A DNA stretch of 64,000 nucleotides from Herbidospora daliensis (lineage in GTDB: Bacteria > Actinomycetota > Actinomycetes > Streptosporangiales > Streptosporangiaceae). Below the pieces are notes generated by a model that saw only the letters and a program-made list of their open reading frames with translations, had not been told where the DNA came from and ran no database searches. The position numbers and the translations under genes are program-made. Below are positions 1 through 64,000 of this stretch, piece after piece (position 1 is the stretch's first letter; every line of letters starts with the position of its first letter). Location: the NCBI RefSeq assembly GCF_001570585.1, contig NZ_BBXF01000001.1, forward strand, positions 1,295,691-1,359,690, read 5' to 3'.

Positions 1-220
1 CCGCGGAGTCTTCGGCGGTGAGCCTGACGATGATGCCCTCTTTGCTGAGGCTACGCAGGATTCCGGCGACTTGCGGTACCGGAATGTCCGCTTCCTCGAC
101 GGCCCGGCGGACATCCTCGGCTTCGAGGAAACCCTGCGAGCGCCCACGCTCGAGGAGCTGCTGAATCACTGGCTCGTTCAGCTCCGACGGCTTCGAGCGA
201 GTCGAACTTGCAGGCGACAC
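1..220 (-). CDS. RNA polymerase sigma-70 factor with region 1.1, N-terminal part only
   Basis: This is the 5' end of a gene that runs off the left edge. About 73 codons are visible. They encode a short basic Ser/Ala-rich leader followed by a helix-rich stretch (LNEPVIQQLLERGR, then AEDVRRAVEEA and ILRSLSKEGI). I recognise this as region 1.1 of principal-type sigma factors, the part that blocks promoter binding until core polymerase is bound. I chose GTG at 220 because GAGAGG lies about 6 bases upstream. A second in-frame GTG at 226 has the same motif touching it, so it is less likely. Regions 2-4 are outside the window, so whether this is the primary factor or a group 2 paralogue cannot be told. 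Confidence 0.82.
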   Translation of the reverse strand, partial: MSPASSTRSKPSELNEPVIQQLLERGRSQGFLEAEDVRRAVEEADIPVPQVAGILRSLSKEGIIVRLTAEDSA

Positions 221-426
221 GAACACCTCTCGAACGAACGCATGGCGAGAATGGACCCAGGTGGTTGCTTCTTTTCCGATGGCGAGGCCGCGCGGAGGGC
301 GACAAACCATTCTGGCACGCCGCGACACCCCGTACGGCCACCTCCGGCCGGTTGCCCTCCACCCTAGGCCGACCGAGACACTGGTGCGTACGGAAGCCGG
401 TCACCGATACCCGAAAGCAACCGTTA

Positions 427-445
427 TGACTGATTCATTCAGTCA
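427..445 (-). terminator. Short inverted repeat across the phosphatase stop codon
   Basis: TGACTGA and TCAGTCA form a perfect 7-bp inverted repeat around a 5-base loop, and the TGA stop of the phosphatase gene lies in one arm. The stem is short and not GC-rich, so it is a weak terminator candidate. It could equally be a protein site in the gap ahead of the sigma factor gene. The rest of the 221-438 gap should hold the sigma factor promoter, but I see no clear -35/-10 pair there. Confidence 0.3.
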
Positions 446-2535
446 CTCTTCGTGGCAGCGGGGACATGAACCGCAAGCACCGTGACGTCATCATCCTGTT
501 CATACCCGGACAACATCCGGTCCACCAGGAAATCAAGCAACATATGGGGACTTGTCAAGATCTCCTCAGGGGCTTCCGCGACGACCGCGGAGAGCTCCCG
601 CAGGCCCGCGTCCAAGCCCCGCTTGCGGTTTTCGACGAGACCGTCGGAGTAGAGCACCGCCGTGTGGCCGGGCGGCACGGCGAACCGGAACTGCTTGCGG
701 CTGGTGGCCCAGCCCAGAGGGGTGCCGGGCTGGTCGCTCTCCTGGAGGATCGCGGTGCCCTGCGGGGAGACCAGCAGGGGCGGCGGGTGACCCGCGAGCG
801 CGAGGGTGCCCTCGCCCGTGGTGGGCTCGACGACCATGTAGGCCAGCGTCGTGACCTGCTCTTCTTCCTCGGTCGCCTCGAAGACGCGGTCGAGGCCGGT
901 GAGCACCGCCGCGGGCGGCGGGTTGGTCAGCGCCAGGGCCCGCATCGCGTTGCGGATGCGGCCCATTCCGGCGGCGGCCTTGACGCCCTTGCCCATGACG
1001 TCGCCGACCACGGCGGCCACGCGGCCGTCTTGGAGCACGAAGGCGTCGTACCAGTCGCCGCCGACCTGGACGTGGCGCGAGCCCGAGCGGAAGCGCTGGG
1101 CCAGCACGAGGCCGCGCACGACCGGCAGCCGCTCGGGCAGCAGGCTGCGCTGGAGCGTTTCGGCCGTGCGGTGCTCGCGCTCGAACAGGGTGGCCCGCTC
1201 GACGGCCAGCGCGCACTGACCGGCCAGGGCCTCCAGGAACACCCCGTCTTCCTGGGAGATCTTCTGGGGGCGGGTGAAGGAGAAACGGAGCGCTCCCAGC
1301 GCGCGGCCGGCGGCCAGCAGCGGGAGGCCCACCCAGGCCCGTTCCTGGGTGTGGGCGAGGAAGCCGTTGATCTGGTCGGTCTCGCCGCCGGCGTCGGTGA
1401 GCTGGGCGCGCAGGCTGTCGGGCGACTCGGCGAAGACCGGCCGGCGGCTGTTCACGGCCATGGTCATGACGCTGGAGCGCGACAGTGAGATGTCCTCGCC
1501 GGGGGCGCCGCCCGCGTCGGGGATCGCGCCGGAGTTGATCACCTTGAGGGTGCCGCGGTCGGGGTCGAGCAGCGCGACGGCGGAGTGGTCGGCGGCCAGG
1601 GCGGTGCGGCCGACGTCGATGATGACCTGGACGACCTGCTCGACCGTGAGCGCCTCGGCCAGTATTGCCGTCGCGCCCTGGAGCCGGGCGGTGCGCAGGG
1701 CGGCGGCGCCGAGCTGGTCGGTCAGGCGGCCGCGCATCTCCTCGGCCTCACGCTGGGCGGTGACGTCGGAGTTGGCGCCGACCCACTCGACCACGCGGCC
1801 GTGGCGGATGATCGGGACGGCCCGCACCTCGAAGTCGCGGTAGCCGCTGGCGCGGGTGCGGACGCGGTAGCTCCACTCGAACATGGTCCGGCCGCGCAGG
1901 GCCTCGCGCCAGGCCTCCTCGGCGGCCGGGCGGTCGTCGGGGTGGACGGCGTCGAGCCAGCCGTGGGCGAGGTACTCCTCCAGCCCCTGGCCGGTGATGG
2001 CGCGCCACTGCGGGGCGTCTTCGACGACCGCGCCGCTGGGCGAGGTGATCCAGACGAGCTGCTGCTGCGACTCGACGAGCGAGCGGTAGCGCTCCTCGCT
2101 GCGGCGCAGGTCTTCTTCGGTGGTCTGGCGCTCGGTGACGTCGACGCCGAACAGGGAGGTGCCGATCGCGGCGCCCTCGTCGTCGTGGAGCGGGAAGAAC
2201 GAGATGGTCCAGTGGCGGGCGTCGCCGTTCTCGGCGCGGGTGCGAAGGCGCTGGTCGGTGACGGGAAGACGGTCGTCGTTGATCCTGCGCAGCGCGGAGT
2301 CGATCACGGTGGCCAGGTCGGCCGACAGGATGTCGGCGGGGAGGCGGTCGATATGCCGGTCGACAGCGATCCCGGTCAGCTCGGTAAAGGTCGAGTTGAC
2401 ACGGACAAAACGGCCAGTGGTGTCGAAGAAGGCGAAGGCGTAGGGAGCCTCCGACATGAGGCCCTTGAACAGGGCAGAGTCTGAGATGTCCAAACCCGAC
2501 TCCCGGGGACGGGGCACGGAGGTTTCGGCGCTCAT
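439..2535 (-). CDS. PAS-PAS-GAF sensor with SpoIIE-type PP2C phosphatase domain
   Basis: The 698-aa protein has two PAS domains (about residues 25-135 and 145-265), a GAF domain (about 285-450) and a C-terminal SpoIIE/RsbU-type PP2C phosphatase (about 470-690). The metal-binding motifs GGDWYD (about 492) and GDVMGKG (about 511) and a downstream YSDGLVE are present. Family knowledge: such proteins dephosphorylate anti-anti-sigma (STAS) proteins and so release alternative sigma factors. No membrane segment is seen, so it is probably a cytosolic sensor. I chose ATG at 2535 because GGAGGTG lies 7 bases upstream. A longer frame exists but has no such site. The next gene downstream is a sigma factor, which fits a partner-switching role, but no STAS or anti-sigma kinase gene lies beside it. 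Confidence 0.9.
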   Translation of the reverse strand: MSAETSVPRPRESGLDISDSALFKGLMSEAPYAFAFFDTTGRFVRVNSTFTELTGIAVDRHIDRLPADILSADLATVIDSALRRINDDRLPVTDQRLRTRAENGDARHWTISFFPLHDDEGAAIGTSLFGVDVTERQTTEEDLRRSEERYRSLVESQQQLVWITSPSGAVVEDAPQWRAITGQGLEEYLAHGWLDAVHPDDRPAAEEAWREALRGRTMFEWSYRVRTRASGYRDFEVRAVPIIRHGRVVEWVGANSDVTAQREAEEMRGRLTDQLGAAALRTARLQGATAILAEALTVEQVVQVIIDVGRTALAADHSAVALLDPDRGTLKVINSGAIPDAGGAPGEDISLSRSSVMTMAVNSRRPVFAESPDSLRAQLTDAGGETDQINGFLAHTQERAWVGLPLLAAGRALGALRFSFTRPQKISQEDGVFLEALAGQCALAVERATLFEREHRTAETLQRSLLPERLPVVRGLVLAQRFRSGSRHVQVGGDWYDAFVLQDGRVAAVVGDVMGKGVKAAAGMGRIRNAMRALALTNPPPAAVLTGLDRVFEATEEEEQVTTLAYMVVEPTTGEGTLALAGHPPPLLVSPQGTAILQESDQPGTPLGWATSRKQFRFAVPPGHTAVLYSDGLVENRKRGLDAGLRELSAVVAEAPEEILTSPHMLLDFLVDRMLSGYEQDDDVTVLAVHVPAATKSD

Positions 2536-2712
2536 GGTCGGCACCTCCGTCGCGTGCCAGGGTCTCCCACGAGGCACATCTCCATAACTGTATTGAGTAG
2601 CGCAGTGCTGCCCTACATCATCGGCGATGGGCACGCGCGGACGGAAGCCCCGCCCGGCATGCGGTCAACGCATCCTGTCAAAAAAGCGCCACCTCGCGCA
2701 GCAAGATCTGAC

Positions 2713-3279
2713 TTACTTTTTGGCGGCCTTCTTCGCTTCCTGCTTGGTCGCCCGCACTTTGGCGAGGCTGCCGGCGTCGACCACGTCGGCGACCGACCGG
2801 AACGCCCCCTCCTCGCCGTAAGCCCCCGCGGCCTCGCGCCAGCCCGGCGGCTGCACGCCGAGCTGTTTGCCCAGCAGCGCCAGGAAGATCTGCGCCTTCT
2901 GCTTGCCGAACCCGGGAAGGCCCGTCAGGCGGCGCAGCAACTCGGCTCCGCTGCCCGCGTCGGCCCAGACCCGCTCGGCGTCGCCATCGTAGTGGTCCAC
3001 CAGATGGGCCGCCAGTTGCCTGATCCGCCCGGCCATCGAGCCGGGATAACGGTGCACGGCCGGTTTCGCCGAAAGTATCGCGGCGAAGGCCTCCGGGTCC
3101 ATCGCGGCGATCTCATGGGCGTCGAGATCGTGGCCCAGCCGCTCGGTGATCGTGTAGGGCCCCTGGAAGGCCCACTCCATGGGGATCTGCTGGTCGAGCA
3201 GCATTCCGATGAGCAGGGCCAGACCACTGCGTCCGAGGAGTTCGTCGGCCTCGGGACGCTGTGTTAGCCGGATGTACAT
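2713..3279 (-). CDS. HhH-GPD-type base excision repair protein
   Basis: The 188-aa protein resembles the small actinobacterial HhH-GPD family. A helix-hairpin-helix signature LPGFGKQKAQ is visible around residues 117-126, and the C-terminus is Lys/Ala-rich (KQEAKKAAKK), as in DNA-contacting tails. Classical glycosylases carry an aspartate about 20 residues after the hairpin. I do not see a clear equivalent, so catalytic activity is uncertain. ATG at 3279 was chosen because it matches the family's N-terminus (MYIRLTQ). The longer frame upstream has non-coding character and no ribosome site. It stands alone on the minus strand, with 177 bp to the phosphatase start. Confidence 0.75.
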   Translation of the reverse strand: MYIRLTQRPEADELLGRSGLALLIGMLLDQQIPMEWAFQGPYTITERLGHDLDAHEIAAMDPEAFAAILSAKPAVHRYPGSMAGRIRQLAAHLVDHYDGDAERVWADAGSGAELLRRLTGLPGFGKQKAQIFLALLGKQLGVQPPGWREAAGAYGEEGAFRSVADVVDAGSLAKVRATKQEAKKAAKK

Positions 3280-3342
3280 GTTTCCAGCTTCGCACGCGTC
3301 ACCCGGGTGTGTTTGGCTCATGTAACAAAACCACGCGGAGGG

Positions 3343-3370
3343 TTGACACCAGCGCGGAAAGTTATGGAAT
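3343..3370 (+). promoter_or_regulatory. Candidate sigma-70-type promoter
   Basis: A consensus TTGACA (3343-3348) is followed after 16 bases by TGGAAT (3365-3370), which matches four of six -10 positions. Transcription would begin near 3377 and leave a leader of about 60 bases before ATG 3438. That favours the internal start of the next gene over the earlier ATG at 3369. Confidence 0.4.
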
Positions 3371-3437
3371 GAGAGACGGCACTTTCGCCCGACAACCGGT
3401 GCCCCACCGAGCACCGGAATTCCCACATTCAGCGAGG

Positions 3438-3692
3438 ATGCCTGCCTCTATGCCTACTCTCGCCACGAGCTCCACAGCCGCCACGACACGCGCTGGAACA
3501 CGTGAGGCCGTCACCGCCCGGCTCGCCGAGGAATTCCTCACCGTCCCTTTGGTCACCGTCGAACGGTGCGTCGACGACGTCTGCGCCTGCACCGAGCACC
3601 TCGGTGTCGACGTCACTCCCGTGAGCATCGAACGCATCGCCCGGGAACACCTTCTCGCCCTGGTCAACTCCGCGCCTCCGAGCAGGAGATAA
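3438..3692 (+). CDS. Small helical protein, possible three-helix-bundle dimerisation domain
   Basis: The reading frame ends with an 84-aa protein. After a Ser/Thr-rich start come EAVTARLAEEFL, TVERCVDDV and SIERIAREHLLAL, which read as three helices. The pattern resembles the actinobacterial DUF3562 (three-helix bundle dimerisation) family, but that is a weak pattern match and no function is claimed. Starts are possible at 3369 (GGAAAG 8 bases upstream), 3438 and 3450. The 3369-3437 stretch has poor GC3 and overlaps the likely promoter, so I prefer 3438. Confidence 0.55.
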   Translation: MPASMPTLATSSTAATTRAGTREAVTARLAEEFLTVPLVTVERCVDDVCACTEHLGVDVTPVSIERIAREHLLALVNSAPPSRR

Positions 3693-3758
3693 ATAACGGG
3701 GTAGTCACCGGGCCGCGTTACGGTGCCTTTTGGCGTCGTAATGCGAGAAGGTAGAACA

Positions 3759-5321
3759 GTGAGTCGAAGACGGAGACGAGATCCCCGGGAAAATCCGCCG
3801 GACGACGTCTTCGCGGAGATGCTCCTCGCGGCCCGCGAGCTGCTCGCCGTCAGGAGTCCGCTGGACGCCGAGCTCATGGTGTCCGACATGCTGGGCGCCT
3901 GGTGGGGGAAGCGGCTCCGCGGCGGCGACGTGGAGCAGATCCTCGGAGAGGGCCTCGTCGACTACGCCGCCAAGGCGGGCACCCCCGCCGCGCTCACGCT
4001 GCTGATCTCGGTCGCCTACCTCGGCACCGCCCGGCAGGCCGCCAAGGCCGAGGGGGCCGCGCTGGCCCTCATGGAGTCCGACGTCGCCCGTCCCGGCTGG
4101 GCCGACCGCGTCGGCGCGGTCAAGCCGCAGGGCTGCTACGTCTCCCGCGACGTCTACGGCGACCAGGACACGGTGGTCAGCACCTTCGCCTACAACGGCG
4201 ACGACACCCACGCGCTGGTGCTCGTCGTCGACTACAACATGCGCGGCATGGCCCGCGACGCCTGGGTCTCCACGCAGGTCGACAAGCTGCTGGAGCAGGC
4301 CGGCCTCGAAGCCGCGGGCAACCCGATGTTGCGGTTCGAGGAGATCGAGCCGCAGCAGGCGCGGGCGCTGCTCGAGTTCGCCATGAAGGCGGCCAGGGAA
4401 GAGGCCTACGACCGCAAGGCCCCCAAGGTCGTCAGCGACAGCTACTCGGCCTACCACGCCTTCGCCCGGTCGCGGATCAAGGCGCTGCCCCCCGGGCGCA
4501 AGCGGCCGGCCCCGGCCCACTCCGAGGCGCCGTACACGAGGGAGCGGCGGGCCATGCTCGGCGCCGAGTTCCTGGCGAGCGACGCGGCCGAGAACCTGAG
4601 CGACCCGTCGGCGGCCTCGCGCTGCGCCGACCACATCATCGACTACGGCTGCGACCAGGATTTCGGCCGTCCGCATCGGGTCAGCCCGGCCAAGTGCGAG
4701 ACGTTCCTGCTCGACTGGCTGCCCCGCAAGATCATGCTGACCCCGGCCGAGCAGGACGCCATGCCCCACGTGCTGGCCGCCTGGGTGCGCTTCGCGGGCT
4801 CCCGCATCGGCCTGCCCGACCAGGCGATCAGGGCGACCCTCGACGCGGTGTGGGAGGCGACCGCCCGGTTCAGCGTCGCCTACCGCGACCCGACCTCGTT
4901 CGGGCTCGACCGGGAGCTGGTCGAGCGGCTGCTGCCCGACGGCGACCTGTCCGCGCTGGCGCGGCGGGCGTTCGTGTTCCCGGTCCTCCAGGGCATGTAC
5001 GGCGACGTCGAGCTCGACCGCCTCAACCCGGCCGACGAGGCCGACCGGCGCATCCTGCTCGAAATGGACCACGCCGGGGAGTTGTCGCGGCCCGACTTCG
5101 CCGAGCACCTGGCCTGGCACGAGGAGATCGCCAAGCGCCTGTGGGACGGCGACCCGCCCCAGATGTGGGAGGCGGCGCAGCGCCTGATCGACCTCGGCCA
5201 CGACCGCCACGACGTCTTACACGTGCTGATCGAGATCGCCGAGCGCATCGGCGACCACCCCGACGAACTCGCCGCCGCCCTCGACGACATCGCCGACATC
5301 CCCGACGAGCCGCCCATCTAG
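3759..5321 (+). CDS. Unknown 520-aa protein, DUF1841-like C-terminus
   Basis: The protein is soluble, acidic and mostly helical, with no signal peptide or membrane segment. I cannot name its function. The last 90 residues (EADRRILLEMDH, then DPPQMWEAAQRLIDLGHDR and a closing HVLIEIAERI) resemble the DUF1841-like tail found on other actinobacterial proteins. The first 60 residues include a very basic start (SRRRRRDPRE). GTG at 3759 is supported by AGAAGG 7 bases upstream. The gene ends 10 bases before pxpA, so the two may share a transcript, but nothing in the protein suggests a part in 5-oxoproline metabolism. Confidence 0.8.
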   Translation: MSRRRRRDPRENPPDDVFAEMLLAARELLAVRSPLDAELMVSDMLGAWWGKRLRGGDVEQILGEGLVDYAAKAGTPAALTLLISVAYLGTARQAAKAEGAALALMESDVARPGWADRVGAVKPQGCYVSRDVYGDQDTVVSTFAYNGDDTHALVLVVDYNMRGMARDAWVSTQVDKLLEQAGLEAAGNPMLRFEEIEPQQARALLEFAMKAAREEAYDRKAPKVVSDSYSAYHAFARSRIKALPPGRKRPAPAHSEAPYTRERRAMLGAEFLASDAAENLSDPSAASRCADHIIDYGCDQDFGRPHRVSPAKCETFLLDWLPRKIMLTPAEQDAMPHVLAAWVRFAGSRIGLPDQAIRATLDAVWEATARFSVAYRDPTSFGLDRELVERLLPDGDLSALARRAFVFPVLQGMYGDVELDRLNPADEADRRILLEMDHAGELSRPDFAEHLAWHEEIAKRLWDGDPPQMWEAAQRLIDLGHDRHDVLHVLIEIAERIGDHPDELAAALDDIADIPDEPPI

Positions 5322-5331
5322 GCTGGGGATC

Positions 5332-6072
5332 ATGACGATCGACCTGAACGCCGACCTCGGCGAGGGGTTCGGGGCCTGGAAACTGGGCGACGACGACGCT
5401 CTCCTGGAGATCGTCACCAGCGCCAACGTGGCCTGCGGCTTCCACGCGGGCGACCCCCTGACGATCCGCCGGGTGTGCGAGGCGGCGGTCGCCCGGGGCG
5501 TGGCGATCGGCGCCCAGGTCTCCTACCGCGACCTGGCGGGGTTCGGGCGGCGGGAGATGGACGTCCCGGCCGAGGAGCTGCGGGCCGAGATCCTCTACCA
5601 GCTGGCCGCGGTCGACGGGATCGCGCGGGCCGTCGGCGGGCGGGTGACTTACGTCAAACCGCATGGAGCGCTCTACAACCGGGTGGTCTGGGACCCTGTG
5701 CAGGCCCGCGCCGTGGTCGACGCGGTGACCGACTACGGCCCGCTGCCGGTGCTGACCCTGCCGGGGTCGGCGGTCCACGGGCTGGGCGCGCCGACCGTGG
5801 CCGAGTGCTTCGCCGACCGCGCCTACACGCCCGAGGGCACGCTGGTGTCCCGGCGCGAACCCGGCGCGGTCCTGCACGATCCCGGCGAGGTGGCCGCGCG
5901 GGCGGTCCGGATGGCCCGCGACGGCCTGGTGACCGCCGTCGACGGCTCGGAGGTGCGGGTGGTGGCGCGGTCGATCTGCGTCCACGGCGACACCCCCGGC
6001 TCGGTCGGCCTCGCCCGCGCCGTCCGCGACGCGCTCGCCGACGCGGGCGTGACCGTCGAGGCGTTCGCGTGA
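5332..6072 (+). CDS. pxpA: 5-oxoprolinase subunit A (LamB/YcsF family)
   Basis: The 246-aa protein has the family hallmarks: DLNADLGEGFG at the N-terminus, ANVACGFHAGD near residue 35 and YVKPHGALYN near residue 107. PxpA works with PxpB and PxpC to open 5-oxo-L-proline (pyroglutamate) to L-glutamate with ATP hydrolysis, in the cytosol. Length and motifs are normal. It overlaps pxpB by a GTGA junction (6069-6072), so the three genes form a translationally coupled operon. It may serve to recycle pyroglutamate from peptides, which fits the oligopeptide importers that converge on this operon from the other side. Confidence 0.95.
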   Translation: MTIDLNADLGEGFGAWKLGDDDALLEIVTSANVACGFHAGDPLTIRRVCEAAVARGVAIGAQVSYRDLAGFGRREMDVPAEELRAEILYQLAAVDGIARAVGGRVTYVKPHGALYNRVVWDPVQARAVVDAVTDYGPLPVLTLPGSAVHGLGAPTVAECFADRAYTPEGTLVSRREPGAVLHDPGEVAARAVRMARDGLVTAVDGSEVRVVARSICVHGDTPGSVGLARAVRDALADAGVTVEAFA

Positions 6073-6656
6073 TCCGGCGCGTGGGCGAACACGCCCTGCT
6101 CGTCGAGACGGGCTCCCTGGCCGCCTCCCACCGCCTCGACGCCCGCCTGCGGCTGCTCGTCGACGTGGACGAGATCGTCCCGGGCCCCGAGACGGTGCTG
6201 GTCGTCGGCGGCCGCGCCGACCAGCTGATCCCGCTGATCGAGCAGCTCGACCACGGCCCCGTCCACGACCTCGACGGGGAGACGGTCGAGATCCCGGTCG
6301 TGTACGACGGCGCCGACCTCGCCGACGTCGCGGCGCTGGCGGGGATCTCGGTCGACGAGGTGATCGCCCGGCACACGGGGTCGGAGTTCGTGGCGGGCTG
6401 GCTGGGCTTCGCGCCCGGGTTCGCCTACCTGGTGGGGCTCGACCCCTCGCTGCACGTCTCCCGGCTCGACCGGCCCCGGACCGCCGTGCCGGCCGGGGCG
6501 GTGGCGATCGCGGGGGCGTACTCGGCGGTGTATCCGGCGGCCTCGCCGGGCGGCTGGCGACTGCTCGGGCACACGACACTCCCGGTCTGGGACGTGACCA
6601 GCGACTCCCCTGCCCTGCTGAAGCCGGGCACCCGGGTCAGGATGGTCGCGACGTGA
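6069..6656 (+). CDS. pxpB: 5-oxoprolinase subunit B (KipI family)
   Basis: The 195-aa protein matches the KipI/PxpB allophanate-hydrolase-subunit-1 family. The typical C-terminal core is present: EFVAGWLGFAPGFAYL followed by PRTAVPAGAVAIAG and YPAASPGGWRLLG. It forms a complex with PxpC. The start is the GTG that overlaps the pxpA stop, and it ends by overlapping the next GTG. It is slightly shorter than the usual 210-240 residues, the difference being at the N-terminus. Confidence 0.93.
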   Translation: MIRRVGEHALLVETGSLAASHRLDARLRLLVDVDEIVPGPETVLVVGGRADQLIPLIEQLDHGPVHDLDGETVEIPVVYDGADLADVAALAGISVDEVIARHTGSEFVAGWLGFAPGFAYLVGLDPSLHVSRLDRPRTAVPAGAVAIAGAYSAVYPAASPGGWRLLGHTTLPVWDVTSDSPALLKPGTRVRMVAT

Positions 6657-7795
6657 CCGAACGACGAGATCACGAAATTTCCGGCGGGGGCAGTCAAAGG
6701 CCCGAGTTGTCCGATGCCGAAGAAACCAAGGACAGCACAGGCCCGGATCACGCAGCCGGTCATGAGCCCGGGTTGTCCGGTGCGGAAGAACACAAGGTCA
6801 AAGCAGCTTCGAATCACGAAATTTCCGGCAAGGGCAGTCACGAGACCACGTTGTCCAGTGCTGAAGGAATCAAGGACAGCGCAGGCCCGAATCGCGATAT
6901 ATCCGGGCGGAGCAAGTTCCCGGGAGGTCGCGACGGCCGGGACCACGGGGTGGCCTCTGTTGTCGAGGTCGTCGTTCCGGGTCCCTACGCGACCGTTCAG
7001 GACTTCGGGCGGCGGGGGTTCGCCCATCTCGGTGTCCCCCGGTCCGGGGCGGCCGACCTTCCGAGTCTGCGGCTGGCGAACCGGCTGGTCGGGAACGCCG
7101 AGGATGCCGCCGCGGTCGAGCTCACCTTCGGGGGCGCTGTGCTCAGGTTCGCCCGGGGGGCGTGGGTGGCGTTGACCGGGGCGCCGGTCCGGGCGTCCAG
7201 GGGCGGGATGTGGGCGCCGTTCTGGGTGCCCTCTGGCGAGACCCTTGAGATCGGGGTGCCCTACGAAGGGCTGCGGACCTACGTCGCGGTGAGGGGCGGG
7301 ATCTGGGTGCCTCCCGTGTTGGGAAGCATGTCGACCGACTCGCTCTCGGGGCTCGGGCCGGCGCCGCTCGAACCGGGAACGGTCCTGGCGCTCGGGGAGC
7401 CGGTGTTCGGGTTGCACGCCGACGTCGCGCCGCAGCGGTCCATCTCGGCCGAGCCGACCGTCGGGGTGGTGCGCGGGCCTCGTGACGACTGGTTCACCGA
7501 CGACGGGTTCGCCACGTTGTGCGCGGGGGCGTACAGGGTGAGTCAGGACAGCAACCGGGTCGGGGTGCGGCTGGCCGGGACGGCGCTGCGGCGGGCGCGG
7601 GCTGGGGAGCTGCCCAGTGAGGGCATGGTCGCGGGGGCGATCCAGGTGCCGCCCGACGGGCAGCCGATCGTGTTCCTGGCCGACCATCCGCCGACCGGCG
7701 GCTATCCGGTCATCGGCGTGGTCGCCTCGGCCGATCTGCCGAAGGTGGCTCAGCTCAGGCCCGGTGACCGGCTTCGGTTCCGGGCGGTCAGATAG
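6653..7795 (+). CDS. pxpC: 5-oxoprolinase subunit C (KipA family) with repeat-bearing N-terminal extension
   Basis: The core from about residue 104 (VVVPGPYATVQDFGRRGFAH) through ADHPPTGGYPVIGVV near the end is a normal PxpC of about 280 residues. In front of it the frame stays open for about 100 codons back to a GTG that overlaps the pxpB stop. That stretch is hydrophilic and built from repeats such as NHEISGKGSHE and LSSAEGIKDSAGP. AGGA lies about 10 bases before GTG 6653. An internal GTG at 6950 would give a normal-length protein but its GGGAGG is 22 bases away. Either the protein has an extra tail, or the repeats are a non-coding insertion that happens to stay open. The 3' end overlaps the convergent winged-helix gene by 8 bases. 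Confidence 0.85.
   Translation: MTERRDHEISGGGSQRPELSDAEETKDSTGPDHAAGHEPGLSGAEEHKVKAASNHEISGKGSHETTLSSAEGIKDSAGPNRDISGRSKFPGGRDGRDHGVASVVEVVVPGPYATVQDFGRRGFAHLGVPRSGAADLPSLRLANRLVGNAEDAAAVELTFGGAVLRFARGAWVALTGAPVRASRGGMWAPFWVPSGETLEIGVPYEGLRTYVAVRGGIWVPPVLGSMSTDSLSGLGPAPLEPGTVLALGEPVFGLHADVAPQRSISAEPTVGVVRGPRDDWFTDDGFATLCAGAYRVSQDSNRVGVRLAGTALRRARAGELPSEGMVAGAIQVPPDGQPIVFLADHPPTGGYPVIGVVASADLPKVAQLRPGDRLRFRAVR
6669..6910 (+). repeat. Imperfect 78/66/78-bp direct repeat array at the 5' end of pxpC
   Basis: Units begin at 6669, 6747 and 6813, and a truncated fourth begins at 6891. Units 1 and 3 are nearly the same: both start ATCACGAAATTTCCGGC and both hold GGGCAGTCA, TTGTCC and CAAGGACAGC. Unit 2 is 12 bases shorter and more diverged. 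All spacings are multiples of three, so the frame is kept. The AT-rich core GAAATTT is unlike the surrounding codon use. TGTCC and GGACA in units 1 and 3 could pair as a short stem. Confidence 0.85.
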
Positions 7796-8867
7796 GGGTC
7801 ACCACCACTTTCAGGGGCTTGCCCAGGACGTCCACGACCTTCTCGGCGGCCTGTTCCACGCCGGGGGCCTGCTCCAGCATCGTGGCGGTCAGCACGCCGT
7901 CGCGGGCGTCCCAGGTGCCGACGACGCGGCCCCGGTGGACGACGACCGGGGAGATCCACCCGGCCGTGCGGCTGACGGCCGCCTTCGCCGCCGCCGGGAG
8001 GAGGGGCTCCAGGTCGCGGGGGGCGCCCATGACGTATTGGTCGAAGCCGGGCAGCAGGAAGGTCTCCTCCGACGGGCGGGTGGCCATCAGCTCGTCGACG
8101 TGTTCGGGGAGGACGGACAGCTCCCTCCCCTCTACGGTGATGGTCGCGGGGGCCAGGTCGGCGAACCATCTGCGCAGGACCGCGCGGCGGGTGAGGCCGC
8201 GGAACAACCATCCGTCGAAGGCGGCCATGTCGGCGGGGCCGTGGGCGCCCAGGAAGGCGCGCAGCAGCTCGACGCCGCCCTCTTCGGCCGACATCTCCCC
8301 CACCTTCGGCGGCGCGGTGAAGGTCACCTTGCCGCCGCGCGGCACCCCGTGGCAGAGCTCGCCGAGGAAGCTCAGCGGCTTGAACAGCTGGCCCCAGCCG
8401 GAGGCCATCTTCTCGCGCAGGTGCTCGTCGCCGGTCACCTCGATCACGGCGTCGACCAGCTCTTCCCTGGTCAGCGGCCCCGCGGCGAGCGCCTCGGGCA
8501 CCGCGCCGATGATCGCTTCGAGCTCGGCGGCCGACACGCCGCTGCCGCGATACCAGGACGGTTTGTCCCAGTAGCGGAGGGTGCCCAGCACCGCGCGGTA
8601 GACCGGCCACGACGCGGTCGGCAGCAGGTGCAGGGTGCCCCTGATCGACCACGTCTTGATCAGGGTCTGGTCGGTGTGCAGGGCCTGCTCGATCTCCGGC
8701 CCGGCCGGGCGGCCGAGCCGGAGGGAGAGCGCCAGCTCGGCCGAGGACGCGACCTGGGCCTGCACGCCGCAGAGCCGTTCGGCCACGGCCACCGCGCCGG
8801 GGCCGGGAGAGGTCACGAACTGGCGGCCGAGCCGCCACGCCAGCACTTGGGGCCACGTCAGGTCCAT
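7788..8867 (-). CDS. Winged-helix DNA-binding domain protein (HTH_42/AlkX-like)
   Basis: The protein starts with LTWPQVLAWRLGRQF and goes on with GVQAQVASSAELALSLRLG and WSIRGTLHLLP, the pattern of the winged-helix DNA-binding family PF06224 (PF = Pfam). Some members (AlkZ/AlkX) are DNA glycosylases for crosslinks or alkylated bases, so a repair role is possible but not shown here. The usual length of about 360 residues is met. The start could be GTG 8876 or ATG 8867. Neither has a clear ribosome site and the gene begins only about 20 bases after the lipoprotein stop, so coupled translation is likely. It looks like a passenger at the end of the peptide-importer transcript. Confidence 0.8.
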   Translation of the reverse strand: MDLTWPQVLAWRLGRQFVTSPGPGAVAVAERLCGVQAQVASSAELALSLRLGRPAGPEIEQALHTDQTLIKTWSIRGTLHLLPTASWPVYRAVLGTLRYWDKPSWYRGSGVSAAELEAIIGAVPEALAAGPLTREELVDAVIEVTGDEHLREKMASGWGQLFKPLSFLGELCHGVPRGGKVTFTAPPKVGEMSAEEGGVELLRAFLGAHGPADMAAFDGWLFRGLTRRAVLRRWFADLAPATITVEGRELSVLPEHVDELMATRPSEETFLLPGFDQYVMGAPRDLEPLLPAAAKAAVSRTAGWISPVVVHRGRVVGTWDARDGVLTATMLEQAPGVEQAAEKVVDVLGKPLKVVVTPI

Positions 8868-8888
8868 GGCCCGCACGCTAGCGGACGG

Positions 8889-10562
8889 CTACGACACGAA
8901 TCCGATGTCGGCGTAGTCGAGGTCGCGGAACCCGCGCGCCCCGACGTTGGCCAGCTCGGCGTCGACGGCCACGGTCTGCGGCCGCTGGTAGAGGGGCAGC
9001 ACGTTGACCTCGCGCCACACCAGCCGGTCGGCCTCGTTGACCAGCTTCAGCGCCTTGGCGGGGTCGAGTTCGGCCATCGCGGCCCGCAGCTTGGCGTCGA
9101 TCTCGGCGTTGCCGCTGCGGCCCAGGTTGGCGTTCCACGAGATGTCGTCGCCCTGGGAGCGCACGCCGTCGGCGTAGGTGCCGTAGGAGGCCGAGACCGG
9201 GAAGGGGGTGCCGACGTACGAGAAGGGCGCGATGTCGTAGTTGCCGGGGATGACGTACTTGGTGAAGAAGTCGTTGCTCGGCACGGTCTCGATCGTCAGC
9301 TTGACGCCGAGCTTCGCCAGCATGGCCTGGGTGATCTCGCCCTCCGAGCGGGCCAGCTGGAGGCCCGACGGGATGACGAAGCGCAGGTCGAGCTGCTTGC
9401 CGGCCTTCTGGCGGACCGCGCCGCTCATGCGCCAGCCGGCCGCGTCGAGCAGCGCGCCGGCGCGGGCGGGGTCGGGGCCGGCCAGTTCGCCCGCGTTGGG
9501 GCGGTAGCCCTGCTGGCTGTTCATCAGGAAGTGGTTGTCGAGCAGCGTGACCGGCCAGTTGAGGCCCTTCAGGTCGCTCTTGGCGATGACCGCGCGGTCG
9601 ATGCCGAGCGCGATGGCCTGGCGGACCCGGATGTCGGTCAGGATCGGGCTCTCGCCGTTGAAGGTGAAGTGGCGGAAGTCGGGACCGGCCGCCTGGCGGA
9701 CCACCGCGCCCTCGGCCGACTTGGCGCGGGAGAGGTCGGCCGCCGACGGGCCGATGTCGAACACGTCGAGCTCGCCGTTGGCGAAGGCGGCGACGCGGGC
9801 GTCGGACTCCAGCCCGCGGAACACGATCGCGTCGAGCTTGGCGGGCTCGCCCCACCACTTCTGGTCGCGGTTGAGGGTGATCGTCTTGGCCCGGGTGTCG
9901 AAGGCGCCGAACCGGAACGGGCCGGCCGTGGCCGGGATCTTGCCGACCCAGCCGGCGTTGAAGTTCTGCGGCGAGGCGGTCGCGCTCTTGGGGTAGAGCG
10001 GCGCGAACAGCGAGCGCCAGTCGCCGAACGGCCGCGCGAAGGTGACCACGACCTGGAAGTCGTTCCTGCCCCTGGCGACCGAGGCGATGTCCTGGTAGCC
10101 GGTCACGTTGGCGACGTGGAAGGCCGGGTCCTTGCCGCGCAGCGCCCGCCACTGGGCGTCGTAGTCGGCCCAGGTGATCGGCTGGCCGGTCGACCAGCGG
10201 GCCTTGGGGTTGAGGGTGTACGTCACGACCTGCTTGGGCGAGGTCGCCGTCACGTCGGCCGCGGCCACGTAGTCGGGGTCGAGCGCGGGCACCCCGTGTT
10301 CGTCGGCGCGGAACGGGCGGGGCATGAGGGCGTCCATGACGGTCTTGACGTTGGTGTGGTTGCCGTCGATGTGGTTCTGGTTCCACTGGGCCGGATATTC
10401 GGTCAGGCCCCAGCGGAGGGTGCCGCCGGTCTTGAGCTTCTCGCGCGCGGTCAGGTTGAGGTCGGCCGCGGTGACCGGGGCGGCCTGCTCGCCGGGTGCT
10501 CCCGGCTGGGCCGCGCAGGCGGCGGTCGTCAGGGCCAGTAGCAGGGCGCATGCGCGTTTCAC
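8889..10562 (-). CDS. Peptide-type ABC transporter substrate-binding lipoprotein (SBP_bac_5), system 1
   Basis: The 557-aa protein begins with a lipoprotein signal, basic MKRA then a hydrophobic run ending TTAAC with the lipidated cysteine at 16. It then follows the family 5 solute-binding layout (GGTLRWGLTEYPAQWN near residue 46, RQAIALGIDR near 308). It would capture oligopeptides or similar ligands outside the membrane. GTG at 10562 has AGGAGAA 6 bases upstream and overlaps the ATPase stop by GTGA. It is the fourth gene of a B-C-DF-A ordered set, an unusual position because the binding protein normally comes first. Confidence 0.92.
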   Translation of the reverse strand: MKRACALLLALTTAACAAQPGAPGEQAAPVTAADLNLTAREKLKTGGTLRWGLTEYPAQWNQNHIDGNHTNVKTVMDALMPRPFRADEHGVPALDPDYVAAADVTATSPKQVVTYTLNPKARWSTGQPITWADYDAQWRALRGKDPAFHVANVTGYQDIASVARGRNDFQVVVTFARPFGDWRSLFAPLYPKSATASPQNFNAGWVGKIPATAGPFRFGAFDTRAKTITLNRDQKWWGEPAKLDAIVFRGLESDARVAAFANGELDVFDIGPSAADLSRAKSAEGAVVRQAAGPDFRHFTFNGESPILTDIRVRQAIALGIDRAVIAKSDLKGLNWPVTLLDNHFLMNSQQGYRPNAGELAGPDPARAGALLDAAGWRMSGAVRQKAGKQLDLRFVIPSGLQLARSEGEITQAMLAKLGVKLTIETVPSNDFFTKYVIPGNYDIAPFSYVGTPFPVSASYGTYADGVRSQGDDISWNANLGRSGNAEIDAKLRAAMAELDPAKALKLVNEADRLVWREVNVLPLYQRPQTVAVDAELANVGARGFRDLDYADIGFVS

Positions 10563-12238
10563 GGTGCTTCTCCTGGATGGTGGTGGCAGGCGGCTCCCGA
10601 GTCGCCGCTGATCTCGGGTTCCTCGGTGACGCAGCGGGATCTCGGGGCGGCGGGGAGCTCGGCGTACAGGGGACAGCGGGGGCGGAAACGGCAGCCGGCA
10701 GCGATCTTCGGGTCGTCGTCGCGCAGCGTGGAGGCGCGCAGCAGGGCCTTGGTGTAGGGGTGGCCGGGGGCGGTGAACACCTGGTGGGCCGGGCCGATCT
10801 CGGCGATCCGGCCCCGGTACATGACCGCGACGCGGTCGGCGATGCGCCTGATCAGCGGCAGGTCGTGGGCGACGAACAGGTAGGAGAGGCCGCGTTCGGC
10901 GCGCAGGCTCTCCAGCAGCACGATGATCTCGGCGCGGATGGTCGGGTCGAGCGCCGAGACGGGTTCGTCGAGCACCAGCACCGCCGGGTCGAGCGCGATG
11001 GCGCGGGCGATGGCCACCCGCTGGCGCTGGCCGCCCGAGAGGTGGACGGGGTGGCGCGCCGCGTAGGCGGGCGGCAGCCCCACCTGGGCCAGCAGTTCGG
11101 GCACCCGCCCCGCCGAGCGGCCGTGGGTGACGAGCGGCTCGGCCACGATCGCGCCGACGGTCATGCGCGGGTCGAGCGAGGCCGACGGATCCTGGAAGAC
11201 GATCTGCAGGTCGCGCCGCACCCGCCGGCGCTCGCGCCGCGACAGGGTGGCGGTGTCGCGGCCGAGCACGGTCACGCTGCCCCGCTGCGGCCGGGCCAGC
11301 GCCATGATCTCCATGAGGAGGGTGGTCTTGCCCGACCCCGACTCGCCGACGAGCCCGAGGGTCTCGCCCGACCGCAGGTCGAAGCTGACCCCGTCGACCG
11401 CCTTCACGCCGGGATGGTGGCGCACCAGGTCGCGCACTTCGAGCACGGTCCGCACCGGCCGCGCGGCCGCGGGCCGGTCGTCGGCCTCCATCGCCGCGAT
11501 CAGGCTCTTCGTGTACGCCTCTCTCGGCGCCCGCAGCACCTCCTCGACCGTCCCGGTCTCGACGGTCAGGCCGCGCCGCAGCACGTGGACGCGGTCGGCG
11601 GCCCTGGCGACCACGGACAGGTCGTGGGTGATGAGCAGCAGCGCCGCACCGGTCTCGCGCTGCGCGGTCTTCAGCACGTCGAGCACGTGGGCCTGGACGG
11701 TCACGTCGAGCGCGGTGGTCGGCTCGTCGGCGATGAGCAGGTCGGGGTCGTTGGCGATGGCCATCGCGATGAGCGCGCGCTGGCGCATGCCGCCGGAGAA
11801 CTCGTGGGGGTAGGACCTGGCCCGCTGGTGGGGGTCGCGGATGCCGACCAGGTCGAGCAGCTCCACCGCCCGCCGCGCGGCGACCTTGCGCGGCACCCGC
11901 CGGTGGGCCCTGATCGCCTCGGCGATCTGCGCCCCGACGCGGTGGACGGGGGTGAACGCCTGGAGCGGGTCCTGGAACACGATGGCCATCGCCCGGCCGC
12001 GCAGCGCGGTCAGCCGCTTCTCCCCCGCGGTGGTGAGCTCCTCGCCGTTCAGCCGGATCGAGCCGGTCGTGGACGCCGTGCGCGGCAGCAGCCCCATCAC
12101 GGCCAGCGCGGTGGCCGACTTCCCGGAGCCCGATTCGCCGATGAGCCCGAGGACCTCGCCCCGGGCGACGGAGAAGCTCAGCCCCCGGACCACGGGCGTG
12201 GCCCCGAAGGAGACGGACAGGTCGGTGACGTCGATCAC
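10559..12238 (-). CDS. Fused dual ATPase (DppD-DppF type) of peptide ABC importer, system 1
   Basis: The 560-aa protein holds two ABC ATPase domains in one chain. Each has Walker A ([10 protein letters not shown] and [10 protein letters not shown]), an ABC signature (FSGGMRQR and LSGGQRQR), Walker B (LLIADEP and LVLDEP) and a switch histidine (ITHD, VAHD). Each also ends in an oligopeptide/dipeptide transporter tail, and the second carries the Cys cluster CRFRPRCPL and later CVTEE. The fusion replaces separate D and F subunits. The start is GTG 12238, overlapping the permease stop (GTGA). Confidence 0.93.
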
Positions 12239-13164
12239 GCGCACGCTCGCAGGGCCGGGTCGAACCGGTCGCGCAGGTCGTCGCCGACCAGGTTGACCGC
12301 GACGATCAGGGCGATGAGCAGCCCGGCCGCCCACCAGAAGGTCCAGGGGGCGTAGAGGGCGGTCGGCGCGCCGTCGGCGATCAGCGAGCCGAGCGAGACG
12401 TCGGGCGGCGCCACCCCGAAGCCGAAGTAGGACAACGAGGTCTCGGCGAGGATCGCCGCGCTGACGTTCACGGTGGCGTCGGCGACCAGCAGCGAGGCCA
12501 GGTTGGGCACGACGTGGCGCAGCACGATGCGGTGGGACGGCACGCCCATGAACCGGGCCGCTTTCACGTATTCGCGGTCGCGCATCACGATCGTGACCCC
12601 GCGCACCGCCTTGGCCGTCACCATCCACATGAACGCCGTCAGCAGCACGACCAGGGCGATCCAGTCGTCGTGCCCGGAGGAGACGACGGCCACGACGAGG
12701 AAGGCGGGCAGCACGAGCAGCAGGTCGGTGACCCACATCAGGGTGCGGTCGACCCAGCCGAGGAAGTAGCCCGCGAACGCGCCCACGAGCGCCGCCACGG
12801 TCGTCGCCGCGACCGCCACCACGAACCCGATGAGCAGCGACTTGCGCAGCCCCAGGAGGGTGAGCACGAGCAGGTCGCCGCCGGAGGCGGTCGTACCGAA
12901 CGGGTGGTTCGCCGAAGGCGGCTGGAGGAACGCCTCGAAGTCGCGGTCGGCGGCCGTCCACGGCACCAGGATCGGGCCGAGGACGGCGAGCGCGGCGAGG
13001 AAGCTGAGCAGCGCCAGCCCGGCGATGCCGGTGGCCGAGAACATGCGCGGCCGGGCCTCGGGGCGCGCCTCGACCGGGGTCGACAGGTCGGGGAAGCGAG
13101 ACGCGGACGGCCGAAGGCCGGTCGTGGCTCGCGTTGTGAATCTGCCCCAGAGACTGGCGCTCAT
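12235..13164 (-). CDS. Peptide ABC transporter permease, DppC/OppC type, system 1
   Basis: The 309-aa membrane protein has a hydrophilic start, a first membrane helix near residue 45 and a BPD-type permease core with the EAA-like loop REYVKAARFMGVPSHRIVLRH. The C-terminal DDLRDRFDPA is typical of the OppC group. ATG at 13164 has GGGAGG 6 bases upstream and overlaps the stop of the preceding permease (ATGA). It pairs with that permease to form the channel for the fused ATPase and the lipoprotein downstream. Confidence 0.92.
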   Translation of the reverse strand: MSASLWGRFTTRATTGLRPSASRFPDLSTPVEARPEARPRMFSATGIAGLALLSFLAALAVLGPILVPWTAADRDFEAFLQPPSANHPFGTTASGGDLLVLTLLGLRKSLLIGFVVAVAATTVAALVGAFAGYFLGWVDRTLMWVTDLLLVLPAFLVVAVVSSGHDDWIALVVLLTAFMWMVTAKAVRGVTIVMRDREYVKAARFMGVPSHRIVLRHVVPNLASLLVADATVNVSAAILAETSLSYFGFGVAPPDVSLGSLIADGAPTALYAPWTFWWAAGLLIALIVAVNLVGDDLRDRFDPALRACA

Positions 13165-14102
13165 CGGGCCCTCCCGGGGTTGAGCACCCGCTGGAGCACG
13201 TCGGCGGCGACGGCCGACAGCAGCAGCGCGGCGGCGGCCACGGCGGTGATCCCGGCGACGGTGTTGACGTCGCTGGTCTGGATCGCGGTGATGAGGCGCT
13301 GTCCGAGGCCGGGGCGGCCGAAGACCGTCTCGGTCACGGTCGAGCCGACCAGCAGCGCGCCGAAGGTGAAGGTCAGGTAGGTGGTCGTGGGGATCAGCGC
13401 GGTCCGCAGGGCGTGCCGGACGACGACCGTGCGCCGGGGCAGGCCCTTGGCGCGGGCGGTGCGCACGTAGTCGGCGTCGAGCACGTCGAGCATCGCGTTG
13501 CGCTGGTAGCGGCTGAAGACCGCCGCCAGCGGCAGCGCGAGGGTGAGCGCGGGCAGCACCAGATGTCGCAACCGGTCGAGCGGGCCGCCGTCGCCCTCGC
13601 CGCTGACCATCAGGAACCGGGTGCCGGTCGCGTCGTTGAACCGGATCGCGCCGATGATCAGCACGTTGGCCAGCACGACCGCCGGCACCGCCAGCAGCAG
13701 GAACACCACCCCGCCCGACAGCCGGTCGAACCAGCGGCGGTGGTGGACGGCGGCCAGCGTGCCCACCGTGAGCCCGAGCAGCGCTCCGACGAGCAGCCCC
13801 GCCGTCACCAGCCGCAGTGTCACCCCGGCGCGGTCGGCCAGGTCGGCGCCGACGCTGAGGCCGTCCCACGTGCGGCCGAAGTCGCCGCGCGCGACGCCGG
13901 AGATCCAGGTGAGGTAGCGGTCGAGCAGCGGGTCGTGGTCGTTGAGGTTGACCTCCGACAGGGCGGCGTCGACCACGGCGACCGGCGGCGCGGGGGTGCG
14001 GCCGGCGTAGTTGGCCCGGGGATCGAGGGTCACGGCGGCCAGCAGCCACGCCAGGCTGGAGGCGACGACGATCAACGCCGTGTAGTTCACCAGTCGCACC
14101 AT
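13161..14102 (-). CDS. Peptide ABC transporter permease, DppB/OppB type, system 1
   Basis: The permease of about 313 residues has an N-terminal membrane helix, a periplasm-facing loop with the OppB-like stretch PLLDRYLTWISGVARGDFG, and the coupling loop ADYVRTARAKGLPRRTVVVRH. GTG codons at 14117, 14114 and 14111 and ATG at 14102 all lie in frame behind GAGG. The true start is one of these and I list the ATG. It is the first gene of system 1. It begins about 50 bases after the last gene of system 2 on the same strand, so both may be read as one transcript. Confidence 0.9.
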   Translation of the reverse strand: MVRLVNYTALIVVASSLAWLLAAVTLDPRANYAGRTPAPPVAVVDAALSEVNLNDHDPLLDRYLTWISGVARGDFGRTWDGLSVGADLADRAGVTLRLVTAGLLVGALLGLTVGTLAAVHHRRWFDRLSGGVVFLLLAVPAVVLANVLIIGAIRFNDATGTRFLMVSGEGDGGPLDRLRHLVLPALTLALPLAAVFSRYQRNAMLDVLDADYVRTARAKGLPRRTVVVRHALRTALIPTTTYLTFTFGALLVGSTVTETVFGRPGLGQRLITAIQTSDVNTVAGITAVAAAALLLSAVAADVLQRVLNPGRAR

Positions 14103-14152
14103 GATTCCCACCACCACCTCGCGTCACAGAGTAGTGGCAGAGCGTGATCAAA

Positions 14153-15106
14153 TCAGGCGAGCCGAACGCGTGGATCGAGGAACGAATACGCCACGTCGAC
14201 GAGAATGTTGGCGATCACGATGAACGCGGCCGCCATGATGGCCGCGCCGATGATGACCGGCAGGTCGCCGTCGCGCACCGACCGGATCATGAGCTGCCCG
14301 ATCCCCTGCAGTCCGAAGACCGATTCGGTGACGACGACGCCGCCCAGGAGGGTCCCGACGTCCACGCCGAACTGGGTGATCACCGGCGTCAGCGCGGCCC
14401 GCAGGCCGTGCCGGTAGGTGACCGACCGTTCGGGCACGCCCTTGGCCCGCGCGGTGCGGATGAAGTCCTCGCCCATCGTGTCGAGCATCGAACCCCGGGT
14501 CAGCCGCACGTAGACCGCCGCCTGGACGACCGCCAGGCAGATCCACGGCATGACCATGGTCGACAGGAACGCCCCGACGTCGATGAACGGGGAGATGTAG
14601 GGGCCGGGCTGCAGCCCCGTGCCGGGGAACACCGACAGGGCGAGATAGATCATCAGGATGCCGAGCACGAACGTCGGCAACGAGATCCCGGCCAGCACCA
14701 GCACCGTCAGCGTGCGGTCGCGCAGGCTGCGCGGCTTGGTCGCCGAGACGACGCCGCCGCCCACCCCCATGATCATCCACAGCACGGCCGCCCCGAAGAC
14801 CAGCCACAACGTGCCCGGCAGGCTCTGCAGGATCAGCGTCGAGACGGGCGTCTGGCTGATGAACGAGGTGCCGAGGTCACCGCGCAGCAGGTTGCCGAGG
14901 AAGCCGAAGTACTGCTCGTAGAGCGGCCGGTCGAGCCCGAGGGTGTCCTTGATCTGCTCGACGACCTCGATGGGCGCCCGCGGCCCGGCCAGCCGCCGCG
15001 CCACGTTGTCGGCCGGACCGGCGAAGAACAGCAGGAACACCGTGGTGGCGACCAGCCACAACACCACGATCCCGAAGACGATCCGCCGGATGAGAAAGCG
15101 CCACAC
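14153..15106 (-). CDS. Peptide ABC transporter permease, DppB/OppB type, system 2
   Basis: The 317-aa protein starts with MWRFLIRRIVFGIVVLW, the usual OppB opening, and has six predicted membrane helices. DRPLYEQYFGFLGNLLRGDLG fits the extracytoplasmic loop and EDFIRTARAKGVPERSVTYRH the ATPase-coupling loop. GTG at 15106 has AGGAGG 6-7 bases upstream, and that motif overlaps the end of the preceding permease gene. It is the last gene of system 2. Confidence 0.92.
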   Translation of the reverse strand: MWRFLIRRIVFGIVVLWLVATTVFLLFFAGPADNVARRLAGPRAPIEVVEQIKDTLGLDRPLYEQYFGFLGNLLRGDLGTSFISQTPVSTLILQSLPGTLWLVFGAAVLWMIMGVGGGVVSATKPRSLRDRTLTVLVLAGISLPTFVLGILMIYLALSVFPGTGLQPGPYISPFIDVGAFLSTMVMPWICLAVVQAAVYVRLTRGSMLDTMGEDFIRTARAKGVPERSVTYRHGLRAALTPVITQFGVDVGTLLGGVVVTESVFGLQGIGQLMIRSVRDGDLPVIIGAAIMAAAFIVIANILVDVAYSFLDPRVRLA

Positions 15107-15109
15107 AGG

Positions 15110-16030
15110 TCACCTCCTGGGGTCGAGCGCGTCGCGGATGCCGTCTCCGAGGAGGTTGAACGCGAGCGTGGTGAGCAGCAGCAGCACGGCAGGGAAGACC
15201 AGCAGCCCCGGGGCGACCCGGTAGAAGTCGGTCGAGTCGGCCAGGATGGCCCCCCAGCTCGGGGTACGGGGGTCGACCCCGAGCCCCAGAAAGCTGAGCG
15301 TCGCCTCGAACACGATCGAGGTCGGGATGAGCAGCGAGGCGAGCACGGTGACCGGCGCGACCAGGTTCGGCAGCACGTCGATCACCATGATCCGGAGCGG
15401 CGAGGCGCCGAGCGACCGGACCGCCTCGGTGAACTCCCGCTCCCGGAACCCGATCGTCTGCCCCCGCACCACCCGCGCCATCGCGGCGAACGAGAAGAAC
15501 GCGATGACGAAGATCGTCAGCGGCACCGACGCCCCCACGGCCGCGACCAGCACGATCGCGACCAGCAGGTAGGGGAAACTCAGCACGACGTCGAGCACCC
15601 GCGCGAGCACCCCGTCGACCCACCCGCCGTAGAACCCGGCGAGCAGCCCGACGACGACCCCGAACACCGTCGCCAGGACGGTGGCGCTCAACCCGACGAG
15701 CAACGAGATCCGCGCCCCGTAGGCGAGCCGGACGAACAGGTCCCGCCCGAGGCTGTCGGCCCCGAGCCAGAAGTCGGCCCCCGGGCCGACGGGCAGCCCT
15801 TCGGGGGTCAGCGCGGTCGACGGATACTGCGTCAGCGGGTCATGCCCGGTGATCAGCGCGAACAACGGCGCGAACAGCGCCAGCAACGCGACCAGGACGA
15901 TCACGACCATGGACGCGACGGCGGCCTTGTCCCTGCGCAGCCGCTCCCAGGCCAGCCGCCAGGGGCCCTTGCCATGGACGACGTCGACGTGGACGGGCTC
16001 CGCCTCAAAGGCGGCATCGGTGAGACTCAC
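15110..16030 (-). CDS. Peptide ABC transporter permease, DppC/OppC type, system 2
   Basis: The 306-aa protein has a cytosolic start, the first membrane helix near residue 40, the OppC motif HDPLTQYPS with [19 protein letters not shown], and the coupling loop [23 protein letters not shown] at 16030 has GGGGAGG upstream. A 58-base gap separates it from the ATPase gene. That gap holds a small GC hairpin (GCGGGC at 16061 pairing with GCCCGC at 16072), which might tune expression of the membrane subunits. Confidence 0.92.
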
Positions 16031-16088
16031 CGGGGCCTCCCCTCGAACTCGAACCGGGACGCGGGCGACCCGCCCGCACGATCGCCGT

Positions 16089-17051
16089 TCACTCGTCCAC
16101 CGGCCGGCTCTGGAGGCGTTCGCCCGGTTCCAGCGGGAAGTGGCAGGCCCACTTGTGGCCGTCTCCCAGGAGCAGTGGTTCCTCCACGGTGCACCTCTCC
16201 TGGGCCTTCGGGCAGCGGGGATGGAAGCGGCAGCCCGCCGGCGGGGAGATCGGGGACGGCACGTCGCCCCGCAGCACCACCCGCTCCCGCTGCCGGTCGG
16301 GGTCGGCCACCGAGGCGGCCGACAGCAGGGCCGCCGTGTAGGGGTGGCGGGGGCGTTCGTAGAGTTCCTCGCCGGGGGCGATCTCGACGATCTTGCCCAG
16401 GTACATGACGGCCACGCGGTCGCTCACGTATCTGACGACCGAGAGGTCGTGGGCGATGAAGACGTAGGTCAGGCCGAGGTCGGTCTGCAGGTCCTTGAGC
16501 AGGTTGACCACCTGGGCCTGGATGGAGACGTCCAGGGCCGAGACGGGCTCGTCGCAGACGACCAGGCGGGGGTTGAGGGCCAGGGCCCGCGCGATGCCCA
16601 CCCGCTGGCGCTGGCCGCCGGAGAACTCGGCCGGGAAGCGGTTGTAGTGCTCGGGGTTGAGGCCCACCAGGGCCATCAGGTCGCGGACCCGGTCGCGTCT
16701 CGACGCGGGGGTGCCCTCGCGGTGGATGACCAGCGGGTCGGCGATGATCGAGCCGATGCGGCGGCGGGGGTTGAGCGAGCCGTAGGGGTCCTGGAAGACC
16801 ATCTGCACGTCGCGTCGCATGTCGCCGTCGAAGGCGATGGTCCCGGAGGTCACGTCGTACAGGCCCGTGATGCAGCGGGCCAGGGTCGACTTGCCGCAGC
16901 CCGACTCCCCCACCACGCCCAGCGTCTCCCCCGCCTCGACCGACAGGCTCACGCCGTCGACGGCGTGGACCCGGCCGACCTCGCGCTGGAAGAAGACGCC
17001 CGACTTGATCGGGAAGTACTTGCGCACGTCGGAGACGTCGAGGAGGCTCAC
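16089..17051 (-). CDS. Peptide ABC transporter ATPase, DppF/OppF type, system 2
   Basis: The 320-aa ATPase has Walker [11 protein letters not shown] near residue 50, signature [15 protein letters not shown], Walker [12 protein letters not shown], and the OppF C-terminal Cys motif [14 protein letters not shown]. The opening [15 protein letters not shown] is typical of OppF. The start GTG 17051 overlaps the stop of the D subunit and has GGAGGAGGG in front. It pairs with the D subunit to power import through the two permeases that follow. Confidence 0.93.
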
Positions 17052-17977
17052 CGGCCCTCCTCCAGCCAGCAGGCGTCGGGGTGGTCGTCGGGCCCCAGCA
17101 TCGGCGGCTCCTCGATCGGGCAGCGGGGGATGCGCACGGGACAACGCGGGTGGAAGGAGCAGCCCGTCGGCGGGCTGAGCAGGCTCGGGGGGCGGCCCTC
17201 GATGGGTTTGAGGCGCTCCTTGCCCTGCGGCAACGAGTTGAGCAGACCCCTCGTGTACGGATGCCGCGGGTCGTGGAACAGCGCGCGGCGGCCGGCCTTC
17301 TCCACCGGCTTGCCGGCGTACATGACCATGACCTCGTCGGCCATGTCGGCGATCACGCCCAGGTCGTGCGTGATGACGATCAGGGCGCAGCCGAGCCGTC
17401 CGAGGAGTTCCAGGATCTGGGCGCGGACGGTCGCGTCGAGGGCCGTGGTCGGCTCGTCGGCAATAATCAGTTCGGGGTCGAGGGCCATCGCCATGGCGAT
17501 CATGACCCGCTGGCGCATGCCGCCGGAGAACTGGTGCGGGTAGTCGCGGGCCCGTTCGCCGGGGATGCCGACCTGTTCGAGCCGCTCGCGGGCCACCGCC
17601 CACGCCTGCTCCTTGCCGACGCGGCGGTGGACCAGGACCGCCTCGGCGATCTGGCGGCCGACCGAGTACATCGGGTGCAGGCTCGACAGCGGGTCCTGGA
17701 AGACCATGCCGATGCGGGCGCCCCTGATGCGGCGCAGCCGCTCGGCGGGCATGCCGATCAGCTGCTCGCCGTCGAACAGGGCCGAGCCCTCGACGCGTGC
17801 GCCGGGGATCAGGCCCAGCAGCGCCTGCACGCTGACGCTCTTGCCCGAGCCCGACTCGCCGACGACGCCGAGCGTCTGCCCGGCCTCGACCTCGAACGAC
17901 ACGCCGCGCACCGCCCGCAGGTCGCCGTCGGGCGTCGAGAACGTCACGCGCAGGTCCGCGACCTCCAGCAGGCTCAT
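17048..17977 (-). CDS. Peptide ABC transporter ATPase, DppD/OppD type, system 2
   Basis: The 309-aa ATPase has Walker [11 protein letters not shown], signature [15 protein letters not shown], Walker [13 protein letters not shown] and a C-terminal [14 protein letters not shown] motif that in this family may bind a metal centre. ATG at 17977 overlaps the lipoprotein stop (ATGA), so translation is coupled. No separate ribosome site is obvious. Confidence 0.93.
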
Positions 17978-19719
17978 GACGCCAGCCAGAGCTGCGTGTA
18001 GTCGAACTGCTGGGTGAGCGGCGTGTAGAGCGCGTTGCGCACCCGGTCGGAATGGAAGATCGGCACGTTCTGCGAGGTCAGCGGCACGATCGGCGCATCC
18101 GCCATGATGCGGGCGTTGGTCTGCTTCCACAGGCCCTCGGCCTCGCGGGCGTCGGGCGCGGTCAGCGCGCGGGTGATGAGGTCGTTGACGGCCGGGTCGT
18201 TGTAGGCGCCGTAGTTGGTCGAGCCCTCGGTGTAGTTGCGGCCGTCGAACAGCGGCACCACGATCGAGCGGGCGTTGTTGCCGTACCAGTCGGGGATCCA
18301 GCCGGGCGCGCCGATGTCCCACTTGCCCTCACGGCTCTTCTGGACGCTGGACAGATAGCGGCCGTAGAAGTCGTCGGGGGCGGTCGGGATGAGCTGCGTG
18401 GTGATGCCGCACTTGGTCAGGTCGCCGGCGATCGACTGGGCGACCTTCGGGTGGTTGCCGTTGGTGCGGTAGGGGAACTGCAGGTTGAGGTTGGCGACCC
18501 CGGCCTCGGCCAGCAGCGCCTTGCAGCGGTTCACGTCGCCCCGGCCGCCCGGGGTGGCGTAGGGGCGGACCGCGGCGTCGTACCCGATGGAACCGGGCGG
18601 GATCGCCCCGTCGAGCACGGAGTTGATCTTCGAGCCGCCGTAGATCTGCGCGATGGCCGCCTTGTTGACGACGTAGTTGATCGCCTGCCGGACCTTCACG
18701 TTCGCCAGCGCGCGGTTGTTGTTGGGGCTCTGCATGTTGAACGCCAGGAACGGGTTGAGCGTCGAGCCCTCGTAGACCTTGTACGCCGGGTTGCCGGTCA
18801 GGCGCGGAATGGCCGAGGTGGGCACCGGCTGGTCCCACGACAGGTCGGCGACGCCCGCCTCCAGCTGCTGCTGGACGACGTCGGGGCTGTCCTGGCCCAG
18901 GGTGACCAGGATGCGGTCGACCCAGCGGTGGCGTACCGGATCACTCGACTGCTTCCACACCGGGTTGTGCTCCAGCATGATCTGCCGCCCGGCGAAATAG
19001 GTGGTGATCTGGTAGGGCCCGGCGGAAATGGTGTTCTGCCGGAAGTCCGGCCCGTCGGGCACGTATTTCTCGTATTCGACCGGGGCGGCCGAGGCGAAGC
19101 CCAGCGCCATGATGTTGGGGAAGTCGCTGGCGGGCGCGGTGAGCTGGATCTTCAGCGTGGTCGCGTTCACCGCTTGAACGCCGGAGATGCGGGTCGCGTT
19201 CATGAACTTCGCCATTCCGGCGGCCGTCTTCGGCTGTTTCTGGAACGCGGTGAAGAATTCCTGGAAACCCGCGATGGTCTGGGTGAAATAGGAGATGCCG
19301 CCCGACGGCTGCACGGGGTTGGCCAGCCGCTTCAGCCCCCGCTCGAAGTCGGCGGCCACGACCGGGCGCGGCGGGCTGGTGTTCCACATGACGTCGGGCC
19401 GGAGCGTGAAGGTGTACGTCTTCCCGTCGTCGCTGACCTCCGGCAAAGCGGCGGCGACGTCGGGCACGACCTTCCCGGCGACCGAGATGTCGCTCCCGGC
19501 CGGATAGGTCACCAGCTGGCGGGTCCAGGTGCGGCCGAGGTTGTAGGCGACCACCGTGTAGGACGACGACGGGTCGAGGTGGTCGACGTCGCCGGAGCCG
19601 ACGACCCGGAGCATGCCGCCCCGCTGCGGCCCGCTCCCCGTCGCGGTGGTCTGGCCGCCGCCGCAGGCCGCGAGGACCAGGGCGAGGGCCGGGACCAGCA
19701 GGCCGGCACGTTTCCTCAT
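17974..19719 (-). CDS. Peptide-type ABC transporter substrate-binding lipoprotein (SBP_bac_5), system 2
   Basis: The 581-aa protein has a lipoprotein signal ending LVLAAC (Cys 19), a Gly/Thr linker, then the family 5 layout ([18 protein letters not shown] near residue 34, [20 protein letters not shown] further on). It heads an A-D-F-C-B operon, the classical order. It shares only the general family pattern with the system 1 lipoprotein, so the two importers probably differ in ligand. GGTGA lies just upstream of ATG 19719. The 59-base gap to the AAA gene holds no obvious terminator. Confidence 0.92.
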
Positions 19720-19778
19720 GGGTCACCATCATGTGATCACGCCACCGATGGGCCCGCAAAACCCGTGCCAGGTGTCGG

Positions 19779-22124
19779 TCAGGACAGCTCGTCGACCGCC
19801 GACCGCACGTCGTCGCCGGTGATGGTGGTCAGCTCGGCCGAGGTCGCGCTGCCCTGCGCGGCCAGCCGCACGTCGCGCCGCATCGCCGCCCGTTCGTAGA
19901 GGGACCGGGCGAACCGCCCGTTGCCCAGGCCGTCGATGAGGCGCTCCTGGCAGACGTAGCCGAACACGTCGCCGAGGTCGCGCGCTGCGGCGGCGTCGAA
20001 CCGGTCGCCCGCGTCGGCGGCGGTCATCTCGGCGATCTCGGCGAGCTCCGCCGGCGAGTAGCTCGGGAACACGACCCGGCTGTTGAACCGGCTGCCCAGC
20101 CCGGGGTTGGTGGCCAGCAGGGCGTCCATCTCCCGCTCATAGCCCGCCAGGATGATGACGAGCCGGTCGCGGTCGTCTTCGGCCCTTTTCAACAGGGTCT
20201 GTACGGCTTCCGCCCCGAACGCGTCGCCACCCGAGTAGCCCGAGTTGACCAGCCCGTACGCCTCGTCGATGAACAGCACCCCGCCGAGCGCCCGGTCGAC
20301 CAGCTCGTTGGTCTTGATGGCGGTCGCGCCCAGATGCTGGCCCACCAGGTCGGGCCGCGACGCCTCGACCACGTCGGGCCGGGCCAGCAGGCCGAGCGCC
20401 GAGAAGATGCGGCCGATGATGCGGGCCACGCTGGTCTTGCCGGTGCCGGGCGGCCCGACGAACACGAAGTGCCGGGTCTGCGACTGGACCGGAAGCCCCT
20501 GCTCCTCCCGCATGCGGGCCACCCGCAGCTGCGCGGTGATCGCCCTGACCTGCCGCTTCACCGGTTCGAGCCCGGCCATGCGGTCGAGGTCGGCCAGCGC
20601 GTCCTCAAGGGTCGGGGTCGCCTGGTAGCCGCGGAAGCGGGCGGTGATCTCGCCGAACGCCTTGGAGACGTCGGAGGCGGTCGTCGTCACCAGGTCTTCG
20701 CCCCGGGGCGCACCCCCGACGCTGATCACCCGCACGTCGCGGGCCTGCGCGGCGGCCTCGACGACGCTGCGCGCGAACCGGGCGTTGCCCAGTTCGTCGA
20801 CCAGGCCGCGCCGGTGGACGTCGTCGAACAGGCCCAGCAGCACCGGCCGCGCGGCCGGGTCGAGCCGGTCGCCGCGCTTGACCTGGAGCGCCTCGGTGAT
20901 CTCCAGCAGCTCCGACGGCTGGTAGCTGGGGAACCGGACGCGGGTGGAGAACCGGCTCGACAGGCCCGGGTTGGAGGCCAGGAACGCGGTCATCTCCTTC
21001 TCGTATCCGGCCAGGATGATGATGAGCCGCTCGCGGTCGTCTTCGGCCCGCTTCAGCAGGGTCTGCACGGCCTCGTGGCCGAACCGGTCGGTCTGGCCGT
21101 CGCCAGAGTTGATGAGCGCGTAAGCCTCGTCGATGAACAGCACCCCGCCGAGGGCGCGGTCGATGAGCTCGTTGGTCTTGATGGCGGTCGCGCCCAGGAA
21201 CTCGCCGACCAGGTCGGCCCGCTGGGCCTCGACGACGTAGGGGGTCTCCAGCAGGCCGAACGCGTAGAAGATCGAGGCGAGGCTGCGGGCGACGCTGGTC
21301 TTGCCGGTGCCGGGCGGCCCGACGAAGACGAAGTGGCGCATCGGCGCGTCGGAGGTCAGCCCGGCCTCGCGGCGCAGCCGGGCCGCCTCGATGGAGGCCG
21401 CTATCGAGCGCACCTGCTCTTTGACGGGTTCGAGGCCGATCATGCCTTCGAGCTGGGCGAGGGCCTGCTCGACCGTGATCTGCGGCGGACGGCTCTGGTT
21501 GTCGGCGTGCGCATGGGCGTGGGGCGGCGCCCCGGCGCGGACCCGCTGCTGGGCGGGCACCTCGGGCGGCGCCTGACGGGCCTTGGCCTGCCGGGCCAGC
21601 ACGAACCGCCACACCAGCACGACGGAGGCGGCGCCATAAGCGCCGTAAAGCGCGGCCGGGTCGCTGACCAGGCGCAGCAGCATGCCCGCGACCGCCGCGG
21701 CGGTCAGCGCCAGGGCGGTGGTGAGCCACGGCGGCACCCAGCGGATGAGGTGGGCGATGGCCGCGACGATGAAGCCCAGCAGCCACATCGGGATGAGCAG
21801 AAGGGTGCCTGCGGCCTGGCTGTTGGCCATTTGCAGCGTGAACGCCGAGACCGGCGACCACACCGCGACCACGATCATCGTCGCCGCGGCTCTGGGGAAA
21901 TGCAGGGCCAGGACCGTGAAAGCCAGGATCGTCAACGTGACGAAAAAGGTATAGAGCATATCCCAGCCGAGTCCGGCGGCCAGCGCCACCGAAGCGACCA
22001 GTAACACGATGAAAATGGTTCTTCGGGCGACCGGAGGAAGAGCGAAATAGCGCTGTCGCGCCTGCTCGAAAGCGTTTCTCGCAGCCACTCGCCCCGTGGG
22101 GCGGGCTCGGCCGTCCTCCCGCAT
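19779..22124 (-). CDS. Membrane-anchored tandem AAA+ ATPase (CbxX/SpoVK/EccA-like)
   Basis: The 781-aa protein begins with about five membrane helices (residues 35-175) and a His-rich linker (PHAHAHAD, about 201-208). Two CbxX-type AAA+ domains follow. Walker A GPPGTGKTSVAR is at about 269 and 557, and Walker B LFIDEAY at about 330 and 617. Both keep DLVG and NPGLSSRF/NPGLGSRF-type arginine-finger stretches. The nearest known relatives are CbxX/SpoVK ATPases and EccA of type VII secretion. Those lack this membrane part and EccA has one AAA domain. No ESX genes are nearby. ATG at 22124 has GGGAGG upstream. Its work is probably unfolding or remodelling at the membrane, substrate unknown. Confidence 0.85.
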   Translation of the reverse strand: MREDGRARPTGRVAARNAFEQARQRYFALPPVARRTIFIVLLVASVALAAGLGWDMLYTFFVTLTILAFTVLALHFPRAAATMIVVAVWSPVSAFTLQMANSQAAGTLLLIPMWLLGFIVAAIAHLIRWVPPWLTTALALTAAAVAGMLLRLVSDPAALYGAYGAASVVLVWRFVLARQAKARQAPPEVPAQQRVRAGAPPHAHAHADNQSRPPQITVEQALAQLEGMIGLEPVKEQVRSIAASIEAARLRREAGLTSDAPMRHFVFVGPPGTGKTSVARSLASIFYAFGLLETPYVVEAQRADLVGEFLGATAIKTNELIDRALGGVLFIDEAYALINSGDGQTDRFGHEAVQTLLKRAEDDRERLIIILAGYEKEMTAFLASNPGLSSRFSTRVRFPSYQPSELLEITEALQVKRGDRLDPAARPVLLGLFDDVHRRGLVDELGNARFARSVVEAAAQARDVRVISVGGAPRGEDLVTTTASDVSKAFGEITARFRGYQATPTLEDALADLDRMAGLEPVKRQVRAITAQLRVARMREEQGLPVQSQTRHFVFVGPPGTGKTSVARIIGRIFSALGLLARPDVVEASRPDLVGQHLGATAIKTNELVDRALGGVLFIDEAYGLVNSGYSGGDAFGAEAVQTLLKRAEDDRDRLVIILAGYEREMDALLATNPGLGSRFNSRVVFPSYSPAELAEIAEMTAADAGDRFDAAAARDLGDVFGYVCQERLIDGLGNGRFARSLYERAAMRRDVRLAAQGSATSAELTTITGDDVRSAVDELS

Positions 22125-22180
22125 CCTGCCTCCCCGGTCCGCCCCCGGTTATACCGCACGGGAAAGACGAATGGGTGGAC

Positions 22181-24292
22181 CTAGCGCGTGCGAGCCTGGT
22201 GGCGGCCGGGATATTCCCGGACCAGAACCTCACGCGGGGTGATCCGCAGAACATCGTTGTCGGCGATCGCCACTCCCCGCACCTCGGCCCAGAAACGGGG
22301 GTCGCCGACGAACACCGCGACACGGGGATCACGCTCGACGGCCTCCCACGCGTCGTCTCCGGCGATGACCCGCATCTCGCCCGACGGGCTGACCGACGTC
22401 ACCGCACTGACCGCGACCGAGCGACGCCCGCCGGGACCGGAGTAGGACAACACGACGCTCCGGGAGAAGGTGGCGGCGTGCCGCACCTCGTCGGAGAGCC
22501 CCGACGACGGCCCGAGGTCGGCGGCCGGATGATCGCGCGGCACCAGCGAGGCCCGGGTGGGCCCCGGCGCACCCCGCCACCAGGCCAGCGAGCCCCGCAC
22601 GGCGAACACGAGAACCACCCCGCCCAGCGCCGCCCAGCCCACCCGCCGAGCAGACGCCACCTCGGGCACGACCCCAACGGCGAGCGCAACCGCCGCGACC
22701 GCGAGCAACCCCAGCGCGGCCCCCAGCCAACGGTCCCCGCGCAACACCCGCAAGGGCCGAGCCCGCCGCACGGCCAGCACGAGCCAGACGGGCACCGCAA
22801 GCAGAACCGGTACAACAACCACACCGGCCACCAACGGCCCGCCAGACACCGCGAGGACGCCCGGCACGGCGGAGACGCCAGACACCACAAGCGCGTCAAG
22901 CACAGAGACGCCAGACACCGCGGACAGGCCGGACATCACAGAAACGCCAGGCACCGCCAAAGCGCCAAGCACCACAGGGACACCGGACACCACGAAAGTG
23001 CCAGCCACCGCAGAAACCCCCGGCCCCGCAGAGACGCTGGGCGCCGCACGATCATCGGGCATTGCAAAGGTGTCGGGCGCCGCGAGGACGCCGGTTACCG
23101 CGACAGTGCCGGGCGTCGCGAAGGCGGTGGTGAGCGCGAGCCAGGTCAGGGCGGCGGTGAGGGTGATCCACCAGGCGCGGCCGACGATCATCCACAGTGT
23201 GACGTCGGCGTCTCGGACGGCGACGGGGTCGCCGGGGACCTTGGCGAAGTGGGTGAGGGCGCTGACCGGGCGGCCGCGCCAGGCTTCCACGAGGAGTCGC
23301 AGGACCAGGACGGCGGGGGCGTTGAACAGGACGAAGCCGAGGGCGCCGGCCCACTCTCCGCCGGCCGCCGGGGTGAGGAACGAGCCGGTCAGGGTGATCT
23401 CCAGGGCGGGCAGGCCGGTCACGCCGATCACGTAGGCGGCCACGGTCATCGCCGCCACGGTCACCGACACGCTCAGCCACAGGTCGCGGCCGAGCATGGC
23501 CGGGACCAGGGGCCACACGGAGATCTTGGCGGCCTGGCGCCAGGTGATCACCGGGACCGCCGCCAGGACGAGGTAGCCGGCGATTCTGGCCTCCTGGTGG
23601 AGGTCGAAGCCGAGGCCGGCGCCCGAGACGGCCGTCAGGGCGAGGGCCAGGAGCAGGCGGATCCGGCGGGACCAGGTCTCCAGGGCGCGGCGGGCCCGGC
23701 CGGTGTCGCGGGGGTCGGCTTCCCAGGCGGGGTCGTGGTGGTCGCGGTGGCGGTCCCAGCGGAGGAAGGTGAGGCCCAGGTTGACGCGGGCCCCGGGCTG
23801 GGCGGGGTCGCGGCGCAGCGCGGCGCGGTAGCTCGCGGCGGCGGTCTCGTGGTCTCCCCTGATCAGGGCCAGGTCGCCGGTCAGGGCGTGGGGGCCGGGT
23901 TCGTCGGGGGCGTAGCGGACGGCGCGGCCGGCCTCCTCCCAGGCGTCTCGCCAGCCGGCCGGGAGCCGACGCAGCGCGCCGGCCAGCCGGAGTCGCGCGG
24001 CCCAGGAGCCCGGCGCGAGCCGGACGGCCTCCTGGGCCGACGCGACCGCCTCGGAGTCGCGGCCGAGACGTTCCAGAGCGAGGCTCGCCAGGCGATGCCC
24101 CCACTCGCCGTGCGGATCACGTTCCACCGCCTGACGAGCGGCCTCCAGCGCCTCTTCGGGCCGGTCGCGGCGTAATCGTGCCGCCGCGACCCCACACCAG
24201 GCCCGTGGATCGGCGCGGTCGCTCGGGGGCGGCACCTCGGACGCGGGTTCCCGCCGGGCACGGGAAGGGTGATCCTCGGCATCGCTCCCCAC
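22181..24292 (-). CDS. TPR-repeat multi-membrane protein with 6-residue internal repeats
   Basis: The 703-aa protein has an N-terminal helical repeat region of TPR type (EEALEAARQAVERDPHGEWG, SEAVASAQEAVRLAPGSWAA and two more, residues about 40-170). Hydrophobic helices follow from about 215 to 390. A low-complexity hydrophobic stretch of 6-residue repeats (VSGVSA, VPGVSV type) covers about 390-485, then come more helices and a soluble C-terminal domain of about 120 residues. I cannot name a function. The gene lies directly upstream of the membrane AAA+ ATPase (56 bases apart, same strand), so the pair may work together. The start GTG 24292 has only a weak G-rich site. Confidence 0.75.
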   Translation of the reverse strand: MGSDAEDHPSRARREPASEVPPPSDRADPRAWCGVAAARLRRDRPEEALEAARQAVERDPHGEWGHRLASLALERLGRDSEAVASAQEAVRLAPGSWAARLRLAGALRRLPAGWRDAWEEAGRAVRYAPDEPGPHALTGDLALIRGDHETAAASYRAALRRDPAQPGARVNLGLTFLRWDRHRDHHDPAWEADPRDTGRARRALETWSRRIRLLLALALTAVSGAGLGFDLHQEARIAGYLVLAAVPVITWRQAAKISVWPLVPAMLGRDLWLSVSVTVAAMTVAAYVIGVTGLPALEITLTGSFLTPAAGGEWAGALGFVLFNAPAVLVLRLLVEAWRGRPVSALTHFAKVPGDPVAVRDADVTLWMIVGRAWWITLTAALTWLALTTAFATPGTVAVTGVLAAPDTFAMPDDRAAPSVSAGPGVSAVAGTFVVSGVPVVLGALAVPGVSVMSGLSAVSGVSVLDALVVSGVSAVPGVLAVSGGPLVAGVVVVPVLLAVPVWLVLAVRRARPLRVLRGDRWLGAALGLLAVAAVALAVGVVPEVASARRVGWAALGGVVLVFAVRGSLAWWRGAPGPTRASLVPRDHPAADLGPSSGLSDEVRHAATFSRSVVLSYSGPGGRRSVAVSAVTSVSPSGEMRVIAGDDAWEAVERDPRVAVFVGDPRFWAEVRGVAIADNDVLRITPREVLVREYPGRHQARTR
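22841..23125 (-). repeat. 18-bp degenerate minisatellite inside the TPR membrane protein gene
   Basis: About sixteen units run in phase: starts every 18 bases from 22841, except one 15-base unit at 22895. The plus-strand consensus is near GCCRGRCACCGCRRARAC. Each unit encodes six residues of the V-x-G-V-S-A type on the minus strand. Every spacing keeps the frame. Third positions are less GC-biased here than in the flanking gene, as expected for a young expansion. Confidence 0.88.
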
Positions 24293-24340
24293 CCCCGAAT
24301 GATCTGGTGCCGGGCGGGGCGTGGCTAGGGCCCGCGATAC

Positions 24341-24362
24341 ACCTCTATCTCTCTAGAGAGGT
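24341..24362 (-). terminator. Inverted repeat at the esterase stop codon
   Basis: ACCTCT and AGAGGT flank an internal perfect 12-bp palindrome CTCTCTAGAGAG (24349-24360) that contains the TAG stop of the esterase gene. It may act as a hairpin that ends that transcript before the TPR gene begins at 24292, or as a protein site. Confidence 0.4.
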
Positions 24363-25360
24363 CGCCCCGGAGTCAAGCGCGGCGACAGCCACTCGACCGC
24401 CATCACGTAGCGGTCTTCAAGGTTGGCGTGGGTCCCCTCGAAGAGCTCGAAGAACACGTTCTCGGGCGGCACTCCGGCCTTCTTCACCTCCTCGTGGAAG
24501 GCGGTGGCGCCCATATCGATGAAGTATTCGTCGTTTCGTCCGGCGTCGATCCAGATGCTGTGCAGGCCGCGCAGCGCCTCGGCGTGCTTGGGGGCCATGA
24601 CGACCGGGTCATATTCCCGCCACCTCGACCACACTTCGGGAACCAATCTCCCGACGTGGTCGAAAGGGATGTCAACCGAACCGCCGGGGTCGGCGGAGTA
24701 GGAGGCGGCGTTGCCGTAGAAGAGGATGAGGTGGCTGCCGGGGCAGCGTCCGCCGGTGGCGTGGAAGCGGTCGAGGAACCTCTCCCAGGAGCCGTCGTAC
24801 TCGTCGCGGAGGATGCGGGCGGCGGCCACGAACTCGCGGGGGTAGAGCACGTCGAACAGGGCGTCGCCCGCGTGGGTGGCCAGCGCGCCGAACAGGTCGG
24901 GGCGCAGCATCGGGGTGATCATCGCGCCGTAGCCGCCGCTCGACTTGCCGGTGATGGCGCGGTGTTCGGGCGCAGCGAGGGTGCGGTAGTGCTCGTCGAC
25001 GTAGGGCACGACCTCGTCGCAGAGGTAGGAGTGGTAGGCGCCGTGTCCGTGCGAGTCGACGAACTGGCTGCCGCCGAGGCGGGTCCAGGCGTCGACGTAG
25101 ACGACGATCGCGGGCGGGGTCCCGCCGGCGAAGAGCCGGTCGAGCATCTCGGGCACGGTCGGCCGCCACGGCTGGCGGTTGTCCCACATGACGACCTGGC
25201 CCGAGTAGCCCTGGAGGACGTAGATCGTCGGGTACGCCGTCGCGCCGTCGTCGTAGCCCGGCGGCAGGTACACCCACAGGGGGCGTTCGTACGGGTCGCC
25301 GAGGGGGTTGTCGCGCAGGACCGCGCTGACCACGGTGACTCGATCGAGGCGTCCGGACAT
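24353..25360 (-). CDS. Alpha/beta-hydrolase esterase (FrmB / antigen 85-like fold)
   Basis: The 335-aa protein is a putative esterase of the PF00756 group (S-formylglutathione hydrolase and antigen 85 relatives). The N-terminal VYLPPGYDDG, the strand YPTIYVLQGYSG and the nucleophile elbow GKSSGGYG (Ser about 140) are visible. The usual Asp and His occur near the C-terminus (WIDAGRNDEYF and GTHANLEDRY). No signal peptide is seen from the chosen start, so it is probably cytosolic. The start could be ATG 25360, 25381 or 25387. I chose 25360 because GGAA lies 7 bases upstream. The substrate is unknown. It is divergent from the MFS exporter. Confidence 0.8.
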   Translation of the reverse strand: MSGRLDRVTVVSAVLRDNPLGDPYERPLWVYLPPGYDDGATAYPTIYVLQGYSGQVVMWDNRQPWRPTVPEMLDRLFAGGTPPAIVVYVDAWTRLGGSQFVDSHGHGAYHSYLCDEVVPYVDEHYRTLAAPEHRAITGKSSGGYGAMITPMLRPDLFGALATHAGDALFDVLYPREFVAAARILRDEYDGSWERFLDRFHATGGRCPGSHLILFYGNAASYSADPGGSVDIPFDHVGRLVPEVWSRWREYDPVVMAPKHAEALRGLHSIWIDAGRNDEYFIDMGATAFHEEVKKAGVPPENVFFELFEGTHANLEDRYVMAVEWLSPRLTPGRPL

Positions 25361-25481
25361 TTCCGCATTCCAGGGCAGCATGCTCATCACACTATGACGG
25401 GACTTATAGGGACACTTGGGCGGAGACCGAGTCTTGGCAACCGCCTGAGTGATCTTCGGTGGATCACCTAAGCTGCGCCTC

Positions 25482-27017
25482 ATGTTCCCGAGGGCCGACC
25501 CGAGAGCGGACCGGTGGGCGATCCTCGCGCTGCTGTGCTTCAGCCTGCTCCTGATCGCCGTCGACGCGACCGTGCTGCACATCGCCGTGCCGGCGCTGAC
25601 CGCCGCGCTCGAACCGACGGGCGTGCAGCTCCTGTGGATCATCGACGTCTACTCGCTGGTCGTCGCGCCGCTGCTGGTCACGTTCGGCACGCTCGGCGAC
25701 CGGTTCGGGCGGCGGCGGCTGGTGCTGCTCGGCTACGTCGTGTTCGGCGTCGCCTCGCTGGCCGCCGCGTTCGCGGCCACGCCCGAGGCGCTGATCGTGG
25801 CGCGGGCGTTCCTGGGCGTCGGCGGGGCGATGATCATGCCCGCGACGCTCTCGATCATCCGGCAGGTCTTCACCGACCGCCGCGAGCGGGCCGTCGCGCT
25901 GGGGGTCTGGAGCGCGGTGGCGGCCGGGGGCGCGGCCCTCGGGCCGGTGCTCGGCGGGGTGCTCGTGGAGCACTTCTGGTGGGGCGCGGTGTTCCTGATC
26001 AACGTGCCGCTGCTGGTGGTCGCGCTGCCGCTGGCTGCCCGGCTGATCCCCGACGTCAGCCACCGCGACGGCCACTCGTGGGACTGGCCGAGCGCGCTGC
26101 TGTCGGTCGTCGGCGTGCTCGCCGTCGCCTTCGGGCTCAAGGAGGCCGGGTACGGGCACACGGTCGACCGGGGCGTGGCCGTGCTGATCCTGCTGGGCGG
26201 GGTCGCGGTGCTGGCCTGGTTCGTCGCCCGCCAGCGCGCGCTGGCCGCGCCGCTGCTCGACCTCGGGCTGTTCGCCAACCGGGGGTTCGCGACCGGGGTG
26301 GCGTGCGTGTTGTTCGCGGTGTTCGCGCTCGTCGGGCTGGAGCTGCTGCTCGCGCAGTACCTGCAACTGGTTCTGGGCCTGCGGCCGCTCGACGCGGCGC
26401 TGCGCATGCTGCCGCTGATGGTGGCGGCGATCTGCGGCGGGCTCGCGGCCGCCCACGTGCTCCAGCGGATCGGGTTGCGGGCCACCATGAGCGGCGGGCT
26501 CGCGCTGACCGCGCTCGCGCTCACGCCCACCCTCGGCTGGGGCGTCGAAGACCACCCGGTCACGCTGACGTTGTGCTTCGTCGGCATCGGGTTCGGCATC
26601 GAGGTCGCCCTGCTGGCCGCCTCCGACGCCATCATGTCGGCCGCGCCCGAGTCGCGCGCGGGCGGCGCCGCCGCCATCGAGGAGACCGCCTACGAACTCG
26701 GCGCGGGCCTCGGCATCGCCGTCCTCGGCACGATCACCACCATCGTGTACGCCCCCCGGCTCGCCGCCGTCGCCGGAGTGCCCGGCGACCTGCTCGACCA
26801 GGCCCGGGGGTCGCTCGCGGCGGCCGCCCACGTGGCCGGGGAGGCGGGCGGCGCGGCCGGAGCGGCCCTGCTGCAAGTGGCCCGCTCGGCGTTCGTGTCG
26901 GGGCTGCACGCCGCCGTCGCGGTGAGTGTCGTGTTGCTGCTGGCCAACGCGCTGGTGGTGGCGGTGCTGGTGCCCGCCCGTGAACGCCGGAGCGAGAAGG
27001 AACGTCTCTCCGTCTGA
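25482..27017 (+). CDS. DHA2-type MFS multidrug exporter, 14 membrane segments
   Basis: The 511-aa integral membrane protein carries the DHA2 patterns: DATVLHIAVPAL in the first helix, TLGDRFGRRRLVLLG (motif A) between helices 2 and 3, and a motif C-like GVWSAVAAGGAALGPVLGG in helix 5. It would export a drug-like or toxic compound using the proton gradient. ATG at 25482 has no clear ribosome site. TAAGCT lies 7 bases upstream, so a leaderless message is possible. No TetR or MarR gene is adjacent. The divergent esterase shares the 121-bp upstream gap. Confidence 0.92.
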   Translation: MFPRADPRADRWAILALLCFSLLLIAVDATVLHIAVPALTAALEPTGVQLLWIIDVYSLVVAPLLVTFGTLGDRFGRRRLVLLGYVVFGVASLAAAFAATPEALIVARAFLGVGGAMIMPATLSIIRQVFTDRRERAVALGVWSAVAAGGAALGPVLGGVLVEHFWWGAVFLINVPLLVVALPLAARLIPDVSHRDGHSWDWPSALLSVVGVLAVAFGLKEAGYGHTVDRGVAVLILLGGVAVLAWFVARQRALAAPLLDLGLFANRGFATGVACVLFAVFALVGLELLLAQYLQLVLGLRPLDAALRMLPLMVAAICGGLAAAHVLQRIGLRATMSGGLALTALALTPTLGWGVEDHPVTLTLCFVGIGFGIEVALLAASDAIMSAAPESRAGGAAAIEETAYELGAGLGIAVLGTITTIVYAPRLAAVAGVPGDLLDQARGSLAAAAHVAGEAGGAAGAALLQVARSAFVSGLHAAVAVSVVLLLANALVVAVLVPARERRSEKERLSV

Positions 27018-27037
27018 CATAGGAGGGTTGGTTCTGG

Positions 27038-27047
27038 GGCAATTGCC
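27038..27047. promoter_or_regulatory. Palindrome in the MFS-DoxX gap
   Basis: GGCAATTGCC is a perfect 10-bp palindrome midway in the 58-base gap between the exporter and the DoxX gene. It could be a regulator site for doxX, but nothing ties a specific protein to it. Confidence 0.25.
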
Positions 27048-27075
27048 TCGTAAAGCCATCCCATAACCCCCCAGA

Positions 27076-27801
27076 ATGAGTCCCGTGAAGAAAACCTTCA
27101 TCGACCTCGCCACGCTCGCGGCCCGTATAGGCGTCGGCGGAATCTTCTTCGCCAACGGCTGGGCCAAGCTGCGGGCCGGCCTGGACGCCACCGAGACACA
27201 GTTCCTCCAGCTCGACGCGCCCATCCCGTCGTTCTGGGCGGCTTCCACCATGCTCATCGAGCTGCTGGGCGGCACCCTTCTCATCGCCGGGCTGGCCGTG
27301 AAGATCGTCGGCGTGCTGCTGTTCGCCGAGGCCCTGGCCGTGTTCATCCTGGCCGCCGGAGACACCGGCCTGCCGTTGACGGGCGGCAGCGTGCAGCTCG
27401 TCGTGGCGCTCGGCGCGGCCTCGGTGCTGCTGTCGGTGAACGGCGGCGGACGGCTCTCGGTCGACCACATGGTCGTCATCAAGCGCCGCGACGCCGAGGC
27501 GGCCGACGAGATCGCGGCCGACATGGAGGCCGACACGGTCATCAACGCGCTGCGCGAACCGACGCCCACTGCGCCGGCGCAGTCGAAGCCGTCGCCGGAT
27601 TCGGAGCGCACCGACGCGCACAAGGGCCCGGTCACCTTCCCGAACCAGCCCGACGAACCGACCGCGCCCCACCCGAAGCCCAAGCCCGCGCCGCGCAAGC
27701 CGCGCCGCGACACCACGACCGAGAGCCGCAGCGAGCCGACGAGCGGCGGCGAACCGGGTGACACGCTGGTCGCCGGCCGCCGGAGCGGCAAGTCGGAATA
27801 G
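27076..27801 (+). CDS. DoxX family membrane protein with long Pro/Lys-rich tail
   Basis: The first 135 residues are a four-helix DoxX domain ([38 protein letters not shown] and two more). The last 100 or so residues are hydrophilic and disordered, rich in Pro, Lys, Arg and Ser ([15 protein letters not shown]). DoxX proteins are linked to quinol oxidation or redox stress in some bacteria, but their activity is often unknown. The tail is not part of the family norm. Start ATG 27076 or GTG 27085 cannot be separated, as neither has a good ribosome site. Confidence 0.85.
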
Positions 27802-27830
27802 GCCCTCACCCGCCGTCGCGGCGGGAGGGC
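27802..27830 (+). terminator. GC-rich hairpin after doxX
   Basis: CCCGCCG (27809) pairs perfectly with CGGCGGG (27819) around a three-base loop, and the stem extends through GCCC/GGGC on the outside. It begins right after the doxX stop. There is no T-run, as is common in actinobacteria. The hairpin fits transcription termination ahead of the oxygenase gene. Confidence 0.5.
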
Positions 27831-27919
27831 GGCGCGACCGGCCGGCGCCGGATGCGGCGCGTCCGGACGGCGGCGGGCGGTGCCGGGGTAGGCGGAGCCG
27901 TAACGGAGAAGAAGAACAC

Positions 27920-28858
27920 ATGACGCTTCCGGTGATCGACGTGGGCCCGCTGCTCGACGGCGGGCCCGCAGATCGGGTGGCCGCCGAGATCGAGGCGGCC
28001 TGTGCCGACAGCGGCTTCTTCTACGTCTCCGGGCACGGGGTGCCGGGCACGCTGATCGAGGAGCTCGACGACTGCGCGCGGCGGTTCTTCGCGCTGCCCG
28101 AGGAGACCAAGCTCCAGATCGCCATGGCGCGCGGCGGCCGGGCCTGGCGGGGGTTCTTCCCGGTCGGCGGCGAGCTGACCTCGGGGCGGCCCGACCTCAA
28201 GGAGGGCCTCTACTTCGGGGCCGAGCGGGAGCCCGACGGGCGGCCGCTGCACGGGCGGAACCTGTTCCCCGAGCAGATCCCCGAGATGCGCGGCGTCGTG
28301 CTGCGCTACCTCTCTGAGGTCGAGCGGGTGGCGCAGGCGGTGCTCGGCGGCGTGGCCCTCAGCCTCGGGCTGCCGCGCGACCACTTCTCGGCGGGGTCGA
28401 CGGCCGATCCGACCGTGTTGTTCCGGATCTTCCACTATCCGCCCGGCGCCGGCGACTCGTGGGGGGTCGGCGAGCACACCGACTACGGGCTGCTGACGCT
28501 GCTGCTCCAGGACGCCAACGCCGGGTTGCAGGTGCGCACCTCGGCGGGCTGGCTGGACGCGCCGCCGATCGCCGGCACGTTCGTGTGCAACATCGGCGAC
28601 ATGCTCGACCGGCTGACCGGCGGCCACTACCGCTCGACGCCGCACCGGGTGTTCAACGCGACCGGCCGCGGCCGGTTGTCGTTCCCGTTCTTCTTCGATC
28701 CCGGCTGGGACAGCGAGCTGCCGCCGCTGCCGCCGACCGCCAAGGGCTTCCGGCGCTGGGACGGCCAGGACCTGCGGGCCTTCACCGGCACCTACGGCGA
28801 CTACCTCCTCGGGAAGGTCTCCAAGGTGTTCCCGGGTCTGCGCGACGAAGTCATCTGA
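27920..28858 (+). CDS. 2-oxoglutarate/Fe(II)-dependent oxygenase, isopenicillin N synthase-like
   Basis: The 312-aa protein has the N-terminal DIOX_N pattern ([29 protein letters not shown]) and the double-stranded beta-helix with iron ligands His 186 and Asp 188 (GEHTDYG) and His 242 (STPHRVFN). An Arg-x-Ser (RLS, about 252) would bind 2-oxoglutarate. The reaction is probably hydroxylation or oxidation of a small molecule, substrate unknown. ATG at 27920 is preceded by GGAG about 11 bases away and by GAAGAAG nearer. No peptide synthetase or beta-lactam genes are nearby, so an antibiotic role is not supported. Confidence 0.9.
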
Positions 28859-28866
28859 ACCTTTCA

Positions 28867-28912
28867 CCTGGTCCGGACAGGCCGCAACCTCGCCCGGTGG
28901 CCCCGGACCAGG
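28867..28912 (+). terminator. 10-bp perfect inverted repeat after the oxygenase gene
   Basis: CCTGGTCCGG (28867-28876) pairs exactly with CCGGACCAGG (28903-28912) across a 26-base loop, beginning 8 bases after the oxygenase stop. The position suits a terminator. The long loop also allows a dyad operator. The rest of the gap to 29030 holds a TTGACC at 28966 that might be a -35 for the secreted-protein gene, with no good -10. Confidence 0.4.
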
Positions 28913-29030
28913 CCGGGGTCTTCCTCGCCGCGGCGGATTACGGGCCCGCCGGAACCACCCGCTCGTTGACCTCGGCAGGCGGGGGATGCTGCATTCGCGG
29001 TGGCCCCATGTCCCAAGCTGAGGAGAAACG

Positions 29031-29507
29031 GTGAAAGCTGCCGCGACACTGGCTCGCCGGGCGATGACGCTCGGATCCTTACTGGTCACCACCGGCGCGC
29101 TGGCCCTCGTGGGCCTGGCGCAACCCGCCGCCGCCTCTGCCATCACCCTCCAGGGGACGGTGGACTGCACCAGCTCCAACAACTACGGGGACACCCGCGA
29201 CTGGTATCCCTCGGCGGTCAACCTCTCCACCTCACCGGCCACGTCGGCGCCCGGCCTGGTCGCGGTGCCCGCCACGAAGGCGTTCTCGTTCACCCACACG
29301 CTCCCGGCCGGCGCCACCTCGGCCGGGGTCACCGCGTTGTGCAGCAGCGGCCACTACCCCTACGGCGACTTCACCGGGTACTGGAGCGGCTTCTCCATCC
29401 CGGCCGGCACGACGAACGTCGTGGCGAACTGGGGTTGCTCGGCCCAGCCGGTCAACCCCGGCCCGTGGGTCACCAGTTGCAGTCTGACGTCGGTGTCGTT
29501 CAGCTAG
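29031..29507 (+). CDS. Small secreted protein of unknown function
   Basis: The 158-aa protein has a clear signal peptide (basic start, hydrophobic core LVTTGALALVGLA, cleavage after AAASA). The mature part of about 120 residues is Ser/Thr/Gly-rich and likely all-beta. It holds four cysteines (VDCTSS, ALCSSG, WGCSA, TSCSL) that could form two disulfides. I do not recognise the family. GTG at 29031 has AGGAG about 6 bases upstream. Its TAG stop shares a CTAG with the stop of the convergent beta-glucosidase gene, so there is no terminator between them. Confidence 0.85.
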   Translation: MKAAATLARRAMTLGSLLVTTGALALVGLAQPAAASAITLQGTVDCTSSNNYGDTRDWYPSAVNLSTSPATSAPGLVAVPATKAFSFTHTLPAGATSAGVTALCSSGHYPYGDFTGYWSGFSIPAGTTNVVANWGCSAQPVNPGPWVTSCSLTSVSFS

Positions 29508-30793
29508 AGGAGGCCGTTGCGGGCGATCACCTCGCGGTACCAGTGGGCACTGGACCGCGGGGTGCGCTCCAGGGTGTCGTAGTCGACCCTGACCAGGCCG
29601 AAGCGCTTGTGGTAGCCGCGCGCCCACTCGAAGTTGTCCATCAGCGACCAGACCAGGTAGCCCCGCAGGTCGGCGCCGCGCTCGATGGCGTTGGCGGCGG
29701 CGCGGAAGTGGCCGTCGAGGAAGGCGACGCGGTCCTGGTCGTCGACGGAGTCGGGGTAGGCCGCGCCGTTCTCGGTGATGATCAGCGGGACGCCCGGATA
29801 CCCCGCCGACAGGCGGACCAGCAGGTCTTCGAGGCCCTGCGGGACGACCTCCCAGTTCATCTCGGTCGGCGCGCCGCGCGGCGGGAGCCAGGCGATGCCC
29901 TCGCAGCCGGGGTACTCGTCGTGGCCCTTCGACGCCGGGTCGGCCGCGAGGCGCGCGACGGTGTAGTAGTTCACGCCCAGCAGGTCGATCGGCTCGTAGG
30001 GCAGGTCGCCCAGGTCGGTGTACTTGGCGATGTGGGCGGCCACGTCGTCGGGGTAGCGGCCGTCCTTCAGCGCCGGGTCGAGGAACAGGCGGTTGGCCAG
30101 GCCGTCGGGCAGGGTCGTGACCTCGGGGTCGCCGACCATCGGGGTCAGGTTGAGCGTCAGGCTGACCTCCTGCGCGCCGCCCGCCCGCAGGGCGCGCACG
30201 CCCAGCATGTGGGCCAGGAGCAGGTGGTGGGCGACCGTGAAGGCGGCGGCCGGGTCGGTGACGCCGGGCGCGTGGCGGCCGGAGGCGTGGCCGACGAAGG
30301 CGGAGACCCACGGCTCGTTCAGGGTGGTCCAGGTCGGCACCCGGTCGCCGAGCCGGGCGTGCACGATCGCGGCGTACTCGGCGAAGCGTTCGGGGGTGGC
30401 CGGGTCGCGCCAGTCGAGGGCGGCCGGCAGGTCCCAGTGGTAGAGGGTCGCGATCGGCTCGATGTCGTGGGTGAGCAGGGCGTCGACGAGGCGGTCGTAG
30501 AAGTCGAGGCCCGCCGGGTTGGGCTCGCCTGTCCCGGTCGGCTGGATGCGCGGCCAGGCGATCGAGAAGCGGTAGGACTTCAGGCCGAGGTCGGCCATGA
30601 TCGCGACGTCTTCGGCGTAACGGTGGTAGTGGTCGCAGGCGACGTCGCCGGTGTGGCCGTCGGCGGTCTTCCCGGGGGTGTGCGAGAAGACGTCCCAGAT
30701 GGACGGCCCTCGGCCGTCTTCGGCGACGGCCCCCTCGATCTGGTACGACGCGGTGGCCGCACCCCAGCGGAAGCCCTCCGGAAACGTGATCAA
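29504..30793 (-). CDS. GH1 beta-glucosidase
   Basis: The 429-aa enzyme is a glycoside hydrolase family 1 protein. FRWGAATASYQIEGA opens it, the acid/base Glu lies in TLNEPW (about 160) and the nucleophile Glu in IITENGAAY (about 341). It would release glucose or a related sugar from beta-linked oligosaccharides. No signal peptide is present, so it acts inside the cell on imported sugar. The best start is TTG 30793: GGGAGAG lies about 7 bases upstream and it overlaps the LacI stop in a TTGA junction. It is the last gene of the GH3-LacI-GH1 operon. Confidence 0.93.
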   Translation of the reverse strand: MITFPEGFRWGAATASYQIEGAVAEDGRGPSIWDVFSHTPGKTADGHTGDVACDHYHRYAEDVAIMADLGLKSYRFSIAWPRIQPTGTGEPNPAGLDFYDRLVDALLTHDIEPIATLYHWDLPAALDWRDPATPERFAEYAAIVHARLGDRVPTWTTLNEPWVSAFVGHASGRHAPGVTDPAAAFTVAHHLLLAHMLGVRALRAGGAQEVSLTLNLTPMVGDPEVTTLPDGLANRLFLDPALKDGRYPDDVAAHIAKYTDLGDLPYEPIDLLGVNYYTVARLAADPASKGHDEYPGCEGIAWLPPRGAPTEMNWEVVPQGLEDLLVRLSAGYPGVPLIITENGAAYPDSVDDQDRVAFLDGHFRAAANAIERGADLRGYLVWSLMDNFEWARGYHKRFGLVRVDYDTLERTPRSSAHWYREVIARNGLL

Positions 30794-31782
30794 CGTGTGC
30801 TCTCCCTGATCGTGAGACGTGGTTCCAGCAGGATCGACCCCGCCGGCAGCCCGTCGAGCTTGGCCATCAGCAACCTGACCGCCTCCCGGCCGAGTTCCTC
30901 GGCCGGGATGAGGACCGAGGTGAGCCGGGCCCGCTCGGCGATGTCGTCGGGGCAGATCGCGACGACCGACACGTCCTCCGGCACGGCCCGGCCCAGGGCG
31001 CGCAGCGCCCCCAGCACGTGGCCGACCGCCGCCTCGTTGTGCACGACCAGCCCGGTCAGCCCCGGGTGGGCGTCGAACAGCAGCTTGACCGCCGAGGCGA
31101 CCTCGTCGTAGGTCTCCTCGCACGGCACCGCGACGGCGTGGAGCCCGCGGCCGGTCGCCTCCGCCAGGAACCCTGCCCTGGTCCGTTCGGCGAAACCCGT
31201 GCCGCGTTCGTAGACCACCTCGGGGGCGCCCAGGAGGGCGATCTCCCGGTGCCCGCGCTCGGCCAGGTGGGCGGCGCAGAGGGCGCCGGCCTGGTGGAAG
31301 TCGAGGTCGACGCAGGTCAGGCCCTCGGCGTCGGCGGGGAACCCGATGAGCACACTCGGTTCGCCCAGGTCGCGCAGCAGCGGGACCCGGGTGTCGCGGA
31401 CCTCCACGTCCATCAGCAGCAGGCCGTCGACCATGGCGCTGGCGGCCACCCGGCGGATGCCGTCGGGGCCCTCGTCGGCGGTCATCAGCAGGACGTCGTG
31501 GTCGTACTGGCGGGCGGTGGCGACCACCGAGGTGGCGAACTGCATCAGCACCGGCAGGTTCATGCCGGCCCGCAGCGGCAGCACCAGGGCGATCACGTTG
31601 GCGCGTTTGCTGGCCAGCGCGCGGGCCCCGGCGTTCGGGTGGTAGCCGAGCACCCGGACGCTGTCGAGCACCCGCTGCCGGGTGGTGGCCGAGATGGCCC
31701 GCTTGCCGCTGAGCACGTACGACACCGTCGAGACGGCCACCCCCGCGTGCCGGGCGACGTCGGCGATCGTCACCGTCCTCAC
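30790..31782 (-). CDS. LacI family transcriptional repressor of the GH3/GH1 operon
   Basis: The 330-aa protein starts with a LacI helix-turn-helix (TIADVARHAGVAVSTVSYVL, residues about 5-24), a hinge helix with NAGARALASKRAN, and a periplasmic-binding-protein-like sensor domain. GTG 31782 overlaps the GH3 stop (GTGA) and has GAGG about 9 bases upstream. Three AAGCGCTT palindromes just ahead of the GH3 gene are probable operators, so the repressor likely controls its own operon and is released by a sugar made or imported during oligosaccharide breakdown. The inducer is unknown. Confidence 0.92.
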   Translation of the reverse strand: MRTVTIADVARHAGVAVSTVSYVLSGKRAISATTRQRVLDSVRVLGYHPNAGARALASKRANVIALVLPLRAGMNLPVLMQFATSVVATARQYDHDVLLMTADEGPDGIRRVAASAMVDGLLLMDVEVRDTRVPLLRDLGEPSVLIGFPADAEGLTCVDLDFHQAGALCAAHLAERGHREIALLGAPEVVYERGTGFAERTRAGFLAEATGRGLHAVAVPCEETYDEVASAVKLLFDAHPGLTGLVVHNEAAVGHVLGALRALGRAVPEDVSVVAICPDDIAERARLTSVLIPAEELGREAVRLLMAKLDGLPAGSILLEPRLTIRESTR

Positions 31783-34538
31783 GCGTGGAGCCTCAGCGTG
31801 GTCACGGTCAGTCCCTCGTTCTCGCACACCAGATAAACATCGCGTACTCCGGTCACCGGCGGAAGGCTCACCCGGGTCTCGACCGCGTCGAACCGGGAGG
31901 CCGTGCGCGGCACCGCGACGGTGGCGGCGACCTCGCCCAGCGGGTCGTCGAGCCGGAGGGTGACCACGCCGCCCTCCTCACCGGCGGCGGTGACGACGGC
32001 CGTGGTCTCGCCGTCGAGGGCCACGTCGCGGAAGCGCACCCAGGCGCCCGGTTCGGCCGACCTGACCGCGTCGCCCCGGTCGCGGGCGGCCTCGCAGAGG
32101 GTCATGCCGTCGTACTCGTCGCACGCGGCGGCCGCCAGCCGCGCCGGGTCGCGCGGCGGCACGGTCTCCCCCGGCAGGTCGAACCGGGCGCACAATCGGA
32201 TCGCGCCGCTCGACGGGCCCACTTGGGCCTTGCAGGGGGCGGCCTCGACGACGAAGCGGTCGCGGGCGACGTCCCAGAAGGCGAGGTCGCGCAGCGGCAC
32301 GGTGACGCCGACCCGGCGCGACTCGCCGGGCGCGAGCCGGACCTTCACGAAGCCGCGCAGCGACCGCACCGGCTGCTTGACCCGGGAGCGGCACTGGTGG
32401 GTGTAGAACTGCACGACCTCGACGCCCGCGCGGTTCCCGGTGTTGGTGACGGTCGCCTCCAGGCGCAGCGACTCCTCCCCCGGCACGGCGGTCAGGTCGG
32501 CGTAGCCGAACGTGGTGTAGCTCAGGCCGTGGCCGAACGGGTAGAGCGGGCTGCCCCGGAAGTAGAGGTAGGTGGCGTCGGTCGCGATGATGTCGTAGTC
32601 GAGCAGGTCGGGCAGTTCGCAGGCCGACCGGTACCACGTCTGGGTGAGCCGCCCGCCGGGGTCGGCGTCGCCGAAGACGACGTCGGCCAGGGCGTGGCCG
32701 TACTCCTGGCCGCCGTGCGACGACCACAGGATCGCGGGCACGTGCTCCTGGGCCCAGTTGAGCGCGAACGGGTAGCCGCTGGAGACGACCAGCACGGTGC
32801 GCGGGTTGGCGGCGTACACGGCCTTGAGCAGGTCCTCCTGGAGCGGCGGGAGGGCGAGGTCGGCGCGGTCCTCGGTCTCGCGGCCGTTGACCAGCGGGTG
32901 GTCGCCCAGCACGACCAGGGCGACGTCGGCCTCGGCGGCGAGCCGGGCCGCCCTGCCGGGGCCGCTCTCGACCGTCTCCACGACGAAGACGGCGGCGTTC
33001 TCGGGGTCGTCGGCGAGCCCGAGAACGCCGTCGCGGATCCCGACATAGCGCCCGGTGGAGATGTGGCGGAGGACCACGCCCCTGAAGCGGTCCTCCATCC
33101 GGAACGTCTGCCGGACCTCCCAGCCGCTCGGCCCCGGCTGGTCGTTGACGAGCACGCCGTCGTCGTCGACGCCGACGTGCCGGCCGTTGGGCACGCTGCG
33201 CAGCGCGACCGCGCCGCCGCCCCAGTCGAACAGGTCGAACTCGGCCGACGGGCCGGTGGTGAGCGGCCCGCCGGTGGTCTCTGCGCTGGCCGAGACGTAG
33301 CCCTCCTCGGCGCGCAGCACGATGCGGTCGACGCCCTCGCACCACACGGTCTGGGCCCGCGCGGCCAGGCCGGCGCGGGCGGTGACCTGGTAGGGCAGGG
33401 TGCCGCTGTACCAGTCTTCGAGCAATACGTCGGCCAGCGGGCCGACCACGGCGATCTTCCTGGTGGACGGCAGCGGCAGCAGCCCGTCGTTCTTGAGCAG
33501 CGTCATCGACTCGGTGGCGGCCTCGCGGGCCAGCCTCTGGTGCTCGGGCCGGTTCACCACGGCCTCGGTGATCTCCAGGAAGGGCTCGACCGGGTCGAAC
33601 TCGCCCAGCCTGACCCGGATCGACAGGGCGTGCCGGACGGCGGTGTCGACGTCGGCCTCGTCGATGAGGCCGCGCCGCAGCGCCTCCCGAATGTGGCCCA
33701 GGGTCGCGGCGGGGTCGGCGTCGTCCTGGGTGAAGCTGTCGAGGCCCGCCTTCAGCGCGTGGGCGTAGGCGGCGGGCGCGTCGTCGTGGTAGCCCTGGAC
33801 GCCGAACAGGTTCGCGGGGGCGTAGGCGTCGCTGACCACCAGCAGGTCGTCGCGGGCCCACGTGCGCAGCACGTCGTTGATCAGCGGCGACAGGTGGGCG
33901 GGGCGGCCGTTCACCAGGTTGTAGCTGGGCATCACGGCCACCGCCGCGCCCGCCTCGACGGGGGCGCGGAAGGCGCGCAGTTCGTATTCGTGCAGCACGC
34001 GCGGCGGCAGGTTGCTGCTGGTCGCGCAGCGGTCGGTCTCGTTGTTGTACGCGAGGAAGTGTTTCAGCGTCGGCGCGGTCTTCATGACCCGGCCGTCGCC
34101 TTTCAGCCCTGAGGCGTAGGCGGTGCCCAGGACGCCGGTCAGCCACGGGTCCTCGCTGTAGCCCTCCTCGTTGCGGCCCCATCGCGGGTCGCGTAACGGG
34201 TTCACGACCGGCGCCCACACGTTGCGGCCGGCGCCCGAGCGGTCTTTGCGGTGGAAGGCGACGACCTCGTCGGCGGTGGCCGCGCCGACCCGGCGCACCA
34301 GTTCGGGGTTCCAGGTGCTGGCCAGCCCCACGGCCTGCGGGAACACCGTCGCCGGGCCCAACCAGGCGAGGCCGTGGAGGGCCTCGGTGCCGGTGCGGAA
34401 CGGCTCCAGGCCGAGCCGGTCGACGGGGGCCTGGTACTGGTGCAGCAGGCCGATCTTCTCGTCGGCGGTGAGCCGGGCCAGCAGGTCGGCGACGCGTTCG
34501 GCGACCGGGCGCGCGGGGTCGCGGAAGGGTTCGCTCAT
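31779..34538 (-). CDS. GH3 beta-glycosidase with C-terminal carbohydrate-binding-like domain
   Basis: The 919-aa protein has a GH3 N-terminal barrel (TEALHGL, KHFLAYNNE near residue 159, nucleophile Asp about 237 in VVSDAYAP), the GH3 C-terminal domain with an inserted beta-rich segment (about 425-530, PA14/trefoil-like position), a fibronectin-III-like domain, and a last 130 residues that look like a CBM6-type beta domain. Activity could be beta-glucosidase or beta-xylosidase. There is no signal peptide. ATG 34538 has GAGGA 7 bases upstream. A GTG two codons earlier would place the ribosome site too close. It is the first gene of the operon. Confidence 0.9.
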   Translation of the reverse strand: MSEPFRDPARPVAERVADLLARLTADEKIGLLHQYQAPVDRLGLEPFRTGTEALHGLAWLGPATVFPQAVGLASTWNPELVRRVGAATADEVVAFHRKDRSGAGRNVWAPVVNPLRDPRWGRNEEGYSEDPWLTGVLGTAYASGLKGDGRVMKTAPTLKHFLAYNNETDRCATSSNLPPRVLHEYELRAFRAPVEAGAAVAVMPSYNLVNGRPAHLSPLINDVLRTWARDDLLVVSDAYAPANLFGVQGYHDDAPAAYAHALKAGLDSFTQDDADPAATLGHIREALRRGLIDEADVDTAVRHALSIRVRLGEFDPVEPFLEITEAVVNRPEHQRLAREAATESMTLLKNDGLLPLPSTRKIAVVGPLADVLLEDWYSGTLPYQVTARAGLAARAQTVWCEGVDRIVLRAEEGYVSASAETTGGPLTTGPSAEFDLFDWGGGAVALRSVPNGRHVGVDDDGVLVNDQPGPSGWEVRQTFRMEDRFRGVVLRHISTGRYVGIRDGVLGLADDPENAAVFVVETVESGPGRAARLAAEADVALVVLGDHPLVNGRETEDRADLALPPLQEDLLKAVYAANPRTVLVVSSGYPFALNWAQEHVPAILWSSHGGQEYGHALADVVFGDADPGGRLTQTWYRSACELPDLLDYDIIATDATYLYFRGSPLYPFGHGLSYTTFGYADLTAVPGEESLRLEATVTNTGNRAGVEVVQFYTHQCRSRVKQPVRSLRGFVKVRLAPGESRRVGVTVPLRDLAFWDVARDRFVVEAAPCKAQVGPSSGAIRLCARFDLPGETVPPRDPARLAAAACDEYDGMTLCEAARDRGDAVRSAEPGAWVRFRDVALDGETTAVVTAAGEEGGVVTLRLDDPLGEVAATVAVPRTASRFDAVETRVSLPPVTGVRDVYLVCENEGLTVTTLRLHA

Positions 34539-34552
34539 GGACACGTCCTCGA

Positions 34553-34615
34553 TCGAAGCGCTTCGAATTACGACGGAGAAGAAGCGCTTGGAGGTCAGGT
34601 GTCGAAGCGCTTCGA
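34553..34615 (-). promoter_or_regulatory. Three LacI-type operators upstream of the GH3 gene
   Basis: TCGAAGCGCTTCGA occurs twice as a perfect 14-bp palindrome (34553-34566 and 34602-34615). Between them lies a third copy of the 8-bp core, AAGCGCTT at 34582-34589. Core centres are 26 and 23 bases apart. The AAnCGnTT-like centre with a CG step fits LacI/CcpA-family sites. The set sits 15-77 bases before the GH3 start, where bound repressor would block transcription. I could not fix a -35/-10 pair. Confidence 0.8.
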
Positions 34616-34690
34616 AATCATTTCGTCGGTGTTAAGTCCGACATATCCGAAGGGTGCCGCTTAACCGGTTCGGGGTCAAGACCCAATGGT

Positions 34691-37018
34691 TCACTCCGCC
34701 CTCAGGGTGCCCGCCACCGGGAGCCGGGCGGCCCGCCGTCCGGGCGGCGTCGCCACCGCGAGGACGACGACCGGCGCGACGGGCACGGCGAGCGCCAGCG
34801 CCTCGACCGGGGTCGGCGGCACGTAGCCGAGCGGGGTGCTCTCGGCCACCAGCCGCCAGAGCGCCCGACCGGCCGCCACCCCGAGCGGCACGCCCGGCAG
34901 CAGGCCCGCCGCCGCGAGCGCGGCCGCCTGGACGCGGAAGATCCACCGCACCTGTCCCGGCGTCATGCCCAGGGCGCGCAGCACCGCCACGTCGTGCCGC
35001 CGCCTGCGCCCGGTCGTGCCCACCGCGTGGGCCAGCGTCGCCACGGCGAGCAGCCCGAGGCAGCCCGCCAGCACGACCGGCAGCACCCGCACGTCGCGCA
35101 CCTCGGCGATCTGCGGCGGCAGCACCGCGGGGATCACGCTGACCTTCGGGCCGACCGCCCGGCGGAGCCGCTCCAGCGCCGCGCCCGGCTCGGCCGCCGG
35201 CCGGAGGGCGACCAGCCCCAGGTAGAGGTCGAAGGAGCGGGCCAGCCGGTCGTAGCCGCCCGGGGTGAGGAGCGCGCCGTCGTCGTAGGTGTTGGACACC
35301 CCGAGGGGCAGCAGGCCGACGGCCGAGACCCGGAAGTCCGCGCCGCCGCCGTTCCCGGTGAGCCGGATCGTCTCCCCCGCCCCGACGCCGAGCCGCTCGG
35401 CGGTGGTCACCCCCAGGAACACCTCGCCGTCGGTCGCCGGGGGCCTTCCCCTGACCACCTCCGGCCGCACCCGGCCGGTCACCGGGGACAGGCCGTAGGC
35501 GACGAAGACCGTGTTGCCCGACGAGACGGTCGTGGAGCGGGCGGCCACCAGGCCCGTCACGCCGGGGTCGCGGGCGACGGCGTCGAGCACGCCCGCCTCC
35601 TGGCGGCCGTTGTAGCCGACGAACACCATGGCCTGGTGGGTCTGGCCGAATCGGGCCGGGTCGCCCGACGCGTCGGCCACGCCGGCCGCGAAGGTCAGCG
35701 CCGCGACCAGCCCCAGGACGCCCGCGAGCGTCCCGGCGACCGGGCGGCGCACGGCGTACCGCAGGCCGACGGCGACGTGCGCGGGCAGGTTCAGCCGCGC
35801 CAGCGCCGAGGCGACGACCGGGACCGCGGGTGGGCGCGCGGTCCGCCCGGCCCGGGTGAGCACCGCCACCTCGGCCGCGACCAGCAGCGGGACGACCACG
35901 AGCGGCGGCAGCAGGACCAGCGCGTCGAAGCGGAAGCCCGGCGCGGGCTCGAAGCCGGCCGCCGCGCCGATCGGCGTCCAGAACGACGCCGTCGCGGCGG
36001 CGGCCGTGCCGAGCACGCTCCCGGCCAGCGCGGCGGCGACCGGGCCGAGCGCGGCGGCGGCCGTCTCCTGGCGGGGCGTCAGCCCGCTCGCCCGCAGCAC
36101 CCGCAGGTCGGCCCGGGACGCCTCGACGACCCGGGCGGCGTGCAGGCCGGTCGTCACGGCGGCCACGCCGAGGGCGGCCAAGGCGAAGGCGAGCACGGTG
36201 AGCGCCTGGTAGGAGGTGAGCCGGTCGTGGTGGCCGCCGGTCTCGCCCAGGTCGTCCACCTGGAGCGGCTGCCCGGTCAGCGCGGCCATCTGGGCGCGCA
36301 GGCGCGGCACCCCGGCCGACCCGTCGGCGAGCCGGGCCAGCGCGATCGAGAAGCCCCGCCCTGAGGCGCCCATGAGGTTGGCCCGGTAGTCGCGGTAGAG
36401 CCCGGCGGACGGCAGCACGACCCCGGGGCCGTCGACGCCGTCGGAGAAGAACGGCGACCTGATGACGCCGACGATGCGCGCGGTGACGCGGGGGCCGTGG
36501 CCGCCGGCCTGGCCGCCGCCCGCGTCGGCCAGCAGGTCGGTCTCGTCAGGGGTGTTCAGCGTGATGGTCACCGTGTCGCCGACGCCCTTGCCGTGGAGCG
36601 TGGTGAACCGGTGCTGGACGACCACCTCGTCGGCCCGCGCCGGGTCGGGCAGCCGTCCCGCCAGCAGCACCGGCCGTTCGAGGTCGCGCCACAGGGCGGC
36701 GTCGACGGGCGGCACCGACTGCCAGTTCAGCGGCAGGTCGTCGACGTAGAGCGCGGCGATGGCGTAGGGTGCGACCGCCTCGACGCCCGGCAGGGCGCGC
36801 ACCCGGTCCCAGTCGAGGCCGGGATCCTGGTTGGCGATGAGCGCGTGGGCGGGCAGGGTCACGGCGCGCAGCCGGTCGAGGGCGCTCTCGCCGCGCCGCG
36901 CGCCCGCCAGCGCGGCCGACACCACGCCCACCCCGGCGGCGACCAGCAGCACCAGCACGCACAGATCACGCCGGCGACGGCGGGCCTCGACGGCGAACCA
37001 GGCGGTCAGCAATCCCAC
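34691..37018 (-). CDS. FtsX-like ABC transporter permease, MacB type, without adjacent ATPase
   Basis: The 775-aa membrane protein has an N-terminal helix, a large extracytoplasmic domain, a block of three helices near residues 270-390, a further helix near 430, a second extracytoplasmic domain and three final helices. Each block matches the FtsX permease pattern (DLRVLRASGLTPRQ and DVAVLRALGMTPGQVRWIF). Such duplicated permeases pair with an ABC ATPase to export lipids, peptides or lipoproteins. No ATPase gene lies within reach here. The start is probably GTG 37018. A good GGAGG lies about 14 bases upstream, farther than usual. Confidence 0.85.
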   Translation of the reverse strand: MGLLTAWFAVEARRRRRDLCVLVLLVAAGVGVVSAALAGARRGESALDRLRAVTLPAHALIANQDPGLDWDRVRALPGVEAVAPYAIAALYVDDLPLNWQSVPPVDAALWRDLERPVLLAGRLPDPARADEVVVQHRFTTLHGKGVGDTVTITLNTPDETDLLADAGGGQAGGHGPRVTARIVGVIRSPFFSDGVDGPGVVLPSAGLYRDYRANLMGASGRGFSIALARLADGSAGVPRLRAQMAALTGQPLQVDDLGETGGHHDRLTSYQALTVLAFALAALGVAAVTTGLHAARVVEASRADLRVLRASGLTPRQETAAAALGPVAAALAGSVLGTAAAATASFWTPIGAAAGFEPAPGFRFDALVLLPPLVVVPLLVAAEVAVLTRAGRTARPPAVPVVASALARLNLPAHVAVGLRYAVRRPVAGTLAGVLGLVAALTFAAGVADASGDPARFGQTHQAMVFVGYNGRQEAGVLDAVARDPGVTGLVAARSTTVSSGNTVFVAYGLSPVTGRVRPEVVRGRPPATDGEVFLGVTTAERLGVGAGETIRLTGNGGGADFRVSAVGLLPLGVSNTYDDGALLTPGGYDRLARSFDLYLGLVALRPAAEPGAALERLRRAVGPKVSVIPAVLPPQIAEVRDVRVLPVVLAGCLGLLAVATLAHAVGTTGRRRRHDVAVLRALGMTPGQVRWIFRVQAAALAAAGLLPGVPLGVAAGRALWRLVAESTPLGYVPPTPVEALALAVPVAPVVVLAVATPPGRRAARLPVAGTLRAE

Positions 37019-37070
37019 ACGCCGACTGTCCGCCTCCAGAGGGCCGCCGCGAAGGGTGCTGGCCCCCCAG

Positions 37071-37523
37071 TCACAGCCCCAGGTCGCTCAGGCCCGGGTG
37101 GTCGTCGGGGCGGCGGCCGATGGGCCAGTGGTACTTGCGCTCCGACTCGGCGATCGGCAGGTCGTTGATGGAGGCGTGCCGGAACGCCATCAGGCCGTCG
37201 TCGGCGAACTCCCACTGCTCGTTGCCGTAGGAGCGGTACCACTGGCCGGAGTCGTCGTGGCACTCGTACGCGAACCGCACCGCGATCCGGTTCCCGGTGA
37301 AGGCCCACAACTCCTTGATGAGGCGGTATTCCAGTTCCCGCCGCCACTTGCGGGTGAGGAACTCGACGATCGCGTCGCGGCCGGTCAGGAACTCGGCGCG
37401 GTTGCGCCAGCGGCTGTCGGCGGAGTAGCCGCGCGAGACCCGCTCGGGGTCGCGGGTGTTCCAGGCGTCCTCCGCCAGACGGACTCGTTCCAGCGCGCTT
37501 TCCCTGGTGAAGGGTGGTGTCAT
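37071..37523 (-). CDS. NTF2-like protein (DUF1348)
   Basis: The 150-aa protein matches the DUF1348 branch of the NTF2/SnoaL-like fold: [36 protein letters not shown] and the Trp/Tyr-rich [23 protein letters not shown]. Members are small cytosolic proteins, often of unknown ligand. It is divergent from the ECF sigma factor gene, and its start lies 59 bases from that start. Confidence 0.88.
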
Positions 37524-37582
37524 GGCGGCGACCTACCCGTGATCACCGTGCTTCCAACCGAGGGGCGTGGTCCGGCGTCCAT

Positions 37583-38101
37583 ATGGGTGTGGACCGATAT
37601 GAGGGTTTCCGGGAGTTCCTCCGCGCCCGGCAGATGGCGCTGATGCGGACCTCCTTCCTGCTGTGCGGCGACGCCCACCAGGCCGAGGAGATGCTGCAGA
37701 GCGTGCTGGTGAAGGTGGCCGGGAACTGGCGCGGGATCGCCCGCGACAACCCGGAGGCGTACGTGCGGCGGGCGCTGGTCAACGAGCACATCTCGTGGTG
37801 GCGGCGGCAGCGGCGGATCTTCGCGTTCACCGGGCCGCCGAGGACGGGCCGCGACCCGGGCGACGAGAGCGTCAGCCGCATCGTGTTGTGGCAGGCGCTG
37901 GCCCGGCTGACGCCCCGGCAGCGGGCCGTGCTGGTGCTGCGCTTCTACGAGGACCTCAGCGTCCAGGAGGCCGCCGACCTGCTGGGCTGCTCGCCGGGCA
38001 CGGTCAAGAGCCAGACCAGTCACGCGCTCGGCCGGCTGCGCGCCCTGGCTCCGGAACTCGCCGATCTGATGGACGACTCTGCCCCCCAGGAGGCGAAGTG
38101 A
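37583..38101 (+). CDS. ECF RNA polymerase sigma factor, SigE family of actinobacteria
   Basis: The 172-aa protein has sigma regions 2 (FREFLRARQMALMRTSFLLC, AEEMLQSVLVKVAGNW) and 4 (ALARLTPRQRAVLVLRFYED with the helix-turn-helix QEAADLLGCSPGTVKSQ). Region 3 is absent, as in all ECF factors. ATG 37583 lacks a ribosome site, and GTG 37589 or a leaderless start are possible. The stop overlaps the next gene (GTGA), whose membrane product is probably its regulator. Confidence 0.92.
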   Translation: MGVDRYEGFREFLRARQMALMRTSFLLCGDAHQAEEMLQSVLVKVAGNWRGIARDNPEAYVRRALVNEHISWWRRQRRIFAFTGPPRTGRDPGDESVSRIVLWQALARLTPRQRAVLVLRFYEDLSVQEAADLLGCSPGTVKSQTSHALGRLRALAPELADLMDDSAPQEAK

Positions 38102-39267
38102 CGACCAGGATGCACGACGAACTGGCGCGCATCGCCGCCTGCACCCCCGACGTCGACCTGGCCGACCGGGTGCTGCGCGGGGCGCGGCGCAGGCGGGCCC
38201 GATCGCTCGCCTCGGCCGCCGTCGCCGCGGCCGTCACGGTCGCCGTGGCGATCACCCTGACCGTGATCGGCATCGGGCCGAAGAGCACGCCGATGCTGGG
38301 CGCGCCGGTCGCGTCCCCCGGGAAGGGCGAGTTGCCCGTCAAGGGGGTGGGCCCGGCCGCCTACGCCTACTACGACTGGTGCGGCGAGGAGATCACCTCC
38401 GGGACCGCCCGCCTGCGCGGACGCGACTGCCTCCAGTGGCGGCTGGTCACCCGGTCGGGCGAGCGCTACCGCGTGCCCGAGGCGAGGGCCGCCTACGCCG
38501 GGCCGACCGAGAACGACTACTCGCTCATCGCCCCGCCGATGAGCGTCAGCGCCGACGGCCGGAAGATCGCCTACTTCAGCGACCGGGACCGGCGGTTCGC
38601 GGTCCGCGATCTGGAGTCGGGCGTGATCCTGCTCGCGCCGCCCGTCGTGGCCGACGCCGACATCCGGCGGAACGCGGCGCAGATCGCCCTGTCGGCCGAC
38701 GGGCGCTACCTGGCCGTCAGCGTGACGGACGTGCTCAACACGCTGACCGACCTGGAGACCGGCGAGCTCACCGAGATCCCCGCGAAGTGGACGGTGCACA
38801 ACATCGGCCCGGGTGGCCGCCCGGTCGTCGTGGGCGACACCCTGCGTCTCGGCCTGTTCGCCGGCGGAGAGGTGACGCCCTTCACCGGCGACGCCTGGCA
38901 CACCCCCGGCCCGGTGAGCGCCGACGGGACGACCCTCGCCTACCTGAGCCGGGCCCTGCCGGAGAACGGCGGCTCCACCGACCCCGCCACCGCCGACCTG
39001 ACGGTCACCACCGCCGACGCCGTCACCGGCGAGGTCCGGACCACGGTCACCGTGCGGGACCTGGCCTCGGGCCTCATGCCCCTGGGCATGGGACCCTGGC
39101 TCACCACCACCGAGGTCATGGTGCTGGCCAGGGATCTCGGCGCCCGCACGGCCGGCACCCTCGCCTTCGACACCTACGCGATCAACGTCACCACGGGACG
39201 GACCCGCGAGCTGGACGCCTACTCGTGGAAGGGCTGGTCCGGCGGGATCGTCCTGCCCGGTTTCTAG
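38098..39267 (+). CDS. Membrane-anchored propeller-like protein coupled to the ECF sigma factor
   Basis: The 389-aa protein has a cytosolic head of about 35 residues (LARIAACTPDVDLADRVLRGARRRR), one membrane helix (about 38-60) and an extracytoplasmic domain with TolB/WD40-like blades (SVSADGRKIAYFSD, ALSADGRYLAVSV, PVSADGTTLAYLS). GTG 38098 follows AGGAGG and overlaps the sigma stop. Position and topology suggest the anti-sigma or sensing partner. The head has no zinc anti-sigma (HxxxCxxC) motif. The TAG stop shares CTAG with the convergent secreted-protein gene. Confidence 0.85.
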   Translation: MTTRMHDELARIAACTPDVDLADRVLRGARRRRARSLASAAVAAAVTVAVAITLTVIGIGPKSTPMLGAPVASPGKGELPVKGVGPAAYAYYDWCGEEITSGTARLRGRDCLQWRLVTRSGERYRVPEARAAYAGPTENDYSLIAPPMSVSADGRKIAYFSDRDRRFAVRDLESGVILLAPPVVADADIRRNAAQIALSADGRYLAVSVTDVLNTLTDLETGELTEIPAKWTVHNIGPGGRPVVVGDTLRLGLFAGGEVTPFTGDAWHTPGPVSADGTTLAYLSRALPENGGSTDPATADLTVTTADAVTGEVRTTVTVRDLASGLMPLGMGPWLTTTEVMVLARDLGARTAGTLAFDTYAINVTTGRTRELDAYSWKGWSGGIVLPGF

Positions 39268-39710
39268 TTGTACGGGTTGTCGTAGAACGCGGAGCCGGTG
39301 TGATAGGTGCTGTTCGGCGGGTTGAACTTCACGCCGTCGACGACGATCGACACGTTGGCGATGGTCCCGCCGGTGGCCTCGCCGGAGACGAGGGTGGCCT
39401 GGCCCGTGCACTGCGGGATGCTCACCGCGGTGCTCGTGCCGGACAGGGGGGAACGCCAGGCGCCGTTGACGGAGGCGTAGAGGGTGGGGCGGCTGTAGCT
39501 GCCCTGCCAGCACACCGCGATCGAGTAGCGGTACTTGGTGTTCCCGTCGTCGAAGGAGATCGACCCGTAGGCGCCGGACAGCTTGACGCCCTGGCCGTAC
39601 ACGTCGATGTGCACCGGGAGGTCGGCCCCGTAGGCCGCCTGTGCGGGGGCGGCCGGAATGGCGAGGACGGCCAGCAGCGCGATGGCGAGGAAGCGCGATA
39701 AACGACCCAT
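39264..39710 (-). CDS. Small secreted protein of unknown function
   Basis: The 148-aa protein has a signal peptide (RFLAIALLAVLAIPAAPAQA). The mature part of about 124 residues is Ser/Gly/Tyr-rich and likely all-beta, with only two cysteines (AVCWQG and IPQCTG). I do not recognise the family and it shows no clear likeness to the other small secreted protein at 29031. No ribosome site precedes the ATG, but a promoter-like element ends 6 bases upstream, which suggests a leaderless message. Confidence 0.8.
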   Translation of the reverse strand: MGRLSRFLAIALLAVLAIPAAPAQAAYGADLPVHIDVYGQGVKLSGAYGSISFDDGNTKYRYSIAVCWQGSYSRPTLYASVNGAWRSPLSGTSTAVSIPQCTGQATLVSGEATGGTIANVSIVVDGVKFNPPNSTYHTGSAFYDNPYN

Positions 39711-39716
39711 GGGCTG

Positions 39717-39745
39717 AATATCTGCTAATCCACGCCTTAAAACAA
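39717..39745 (-). promoter_or_regulatory. Candidate leaderless promoter of the secreted-protein gene
   Basis: On the minus strand TTGTTT (-35, 39740-39745) and GATATT (-10, 39717-39722) are separated by exactly 17 bases. The -10 ends 6 bases before the ATG at 39710, the spacing of leaderless actinobacterial promoters. The stretch is distinctly AT-rich for this genome. Confidence 0.4.
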
Positions 39746-39746
39746 G

Positions 39747-41282
39747 CTATCTCTTCGAGGTCAGCGTGCAGCCCCTGCGAGACAGGTCGAGCCGCGAACC
39801 CGTGGTGAGGCAGGCGGTGATCGGGTAGACCTGCTGGCCGTACGACCGGCCCTGCACCGAGGTCACCGTCCCGTGCGGGCCGACCTCGCAGGGGTTGTCG
39901 TCGGTGCACCGCGCGCCCGACTCGTTGTGGGTGTTGTGGACGCCCACCACCGTGTCGCCGGCGAGCAGCGCCGAACCGGAGGTGCCGTGGCCGGGCGCGC
40001 AGTCCTCGGCGGTGGCGTACCGGATGGCGTTGCGCTGCCGGTAGCCGCCCTCGCGCAGTTGCCCGACGACCGCCTCGGCGGTGCACTTCATGCGCCGGGT
40101 GGTGTACGCCAGCGAGAGCCGGTCGCCCGCGCGCACGGGGGTGGAGGTGAGCCGGAAGACCTTCGCGCCCTTGGCCGCCAGCTGCGCGTAGGTCCGGTCG
40201 AGGCGGTAGAGGGCGATGTCGGTGCCGGTCATGGTCGCGTACACCAGCCGCTTCGCGTGGGCGGTGACCTTGGGGTAGCCGTGGCGGTCGGCGATCGGCA
40301 CCAGCCGGTCGGCGGGCCGGTCGACCAGCGCCCTGCCCGGCGCGGGTCGCTCGCCCTCCACACAGTGGCCGTTGGTCAGCAGCAGCGCCGGGTCGCCGGG
40401 ACGGGAGGCGGCGGTGCGCACCACGGAACCGACGCACTCGCCCAGGTTCACCGAACCCGCCACGTTCGGGATCCGATCGTCGGGCGGCACGTCCGTGCCC
40501 GAGATGACGCCGCGGATCCAGGCGGCGTGCCGGGTGGCGTCGGTGTAGAGCGTCGGGGCCCTGTCGCCGCCGCCGGGGCCGCTGACCACCCCGGCCACCG
40601 CCCACACGCCGTTCTCGCGGACCAGCACCGGCCCGCCGGAGTCCATGTTGCCCGCGGCGACGGAGCCGTCGCGGCTGCCGACGCACAACTCCCCCGTCTG
40701 CGCGGCCGACGGGCAGGCCGAGAGCGGCTGCACCACGGTGTCGGCCTCCCGCAACTTGGTCGGGAAACACGTCTGGTCTTGGACGTCGTCGCAGGTCATG
40801 CCCCATCCGATGATGCGGACCGGGGTGCCGGGCGGGGGCGTGGCCGAGGCGAGGCGCACCGGTGCGGCCTTGACGGGGGTCCGCAGGTGCATGAGGGCGA
40901 GGTCGCGGCCCCAGATGCCGCCCTCGTCCTGGTAGTTCGACAGGCGGTAGTAGTGGTCGACCTCGGCGACCTCGCCGCCGGAGGTGGTGCCGAGCGACCC
41001 GACCCGGACCTTCCAGCCGCGCGGCACGCCGACCTTGGAGACGGTCGGGTTCTTGCCGGCGCAGTGGCTGGCGGTGAGCACCCACTGGGGCGCGAGCACC
41101 TCCACCCCGCAGCCGTGCCCGTCCGGGCGCGGCGGGGCGGGGTAGGCCGGCTGGAAGGAGCCCATGAACGAGTAGGCGCGGGGCGACGCGTGGCCGCCCA
41201 CGATGGCCTGCGCCGGGGAGACGGCCGACAGGAACGGGGCCAGCACGAGCGCGGCGCCGAACAGGAGGGATCGTTTTCGCAT
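39747..41282 (-). CDS. Secreted tandem serine protease, trypsin-like plus V8-like domain
   Basis: The 511-aa protein has a signal peptide ending SPAQA and two chymotrypsin-fold domains. Domain 1 starts IVGG (residue 27) and has His 73 (TASHC), Asp 127 (RDLALM) and Ser 215 in GNMDSGGP. Domain 2 has His 306 (LTNGHC), Asp 355 (TDIALYRL) and Ser 436 in GTSGSAL, closer to V8/glutamyl-endopeptidase enzymes. Two features are odd. The signal cleavage would leave Ile-Val-Gly-Gly as the mature N-terminus with no propeptide, and the oxyanion-hole Gly before Asp-Ser is Met in domain 1. ATG 41282 was chosen because it gives the signal peptide directly. Confidence 0.9.
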   Translation of the reverse strand: MRKRSLLFGAALVLAPFLSAVSPAQAIVGGHASPRAYSFMGSFQPAYPAPPRPDGHGCGVEVLAPQWVLTASHCAGKNPTVSKVGVPRGWKVRVGSLGTTSGGEVAEVDHYYRLSNYQDEGGIWGRDLALMHLRTPVKAAPVRLASATPPPGTPVRIIGWGMTCDDVQDQTCFPTKLREADTVVQPLSACPSAAQTGELCVGSRDGSVAAGNMDSGGPVLVRENGVWAVAGVVSGPGGGDRAPTLYTDATRHAAWIRGVISGTDVPPDDRIPNVAGSVNLGECVGSVVRTAASRPGDPALLLTNGHCVEGERPAPGRALVDRPADRLVPIADRHGYPKVTAHAKRLVYATMTGTDIALYRLDRTYAQLAAKGAKVFRLTSTPVRAGDRLSLAYTTRRMKCTAEAVVGQLREGGYRQRNAIRYATAEDCAPGHGTSGSALLAGDTVVGVHNTHNESGARCTDDNPCEVGPHGTVTSVQGRSYGQQVYPITACLTTGSRLDLSRRGCTLTSKR

Positions 41283-41356
41283 ACGTCCCACCCTGGACAC
41301 GCCGGGCATCCGGCCGGCCGCCCCCGTGTATCAGGACGCGCTCAGAGGTGTGTCGG

Positions 41357-42619
41357 TCAGGCGGGCGCGGGCAGCCGGCCCGAGTCGACCGAGTCGAGGA
41401 CGCGGGCCGCCGCCCCCAGCGCGGCGGCGCCGTAACCCAGGCCCGAGACGACCAGGCGGCAGCCGCCTCCGCCGGGGGCGAGCGTGCGGGCGAGCATCTC
41501 CTGTTCGACGCGCGCCAGGATCCACGGGGCGAGCTTCACGTAGTAGCCGCCGAGCACGACGACCTCGGGGTTGAGCAGGTTCGCGACGATGCCGACGCCC
41601 CGGCCGAGGTTGCCGGCGAGGGTGTCGAGCAGGTCGAGCACGACGGGGTCGCCCGCCTCGGCCCGCTGCACCACCTCGTCGATCTCGGGCTCCAGCTCCG
41701 CCGGGGACACCCCGCCAGGAACGGTGCGGTCGAGCAGCGCGCCCAGCCCGGCCACCACCTCCAGGCACCCGCGCCGCCCGCAGTGACACGGCGGGCCGCC
41801 GGGCACGATCTCGATGTGCCCGATCTCGCCGCTGAACCCGGCGCCCCCGCGCCGCAGCCGCCCGTCGAGCACGATTCCCGCGCCGACGCCGATCTCGCCG
41901 GTCAGGTAGACCAGGTCGCGCACGCCGCCGTGGGGGCCGAACCGCAACTCGGCCAGCGCGCCCAGGTTGGCGTCGTTGTCGACCAGCACGGGGAAGCCCG
42001 GGTCGCGCAGCACCTTGGCCAGGTCGCCCGCCAGGTCGACGTCGCGCCAGCCCATGTTGGGCGCCAGGCGTACGGAACCGGTCAGGTCGACCAGGCCCGG
42101 CACGGCGACGGTGAGGCCGAGCACCTGCCGGGCCTCCTTCGTCATGCGGGTCACCACACGGCGGGCCACCCCGGCGATGCCGGCGACCGCCTGGCCGGCG
42201 GAGGCCGAGCCGCCGGGGAAGGAGCGCCGCCACGACAGCAGGGCCTCGCCCTTGAGGTCGACCGCGACGGCCGTCAGGTAGTCGACGTTCACCTCGATGC
42301 CCACGGCGGCGTAGGGCGAGCCGTCGAGCACGAGCATGGTGGCCGGACGGCCCACCCGGTTCTCGGTCAGCCCCGTCTCACGCAGCAGCCGCCGGTCGAT
42401 CAGGTCGGCCACCAGGCTGGACACCGTCGCCTTGTTGAGGCCGGTCGAGGCGGCGATGTCGGCGCGCGAGCAGGGGGCATTCTCGCGGACGAACCGCAGC
42501 ACGACGGCGAGGTTGGTGGCCCGCACGTCGGTGAAGTCGGCCGGCTGGGGGCCGGTGCCCGGAGCGCTTCCCTGAGTATTGGTGATCAATTGAGCCCCGT
42601 TCCGTGTCGGCCTCATCAT
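41357..42619 (-). CDS. ROK family sugar-responsive repressor
   Basis: The 420-aa protein has a winged-helix DNA-binding domain (SRADIAASTGLNKATVSSLV, about 51-70) followed by a ROK sugar-kinase fold. The ROK zinc motif is present, with His 268 (GEIGHIE) and Cys 278, 280 and 285 (PCHCGRRGCLE). Proteins of this type (NagC/XylR) repress sugar genes. It is divergent from a sugar importer and a 27-bp dyad lies between the two genes. The start is uncertain: ATG 42619 or 42616, or a TTG nearer the conserved region. Confidence 0.9.
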   Translation of the reverse strand: MMRPTRNGAQLITNTQGSAPGTGPQPADFTDVRATNLAVVLRFVRENAPCSRADIAASTGLNKATVSSLVADLIDRRLLRETGLTENRVGRPATMLVLDGSPYAAVGIEVNVDYLTAVAVDLKGEALLSWRRSFPGGSASAGQAVAGIAGVARRVVTRMTKEARQVLGLTVAVPGLVDLTGSVRLAPNMGWRDVDLAGDLAKVLRDPGFPVLVDNDANLGALAELRFGPHGGVRDLVYLTGEIGVGAGIVLDGRLRRGGAGFSGEIGHIEIVPGGPPCHCGRRGCLEVVAGLGALLDRTVPGGVSPAELEPEIDEVVQRAEAGDPVVLDLLDTLAGNLGRGVGIVANLLNPEVVVLGGYYVKLAPWILARVEQEMLARTLAPGGGGCRLVVSGLGYGAAALGAAARVLDSVDSGRLPAPA

Positions 42620-42661
42620 GCCGCATAGGCGGCGCCACTTGTGGTGCCCTGCCTTCTGGAC

Positions 42662-42688
42662 TAGTTTGTTTGGTCGTTAGACGAACTA
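42662..42688. promoter_or_regulatory. Probable ROK operator between repressor and sugar importer
   Basis: TAGTTTGTTTG and TAGACGAACTA form an imperfect 11-bp dyad (8 of 11 positions pair) around GTCGT. The AGTT/AACT arms resemble known actinobacterial ROK/XylR sites. The block is the AT-rich centre of the 93-bp divergent gap, so it probably covers the importer promoter. Confidence 0.6.
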
Positions 42689-42712
42689 ACTCTACCAGGA
42701 AGGGGGCGCTCT

Positions 42713-44359
42713 GTGAGAACCACCACGAGACGGGGATTCCTCGGTCTCGCCGGGCTGACCGTGCTCGCCGCCTGCTCCGCCCCGCCGGGTCCGAAACCCG
42801 GCGCCAAGGCCACCGCGGCCGCGATGGACAAACTCGCCGCGCTGGTGCCCAAGTACGTGCCGCGTACGGTGACGACCCCCGACATCCCGGCGGTGGTGCC
42901 CGGCTTCGGACGCGACGGATACCTGTCCTATCCGCCGAGCGACAAGCTGGTCGACCTGGTCACCGCCGTCCCGGGCAAGGGCGGCACCTACAAGGCGATG
43001 GTGCCCACCTGGAGCCCGCTGCCCGCCCCGCTCGGCGAGAACTCCTACTACGACGCGGTGAACAAGGACCTCGGGGCGACGATCGACTTCAACTACCTCG
43101 ACGGCATCACCATCAACGACAAGCTGCCGACCCTGCTGGCCGGCGGCGACGTCGCCGACGTGACCACGCTGCCGGGCTGGGCGCTGGCCGCCGTGCCCGA
43201 CTACGCCCGCGCGGTCGACGGCCTGTTCGAGGACCTCACCCCCTACCTGGCGGGCGACGTCTCGGCGAGGTACCCCGGCCTGTCGGCGATCCCGACCACG
43301 GCCTGGCAGTACTCCGTCTTCGGCGGCAAGCTGAAGGCGGTGCCCGCCTGGCCCGCTCCGCAGTTCGGCTGGGTGCTCTTCCACCGCAAGGACCTGTGGG
43401 AGGAGCTCGGCCAGGGCGCCCCGAAGAACGCCGACGAACTGCTCGCGATGGGCAAGGCGGTCACCGACGCGTCGAAGGACCGCTGGGCGTTCAGCGACAT
43501 CTTCCCGATGATGGAGGAGATCTTCCGCGCGCCCAGGAAGTGGCGCAAGGAGAGCGGCAAGCTCGTCCACCGCTACGAGACCCCCGAGTACGCCGCCGCC
43601 GTCGAGTGGATGCGCAAGGCCGTGGACGCCGGGCTGGTGCACCCCAACGTCCTGTCGGCGAAGTCGGCGGCCGACGACAAGGAGCTCTTCAAGTCGGGCC
43701 AGGTCCTGGTGAAGAGCGACGGCTTCTCGTTCTGGACCGAGACGCTCATCCAGGTCGGCAAGGAGCAGCCCGACTTCTGGATGGAGCCGCTGCCGGTCTT
43801 CGGGGCCGACGGGGGCAAGCCCGAATACCGGATGAACCAGGATCCGTCGTACACGTTCATCAAGAAGGGCACCCCGAAGGAGAAGGTCGAGGAGCTGCTC
43901 GCGATCTTCGACTACCTCTCGGCGCCGTTCGGCACCCAGGAGCAGCTGCTGTTCAACAACGGCGTCGAGGGCGTGCACTTCACCCGCGACGACAAGGGCG
44001 CCCCGCAGGTCACCGAGCTCGGGCCCAAGGAGATCGTGGGCAGCTACGTGTGGCTCGGCGGCCGGGTCGACCCCATCTTCGAGTCGCAGGCCCACCCCGA
44101 CTACGTGCGGGCCGCGACGGCCTGGTGGAACGCGGCCGTGACGGTGCGGCACCAGGACCCGTTCGACGGCATCCGCGTCGAGGAGCCCGGCGACTTCACC
44201 GCGGCGGCCAAGCCGTTCGAGGACAAGGTCGTCGACATCATCCGGGGCCGGCGCGGGGTCGACACCCTCCAGCAGGCCATCACCGAGTGGAAGGCGGGCG
44301 GCGGCGACGCGGGGCGTGAGTTCTACATGAAGGTCCTCACGGAGAACGGCCGTGCTTAG
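42713..44359 (+). CDS. Sugar ABC transporter substrate-binding lipoprotein, Tat-exported
   Basis: The 548-aa protein has a twin-arginine lipoprotein signal (TRRGFLGLAGL, then VLAAC with Cys 21). The rest matches the large family 1 binding proteins of LipO/YtcQ type that take oligosaccharides (WQYSVFGGKLKAVP, GWVLFHRKDLW, EYRMNQDPSYTFIKKG). GTG 42713 follows AGGAAGGGG. Two permease genes follow with overlapping ends. Tat export implies that the lipoprotein folds before crossing the membrane. Confidence 0.92.
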   Translation: MRTTTRRGFLGLAGLTVLAACSAPPGPKPGAKATAAAMDKLAALVPKYVPRTVTTPDIPAVVPGFGRDGYLSYPPSDKLVDLVTAVPGKGGTYKAMVPTWSPLPAPLGENSYYDAVNKDLGATIDFNYLDGITINDKLPTLLAGGDVADVTTLPGWALAAVPDYARAVDGLFEDLTPYLAGDVSARYPGLSAIPTTAWQYSVFGGKLKAVPAWPAPQFGWVLFHRKDLWEELGQGAPKNADELLAMGKAVTDASKDRWAFSDIFPMMEEIFRAPRKWRKESGKLVHRYETPEYAAAVEWMRKAVDAGLVHPNVLSAKSAADDKELFKSGQVLVKSDGFSFWTETLIQVGKEQPDFWMEPLPVFGADGGKPEYRMNQDPSYTFIKKGTPKEKVEELLAIFDYLSAPFGTQEQLLFNNGVEGVHFTRDDKGAPQVTELGPKEIVGSYVWLGGRVDPIFESQAHPDYVRAATAWWNAAVTVRHQDPFDGIRVEEPGDFTAAAKPFEDKVVDIIRGRRGVDTLQQAITEWKAGGGDAGREFYMKVLTENGRA

Positions 44360-45317
44360 AAGGTCTCCGCCGGCGGATGCCCTGACCTCATCCGCCGGCA
44401 CGAGACGGCTTCCGCTGCGGGCGCGGCTGCGGCGCGACTGGCAGCTGCTGGCCATGACGGTCCCGGCCGTCGCGCTGGTGATCGTGTTCCACTACGTCCC
44501 GACGCTCGGCAACGTCATCGCCTTCCAGGACTACAGCCCCTACGACGGCGTCACCGGCAGCCCGTGGGTCGGGTTCTACAACTTCCAGTGGCTGCTGTCG
44601 GACCCCGAGTTCTGGAACGCGCTGCGCAACACCGTCACGATCACGGCCTTCCAGCTCGTGTTCTACTTCCCGGTCCCGATCGCGCTGGCGATCCTGCTCG
44701 ACAGCGTGTTGTCGCGGCGGCTGCGGCTGTTCATCCAGGGCGTCGTCTACATGCCGCACTTCTTCTCGTGGGTGCTGGTCGTCGCGCTGTTCCAGCAGAT
44801 CCTCGGCGGCGCGGGCCTGCTGGCGCAGACCCTGCGCCAGGCCGGGCACGAGCCGTGGAACGTCATGACCAACCCCGACGCGTTCATCGTGCTGGTCACC
44901 GCGCAGTCGGTCTGGAAGGACGCGGGCTGGGGCACGATCATCTTCCTGGCCGCCCTCGCCGCCATCAACACCAATCTGTACGAGGCCGCGGCGGTCGACG
45001 GCGCCTCCCGGTGGCGTCGCCTGTGGCACATCACGCTGCCCGGTCTGCGGCCGGTCATCCTGCTGCTGCTGATCCTGCGGCTGGGCGACGCGCTGAACGT
45101 CGGCTTCGAGCAGTTCTTCCTCCAGCGCGACGCCGTCGGGTCGGAGGCGTCGGAGGTGCTCGACACGTTCGTCTACTGGCGCACCCTGATGACCGGCGCG
45201 TGGAGCTACGGCGCGGCGGCGGGGCTGTTCAAGGGCCTGGTCGGGCTCATCCTCATCGTGGTGGCCAACAAGGTCGCCCACCGGTTCGGCGAGCAGGGGA
45301 TCTACAAACGATCATGA
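44352..45317 (+). CDS. Sugar ABC transporter permease, LplB/UgpA type
   Basis: The 321-aa permease has a cytosolic basic start, then six membrane helices and the coupling loop EAAAVDGASRWRRLWHITLPGL. HYVPTLGNVIAFQDYSPYDG is typical of the LplB group that pairs with large lipoproteins. The GTG start lies inside the end of the lipoprotein gene (8-base overlap). Confidence 0.93.
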   Translation: MLRRSPPADALTSSAGTRRLPLRARLRRDWQLLAMTVPAVALVIVFHYVPTLGNVIAFQDYSPYDGVTGSPWVGFYNFQWLLSDPEFWNALRNTVTITAFQLVFYFPVPIALAILLDSVLSRRLRLFIQGVVYMPHFFSWVLVVALFQQILGGAGLLAQTLRQAGHEPWNVMTNPDAFIVLVTAQSVWKDAGWGTIIFLAALAAINTNLYEAAAVDGASRWRRLWHITLPGLRPVILLLLILRLGDALNVGFEQFFLQRDAVGSEASEVLDTFVYWRTLMTGAWSYGAAAGLFKGLVGLILIVVANKVAHRFGEQGIYKRS

Positions 45318-46213
45318 GTACCCGTCCCGTCTGGCAGGAGCGGCCGACCGTCTTCGGGCTGACGCTGAAGACCGTCGTGCTGACGCTGATCGTGCTCGCC
45401 ATGGTCTACCCGATCTACGTCGTGGTGCTGACCAGCCTGTCGACCGCGCGGGCCGTCACCGAGGCGGGCGGCCTGGTCACCCTGCCGGGCGAACTGTCGC
45501 TCGACGCCTACCGCGAGCTGTTCGGCGGCGGCGTGGTGACGCGCGCGGTGCTGGTCTCGACCGGGGTCACGGTCGTCGGGACGGCGCTCAGCCTGGGGCT
45601 GACGATCCTGGCGGCGTACGGGTTGTCGCGGCCCGGGTCGGTGCTGCACCGGCCGCTGCTGTTCATGTTCCTGCTGACGTTCCTGTTCACGCCCGGCATG
45701 ATCCCCAGCTACCTGATCGTGCGGGAGCTCGGGCTGATCGACAGCTACTGGTCGCTGATCCTGCCGACGGCCGTGTCGGCGTTCAACCTGGTCGTGATGC
45801 GGGCGTTCTTCATGAACATCCCCGGCGAGGTGCTCGACAGCGCGCGGATCGACGGGGCCTCCGACTTCCGGATCCTGTGGCGGATCGTGTTGCCGATGTC
45901 GAAGGGCGTGACGGCCGTCATCGGGCTGTTCTACGCGGTCGGCTACTGGAACGCCTTCTTCAACGCCGTCCTCTACATCAACGACAACAGCAAGTGGCCG
46001 CTGCAGCTGATCCTGCGGCAGTACGTGCAGCAGGGCATGAGCCTGGTGCCGAACCAGCGGGCCGTCGACACGGTCGCCGGGTACGCGCTGCCGCCGAACC
46101 TCGCCATCAAGATGGCGATCATCGTGGTGGCGCTGGTGCCGGTCCTGCTGATCTATCCGTTCGTGCAGCGCCACTTCACCAAGGGCGTGATCATCGGCGC
46201 GGTCAAGGGGTAG
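45314..46213 (+). CDS. Sugar ABC transporter permease, YtcP/UgpE type
   Basis: The 299-aa permease has six helices and the coupling loop DSARIDGASDFRILWRIVLPM, and it ends in the family's FTKGVIIGAVKG. It overlaps the first permease by ATGA. No ATPase gene follows. In actinobacteria such importers often borrow the shared MsiK-type ATPase, which is the likely arrangement here. Confidence 0.93.
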   Translation: MSTRPVWQERPTVFGLTLKTVVLTLIVLAMVYPIYVVVLTSLSTARAVTEAGGLVTLPGELSLDAYRELFGGGVVTRAVLVSTGVTVVGTALSLGLTILAAYGLSRPGSVLHRPLLFMFLLTFLFTPGMIPSYLIVRELGLIDSYWSLILPTAVSAFNLVVMRAFFMNIPGEVLDSARIDGASDFRILWRIVLPMSKGVTAVIGLFYAVGYWNAFFNAVLYINDNSKWPLQLILRQYVQQGMSLVPNQRAVDTVAGYALPPNLAIKMAIIVVALVPVLLIYPFVQRHFTKGVIIGAVKG

Positions 46214-46247
46214 CCTTCGCCGGGCTTGTGTGCTCCCATCTAGCCGC

Positions 46248-47594
46248 ATGAAGGTCATCTCAGCGGCGGCCCTGGCACTGGTCGCGCTGGTCTCCGCGTG
46301 CGCCCCCGCCGAGCCGCCGGAGCCGGGCGGGATCCGGGTGGTCGCCACCGGGCTCGGCGACCCCTACGAGATGGTGTGGGGCCCCGACGGGTTCCTCTGG
46401 GTCACCGAGAAGAGCGGCGGGCGCGTCACCCGCGTCGACCCCAAGACCGGGGAGAAGACCGTGGCGCTCACGGTCGAGGGCGCCCTGCACACCGAGGGCG
46501 GCCAGGACGGCGTCCTCGGCCTGGCCCTGCACCCCGGCCTGCTGAAGGGCGAGGGCCGCGACTGGGTCTACCTCGCCCACACCTACGCCGGGGAACGCCG
46601 CCAGACGAAGATCGTCCGATATTCCTACGACGCGGCCACGCAGGCCCTGACCAGCCCCGTCGACGTGCTCACCGGCCTGGTCTCCAGCGTCGACCACCAG
46701 TCGGGCAAGCTGCGGTTCGGCCCCGACGGCACGCTCTACTACACGATCGGCGACCAGGGGGCCAACCAGTTCGGCCTCTACTGCGAGACCATCGAGGCGC
46801 AGACGCTGCCCACGGCGGCCCAGGTGAAGGCCGGCGACCGGAGCGCCTACCAGGGCAAGGTGCTGCGCCTGAACCCCGACGGCACGATCCCCGCCGACAA
46901 CCCGGAGTTCGGCGGCGTGCGCAGCCACGTCTACGCGGTCGGCTTCCGCAACGCCCAGGGGCTGGCCTTCACCCCCTCGGGCCTGCTCTACGGCACCGAC
47001 CAGGGCCCCAAGACCGACGACGAGGTCGATCTGCTGCGGCCGGGCGGGAACTACGGCTGGCCGCACGTCGCCGGTCACCGCGACGACAAGGCGTACGTCT
47101 ACGCCCGGTGGGCCGAGGCCGAGGGCGGCTGCCAGGCTGAAAGATTCAACGACTACGACATTCCGCCGGGCGTCCCGACGTCGGAGGAGACCGACTGGGA
47201 CGACCCCGCGTTCACCCCGCCGCTCGTCACCTTCGACACGGTGGAGGACGGCTTCGACTTCCGCGCCGACGCCGACTGCGACCCGGCGACGGCGTTCGTC
47301 TGCTGGCCGACCCTGGCCCTGTCGAGCCTGGAACCCGGCCCGGCCGGGACCCTGCTGGCGACCTCGCTCAAGGACGGCGCCGTCTACCGGATCCCGCTCG
47401 ACCCGGGCGGGGAGAAGGCGGGGAAGGCGGAGCGGATCGCCGACACCGTCAACCGCTACCGCGACACCGCCCTCGACCCCGGCGGCAGCACCCTCTACAT
47501 CGCCACCGACACCGCCGGCCTCACCCGGGGCCCCGACGGCAAGCCGACGCGGGACCTGGAGAACCCCGGGGCGATCCTCGCCTACGAGCTCTGA
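46248..47594 (+). CDS. PQQ-type soluble sugar dehydrogenase lipoprotein
   Basis: The 448-aa protein has a lipoprotein signal (LVALVSAC, Cys 18) and a six-bladed glucose/sorbosone dehydrogenase propeller. The catalytic-site pattern HQSGKLRFGPDGTLYYTIGD and the cofactor-side FRNAQGLAF and TDQGPKTDDEVDLL are present. It would oxidise an aldose on the outer face of the membrane, passing electrons from PQQ. Whether this species makes PQQ cannot be seen. It lies 34 bases after the sugar permease and may belong to the same transcript. A separate ribosome site is not evident. Confidence 0.88.
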   Translation: MKVISAAALALVALVSACAPAEPPEPGGIRVVATGLGDPYEMVWGPDGFLWVTEKSGGRVTRVDPKTGEKTVALTVEGALHTEGGQDGVLGLALHPGLLKGEGRDWVYLAHTYAGERRQTKIVRYSYDAATQALTSPVDVLTGLVSSVDHQSGKLRFGPDGTLYYTIGDQGANQFGLYCETIEAQTLPTAAQVKAGDRSAYQGKVLRLNPDGTIPADNPEFGGVRSHVYAVGFRNAQGLAFTPSGLLYGTDQGPKTDDEVDLLRPGGNYGWPHVAGHRDDKAYVYARWAEAEGGCQAERFNDYDIPPGVPTSEETDWDDPAFTPPLVTFDTVEDGFDFRADADCDPATAFVCWPTLALSSLEPGPAGTLLATSLKDGAVYRIPLDPGGEKAGKAERIADTVNRYRDTALDPGGSTLYIATDTAGLTRGPDGKPTRDLENPGAILAYEL

Positions 47595-47610
47595 TCGCCC
47601 CGGGCGCGGG

Positions 47611-49014
47611 CTAGTGGCTGAAGCGCTGGACGCGGCGCAGCTTGTTCATCGCGTCGAGGGCGGCGACCTTGTAGCACTCCGACAGGGTCGGGTAGTTGAA
47701 GACGGCGTCGACCAGGTAGTCGATGGTGCCGCCGCAGCCCATGACGGCCTGGCCGATGTGCACGAGCTCGGTCGCCTGGGTGCCGAAGACGTGCACGCCC
47801 AGGAGCGTGCGGTCTTCGGGCGAGACCAGCAGCTTGAGCATGCCGTGGGTGTCGCCGATGATCTGGCCCCGGGCCAGTTCGCGGTAGCGCGACAGGCCGG
47901 TCTCGAACGGGATGTGGGCGTCGGTGAGCTCGTCTTCGGTCGCGCCGACGAAGCTGATCTCGGGGATCGTGTAGATGCCGATCGGCTGAAGCCGGCTCAT
48001 GTCGGAGACCGGTTCGTCGCACGCGTGGTAGGCCGCCAGGCGGCCCTGCTCCATGGACGTGGCGGCCAGGGCCGGGAAGCCGATGACGTCGCCGACGGCG
48101 TAGACGTGCGGCACGCCGGTCCGGTAGTGCTCGTCGACCGTGATCCGGCCGCGCGCGTCGGCCTCCAGGCCGGCGGTGTGCAGGGCGAGCGACTCGGTCA
48201 TGCCCTGGCGGCCGGCCGAGTACATGACCGTGGCGGCCGGGATCTTCTTGCCGCTCTCGAGGATCGTGAGGGCGCCGCGCTCGTGGCGTTCGACGGCGGC
48301 GACGGTCTCGCCGAACCGGAACGTGACGGCCAGGTCGCGCAGGTGGTACTTGAGCGCCTCGATGACCTCCAGGTCGCAGAACTCCAGCATGCGGTCGCGG
48401 CGCTCGACCACGGTGACCTTGGTGCCGAGGGCGGCGAACATGGAGGCGTACTCGATGCCGATCACGCCGGCGCCGACCACGACCATCGAGTCGGGCACGT
48501 GGTCGAGCTGGAGGATGCCGTCGGAGTCGATGATCGTGGAGCCGTCGAACTCGACGCTGTCGGGGCGCGCGGGGCGGGTGCCGGTGGCGATAATGATCTT
48601 GTCGGCGGTGACCTTGGTCTCCCGGCCGCGGTCGTCGATCACCGCGATGGTGTGGGGGTCGAGGAAGTGGCCGGAGCCGGTCAGGGTGGTGATGCGGTTG
48701 CGGGAGAGCTGGTTGCGGATCACCTCGACCTCGCGGCCCACGACGTGGGTGGTGCGGGCGGTCAGGTCGGCGATGCCGATCTCTTCCTTGACGCGGTAGT
48801 TGCGGCCGTACATCTCGCGCTGGCTGAGTCCGGTCAGGTAGAGCACGGCCTCGCGCATGGTCTTGGAGGGGATCGTGCCGGTGTTGATGCACACCCCGCC
48901 GATCATGTTGCGCCGCTCGACGATCGCTACGCGGCGCTCCAGCTTGGCGGCCGCGATGGCGGCCTTCTGCCCGCCCGGCCCGGATCCCAGGACGAGTACA
49001 TCAAAGTCGCTCAC
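47611..49014 (-). CDS. sthA: Soluble pyridine nucleotide transhydrogenase (Si-specific)
   Basis: The 467-aa flavoprotein has FAD- and NAD-binding motifs ([12 protein letters not shown] and [19 protein letters not shown]) and the C-terminal dimer domain ([13 protein letters not shown]). The disulfide motif of dihydrolipoamide dehydrogenases is changed to [12 protein letters not shown], with the second cysteine replaced by threonine, as in SthA. It exchanges reducing power between NADPH and NAD+. GTG 49014 gives the right length. AGG lies very close to it and a 7-bp inverted repeat begins 14 bases upstream. Confidence 0.93.
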
Positions 49015-49027
49015 ACCTAGCAGTGTG

Positions 49028-49045
49028 GTCGCTGCGACCAGCGAC
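49028..49045 (-). promoter_or_regulatory. Inverted repeat upstream of sthA
   Basis: GTCGCTG and CAGCGAC form a perfect 7-bp dyad with a 4-base loop, 14-31 bases before the sthA start. It may be an operator or an mRNA hairpin that limits access to the start. The rest of the 159-bp divergent gap shows nothing clear. Confidence 0.4.
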
Positions 49046-49173
49046 GAGAAGACCTTGACCGGCTTCACCGGACAATTGGCCGGGTTGTGCGACGGCGGCA
49101 ACGTGGCGGCCACCATACCGGTGCAATCGGGAGACAAGCAGACATCAAGCGGGCTCCGCCAAGATCTGGCCCC

Positions 49174-49521
49174 ATGTGGAAGGACACCCCTCAGTACCTC
49201 GGCGAACTGCTCATCTGGGAGATCGAGGACTACCTCATCGCCCAGTCACAACGGCCCGAGCGGGCCAAGGTCGCCTTCATCCGGCTGGCCGACGCCTGGG
49301 GCGCCGCCTCGATCGCGGCCGAGCTCGACGACGGCGGCAGCTTCTACTCGGCGGCCAAGCGGGCCGACGCCCTGGGCATGACCCTGCCCGGCGACATGTT
49401 CGGTACGGTGACCCGCGAGCAGATGCCGCACGTCTTCACGGCGGTGCCCGGCACGACGTTCCCGCCGATGCTCGACGGGGACGGGTGGGTCATTGTCCGA
49501 TTGGTCGCTTTCGAATCCTGA
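49174..49521 (+). CDS. Small hypothetical protein
   Basis: The 115-aa soluble protein has no signal or membrane segment. It is acidic, with [39 protein letters not shown] and [14 protein letters not shown] do not recognise a family. ATG 49174 has no ribosome site. An AAGATC sits about 8 bases upstream, so the message might be leaderless. It lies between sthA and the pseudokinase genes and may be unrelated to either. Confidence 0.7.
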
Positions 49522-49587
49522 TATTTCGGGATTCGGCAGTAGGCTGGTCGCCATAATGATCCACCGACGCGTAATCGGAGGATCCAC

Positions 49588-51738
49588 TTGGCAGTGCCAC
49601 AGCCGCTCCGCGATCCCCGCCGGCTCGGCGGCCACACCCTGGTCGGCGCGTATCCGCCGGGCGATCGGTCCGCCTCCTACGAGACGGGCGACGGCGCCCT
49701 GCTGACGCTGTTCCACACCCGCCTGCCCGACCCCGACGCCTTCCTCGAACGCATCGACGAACTCCAGCGCGCGGGCGGCTACCCCTGGCTCTCGCTCCTG
49801 GACGCCGGCACCTCCGGCGGCGAACCCTACGTGGTCGTCGAGAAGGCCGACGGCCGCCACCTCGACGCCGCCCTCCCGGAGAGCGACGCGCAACGCCTGG
49901 CCATCGCCTCGATGACCGGCCTGGCGGGCCTGCACCGCGAGGGCACGGCCCACGGCTCCTTCACCCCGTGGTCGGTCATCCTGACCGGCGCGGGCCCCCG
50001 GCTCGCCCTCCTCGACCTCGACGCCCTGGTGGCACAGGGGGTCACCCGAACCTCGGCCGCCCCTTCCCCGGCCGCCGAGGCAGGCGACCCGGATGCCACG
50101 GCGCGGGTCCCCGGAGGCGGCACCGCGGTGGAGAGGGGCGACCCCGAGGCCACCGCACGTGTCAACGGGCGTGCCGCGGAGACCGACGACCCCGACGCGA
50201 CCGCTCAGGTCGCCGGGCATGAGGCTGCGAGGGCCGCCGAGGCCACTGCTCGGGTCGCCGAAACGGTCGCCACTTGGCCCAAAGGCAAGGCCGAATCGCC
50301 TGGCCTGGGTGATGAGACCCGGCCCATCGGGTCGCTCGCCTATCTGCCGCCCGAGGCGTTACGTTCCGGCGTGCGGCCCCCTGCGCCGCCCGGGGATCTG
50401 TTCGCCTGGGCCGCCGTCATGGTCTTCGCCGCCACCGGGCGGCACGCGTTCGAGCGGGACTCCCCCGCCGCCACCATCAACGCCGTCCTCCACGACGATC
50501 CCGATCTCGGCGGGATGCCCGACGGGCTGGCGGGGGTCGTCGCGGCCTGTCTCGCCAAGGACCCGGGGCAGCGGCCGACGGCCCGCGAGGCGCTCGAACG
50601 GCTGATCGGCGAGACGCAGCTGACCATCGACCGGGCCACGCTCGACGTGGTCGCCACCCTCCCTCCGGCCGAGCCGGCGGAGACGGAACCCGCCGTCGCG
50701 CCGCTCCCCGATCGCCGGGGGCCGCGCTGGGGCGCGCTCACCGCCGCCGCCGTCGCGATCGTGCTGGTCGGCGGGCTGGGCGGGTATCTGCTCGGGGGCA
50801 CCAAGACCGGTGCGGCGGCCACCGCCGCGAACGCCTCCGGGGTGCCCTCCACGTCGGTCAGCACGCTGGCCGCCGTCGACGACCCGGCTCCCCCGCCGCC
50901 CGCCACGGGCGGGTTCACCGCCCCCGGACCGGCGATCGCGCTGAAGGAGAATTCGGCCGACCCGGCCCGGCTCACCGGTTACCGCAGGGGCGCCGACACG
51001 TGGGTCCGGGGCGAGGGCGACGTCTTCACGCGGTTGCCGGGCGCCGACCTCGAACCGGCACGGTCGCCGGGCGGGAAGTGGCTCGCCGCCGTCGGTCCGG
51101 AGACCATCACGTTCACCGGCGCGGGTGAGTCGTTCACGGTCACGCCGGGGGGCGCCTACACCCGGCCGACCTGGTCGCGGGACGGCGCGAAGCTGATGGT
51201 CACGACGACCTCCGGCGACGACGGCCGTCCGGGCGGGTTCGCCGTCGTCGACGTCGCCACGCGGGTGGTCGCCACCGTCGACACCGACGACGAGACGACC
51301 GGCGGGGAAGGGCACTTCGCCTGGTTGCCCGACGGCTCGGGGGTCGTCGTCGGCTACCGGACCGAGACCGAGCACGGGATCAGGTTCCGCGACCTCACCG
51401 GCGACCTGACCAAGTCCTACCACTGGGTGGGCGAGACCTACGGGCGGCGCATGTTCTCGCCGTCCGGGAAGACGTTCGTGACGTTCTGCCCGAGCGGCGG
51501 CACGTACTGCGTCTGGGACACCGCGACCGGGGTGCGGCAGGCGTCGATCGCGCTGTTCTACCCCGACGGCCTCCTGTACGGCTGGTACGACGACGCCCAC
51601 CTGATCGTCGCCGACCCGAGGGAGGACCCGCACCGGATCGTGGCCATGGACCTGCGCGGCCGGCCGCAGCGGGTGCTGGCCGAGATCCCGCCCGAGGACG
51701 ACACGACCGACCTGCTCCTCTACTACACGGGGAACTGA
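49588..51738 (+). CDS. Membrane-anchored pseudokinase with extracellular beta-propeller (first of three)
   Basis: The 716-aa protein has a degenerate Ser/Thr kinase fold (about 14-340), a proline-rich link, one membrane helix (about 382-403) and an extracellular domain with TolB/WD40-like blades (WSRDGAKLMV, WLPDGSGVVV, FSPSGKTFVT). The Gly-rich loop and the VAIK lysine are absent, HRDxKxxN is HGSFTPWS (about 122) and DFG is DLD (about 143), but LPPE replaces APE normally. Between DLD and PPE about 95 residues are inserted, with DPDATARV repeats. TTG 49588 has GGAGGA 5 bases upstream. It should not phosphorylate. It may act as a scaffold or ligand-sensing partner of the third gene. Confidence 0.85.
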   Translation: MAVPQPLRDPRRLGGHTLVGAYPPGDRSASYETGDGALLTLFHTRLPDPDAFLERIDELQRAGGYPWLSLLDAGTSGGEPYVVVEKADGRHLDAALPESDAQRLAIASMTGLAGLHREGTAHGSFTPWSVILTGAGPRLALLDLDALVAQGVTRTSAAPSPAAEAGDPDATARVPGGGTAVERGDPEATARVNGRAAETDDPDATAQVAGHEAARAAEATARVAETVATWPKGKAESPGLGDETRPIGSLAYLPPEALRSGVRPPAPPGDLFAWAAVMVFAATGRHAFERDSPAATINAVLHDDPDLGGMPDGLAGVVAACLAKDPGQRPTAREALERLIGETQLTIDRATLDVVATLPPAEPAETEPAVAPLPDRRGPRWGALTAAAVAIVLVGGLGGYLLGGTKTGAAATAANASGVPSTSVSTLAAVDDPAPPPPATGGFTAPGPAIALKENSADPARLTGYRRGADTWVRGEGDVFTRLPGADLEPARSPGGKWLAAVGPETITFTGAGESFTVTPGGAYTRPTWSRDGAKLMVTTTSGDDGRPGGFAVVDVATRVVATVDTDDETTGGEGHFAWLPDGSGVVVGYRTETEHGIRFRDLTGDLTKSYHWVGETYGRRMFSPSGKTFVTFCPSGGTYCVWDTATGVRQASIALFYPDGLLYGWYDDAHLIVADPREDPHRIVAMDLRGRPQRVLAEIPPEDDTTDLLLYYTGN
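50083..50256 (+). repeat. DPDATARV-type repeats in the pseudokinase activation segment
   Basis: Four copies of D-P-[DE]-A-T-A-[RQ]-V lie at residues about 166, 184, 200 and 216 (the last is AAEATARV), spaced 16-18 residues. At DNA level the copies differ at many third positions. That suggests the peptide rather than the DNA is under constraint. Each offers a Thr next to acidic residues. Confidence 0.7.
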
Positions 51739-51744
51739 ACCCTG

Positions 51745-53655
51745 ATGCCTCCCGTCGAGCCGCTCACCCCGCACGACCCGGCCTCGCTCGGCCCCTATCC
51801 CCTGGTGGGCCGGCTGGGCGGGGACGTCTATCTGGCCACCGCGCCCGGCGGCGAGCAGGTGGCCGCGCGCAAGCTGGCCCGGCCGCTCGACGCGCCCGGA
51901 CGCGAGGCGCTGGCCCGCGTCTGGGAGGCCGCCGCCGTCGGCACGCCGCACATCCTGGACACCGGGCGCGACTACATCGTGTCCGAGTACGTGCCGGGCC
52001 CGAACCTGGCCGAGGAGATCGCCGAGCGCGGCGCGCTGGCCGGGCCCGCGCTGCACCGGCTCGCCGTCGCCACGGCGACGGCGCTGGCCTCCCTGCACCG
52101 GGCCGGGCTCACCCACGACGCCATCGCGCCCGAACGGGTGCTGCTCGGGCCCGACGGGCCCCGGCTCATCGGGGCCGAACGGCCGGTCACGCCCGCCTGG
52201 CGGGCCGACGACTCCCGCGAGCTCTGGCAGGACCCCGACGAGCCGCCCGGCCCGGCGGCCGACGTGTTCGCGTGGGCGGCGGTCATCGCGTTCGCGGCGA
52301 CGGGGCGGCCGCCGTTCGGGGAGAACCCGACGCGCGTCTCGTACGGGGCGGCCGACCTCGGGCCGCTCTCCGGCGCGCTGCGCGATCTGGTCGCCGACTG
52401 TCTCGCCGACGAACCGGCCGCCCGGCCGGGGGCCGAGGAGACGCTGCTCCGGCTGCTCGGCCACGCGGGGGCGCTCGACACGATGCTGCCGGCGACCGCG
52501 CCACGGGCCGTCGTGGCGCCTCAGGTGGGCGTGAGCCGTACAGTCCCGGAAAAGCGGAGGAGGGGCGGCGCGGTCGCCCTCGCGGCGGGCGGGCTGGCGC
52601 TGGCGCTGGTGTCCGGCGCGGGAGGGTACCTGCTCGCGCCCGCCCCGGCGCCGCAGGCGCGCAAGGCGGCGCCGAGCGCCGCGCCGACCGCGCGACCGGC
52701 CGCCTTCCCCTCGCCGGGGGCCTCGCCGCTGGCCCTGGCCGGCGGGGTGCTGAACGAGCGGCCGGGCGATCCGCTGCGGCTGGCCTCCTACCGGGCCAGC
52801 GTGTCGGACGGCGCGACGGCCGCGTTCGCGCGCAGCCGCGACGGCGCGGGCTTCGACCGGACCGGCGGCGACAACCACGTCTCGGTCGTCTCGCCCGACG
52901 GCCGCTGGACGGCCACGATCGACGAGCTGTTCGTGGCGAGCACCGACCGGCTGTCGGTCGAGTTCACCGAGCGGGGCAGCGGCCGGCGGTTCACCGTGCC
53001 GACCGTCGCCGCGCCGCTGAGCGCGCACCATCCGGCCTGGTCGCCCGACGGGACCCGGCTGCTGCTGTCGCTCTGGGTCAGCCAGGGCGCGACCGACGTG
53101 GTGCCCTTCGGGTTCGTGGTCGTCGACCCCGCCACCCGCGCCGCCACCGTCGTGGAGACCGCCAACGACGCCGACCGCGACGCGTTCCTGGCCGCCGACC
53201 CCGAGGTGCGGCTCGGCGCGCTTCCCGCCTTCCGGTGGACGCCCGACGGGCGCGAGGTCGCCACCGCCTACCTGACCCCCGAGGGCCGGTTCGGCGTGCG
53301 CTTCCACGACCTGACCGGACGGGTCGTGCGCGGCTTCCACTGGGTCGGGCTCCCGGCCGGCACGTCGTGGTTCTCCCCCGACGGCAGCTCGTTCGTGACG
53401 ACGCAGTGCGAGAAACGGCACGTCTTCTGCGTCTGGGACACCGCGACCGGCGCGCGGCGCGGCGGCGTGCCCTCGGAGAAGGGCGACGGCATGCTCGGCT
53501 GGTTCGACGCCACCCACCTGCTCTTCTCGCGGGAGGAGAAGGGCGAGTACCGCGCCGACGTGATCGACTTCGCCGGCGAGACCACCCGGACCCTGGTCGA
53601 GCTCGACCTGCCCGGCGACGACCCCCTCGTGCAGTTGTTCTTCCTGCGGAGCTGA
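51745..53655 (+). CDS. Membrane-anchored pseudokinase with extracellular beta-propeller (second of three)
   Basis: The 636-aa protein has the same plan: kinase-like domain (1-245), membrane helix (about 275-297) and propeller-like extracellular part (VSPDGRWTATI, WSPDGTRLLLSL, WTPDGREVATAY, FSPDGSSFVTT). A lysine remains where the ATP lysine should be (VAARKLAR), but the catalytic loop reads THDAIAPER (about 123), without the Asp, Lys and Asn, DFG is GAE (about 143) and APE is lost. It begins 6 bases after the first gene's stop. The C-lobe stretch PAADVFAWAAVIAFAATG is shared with both neighbours, which marks the three as duplicates. Confidence 0.85.
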   Translation: MPPVEPLTPHDPASLGPYPLVGRLGGDVYLATAPGGEQVAARKLARPLDAPGREALARVWEAAAVGTPHILDTGRDYIVSEYVPGPNLAEEIAERGALAGPALHRLAVATATALASLHRAGLTHDAIAPERVLLGPDGPRLIGAERPVTPAWRADDSRELWQDPDEPPGPAADVFAWAAVIAFAATGRPPFGENPTRVSYGAADLGPLSGALRDLVADCLADEPAARPGAEETLLRLLGHAGALDTMLPATAPRAVVAPQVGVSRTVPEKRRRGGAVALAAGGLALALVSGAGGYLLAPAPAPQARKAAPSAAPTARPAAFPSPGASPLALAGGVLNERPGDPLRLASYRASVSDGATAAFARSRDGAGFDRTGGDNHVSVVSPDGRWTATIDELFVASTDRLSVEFTERGSGRRFTVPTVAAPLSAHHPAWSPDGTRLLLSLWVSQGATDVVPFGFVVVDPATRAATVVETANDADRDAFLAADPEVRLGALPAFRWTPDGREVATAYLTPEGRFGVRFHDLTGRVVRGFHWVGLPAGTSWFSPDGSSFVTTQCEKRHVFCVWDTATGARRGGVPSEKGDGMLGWFDATHLLFSREEKGEYRADVIDFAGETTRTLVELDLPGDDPLVQLFFLRS

Positions 53656-53659
53656 CCCC

Positions 53660-55324
53660 GTGGAGGGCACCCGGCTGGGCGGCTACACGATCCTGCGGAC
53701 CCTGGGGGCCGGCGGTCAGGGCACCGTCTACCTGGCCTCGGCTCCCGACGGCGGGCGGGTCGCGGTGAAGGTGCTGCACGCGGTGCCGGAGGACGGCTCG
53801 GCCGAGCGGTTCCTGCGGGAGGCCGAGGTGCTGCCGGAGGTGGCCTCGTTCTGCGCGGCGCAGGTGCTCGGGTTCGGGGTGGCGGACGGGGTGCCGTACA
53901 TCGCCAGCGAATACGTCGAAGGGCCGACGCTCCAGGCCCTGGTCAGGGAGCGCGGGCCGCTGACCGGGGGCGCGCTGCGGTCGGTGGCGGTCGGCACGAT
54001 CACCGCGTTGTCGGCCGTCCACCGGGCCGGGGTGGTGCACCTCGACTTCAAGCCCGCGAACGTGATCCTCGGCCGCGACGGCCCCCGGGTGATCGACTTC
54101 GGCATCGCGCGGGCGGTGGACGCCGAGGCGACCGGGACCGGCGCGGTCGGAACTCCGACCTATATGGCGCCGGAGCAGCTCGGCGAGTCGCCGCCCGGCC
54201 CCGCGGCCGACGTGTTCGCGTGGGCGTCGACGGTGGTGTTCGCGGCCTCGGGGACGCCGCCGTTCGGGGCCGACTCGGTGCCGGCGGTGCTGAACCGGCT
54301 GCTGCGCGGGCAACCCGACCTCGGTCCGCTGACCGGGGACCTGCGGGAGGTGGTCGCGGCCTGCCTGGTCAAGGATCCGCTCGCCCGGCCCGCCTCCTCC
54401 GACGTGCTGCTGCGGCTGCTCGGTCGGGCGCCGGCGGCCTCGCGGCCGATCGGGCGGCGGGTCGTGGTCGCGGGGGCGGCGCTGGCCGTCGCCGCCGCGG
54501 CGGCCGGGGTGGCGGTGTGGGCGTCGCGGCCCGAGCCGTTGCGGACGTCCGGGCCGCCGTCGGCGGCCTTCACCTCCATGCGGGTGGCCGAGTTGCCCGG
54601 CAGCCTTCACGAGCACGCGTCCGATCCGGTGCGGCTGACGTCGTTCAGCGTCAGCGGGTCGGCCGTGAGCATCCGGTCGTATGTGCGCTCGCGCGACGTC
54701 TTCACGCCGATCGAACGGCAACGCCATCCGGTCGTGTCGCCTGACGGGACCACGTTGGCGGAGGTCAACTGGGTGCCGCTGCGGGCGTCCGACGGGAACG
54801 TGGTGACCTTCACGCGCGACGGGTCCGTCTTCACGGTGCCGACGGTGGAACCGCCGTTGGCCGTGCGCTCGCCGGTCTGGTCCCGGGACGGGGGCCGGGT
54901 GCTGCTGACGGTGTCATCCGAGGCGGAGCGGGCGGGTTTCGTGCTCGTGGACGTCGCCTCGCGGCGCTCGACCTACGTCGCCGTGGCGTCGGCGGAGACG
55001 GACTTCGGGTTCGGGCCCGGGGCGACGGTGACGTCGGGTGGGGTCGTGTACAGGGTGGACGGAGCTCCGATGCGGACCTACGAGGGGATGTCCAGCCTGG
55101 TCTTCTCGCCCTCGGGGCGGCGCTATGCGGGGGCCTGCGCGTCGGGCGTCTGCGGTCCCGGCCCTCTCCGGACGTCGGGCGAGGTGATCGGCTGGTTCAA
55201 CGAGGACACGCTGATCGTCCGCGACGGGCGCAGGGTCCTCACGGTGGACGCGACCAGCGGCGCCACCGGGCGAACCCTCGCCGACCTCGACTCGGACCAG
55301 GAGACGATCCTGCACTTCTCCTGA
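53660..55324 (+). CDS. Active Ser/Thr protein kinase with extracellular beta-propeller (third of three)
   Basis: The 554-aa protein keeps a full catalytic set: GAGGQGTVYLA loop (about 16-26), ATP lysine 37 (VAVKVL), VHLDFKPANV with Asp 129, Lys 131 and Asn 134, DFG (146-148), and GTPTYMAPE (about 164-172). Only the Arg of HRD is changed, to Leu, as in some actinobacterial kinases. A membrane helix (about 268-288) leads to the extracellular propeller-like part. GTG 53660 lies 4 bases after the second pseudokinase, with GGAG 8 bases upstream. The three genes are surely one operon, with this one as the working kinase. Confidence 0.92.
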   Translation: MEGTRLGGYTILRTLGAGGQGTVYLASAPDGGRVAVKVLHAVPEDGSAERFLREAEVLPEVASFCAAQVLGFGVADGVPYIASEYVEGPTLQALVRERGPLTGGALRSVAVGTITALSAVHRAGVVHLDFKPANVILGRDGPRVIDFGIARAVDAEATGTGAVGTPTYMAPEQLGESPPGPAADVFAWASTVVFAASGTPPFGADSVPAVLNRLLRGQPDLGPLTGDLREVVAACLVKDPLARPASSDVLLRLLGRAPAASRPIGRRVVVAGAALAVAAAAAGVAVWASRPEPLRTSGPPSAAFTSMRVAELPGSLHEHASDPVRLTSFSVSGSAVSIRSYVRSRDVFTPIERQRHPVVSPDGTTLAEVNWVPLRASDGNVVTFTRDGSVFTVPTVEPPLAVRSPVWSRDGGRVLLTVSSEAERAGFVLVDVASRRSTYVAVASAETDFGFGPGATVTSGGVVYRVDGAPMRTYEGMSSLVFSPSGRRYAGACASGVCGPGPLRTSGEVIGWFNEDTLIVRDGRRVLTVDATSGATGRTLADLDSDQETILHFS

Positions 55325-55377
55325 TCGGCCGGCGGCCGGTCCTGGGCGATCAGGCCGGTGATCGCCCAGGGGTTCGC

Positions 55378-55617
55378 TCAGGCCATGACTCGGTCGACGA
55401 TCTCCGAGGCGCCCATCGAACGGGCGCAGTGGGCGCCGCAGAACCACTTGCGGTCGGCTTCCACGCCGTGGCCGATGATGCGGCAGCCGCAGTGTTCGCA
55501 GATCGGCGCCATCCTGGTGATCGCGCACTCGAAGCTGTCGAAGGTGTGGACGGCCCCCTGGGCGTGCACCTCGAACGTCATGTCGTAGTCGTTTCCGCAT
55601 ACTTCGCAAGCGGCCAT
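55378..55617 (-). CDS. Small zinc-ribbon protein, prokaryotic-metallothionein-like
   Basis: The 79-aa protein has CEVCGND at the start, FECAI in the middle, then CEHCGCRIIGHGVE and FCGAHCARSMG. That gives nine cysteines and several histidines, enough for at least two zinc sites. It matches a small actinobacterial family that is often annotated as prokaryotic metallothionein. The function is not established. The ATG has GGGGGGAA 3 bases away as ribosome site, and that site is one arm of a 16-bp hairpin. It lies between the convergent kinase blocks, 54 bases from the plus-strand kinase stop. Confidence 0.85.
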   Translation of the reverse strand: MAACEVCGNDYDMTFEVHAQGAVHTFDSFECAITRMAPICEHCGCRIIGHGVEADRKWFCGAHCARSMGASEIVDRVMA

Positions 55618-55619
55618 GA

Positions 55620-55662
55620 TTCCCCCCGGATAGGTCGTTAGGGCTTACCTACCCAGGGGGAA
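55620..55662 (-). promoter_or_regulatory. Hairpin that covers the ribosome site of the zinc-ribbon gene
   Basis: In the minus-strand transcript TTCCCCCTGGGTAGGT pairs with ACCTATCCGGGGGGAA across an 11-base loop. All 16 positions pair if two G-U wobbles are allowed. The 3' arm contains the only ribosome site of the zinc-ribbon gene, 3 bases before its ATG. The hairpin also starts 5 bases after the stop of the 1151-aa gene, so it may instead, or also, end that transcript. Confidence 0.7.
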
Positions 55663-55667
55663 ACCGG

Positions 55668-58600
55668 CTACAGCGTCGCGAGCAGGCCCTTCGCCATCTC
55701 CTTGGCCCCGGCGGCGGCCTCCGGCAGGGCCATCAGCACCGCCCCGGTGTTGTTGATCTCCGTCCCGGCCGGGCGGTCGGCGCCGCCGAACAGGACCGTC
55801 ACGACGAACGTGTCCTGCATGACCTTGACCTCGTACGCGCCGCTGTAGGCGGTCTCGGTCTGCTGCCTGATCGCCTGGCCGTAGTTGTCGGTGCCCAGGC
55901 CCGGGATCTTCTGGATCTTGCTCCACTGGATGCCGCCGATCTTCGACCCGGCCGTGCCCCGGCTCTTGCCGCGCTCGTCGACCAGGTAGAAGCGGGCCAT
56001 CTCGGCGTTCGGGAACTCCCGGATGCCGATCCGCAGGTTCCGCCAGCGCACCTTGCCGCCCTCGACCGGCATGGCGTCGTTCCACCACTGACACTCGGTC
56101 AGCTTCGCCTTGCCCTCCGTGAGCGACTGCGCCAGCCCCTCCGTCTGGGGCACCAGCTTCGCGGCCGTGGCGTTCATCGCGACGCAGTTCGGCGGCAGCG
56201 CGATCTTGACCGGCGACGGGCTCGCCGTCGGGGTCGGGCTCGGGCGGGCCTTGCCCGCGAACGGGAGCGGCTTCTTGGCGTACCAGGCCTCGGCCGACTG
56301 GGCCAGCTGGGTCAGCAGCGCCTTGACCTCGCGGATCGCGTTCTCCTCGGTGATCGACTGCTTGGTGTCGTTCGTGAGGACGTTCGCCTCCTTGTGCTGC
56401 TGGCTCGCTTCGTACTTGACGTCGAAGGTGATGTTGCCGACCCGGCCCATGCCGGTGCCGAAGGCGTAGCGGTAGTCGTCCTCCCGCGTCCACTGGTACT
56501 GGGCGACCGCGGCCTGGCCGATGCCGGTGAACACGGCCGGCTTGGAGTAGTAGCGCTCCTCGTTGGAGACCGAGGCGGTGTAGTCGTACTGGCGCTTCTC
56601 GCCGTCGAACTGGATCGAGGCCGCCTTGTCGGCGGTGGTGTCGCCGATGGCCTCGTACCGGGCGACGTTGACGGTGATCTGCCGCTGGCGGTTGAACTCG
56701 CCGAACGAGATGTTGCGGTTGGTCCACTCGCAGGTCCAGCGGACGTAGCTGACCAGGTTGCCGTCACGCTCGTCCGACATCCGCATGTCGATCTTGGCGG
56801 CCGGGACCAGCCGCTCGGTCTGCTCCGGGTCGAGCATCGCGCAGACGTCGAAGTCGGTCCCCTTCGCGCCGTCGCCAGCCGCCGGAGGAGCCGCGCCCGA
56901 CGCCTCGGGCGTGGCCCCCGCCTTCGGCGGCGGCGGTGTCTGCGGGGTCTCCTCGCCGGTCGTCTGGAAGAAGACGAACGTGCCGCCCGCCACGACCAGG
57001 ACCACCACGGCCGCGATCAGCGGCCAGAGCCACTTGTTCCTGGACGGCGGCCCGGGAGGCTGCGCCCACCCGGGCTGCGTGGTGCCCTGCCACGGACCGG
57101 AGTTCTGCTGCTGCCACCCGCTCTGCGCCTGCCACGGGTCGCCGCCCCCGCTCGGGGCGCCGTTGGCCTGCGGCTGGAACAACACCGCCGTGCCCTCGGG
57201 CCCCGCCTGGTTCTGCGGGGCCTGCGGGTTCCAGGGACCCTGCGGGGGCTGCTCGGCGTCCGCCGGGCCACGCCAGCGCTCACTGCCCCGGGGGACGTGA
57301 CCGTGCGGGCCGGGGGGTTCGGGGGTGCTCGGCGTCTGCGGAGGCCAGGCGGTTCCGTCGGACGGGGTGGACCAGGCCGACCCCGGCGCGGTCAGGCCGG
57401 AGGACTCCTGCCGCGACTCGGGCGACGGGGCTTCGGTCCCGGGCCACTTGGCGGTGGGGGAACCCTCCGTGCCGGGCCAGGGGGCGTCGCTCTTCGACTC
57501 GGCCCCGGGCCACTGCGGGGAGTCCGCCGGAGGCCGCTGCGGGCCCGAGGCGGACTCGGCACCCGGCCACTGCGCACCGCCCTGAGCTTCGGAACCAGGC
57601 CACTGCGAGCCGCCGGAACTCTCGGCACCGAATCGCTGCGGGCCGGATGCGGGCTCCGAGCCGGGCCACTGCGCACCGCCTGGATTGTCCGCACCGGATC
57701 GCTGGGGGCCCGACGTGGATTCCACCCCAGGCCACTGCGGGCCGGTCGATCCCTCCGCGCCAAGTCGCTGCGGGCCAGACGTGGATTCCACCCCAGGCCA
57801 CTGGGGGCCGGTGGGACCGTCCCCGCTGAACGGCTGCGGGCCGGAGGGGAACTCCGAGCCGGGCCACTGGGGACCGCTCGGGCCCTCCGCGCCCAGCCGC
57901 TGCGGGCCGGACGTGGATTCCGGGCCGGGCCACGGCGCACCGCCCGGCGCGTCGGCGCCGAAGCGCTGGGGGCTCGACGGTGATTCGGGGGCGGGCCACT
58001 GCGGGCCGGGGCCGCCGAAGGCGGGAGGCGGGGTCGCTGGTGCGGACTGGCGGGGGTCGGCGGGGGGCTCCGGCATGCCGGGCCAGTCGGGTCCGGCCGA
58101 GGGCCACGGCTGGGGCGGGTTCGGGGGCTGCGGGGGGCGGTTGGAGCCGAAGGCGTCGAAGCCCTGGCTGGGGCCGGCGGGCGGAGCCGGGGGCTGGCCG
58201 GGGCGTCGGCCCGCGCCGGGGCCGTCGGCGATCGGGGAGACGCCATTCGCGCCGGGTGCGTGCCGGTCGGAGGGGCCGTGGGGCACCGGGCCGCCGCCGC
58301 GTCCGGGGGCGTCCGGGCGCTTGAAGTCGCGGAAATCGGAGCGGCCCTCGGGCGGGCCCTCCGAGACGGGGGCGCCGAACATCGCGGGCGGGCGGAGCTG
58401 GTTCGGCGGGCCCTCGGGGGTCTGGGGCTTTCGGGACTGGCTGGCCGGGGTGTCGAACCAGCCCGGGCGGTCAGACGGCGGAGACGACGGGGTCGACGAC
58501 TGCCTCGTCGATGACTTCGGGATCCGCCGGGGCAACTCGGAGGCGCTCTCCCGTAACCGCGTGGTCGCCGGGTCGACGCCACCGGGGTCGCCGCCCTGCG

Positions 58601-59123
58601 GCGCGGCGGGCGGCTCACCGGAGCGGGCGGCCGCGTCACCACCCGGACGCGCGGCCGCGTCGCCGCCGGGACGCTTGGCCGTGTCATCGCCGCCCAGCCG
58701 CCTCGTCGCGTCGTCACCCGGGCGCTTGGGCGCATCATCACCCGGGCGGTTGGCCGAGTCGTCGGGGGTGGCGGCGGGCGGCTGGTCGAGGTCGTGGAGC
58801 ATGGTGCCGAACGGGTCCGGGTCGTCCGGGTTCGGGCCGGGCGGGGGTTGCGGAGCCACAGGGTCCTCGGTGCGCCAGGAGGCCACTCTCGTCGGGTCGC
58901 CGATCCGGGGGGGTTCGCCCGGACGGCGGACGAACGGCAGGCTCGGGCCGGTCGTCTTCGGGATCTCGCCCGTGGCCGGGTCGTCCTCGTCGTAGGCGTG
59001 GGGGCGCGAATCCCGTACCGGAGAACCGAAGGCCTCGCCCGGCGGGTCAGCCGGCGGGGTGTCCTCCGGGGGCGGGGGGACCGCACGCAGGTGGTTCCGG
59101 GGCTTCTGGGGGTCTTCGGACAT
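55668..59123 (-). CDS. 1151-aa membrane protein: proline-rich repeat tail, one membrane helix, two extracellular two-cysteine domains
   Basis: Residues 1-690 are disordered and rich in Pro, Gly, Ser and Asp. They hold a short-unit repeat zone (RPGDDA type, about 120-170) and a long zone of 22-residue units (about 374-568). One membrane helix follows (about 695-718, WPLIAAVVVLVVAGGTFVFF). The outer part has two related domains. The first opens FDVCAMLDPEQTERLVP and has CEWTN, the second opens NCVAMNATAAKLVP and has CQWWND, and the pattern resembles DUF3558. The same domain ends the two kinases just upstream. The long inner tail could be a kinase substrate or scaffold. It is 15 bases downstream of the nearer kinase gene. 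Confidence 0.85.
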   Translation of the reverse strand: MSEDPQKPRNHLRAVPPPPEDTPPADPPGEAFGSPVRDSRPHAYDEDDPATGEIPKTTGPSLPFVRRPGEPPRIGDPTRVASWRTEDPVAPQPPPGPNPDDPDPFGTMLHDLDQPPAATPDDSANRPGDDAPKRPGDDATRRLGGDDTAKRPGGDAAARPGGDAAARSGEPPAAPQGGDPGGVDPATTRLRESASELPRRIPKSSTRQSSTPSSPPSDRPGWFDTPASQSRKPQTPEGPPNQLRPPAMFGAPVSEGPPEGRSDFRDFKRPDAPGRGGGPVPHGPSDRHAPGANGVSPIADGPGAGRRPGQPPAPPAGPSQGFDAFGSNRPPQPPNPPQPWPSAGPDWPGMPEPPADPRQSAPATPPPAFGGPGPQWPAPESPSSPQRFGADAPGGAPWPGPESTSGPQRLGAEGPSGPQWPGSEFPSGPQPFSGDGPTGPQWPGVESTSGPQRLGAEGSTGPQWPGVESTSGPQRSGADNPGGAQWPGSEPASGPQRFGAESSGGSQWPGSEAQGGAQWPGAESASGPQRPPADSPQWPGAESKSDAPWPGTEGSPTAKWPGTEAPSPESRQESSGLTAPGSAWSTPSDGTAWPPQTPSTPEPPGPHGHVPRGSERWRGPADAEQPPQGPWNPQAPQNQAGPEGTAVLFQPQANGAPSGGGDPWQAQSGWQQQNSGPWQGTTQPGWAQPPGPPSRNKWLWPLIAAVVVLVVAGGTFVFFQTTGEETPQTPPPPKAGATPEASGAAPPAAGDGAKGTDFDVCAMLDPEQTERLVPAAKIDMRMSDERDGNLVSYVRWTCEWTNRNISFGEFNRQRQITVNVARYEAIGDTTADKAASIQFDGEKRQYDYTASVSNEERYYSKPAVFTGIGQAAVAQYQWTREDDYRYAFGTGMGRVGNITFDVKYEASQQHKEANVLTNDTKQSITEENAIREVKALLTQLAQSAEAWYAKKPLPFAGKARPSPTPTASPSPVKIALPPNCVAMNATAAKLVPQTEGLAQSLTEGKAKLTECQWWNDAMPVEGGKVRWRNLRIGIREFPNAEMARFYLVDERGKSRGTAGSKIGGIQWSKIQKIPGLGTDNYGQAIRQQTETAYSGAYEVKVMQDTFVVTVLFGGADRPAGTEINNTGAVLMALPEAAAGAKEMAKGLLATL
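57420..58004 (-). repeat. 66-bp tandem repeats in the proline-rich tail
   Basis: Six full 22-codon units run without gaps from 58004 to 57609, each of the form PQWPGxExxSGPQRxGAxxxxG. Shorter units follow (33, 57, 33, 33 and 33 bases) and reuse the same WPG(A/T/S)E core. Units 4 and 5 are nearly the same over their first two thirds, which points to recent duplication. All lengths are multiples of three. Confidence 0.9.
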
Positions 59124-59138
59124 GGGGGGACTCCTTGG

Positions 59139-60410
59139 TCAGCCGATTCCGGCCGCGACCAGCTGGGCGGCCTGGCGGGCGCGCTCCCTGGTGTCGTCGC
59201 CGGGCGACTTGTAGGTGACCTGGGCGGACAGGTTGCTTCTCCGGAACCAGACGGTGGCGCCGCCGTCGGCGGGCGCGACATAGGCCTCGTCGGCGACGCC
59301 GGTGAGGTTCTCGGCGCCGTCGGGGCGGGCGGGGGCGGCTCCGGTGGTCAGGCGGTAGCCCACGACCACTTCGGTGCCGCCGGAGCGGTTGATCCAGCGG
59401 CAGCCGCCGTCGGGCGTGGGTTCGGCGTTGGCCTGGGTGCCGAGCAGGCGGGTGATCTGCGCGGTGGTCAGCGACGTGCAGGCGTCGGGGGCGGCGGTGA
59501 AGCGGGCCGGTACGTCGTCCGGTCCGGCCGCGAACTGGGAGGCGGCCCAGCCCGCGCCGACGCCCAGGCCGATCGTGAGGGCGGCCCCGACCGCCCAGCG
59601 GCCGGTCCGGCGCGAGCGCGGGGGCACCGCGGCGACGGCGTCTCTGAGCAGGTGGCGGGTGGTCGCGGCGGGCGGGCGGTGGGCGGGGTCCTTGGCCAGC
59701 AGCGCGCCGACCGCGCGGGCCAGCGCGGGGGTGGCCTGCGCCATCGGGGGCGGGTCGTGCATGACGACGGCCGCGACCACGGCGGCGGGCAGGTTGCGGT
59801 GGAAGGGGCCGCGGCCCTCCACGGCCGCGTAGAGGGTCGCGCCGAGCGACCACAGGTCCGAGGGCGGGCCGGCGGGCAGGCCGCGGAAACGTTCGGGGGC
59901 CATGTACGCCGGCGACCCCGAGCTGTCGGCCGGGTCGGCCCCGAACGGCGCGGCGATGCCGAAGTCGGCCAGCATGGCCCGGCCGTCGTCGCCGACGAGC
60001 ACGTTGGCCGGTTTCACGTCGCGGTGCAGGATGCCGTGGGCGTGCGCGAGTTCGAGGGCGTCGAGGATCGACAGGCCGATCTCGGCGACGCGGGTGCTCG
60101 GCAGCGGCAGCAGCTTGTCGAGGGAGGTTCCCGGCACCAGGTCCATCACGATCCACGGCGCGCCGTCATGCGGCACCACGTCGTGGATCTTGACGATCGA
60201 AGGGTGGTTGAGCCGCCCGGCCGCGCGCGCCTCGCCGATCGCCCGGGAGGTGTATTCGGCCAGCTCACCGGGGCCGAGGCCGGTGGGCGTGCGCATCTGC
60301 TTGACCGCGACCTCACGCCGCAGCAGTTCGTCGTGGGCGCGCCAGACGGTGCCCGCGCCGCCCTCTCCGAGGGGTTCGGCGAGCCGGTAGCGGCCGGCGA
60401 GCAGGGTCAC
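59139..60410 (-). CDS. Ser/Thr protein kinase with extracellular two-cysteine domain
   Basis: The 423-aa kinase has GEGGAGTVWRA (about 15-25), Lys 37, HRDVKPANV (about 129), DFG (149-151) and SPAYMAPE (about 166). A membrane helix (about 271-290) precedes an outer domain of about 115 residues with DACTSLTTAQITRLLG and GGCRWIN. GTG 60410 overlaps the upstream kinase stop (GTGA). A GTG four codons earlier is also open. The gene order kinase-kinase-1151-aa protein on one strand, with matching outer domains, suggests one signalling unit. Confidence 0.93.
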   Translation of the reverse strand: MTLLAGRYRLAEPLGEGGAGTVWRAHDELLRREVAVKQMRTPTGLGPGELAEYTSRAIGEARAAGRLNHPSIVKIHDVVPHDGAPWIVMDLVPGTSLDKLLPLPSTRVAEIGLSILDALELAHAHGILHRDVKPANVLVGDDGRAMLADFGIAAPFGADPADSSGSPAYMAPERFRGLPAGPPSDLWSLGATLYAAVEGRGPFHRNLPAAVVAAVVMHDPPPMAQATPALARAVGALLAKDPAHRPPAATTRHLLRDAVAAVPPRSRRTGRWAVGAALTIGLGVGAGWAASQFAAGPDDVPARFTAAPDACTSLTTAQITRLLGTQANAEPTPDGGCRWINRSGGTEVVVGYRLTTGAAPARPDGAENLTGVADEAYVAPADGGATVWFRRSNLSAQVTYKSPGDDTRERARQAAQLVAAGIG

Positions 60411-61903
60411 GCGTGACCCCACAGCGTGTCGGCCGCGGCGCGGGCGGCGGTCTCGGCGCCCTGGCGGAGCTGGTCGGGGGTGCGGTCGCCCAGGTCGGCG
60501 TACTCGACGCGGCCGACGAAGTCGCCGACGCGGAAGTAGACGTCGACGGCGATCATCCGGTCGTCGGACGAGGTGACGTCCCAGGCGAACGCCTCCTCGC
60601 CGACGCCGTCGAGCGGGCGGATCGCGGAGGTGACGGTGGGGATGCGGCGCTTGGTGCCGATCTCGTACCAGACGAGGGAGGAGTCACGGGGCATGTTGGC
60701 GATGCGGCGCTTGATGCCGCCGTACAGGGAACGGGCCGCTTCGGGGTCGAGGTCCCACCAGTTCGGGGTGTCGGAGTCGGTGGTGGGTTCGAGGCGCAGG
60801 CCGGTGCCCTCGACCGTCCACTGGCAGCCGCCTTCGATCTCCTTGGGCCGGGCGTCCTGCCCGAGCAGCGCTTTGACCTGGCCGGCGGAGACGACCCGGC
60901 ATAAGTCGACCTTCTCGGTGAACTCCGGCGCGGGCGGCCGCCGCGCGGCGGGGGTGGCCGCGCCGCCGGACTCCCACGGCGCGACGACGACCACGGCCGC
61001 CGCGACGACGGCCGCGACCCCGGCGGCCACGGCGACCCACAGGCCGTTGGTCTTCTTCCGGCGTACCGGCGCGATGTCGGGGTTGCCGCCCCGGACGATC
61101 TCCTGGAACAGCCGTCCGGCGGTCGCGGAGTCGGGCCGGTCGGCCGGGTCGCGCGCCATCAGCCAGCTGACCAGGGTGCCCAGCGGCCCGCCGACCCTCG
61201 GCGCGGGCACCGGCTCGGTCAGCGTCGCCTGGATGACCTGCACGTGGCTGCCCCGGTACGGCGGCACGCCCTCCAGCGCGGTGTAGAGGGTCGCCCCGAG
61301 CGACCACAGGTCGGCGGCCGGGCCGCCGGGGTCGCCTTCGAGCCGTTCGGGCGCGATGAAGCCCGGGGAGCCGATCAGCATGCCGTCGCCGGTCAGGTTG
61401 GTCGTGTCGGCCTGCCGGGCGATGCCGAAGTCGGTCAGCACGACCCGCCCGTCGACGGTGAGGAACACGTTCCCGGGTTTGACGTCGCGGTGCTGCACGC
61501 CGTGGGCGTGCGCGGCCGACAGCGCGTCGACCATCCGGGCCCCGATCTCGGCCACCGCACCGGGCTGCAGCCCGCCGTGGGCGGAGATCTCCGCCGACAG
61601 CGGCCGTCCGTTGAGGCGCTCCATGACGATCCAGGGACGGCCGTCCTCGACCAGGACGTCGTGCACGCTGACGACGGCCGGGTGCCGCAACCGTGCGGTC
61701 ACCTCGGCCTCGCGCATCACGCGGATGACGAGCTCCGCCCGCTCCCGCTCCCCCATCCCGTCGGGAACCCGCAGTTCCTTGACGGCGACCTCGCGGTCGA
61801 GCATCTCGTCACGGGCGAGCCAGACGGTGCCCATGCCGCCGGAGCCGAGGGGGCGCAGCAGGAGGTAGCGGGAGGCCAGTCGTTCCCCGATCGATTCGGC
61901 CAT
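60407..61903 (-). CDS. Ser/Thr protein kinase with extracellular two-cysteine domain
   Basis: The 498-aa kinase has GSGGMGTVWLA (about 20-30), Lys 42, HRDVKPGNV (about 138), DFG (158-160) and SPGFIAPE (about 179). A membrane helix (about 286-308) leads to an outer domain of about 180 residues with VDLCRVVSAGQVKALLG and GGCQWTVEG. No ribosome site precedes ATG 61903, but TATTCT ends 6 bases upstream, so translation is probably leaderless. It is the first gene of the minus-strand signalling operon. Confidence 0.93.
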   Translation of the reverse strand: MAESIGERLASRYLLLRPLGSGGMGTVWLARDEMLDREVAVKELRVPDGMGERERAELVIRVMREAEVTARLRHPAVVSVHDVLVEDGRPWIVMERLNGRPLSAEISAHGGLQPGAVAEIGARMVDALSAAHAHGVQHRDVKPGNVFLTVDGRVVLTDFGIARQADTTNLTGDGMLIGSPGFIAPERLEGDPGGPAADLWSLGATLYTALEGVPPYRGSHVQVIQATLTEPVPAPRVGGPLGTLVSWLMARDPADRPDSATAGRLFQEIVRGGNPDIAPVRRKKTNGLWVAVAAGVAAVVAAAVVVVAPWESGGAATPAARRPPAPEFTEKVDLCRVVSAGQVKALLGQDARPKEIEGGCQWTVEGTGLRLEPTTDSDTPNWWDLDPEAARSLYGGIKRRIANMPRDSSLVWYEIGTKRRIPTVTSAIRPLDGVGEEAFAWDVTSSDDRMIAVDVYFRVGDFVGRVEYADLGDRTPDQLRQGAETAARAAADTLWGHA

Positions 61904-61909
61904 ACCGGG

Positions 61910-61915
61910 AGAATA
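61910..61915 (-). promoter_or_regulatory. Candidate -10 of the kinase operon (leaderless)
   Basis: TATTCT on the minus strand lies 6 bases before the kinase ATG, the place expected for a leaderless promoter. A good -35 at 17 bases is lacking. Just upstream, TTGAC and GTCAA form a short dyad near 61937-61952 that could be a regulator site. The remaining bases to 61986 show nothing else. Confidence 0.35.
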
Positions 61916-61986
61916 GCGAAACCGGACCGGCCCGAATTGACCATTCGTCAATGCGGGCCCAGCTTCCGGGCCGCGACCGGCGGCTC

Positions 61987-64000
61987 CTACTCGACGACGA
62001 CCTCCGCCGAAGCGCCCACGATCTCCACCCCGACGACCGTCTTCGGCCCGGCCGACCGCACGACGAGCCGTCCGTGCTCGTGTACGGCCGTCACGACCGT
62101 CTCCCCGTCGACGTCGCGCACCACGGTACGGGATTCGCCGTCAGGAAGGCCGTACACGAGAAGGGAGATCTCCGGCGTCTCAGTCACGGTCGGGCCGGGG
62201 GTCGTGGTGGGGATCAGCGCGCCGTGGCGGCCGTAGAGGGGGATGCGGTCGAGCGGCGGGGCGACGCGGATGTACCGGCCGCCGGTGTGGTGCTCGCCGG
62301 TCCAGTGGTCGACCCACGTCCCGGCCGGGAGGTAGACGTCGCGGGTGCCGTCGGCCGAGGTCATCGGGGCGACGAGGAGGTCGGGGCCGAGCAGGTACTG
62401 GAGGTCGGCCTGCCAGCTCACCGGGTCGCTGGGCCGGTCGACGCAGAGGGCGCGCATGATCGGCAGCCCGGTCGTCACCGCCTCGACGGCGGTCGAGTAG
62501 AGGTAGGGCATCAGCCGGTAGCGCAGGCGCAGCGCCTCGACCGCGCCGCGTTCGGCGTCCTCGGGGAACTCCCACGGCTCGCGGCTGGTGGTGCCGTGGA
62601 ACCGCACCAGCGGCGACAGCGCGCCGAACTGCGACCAGCGCACGAACAGGTCGGGCGTGGGCGTGCCGGTGAACCCGCCGGCGTCGTGGCTCCAGAACGG
62701 GATGCCCGACAGGCCGTGCGACAGGCCGCCGCGGATGGTGCTGCCCATCGCCGGGTAGGTCGCGTCGACGTCGCCGCTCCACTGCGCCGGATGCCGCTGC
62801 CCGCCGAGGTAGGACGACCGCGCCCAGACCAGCCCGTGCCCGGCGACCTCGCGGGTCACCTCGGCGACCAGGTCGTTGAACAGCAGCGAGTAGACGTTGT
62901 GCAGTTCCGCGCCGCTCATCCCGTTGTATGCGACCGCCCGCGCGGGCACCCCCTCGGCGAAGTCGGTCTTGAACACCTGGACGCCCTGCTCCAGCAGCCC
63001 CTTGAGCAGCCCGCGGAACCAGACGCGGGCGGCGGGGTTGGTGAAGTCGACGATGCCGCAGGCCGGGTAGGAGCCGTGCCAGGCGTCGGCGACGTAGGGC
63101 TCGCCGTCGCGGGTCAGCAGCAGGTAGCCGCTGCTCGCCGCCTCCTCGAAGGCCGGGCTCAGATGCGAGATGTACGGGTTCATCCAGAGACACACCTTGA
63201 AGCCCTGCGCGTCGAGCTCCCGCAGCATGCCCTCGGGGTCGGGGAACGCCTGCGTGTCCCACCGCAGGTCCGACCAGTGCCCGTCGATCTGCCAGAACGT
63301 GTCGAGGTGCAGCACGTCGCAGGGGATGCCGCGCTCCCGGATCTTCCGTGCCCGTTCCAGCACCCGCTCCTGGCTGTCGCGGAAGAACCCCGAGGAGATC
63401 CACGCCCCGAACGCCCACTTGGGCGGCAGCACCGCCGGCCCGGTCAGCGCGCGCAGCCGCCGCAGCACGTCGGCCGGGTCGGGGCCGCCCAGGACGTAGT
63501 AGTCGATCAGGTCGTCGGGCACCACGATCTGCACGTCGCTGTGGGTCGACTGGCACATGTCGAACTCGACCGGCATCCCGCTGTCGACGACGATCCCGTA
63601 TCCCCGGCTGGACAGGTAGAAGGGCACGTTCTTGTACGCCCGCTGCGACTCCGCGCCGAACGCGTCGAAGTTCCACATCAGCGGCCGCTGCCCGCGTTTG
63701 TCGAGCGGCGTGAACGACTCCCCGAACCCGCCGAACGCCTCGTCGGCCGGGGCCAGGAACGTCTCGTGGTAGGCGACGGTGACCCCGTCGACCTGCGAGC
63801 GGCCGAAGGGCAGCGTGCGGAGCCGTCCGGAGATGTCGGGCCGGCCGGGGTCCTGCTCGGTCAGCACCCGCCCGGCCGGGTCGGTGAAGCGCAGGTTCCA
63901 CGGGTTCAGCCGGATCTCGGCCCGCACGGCCCCCGCGTCGACCACGATCGTGTCGTCGCCGACGGTGACCTCGGCGGACCACCGCACCGGCCGGGTCAGC
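61987..64000 (-). CDS. GH31 alpha-glycosidase (alpha-xylosidase-like), 5' end outside window
   Basis: At least 666 residues are visible. The frame continues open to the window edge (codons for LTRPV before the first GTG at 63987), so the start is probably outside. The nucleophile Asp lies in KTDFAEG (about residue 342 of the GTG-started frame) and the acid/base Asp in WSGDVDAT (about 406), as in YicI-type GH31 enzymes. WAFGAWISSGFFRD and HLDTFWQIDGHWSDLRWD support alpha-xylosidase or alpha-glucosidase activity. No operator palindromes are visible as the 5' side is cut. It may act on xyloglucan or isoprimeverose-type sugars. Confidence 0.92.
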   Translation of the reverse strand, partial: LTRPVRWSAEVTVGDDTIVVDAGAVRAEIRLNPWNLRFTDPAGRVLTEQDPGRPDISGRLRTLPFGRSQVDGVTVAYHETFLAPADEAFGGFGESFTPLDKRGQRPLMWNFDAFGAESQRAYKNVPFYLSSRGYGIVVDSGMPVEFDMCQSTHSDVQIVVPDDLIDYYVLGGPDPADVLRRLRALTGPAVLPPKWAFGAWISSGFFRDSQERVLERARKIRERGIPCDVLHLDTFWQIDGHWSDLRWDTQAFPDPEGMLRELDAQGFKVCLWMNPYISHLSPAFEEAASSGYLLLTRDGEPYVADAWHGSYPACGIVDFTNPAARVWFRGLLKGLLEQGVQVFKTDFAEGVPARAVAYNGMSGAELHNVYSLLFNDLVAEVTREVAGHGLVWARSSYLGGQRHPAQWSGDVDATYPAMGSTIRGGLSHGLSGIPFWSHDAGGFTGTPTPDLFVRWSQFGALSPLVRFHGTTSREPWEFPEDAERGAVEALRLRYRLMPYLYSTAVEAVTTGLPIMRALCVDRPSDPVSWQADLQYLLGPDLLVAPMTSADGTRDVYLPAGTWVDHWTGEHHTGGRYIRVAPPLDRIPLYGRHGALIPTTTPGPTVTETPEISLLVYGLPDGESRTVVRDVDGETVVTAVHEHGRLVVRSAGPKTVVGVEIVGASAEVVVE

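Follow-up and report, generated by a model that had tools for sequence, protein, structure and literature searches.

In HER3/HER2 and in the JH2/JH1 domains of JAK, a live kinase is switched on or held in check by a related, dead kinase domain, and HER3 is also a phospho-docking platform. Do bacteria switch live kinases by dead receptor kinases, as animals do? The question is raised by a locus of Herbidospora daliensis, in which two receptor-like proteins with degenerate kinase domains (PK1 and PK2) stand just upstream of a live paralogue (K3) and face, on the opposite strand, a zinc-ribbon gene, a Pro-rich membrane protein (SC) and two further kinases (K5 and K6). We analysed these genes in a window of 64,000 nucleotides (the whole stretch of DNA) and compared them with relatives in the same actinobacterial family.

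Architecture of the locus

The positions of the open reading frames confirmed the placement of all seven genes in the initial annotation, the sole shift being the start of K6, a TTG at 61951, with 61903 an internal ATG (Table 1). The plan of kinase fold, membrane helix and propeller that had been proposed for PK1, PK2 and K3 was borne out by Pfam, hydropathy, propeller profiles and a model of PK2. This AlphaFold2 model has a pLDDT of 80.2, and its best Foldseek match, obtained with the whole model, was PknB (6i2p, E 7.3e-11), kinase matches filling the list. The PK2 ectodomain has about 24 strands in the model. Furthermore, the ectodomain profile matched the solved propellers PkwA, TolB and WDR5, the PkwA domain (5yzv) with E 1.4e-10 over about 100 of the 304 profile positions, and PD40 was matched in the ectodomains of 6 of 14 family members. 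Judged from profiles and model, the ectodomains of PK1, PK2 and K3 are predicted to be beta-propellers with four-stranded blades.

Table 1 Features of the kinase locus in window coordinates
Feature	Position	Strand	Basis or remark
PK1, pseudokinase-TM-propeller receptor, cassette gene 1 (dead)	49588..51738	+	ORF; Pkinase under cut-off
PK1 activation segment with four DPDATARV-like copies and DETRPIG	50083..50328	+	111 aa in total
PK1 membrane helix	50728..50802	+	hydropathy
PK1 ectodomain, predicted beta-propeller	50863..51735	+	alignment and profile matches
PK2, pseudokinase-TM-propeller receptor, cassette gene 2 (dead)	51745..53655	+	Pkinase under cut-off, residue losses
PK2 membrane helix	52564..52635	+	hydropathy
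PK2 ectodomain, predicted beta-propeller, invariant Cys pair	52732..53652	+	model, alignment, profiles
K3, live kinase-TM-propeller, cassette gene 3 (HLD variant)	53660..55324	+	Pkinase score, residues
K3 membrane helix	54449..54526	+	hydropathy
Zinc-ribbon protein, metallothionein-like, landmark gene	55378..55617	-	PF02069 E 0.0011, under cut-off
SC, long Pro-rich region in the cytosol, TM, pair of related outer domains	55668..59123	-	ORF, hhalign, hydropathy
SC outer domain 1	56244..56873	-	hhalign
SC outer domain 2	55671..56213	-	hhalign
K5, live kinase	59139..60422	-	Pkinase; DUF3558-like outer domain 59142-59522
K6, live kinase, TTG start	60407..61951	-	Pkinase; DUF3558-like outer domain 60410-60985

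Loss of catalytic residues in PK1 and PK2

In the Pfam search, PK1 (23.9 bits) and PK2 (27.2 bits) scored below the curated Pkinase (PF00069) cut-off of 31.7 bits, and K3 (122.4), K5 (141.3) and K6 (146.6 bits) scored above it. With a curated score and the presence of Lys, Asp, Asn and DFG taken as the criteria for an active kinase, K3, K5 and K6 qualify and PK1 and PK2 do not. The beta3 Lys of PK1 is gone, HRD reads HGS, Asn is replaced by Ser and a DLD lies near DFG; in PK2, Lys has become Arg, HRD HDA, Asn Arg and DFG GAE. These losses stand as originally read, although the DFG Asp of PK1 may survive because the placement of DLD in the alignment is ambiguous. They are the same or equivalent in all seven Herbidospora genomes (such as HGA for HGS, and HGA or HDG for HDA). 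K3, which had been called intact, is so in most respects: Lys, Asp, Asn and DFG are kept in 6 of 6 orthologues, but HRD reads HLD in every one.

The dead proteins might still be catalytic, binding ATP or transferring phosphate through rearranged residues. Residual activity is conceivable in pair-type dead proteins from elsewhere in the family, because many of them keep the HxD Asp, or the DFG Asp or Asn there. An ActPs2 pseudokinase model was predicted to bind ATP despite a Lys-to-Arg change, according to a review (PMC12599244). PK1 and PK2, however, have jointly lost Lys, the catalytic Asp and Asn, PK2 has also lost DFG, and its glycine loop is shortened and its activation segment only 9 aa long. 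We regard catalysis by these proteins as improbable.

Two separately conserved modules

The initial annotation had joined all seven genes in one membrane receptor complex and had staked it on a synteny search. In favour of it, the seven Herbidospora genomes all share this syntenic block, except that K3 is absent from one (G001) and a contig end falls inside K5 in another (G004). Outside Herbidospora, however, the genes form two separately conserved clusters. Gene order within PK1-PK2-K3 and within K6-K5-SC is maintained in other genera, where the two are found apart, and among the genera examined and the matches listed, both occur together in Herbidospora only. In two genomes of one contig each (G060 and G157), SC is present but none of the scored candidates is a full-length propeller kinase, and another (G053, one contig) holds a dead-live pair without an SC match. 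On this synteny, a single complex of all seven genes is very unlikely.

K6-K5-SC is a second, separate conserved module, in which a Pro-rich membrane protein accompanies two live kinases. The two-cysteine outer domain said to be common to these proteins holds for K5 and K6 (hhalign probability 99.5%), but the kinship of SC is weak and the domain occurs twice in it (SC1-SC2, 96.3%). SC outer domain 1 reached 69.7% (E 5.3e-6) with the K5 ectodomain and 55.3% with that of K6, and SC outer domain 2 only 15.1% and 11.2% with K5 and K6. Matches to DUF3558 (PF12079) were below its cut-off of 34.1 bits (K6, 21.5 bits, E 0.00025; K5, 17.0, E 0.0061; SC ectodomain, 16.7); at the profile level, a remote kinship of these outer domains to DUF3558 is likely. 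By hydropathy, K5 has a weak membrane helix, the best mean over 19 residues being 1.42. Of 150 family genomes, 40 gave a match to the SC ectodomain (a weak one in two cases), and AlphaFold2 gave no usable fold for this domain (mean pLDDT 29.4, alignment of three rows). A defence role was rejected, as PADLOC hits were kinase-domain matches (PD-T4-6, mad6 and similar), with none to SC. The zinc-ribbon gene, which either module can adjoin, was rejected as a component: 87 of the 150 family genomes have a match to it, a single one in 84 of the 87, and many of them lack an SC match. The gene is probably a landmark outside the system.

Distribution and history of the dead-live cassette

We surveyed 73 fetched regions and the window. 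The family search scored about eight candidates per genome, and all full-length family rows were fetched except G050:C42 and G072:C1; a second pair in G005 (L143) and a lone gene in that genome stand outside the counts. Among the matches listed, 39 junctions run from a dead to a live gene, 12 from dead to dead and 2 from live to live, and none was found to run from live to dead. The dead-to-live arrangement occurs in at least 27 genomes and 12 genera of one family, including Herbidospora, Acrocarpospora, Nonomuraea and Planobispora, with gaps of at most about 50 bases in 38 of the 39 junctions (approximate, as starts are profile-trimmed). A live paralogue lies downstream in 39 of the 44 regions holding a dead propeller receptor, directly in 38 and after one unclassed gene in L102. 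Some classes and genera were assigned by hand (L104 and L124 were placed among the live pair members and L085 among the dead), and the residue table omits the K5 and K6 rows and hits short of either profile end, such as the gene in the middle of L102 and an incomplete gene at the contig end of L098. As an own-genome control, 12 of 12 kinases in five other kinase clusters are live. Two of the 12 form a divergent pair (L237), not a tandem one. Weak kinase hits beyond these clusters were flagged dead in L239 (Lys region unaligned) and L241.

In the tree of ectodomains, 54 of the 56 dead proteins cluster together (SH-aLRT 91), and the dead/live label changes 3 times, against 41.6 in shuffles. L043 and L120, both lone dead genes, lie outside the main group. 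Repeated independent origins of dead receptors were rejected on this tree, which has one main dead group and these two genes.

The kinase-like parts of PK1 and PK2 are under purifying selection in Herbidospora (median dN/dS 0.243 and 0.183), the PK1 value being about 1.5 times that of K3 (0.158; K6, 0.172; K5, 0.081). That the two are decaying duplicates on the way to pseudogenes, as the loss of many catalytic residues could suggest, is contradicted by this selection, by open frames in 7 of 7 Herbidospora genomes and by one dead group spanning 12 genera, and is barely credible. Relaxation after loss of K3 was assessed in pairs with G001 (dN/dS 0.27-0.36 for PK1, 0.22-0.37 for PK2) and without it (0.21-0.34 and 0.17-0.41); the ranges overlap and the comparison is uninformative. 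Linked dead and live partners co-diverge (r 0.90 for the kinase part and 0.93 for the ectodomain in 25 pairs; 0.83 and 0.79 after thinning to 14 pairs; none of 5000 permutations reached such values), a correlation that linkage and a common species history would by themselves predict.

The original reading of dead plus live receptors is supported by the downstream live paralogues, the one old dead group and purifying selection. As judged by sequence comparison, the dead receptors are an ancient, maintained partner of a live kinase. A live neighbour is nevertheless not strictly required, because the Herbidospora genome G001 retains open frames for both PK1 and PK2 although no orthologue of K3 was found there, and L096, a gene of the dead clade, has no other kinase found within its 10 kb region. 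These cases would suit dead receptors that are free-standing phospho-scaffolds or decoys, adjacent to live genes through tandem duplication and partnered by K5/K6 or PknA/PknB. Such a history alone, however, predicts no long retention of both genes, whereas the dead-to-live order is without exception in the 39 junctions and dead genes are paired in 12 genera; we consider this alternative rather unlikely.

Activation segments and candidate acceptor sites

The activation segment of PK1 varies from 32 to 111 aa across seven orthologues. All 26 pair-type dead proteins carry Thr-Arg at positions -8/-7, and 25 of the 26 have Val at -5 (Thr +3). Among the 27 pair-type live kinases, 4 have Thr at -9 and 26 an acidic residue somewhere from -8 to -6; all 31 unpaired live kinases carry Thr or Ser at -9, and 2 of the 31 an acidic residue in that range. 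Of the 13 triple-type live kinases, K3 among them, only 1 has the acid. A Thr one place off -9 remains in all 13 triple-type and in 13 of 27 pair-type live kinases, and the -9 Thr is also absent from K5, K6 and 2 of 11 parsed control kinases. Mapped on the tree, the change from Thr to acid appears as one or a few events.

Acidic-TxxV sites number 6 in cytosolic PK1 (shuffle mean 2.29; 37 of 2000 shuffles as high) and 4 in cytosolic SC (0.53; 4 of 2000); PK2 has no TxxV site. The sites of PK1 and SC resemble the PknA-dependent logo, acidic upstream with Leu/Val at +3 (PMC7164672). This excess is also in keeping with the scaffold or decoy alternative.

Comparison with known systems

AfsK was the best NCBIfam match of PK1, PK2 and K3, which scored 41.9, 64.8 and 180.2 bits against the equivalog (NF053615) cut-off of 1300. 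AfsK of Streptomyces likewise has a kinase followed by a membrane part; it carries an outer repeat domain and is a live kinase. MviN (MurJ) of mycobacteria has, to our knowledge, no propeller. This member of the ActPs3 family is, like PK1 and PK2, an actinobacterial membrane-bound pseudokinase; it is phosphorylated by the active Ser/Thr kinase PknB and then recruits the FHA protein FhaA (PMC12599244, PMC6180346). In MviN, unlike PK1 and PK2, the pseudokinase and a flippase form a single fusion protein, and the review mentions no paralogous kinase where it comments on the operons of MviN, CP1 and DLHK members (PMC12599244). PkwA of Thermomonospora curvata also combines a kinase with a WD40 domain, but no dead partner is described for it at the level of a title listing (PMC6113231).

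ActPs1, ActPs2 and ActPs3 are likewise actinobacterial with losses in all three motifs, and ActPs2 and ActPs3 have a TM after the kinase-like domain, but the hallmarks of none, as described, fit PK1 and PK2 together (PMC12599244). In ActPs2, the beta3 Lys is replaced by Arg and the HRD Asp by Asn, DFG is deleted, and about 90% carry an activation-loop insertion of about 250 aa; PK2 has the Arg and lacks DFG, but its Asp is Ala and its segment short, and PK1 has a segment of 111 aa and lacks both the Arg and the Asn. The wording for ActPs3 (all motifs lost, activation-loop deletion, TM after the kinase) fits PK2, compared by description only, and the PK1 loop is expanded instead. ActPs1 has lost all three residues, lacks the G-helix in about 60% and often has a C-terminal PQQ_2; by description, its losses are present in PK2 (the PK1 DFG Asp being ambiguous), the outer domains match PD40/WD40, and no PQQ family was among the matches listed. 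The words propeller, WD40, tandem and gene neighborhood are absent from the review text (PMC12599244).

Discussion

The reading that we favour, at slightly better than even, is that the dead receptors serve as subunits of the live kinase of their operon, without catalysis of their own but with allosteric and phospho-acceptor roles. An old duplication of a kinase-TM-propeller protein would have given one line that lost catalysis and another that kept it, both staying in one operon-like run with the dead gene first. The dead propellers may read a cell-surface cue or ligand, and the dead kinase-fold domains would bind and regulate the live partner, control running from dead to live. The enlarged segment of PK1, with its repeated acidic-T-x-x-V, might be phosphorylated as an acceptor and docking array for K3 or another kinase, and K3 would be the only enzyme of the PK1-PK2-K3 cassette.

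A more specific version, tentative and less likely than not, is a HER3-like principle in which one or two dead propeller receptors allosterically activate a live Ser/Thr partner that lacks canonical activation-loop autophosphorylation, the acceptor role having moved to the dead TRxV segment and been multiplied into the PK1 docking array in Herbidospora. The live partner is non-RD in Herbidospora and acid-looped in pairs. HER3/HER2 and JAK are eukaryotic Tyr kinases, and the likeness would be one of working, with no homology beyond the kinase fold.

Bacterial pseudokinases are already known and catalogued, almost without function, and the dead-live receptor cassette adds to these; according to the abstract of a 2025 review, experiments on bacterial pseudokinases are largely lacking (PMC12599244). 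No bacterial dead/live receptor kinase pair was found in the open PMC literature by titles and the starts of abstracts. Whether bacteria use dead receptors as switches is testable here because there are 39 dead-live loci, mostly of one descent and with one gene order, and live-only relatives that serve as controls. The natural exceptions, K3 lost in one species and a lone dead gene in another genus, are built-in tests. By analogy, the cassette looks like a bacterial counterpart of receptor systems in which a dead kinase helps a live one.

Conserved anatomy and catalytic losses of the kinase block

All seven genes of the initial annotation were present in the 8.5-Mb actinobacterial host genome, and their layout was confirmed. 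PK1, PK2 and K3, which share a kinase fold, membrane helix and propeller, run head to tail on the plus strand with intergenic gaps of 6 and 4 bases; a zinc-ribbon gene (ZnR), a Pro-rich membrane protein gene (SC) and two kinase genes (K5 and K6, overlapping as called) are oriented against them. Named records of Herbidospora galbida and H. solisilvae contained an equivalent block. Aligned to live kinases, PK1 lacked the beta3 Lys, had HGS for HRD and Ser for Asn, and carried DLD near the DFG position, its placing being ambiguous. PK2 had Arg at the beta3 Lys, HDA for HRD, Arg for Asn, GAE for DFG and a glycine loop shortened by four residues; its activation segment is 9 aa long. The same or equivalent losses recurred in all seven Herbidospora genomes, and PK1 and PK2 fell below the Pfam Pkinase cut-off, with K3, K5 and K6 above it; the proposed catalytic losses were thus borne out. 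K5 and K6 had canonical residues at all catalytic positions compared. K3, described previously as intact, retained K, D, N and DFG but carried HLD instead of HRD (a non-RD form) in all six orthologues.

An AlphaFold2 model of PK2 (56 alignment rows; mean pLDDT 80.2) had PknB (6i2p, E 7.3e-11) as best structural match of its kinase half, and its outer half comprised approximately 24 strands. The top matches of a profile built from 14 ectodomains were proteins named WRAP-T, which are engineered propellers; PkwA, from an actinomycete related to this one, came next (E 1.4e-10), then TolB and WDR5. PD40 matched six of the 14 ectodomains, and a Cys pair was invariant in all of them.

Recurrence and descent of dead-live arrangements

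A profile of the dead proteins was searched against 150 genomes of the family, and 73 regions were then retrieved by place. Proteins missing at least one of four catalytic residues were classed as dead and those with all four as live, giving 56 dead and 71 live among 127 full-length kinase-propeller proteins. By position, the 74 regions (window counted) comprised 28 dead-live pairs, 11 dead-dead-live triples, 28 lone live genes, two live-live arrangements, four lone dead genes (L043, L096, L120 and, at a contig end, L085) and one dead-dead region (L031), from a species without K3. A live gene preceded a dead one in none of the 74. Dead-live junction gaps, measured from profile-trimmed starts, were approximately 50 bases or less in 38 of 39 cases. 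At L102, an extra gene between the dead and live genes was left unclassed because its N-lobe gives no match. The 39 dead-live loci were spread over 27 genomes and 12 genera; as 11 belong to Herbidospora, they are not independent. The H. daliensis genome has a second pair on a different contig (L037). Five further kinase clusters of that genome served as a control, and all 12 of their kinases were live. When sampling was widened to 296 genomes of the class (no more than four candidates scored per genome, E <= 1e-70), the full-length matches listed were confined to this one family.

Other variants were also seen. Propeller kinases at L132, L210 and L212 have Ser where Lys is expected, two residues beyond the Asp of HRD (HRDLSATN, HRDLSPGN), possibly early steps toward catalytic loss. 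A lone pseudokinase elsewhere in the H. daliensis genome, of a type different from PK1 and PK2 (L241), reads HLNLTPN at the HRD stretch and GVG for DFG, with no other kinase in the 4.5 kb retrieved. Kinase-like stretches with FCDLHPNN or FGDLHPNN at L238 and L240, also in the H. daliensis genome, belong to proteins presumably resembling LanKC-type lanthionine synthetases.

Because the tree (quick search) was inferred from ectodomains only, decay of kinase motifs cannot group dead rows artificially. A single group took in 54 of the 56 dead proteins (SH-aLRT 91, unstarred), and the dead/live label changed three times, versus 41.6 in shuffles. Live partners of triples (13 rows) formed their own group and those of pairs another (27 rows, including dead L043); the live gene of L104 stood by itself, and the 31 unpaired live kinases were separate, together with L120. 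Distances among dead proteins and among their linked live partners were correlated (r 0.90 and 0.93, 25 pairs), also after thinning to 14 pairs (r 0.83 and 0.79; 0 of 5000 permutations as high), a pattern that shows joint inheritance, not binding. Median dN/dS of the kinase-like part within Herbidospora was 0.243 for PK1, 0.183 for PK2, 0.158 for K3, 0.172 for K6 and 0.081 for K5, and linkers with the membrane helix reached 0.38 to 0.54. Constraint on PK2 is therefore similar to that on K3, and that on PK1 somewhat weaker.

Activation segments and candidate phospho-sites

Positions were numbered backward from the conserved G-T, whose G is -4. All 31 live kinases without a dead neighbour had Thr/Ser at -9, and 22 of them had a hydroxyl at -11 as well. 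The PknB-like kinase of the H. daliensis genome had Thr at both, which correspond to the PknB autophosphorylation sites. Control kinases from other clusters had Thr/Ser at -9 in nine of 11 parsed; K5 and K6 had neither. At this position, live pair members had Thr in four of 27 and Ser in three; all but one of the 27 had an acid within -8 to -6. Live triple members had no Thr there (0/13) and Ser in five, an acid within -8 to -6 in one of 13, and Thr at -10 in all 13. Dead pair members carried Thr-Arg at -8/-7 (26/26) and Val at -5 (25/26). The Thr/acid difference amounts to one or a few changes on the tree; the acceptor role may have shifted from the live to the dead partner.

The PK1 activation segment ranged from 32 to 111 aa among orthologues, with DPDATARV-like copies in six of seven (four in the window, none in L035). 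Candidate sites were defined by an upstream acid, no more than four residues away, together with V/I/L at +3. Cytosolic PK1 had six, five within the segment (shuffle mean 2.29; 37/2000 as high), cytosolic SC four (shuffle mean 0.53; 4/2000 as high), K6 two, K3 one, and PK2 and K5 none. The PK1 and SC candidates are similar to the logo of PknA-dependent sites in M. tuberculosis, which shows acidic residues at -1 and also at -3 to -6, with Pro at +2 and Leu/Val at +3 (PMC7164672).

Two modules at a conserved locus

SC ectodomain matches, two of them weak, occurred in 40 of the 150 family genomes and 16 of 68 genera. The order K6-K5-SC was kept in eight of nine regions retrieved; in the ninth (L244) the contig starts with the SC open frame. 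At L250, one of these eight, SC's outer part is doubled in tandem beside K6 and a K5-like kinase, the latter without a K5 outer-domain match above 50 bits. In hhalign comparisons, the outer domains of K5 and K6 matched at 99.5% and SC domains 1 and 2 at 96.3%; kinship was weaker between SC domain 1 and K5 (69.7%, E 5.3e-6) or K6 (55.3%), and weaker yet for domain 2 (15.1% and 11.2%). All these outer domains lie near DUF3558, under its cut-off.

Locations of individual features
Feature	Region	Positions	Strand
Si-specific NAD(P) transhydrogenase gene	window	47611-49521	
SC (WPG...SGPQ-kind repeat array in its Pro-rich cytosolic part)	window	55668-59123	
L241, degenerate lone pseudokinase	G000:C2:494500-499000 (H. 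daliensis)	~1551-3185	+
L250, doubled SC outer part	G079	6213-8827	

No SC, K5 or K6 outer-domain match lay beside the retrieved non-Herbidospora dead-live loci in flanks of approximately 2 to 10 kb. In two single-contig genomes that have SC (G060, G157), none of the candidates scored was a full-length propeller kinase; another (G053) has a dead-live pair and no SC match. ZnR adjoins SC in G049, G126, G080, G157, G060, G055 and others, and dead-live cassettes in five further genera (G015, G050, G053/G148, G085, G119/G140). The order in G080 is K6-K5-SC-ZnR-U144-STH, where STH (the transhydrogenase gene) is a partial match; ZnR and U144 are 87 bases apart there and 3.3 kb apart in G100. In Herbidospora, PK1-PK2-K3 sits exactly between ZnR and U144-STH; the cassette therefore occupies a conserved locus, which makes co-location weak evidence of a single complex. 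The earlier proposal that the seven genes form one membrane receptor complex was accordingly not supported, the two modules not being found together outside Herbidospora.

The transhydrogenase gene is also a neighbour in L040, L081, L103, L245 and L246, accompanied at some loci by U144, a 144-aa, weakly peptidyl-prolyl-isomerase-like gene. Its presence, with or without U144, beside either module suggests an old chromosomal junction.

A possible mode of action

Anatomy, residue loss, gene order, descent, constraint and the existence of two modules were established computationally. Dead and live receptors may assemble together, the dead partner would set the activity of the live one, and PK1 would serve as phospho-acceptor. 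As a precedent, the mycobacterial pseudokinase MviN is phosphorylated by PknB and subsequently recruits FhaA (PMC12599244, PMC6180346). The HLD motif and missing -9 Thr of K3 would fit a kinase that depends on a partner for switching instead of on autophosphorylation of its loop. Against dead-live assembly stand the lone dead gene L096 and the Herbidospora genome G001, which has PK1-PK2 and no K3 (best match 44% identity, residues 6-452; no N in the region); the dead proteins there must either work through different kinases or be in the process of being lost.

By the hallmarks described for the actinobacterial pseudokinase families ActPs1-3 (PMC12599244), PK1 and PK2 jointly match none of them. 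Among the titles and abstract openings returned by searches of the open-access literature, none reported bacterial dead-live receptor kinase pairs.
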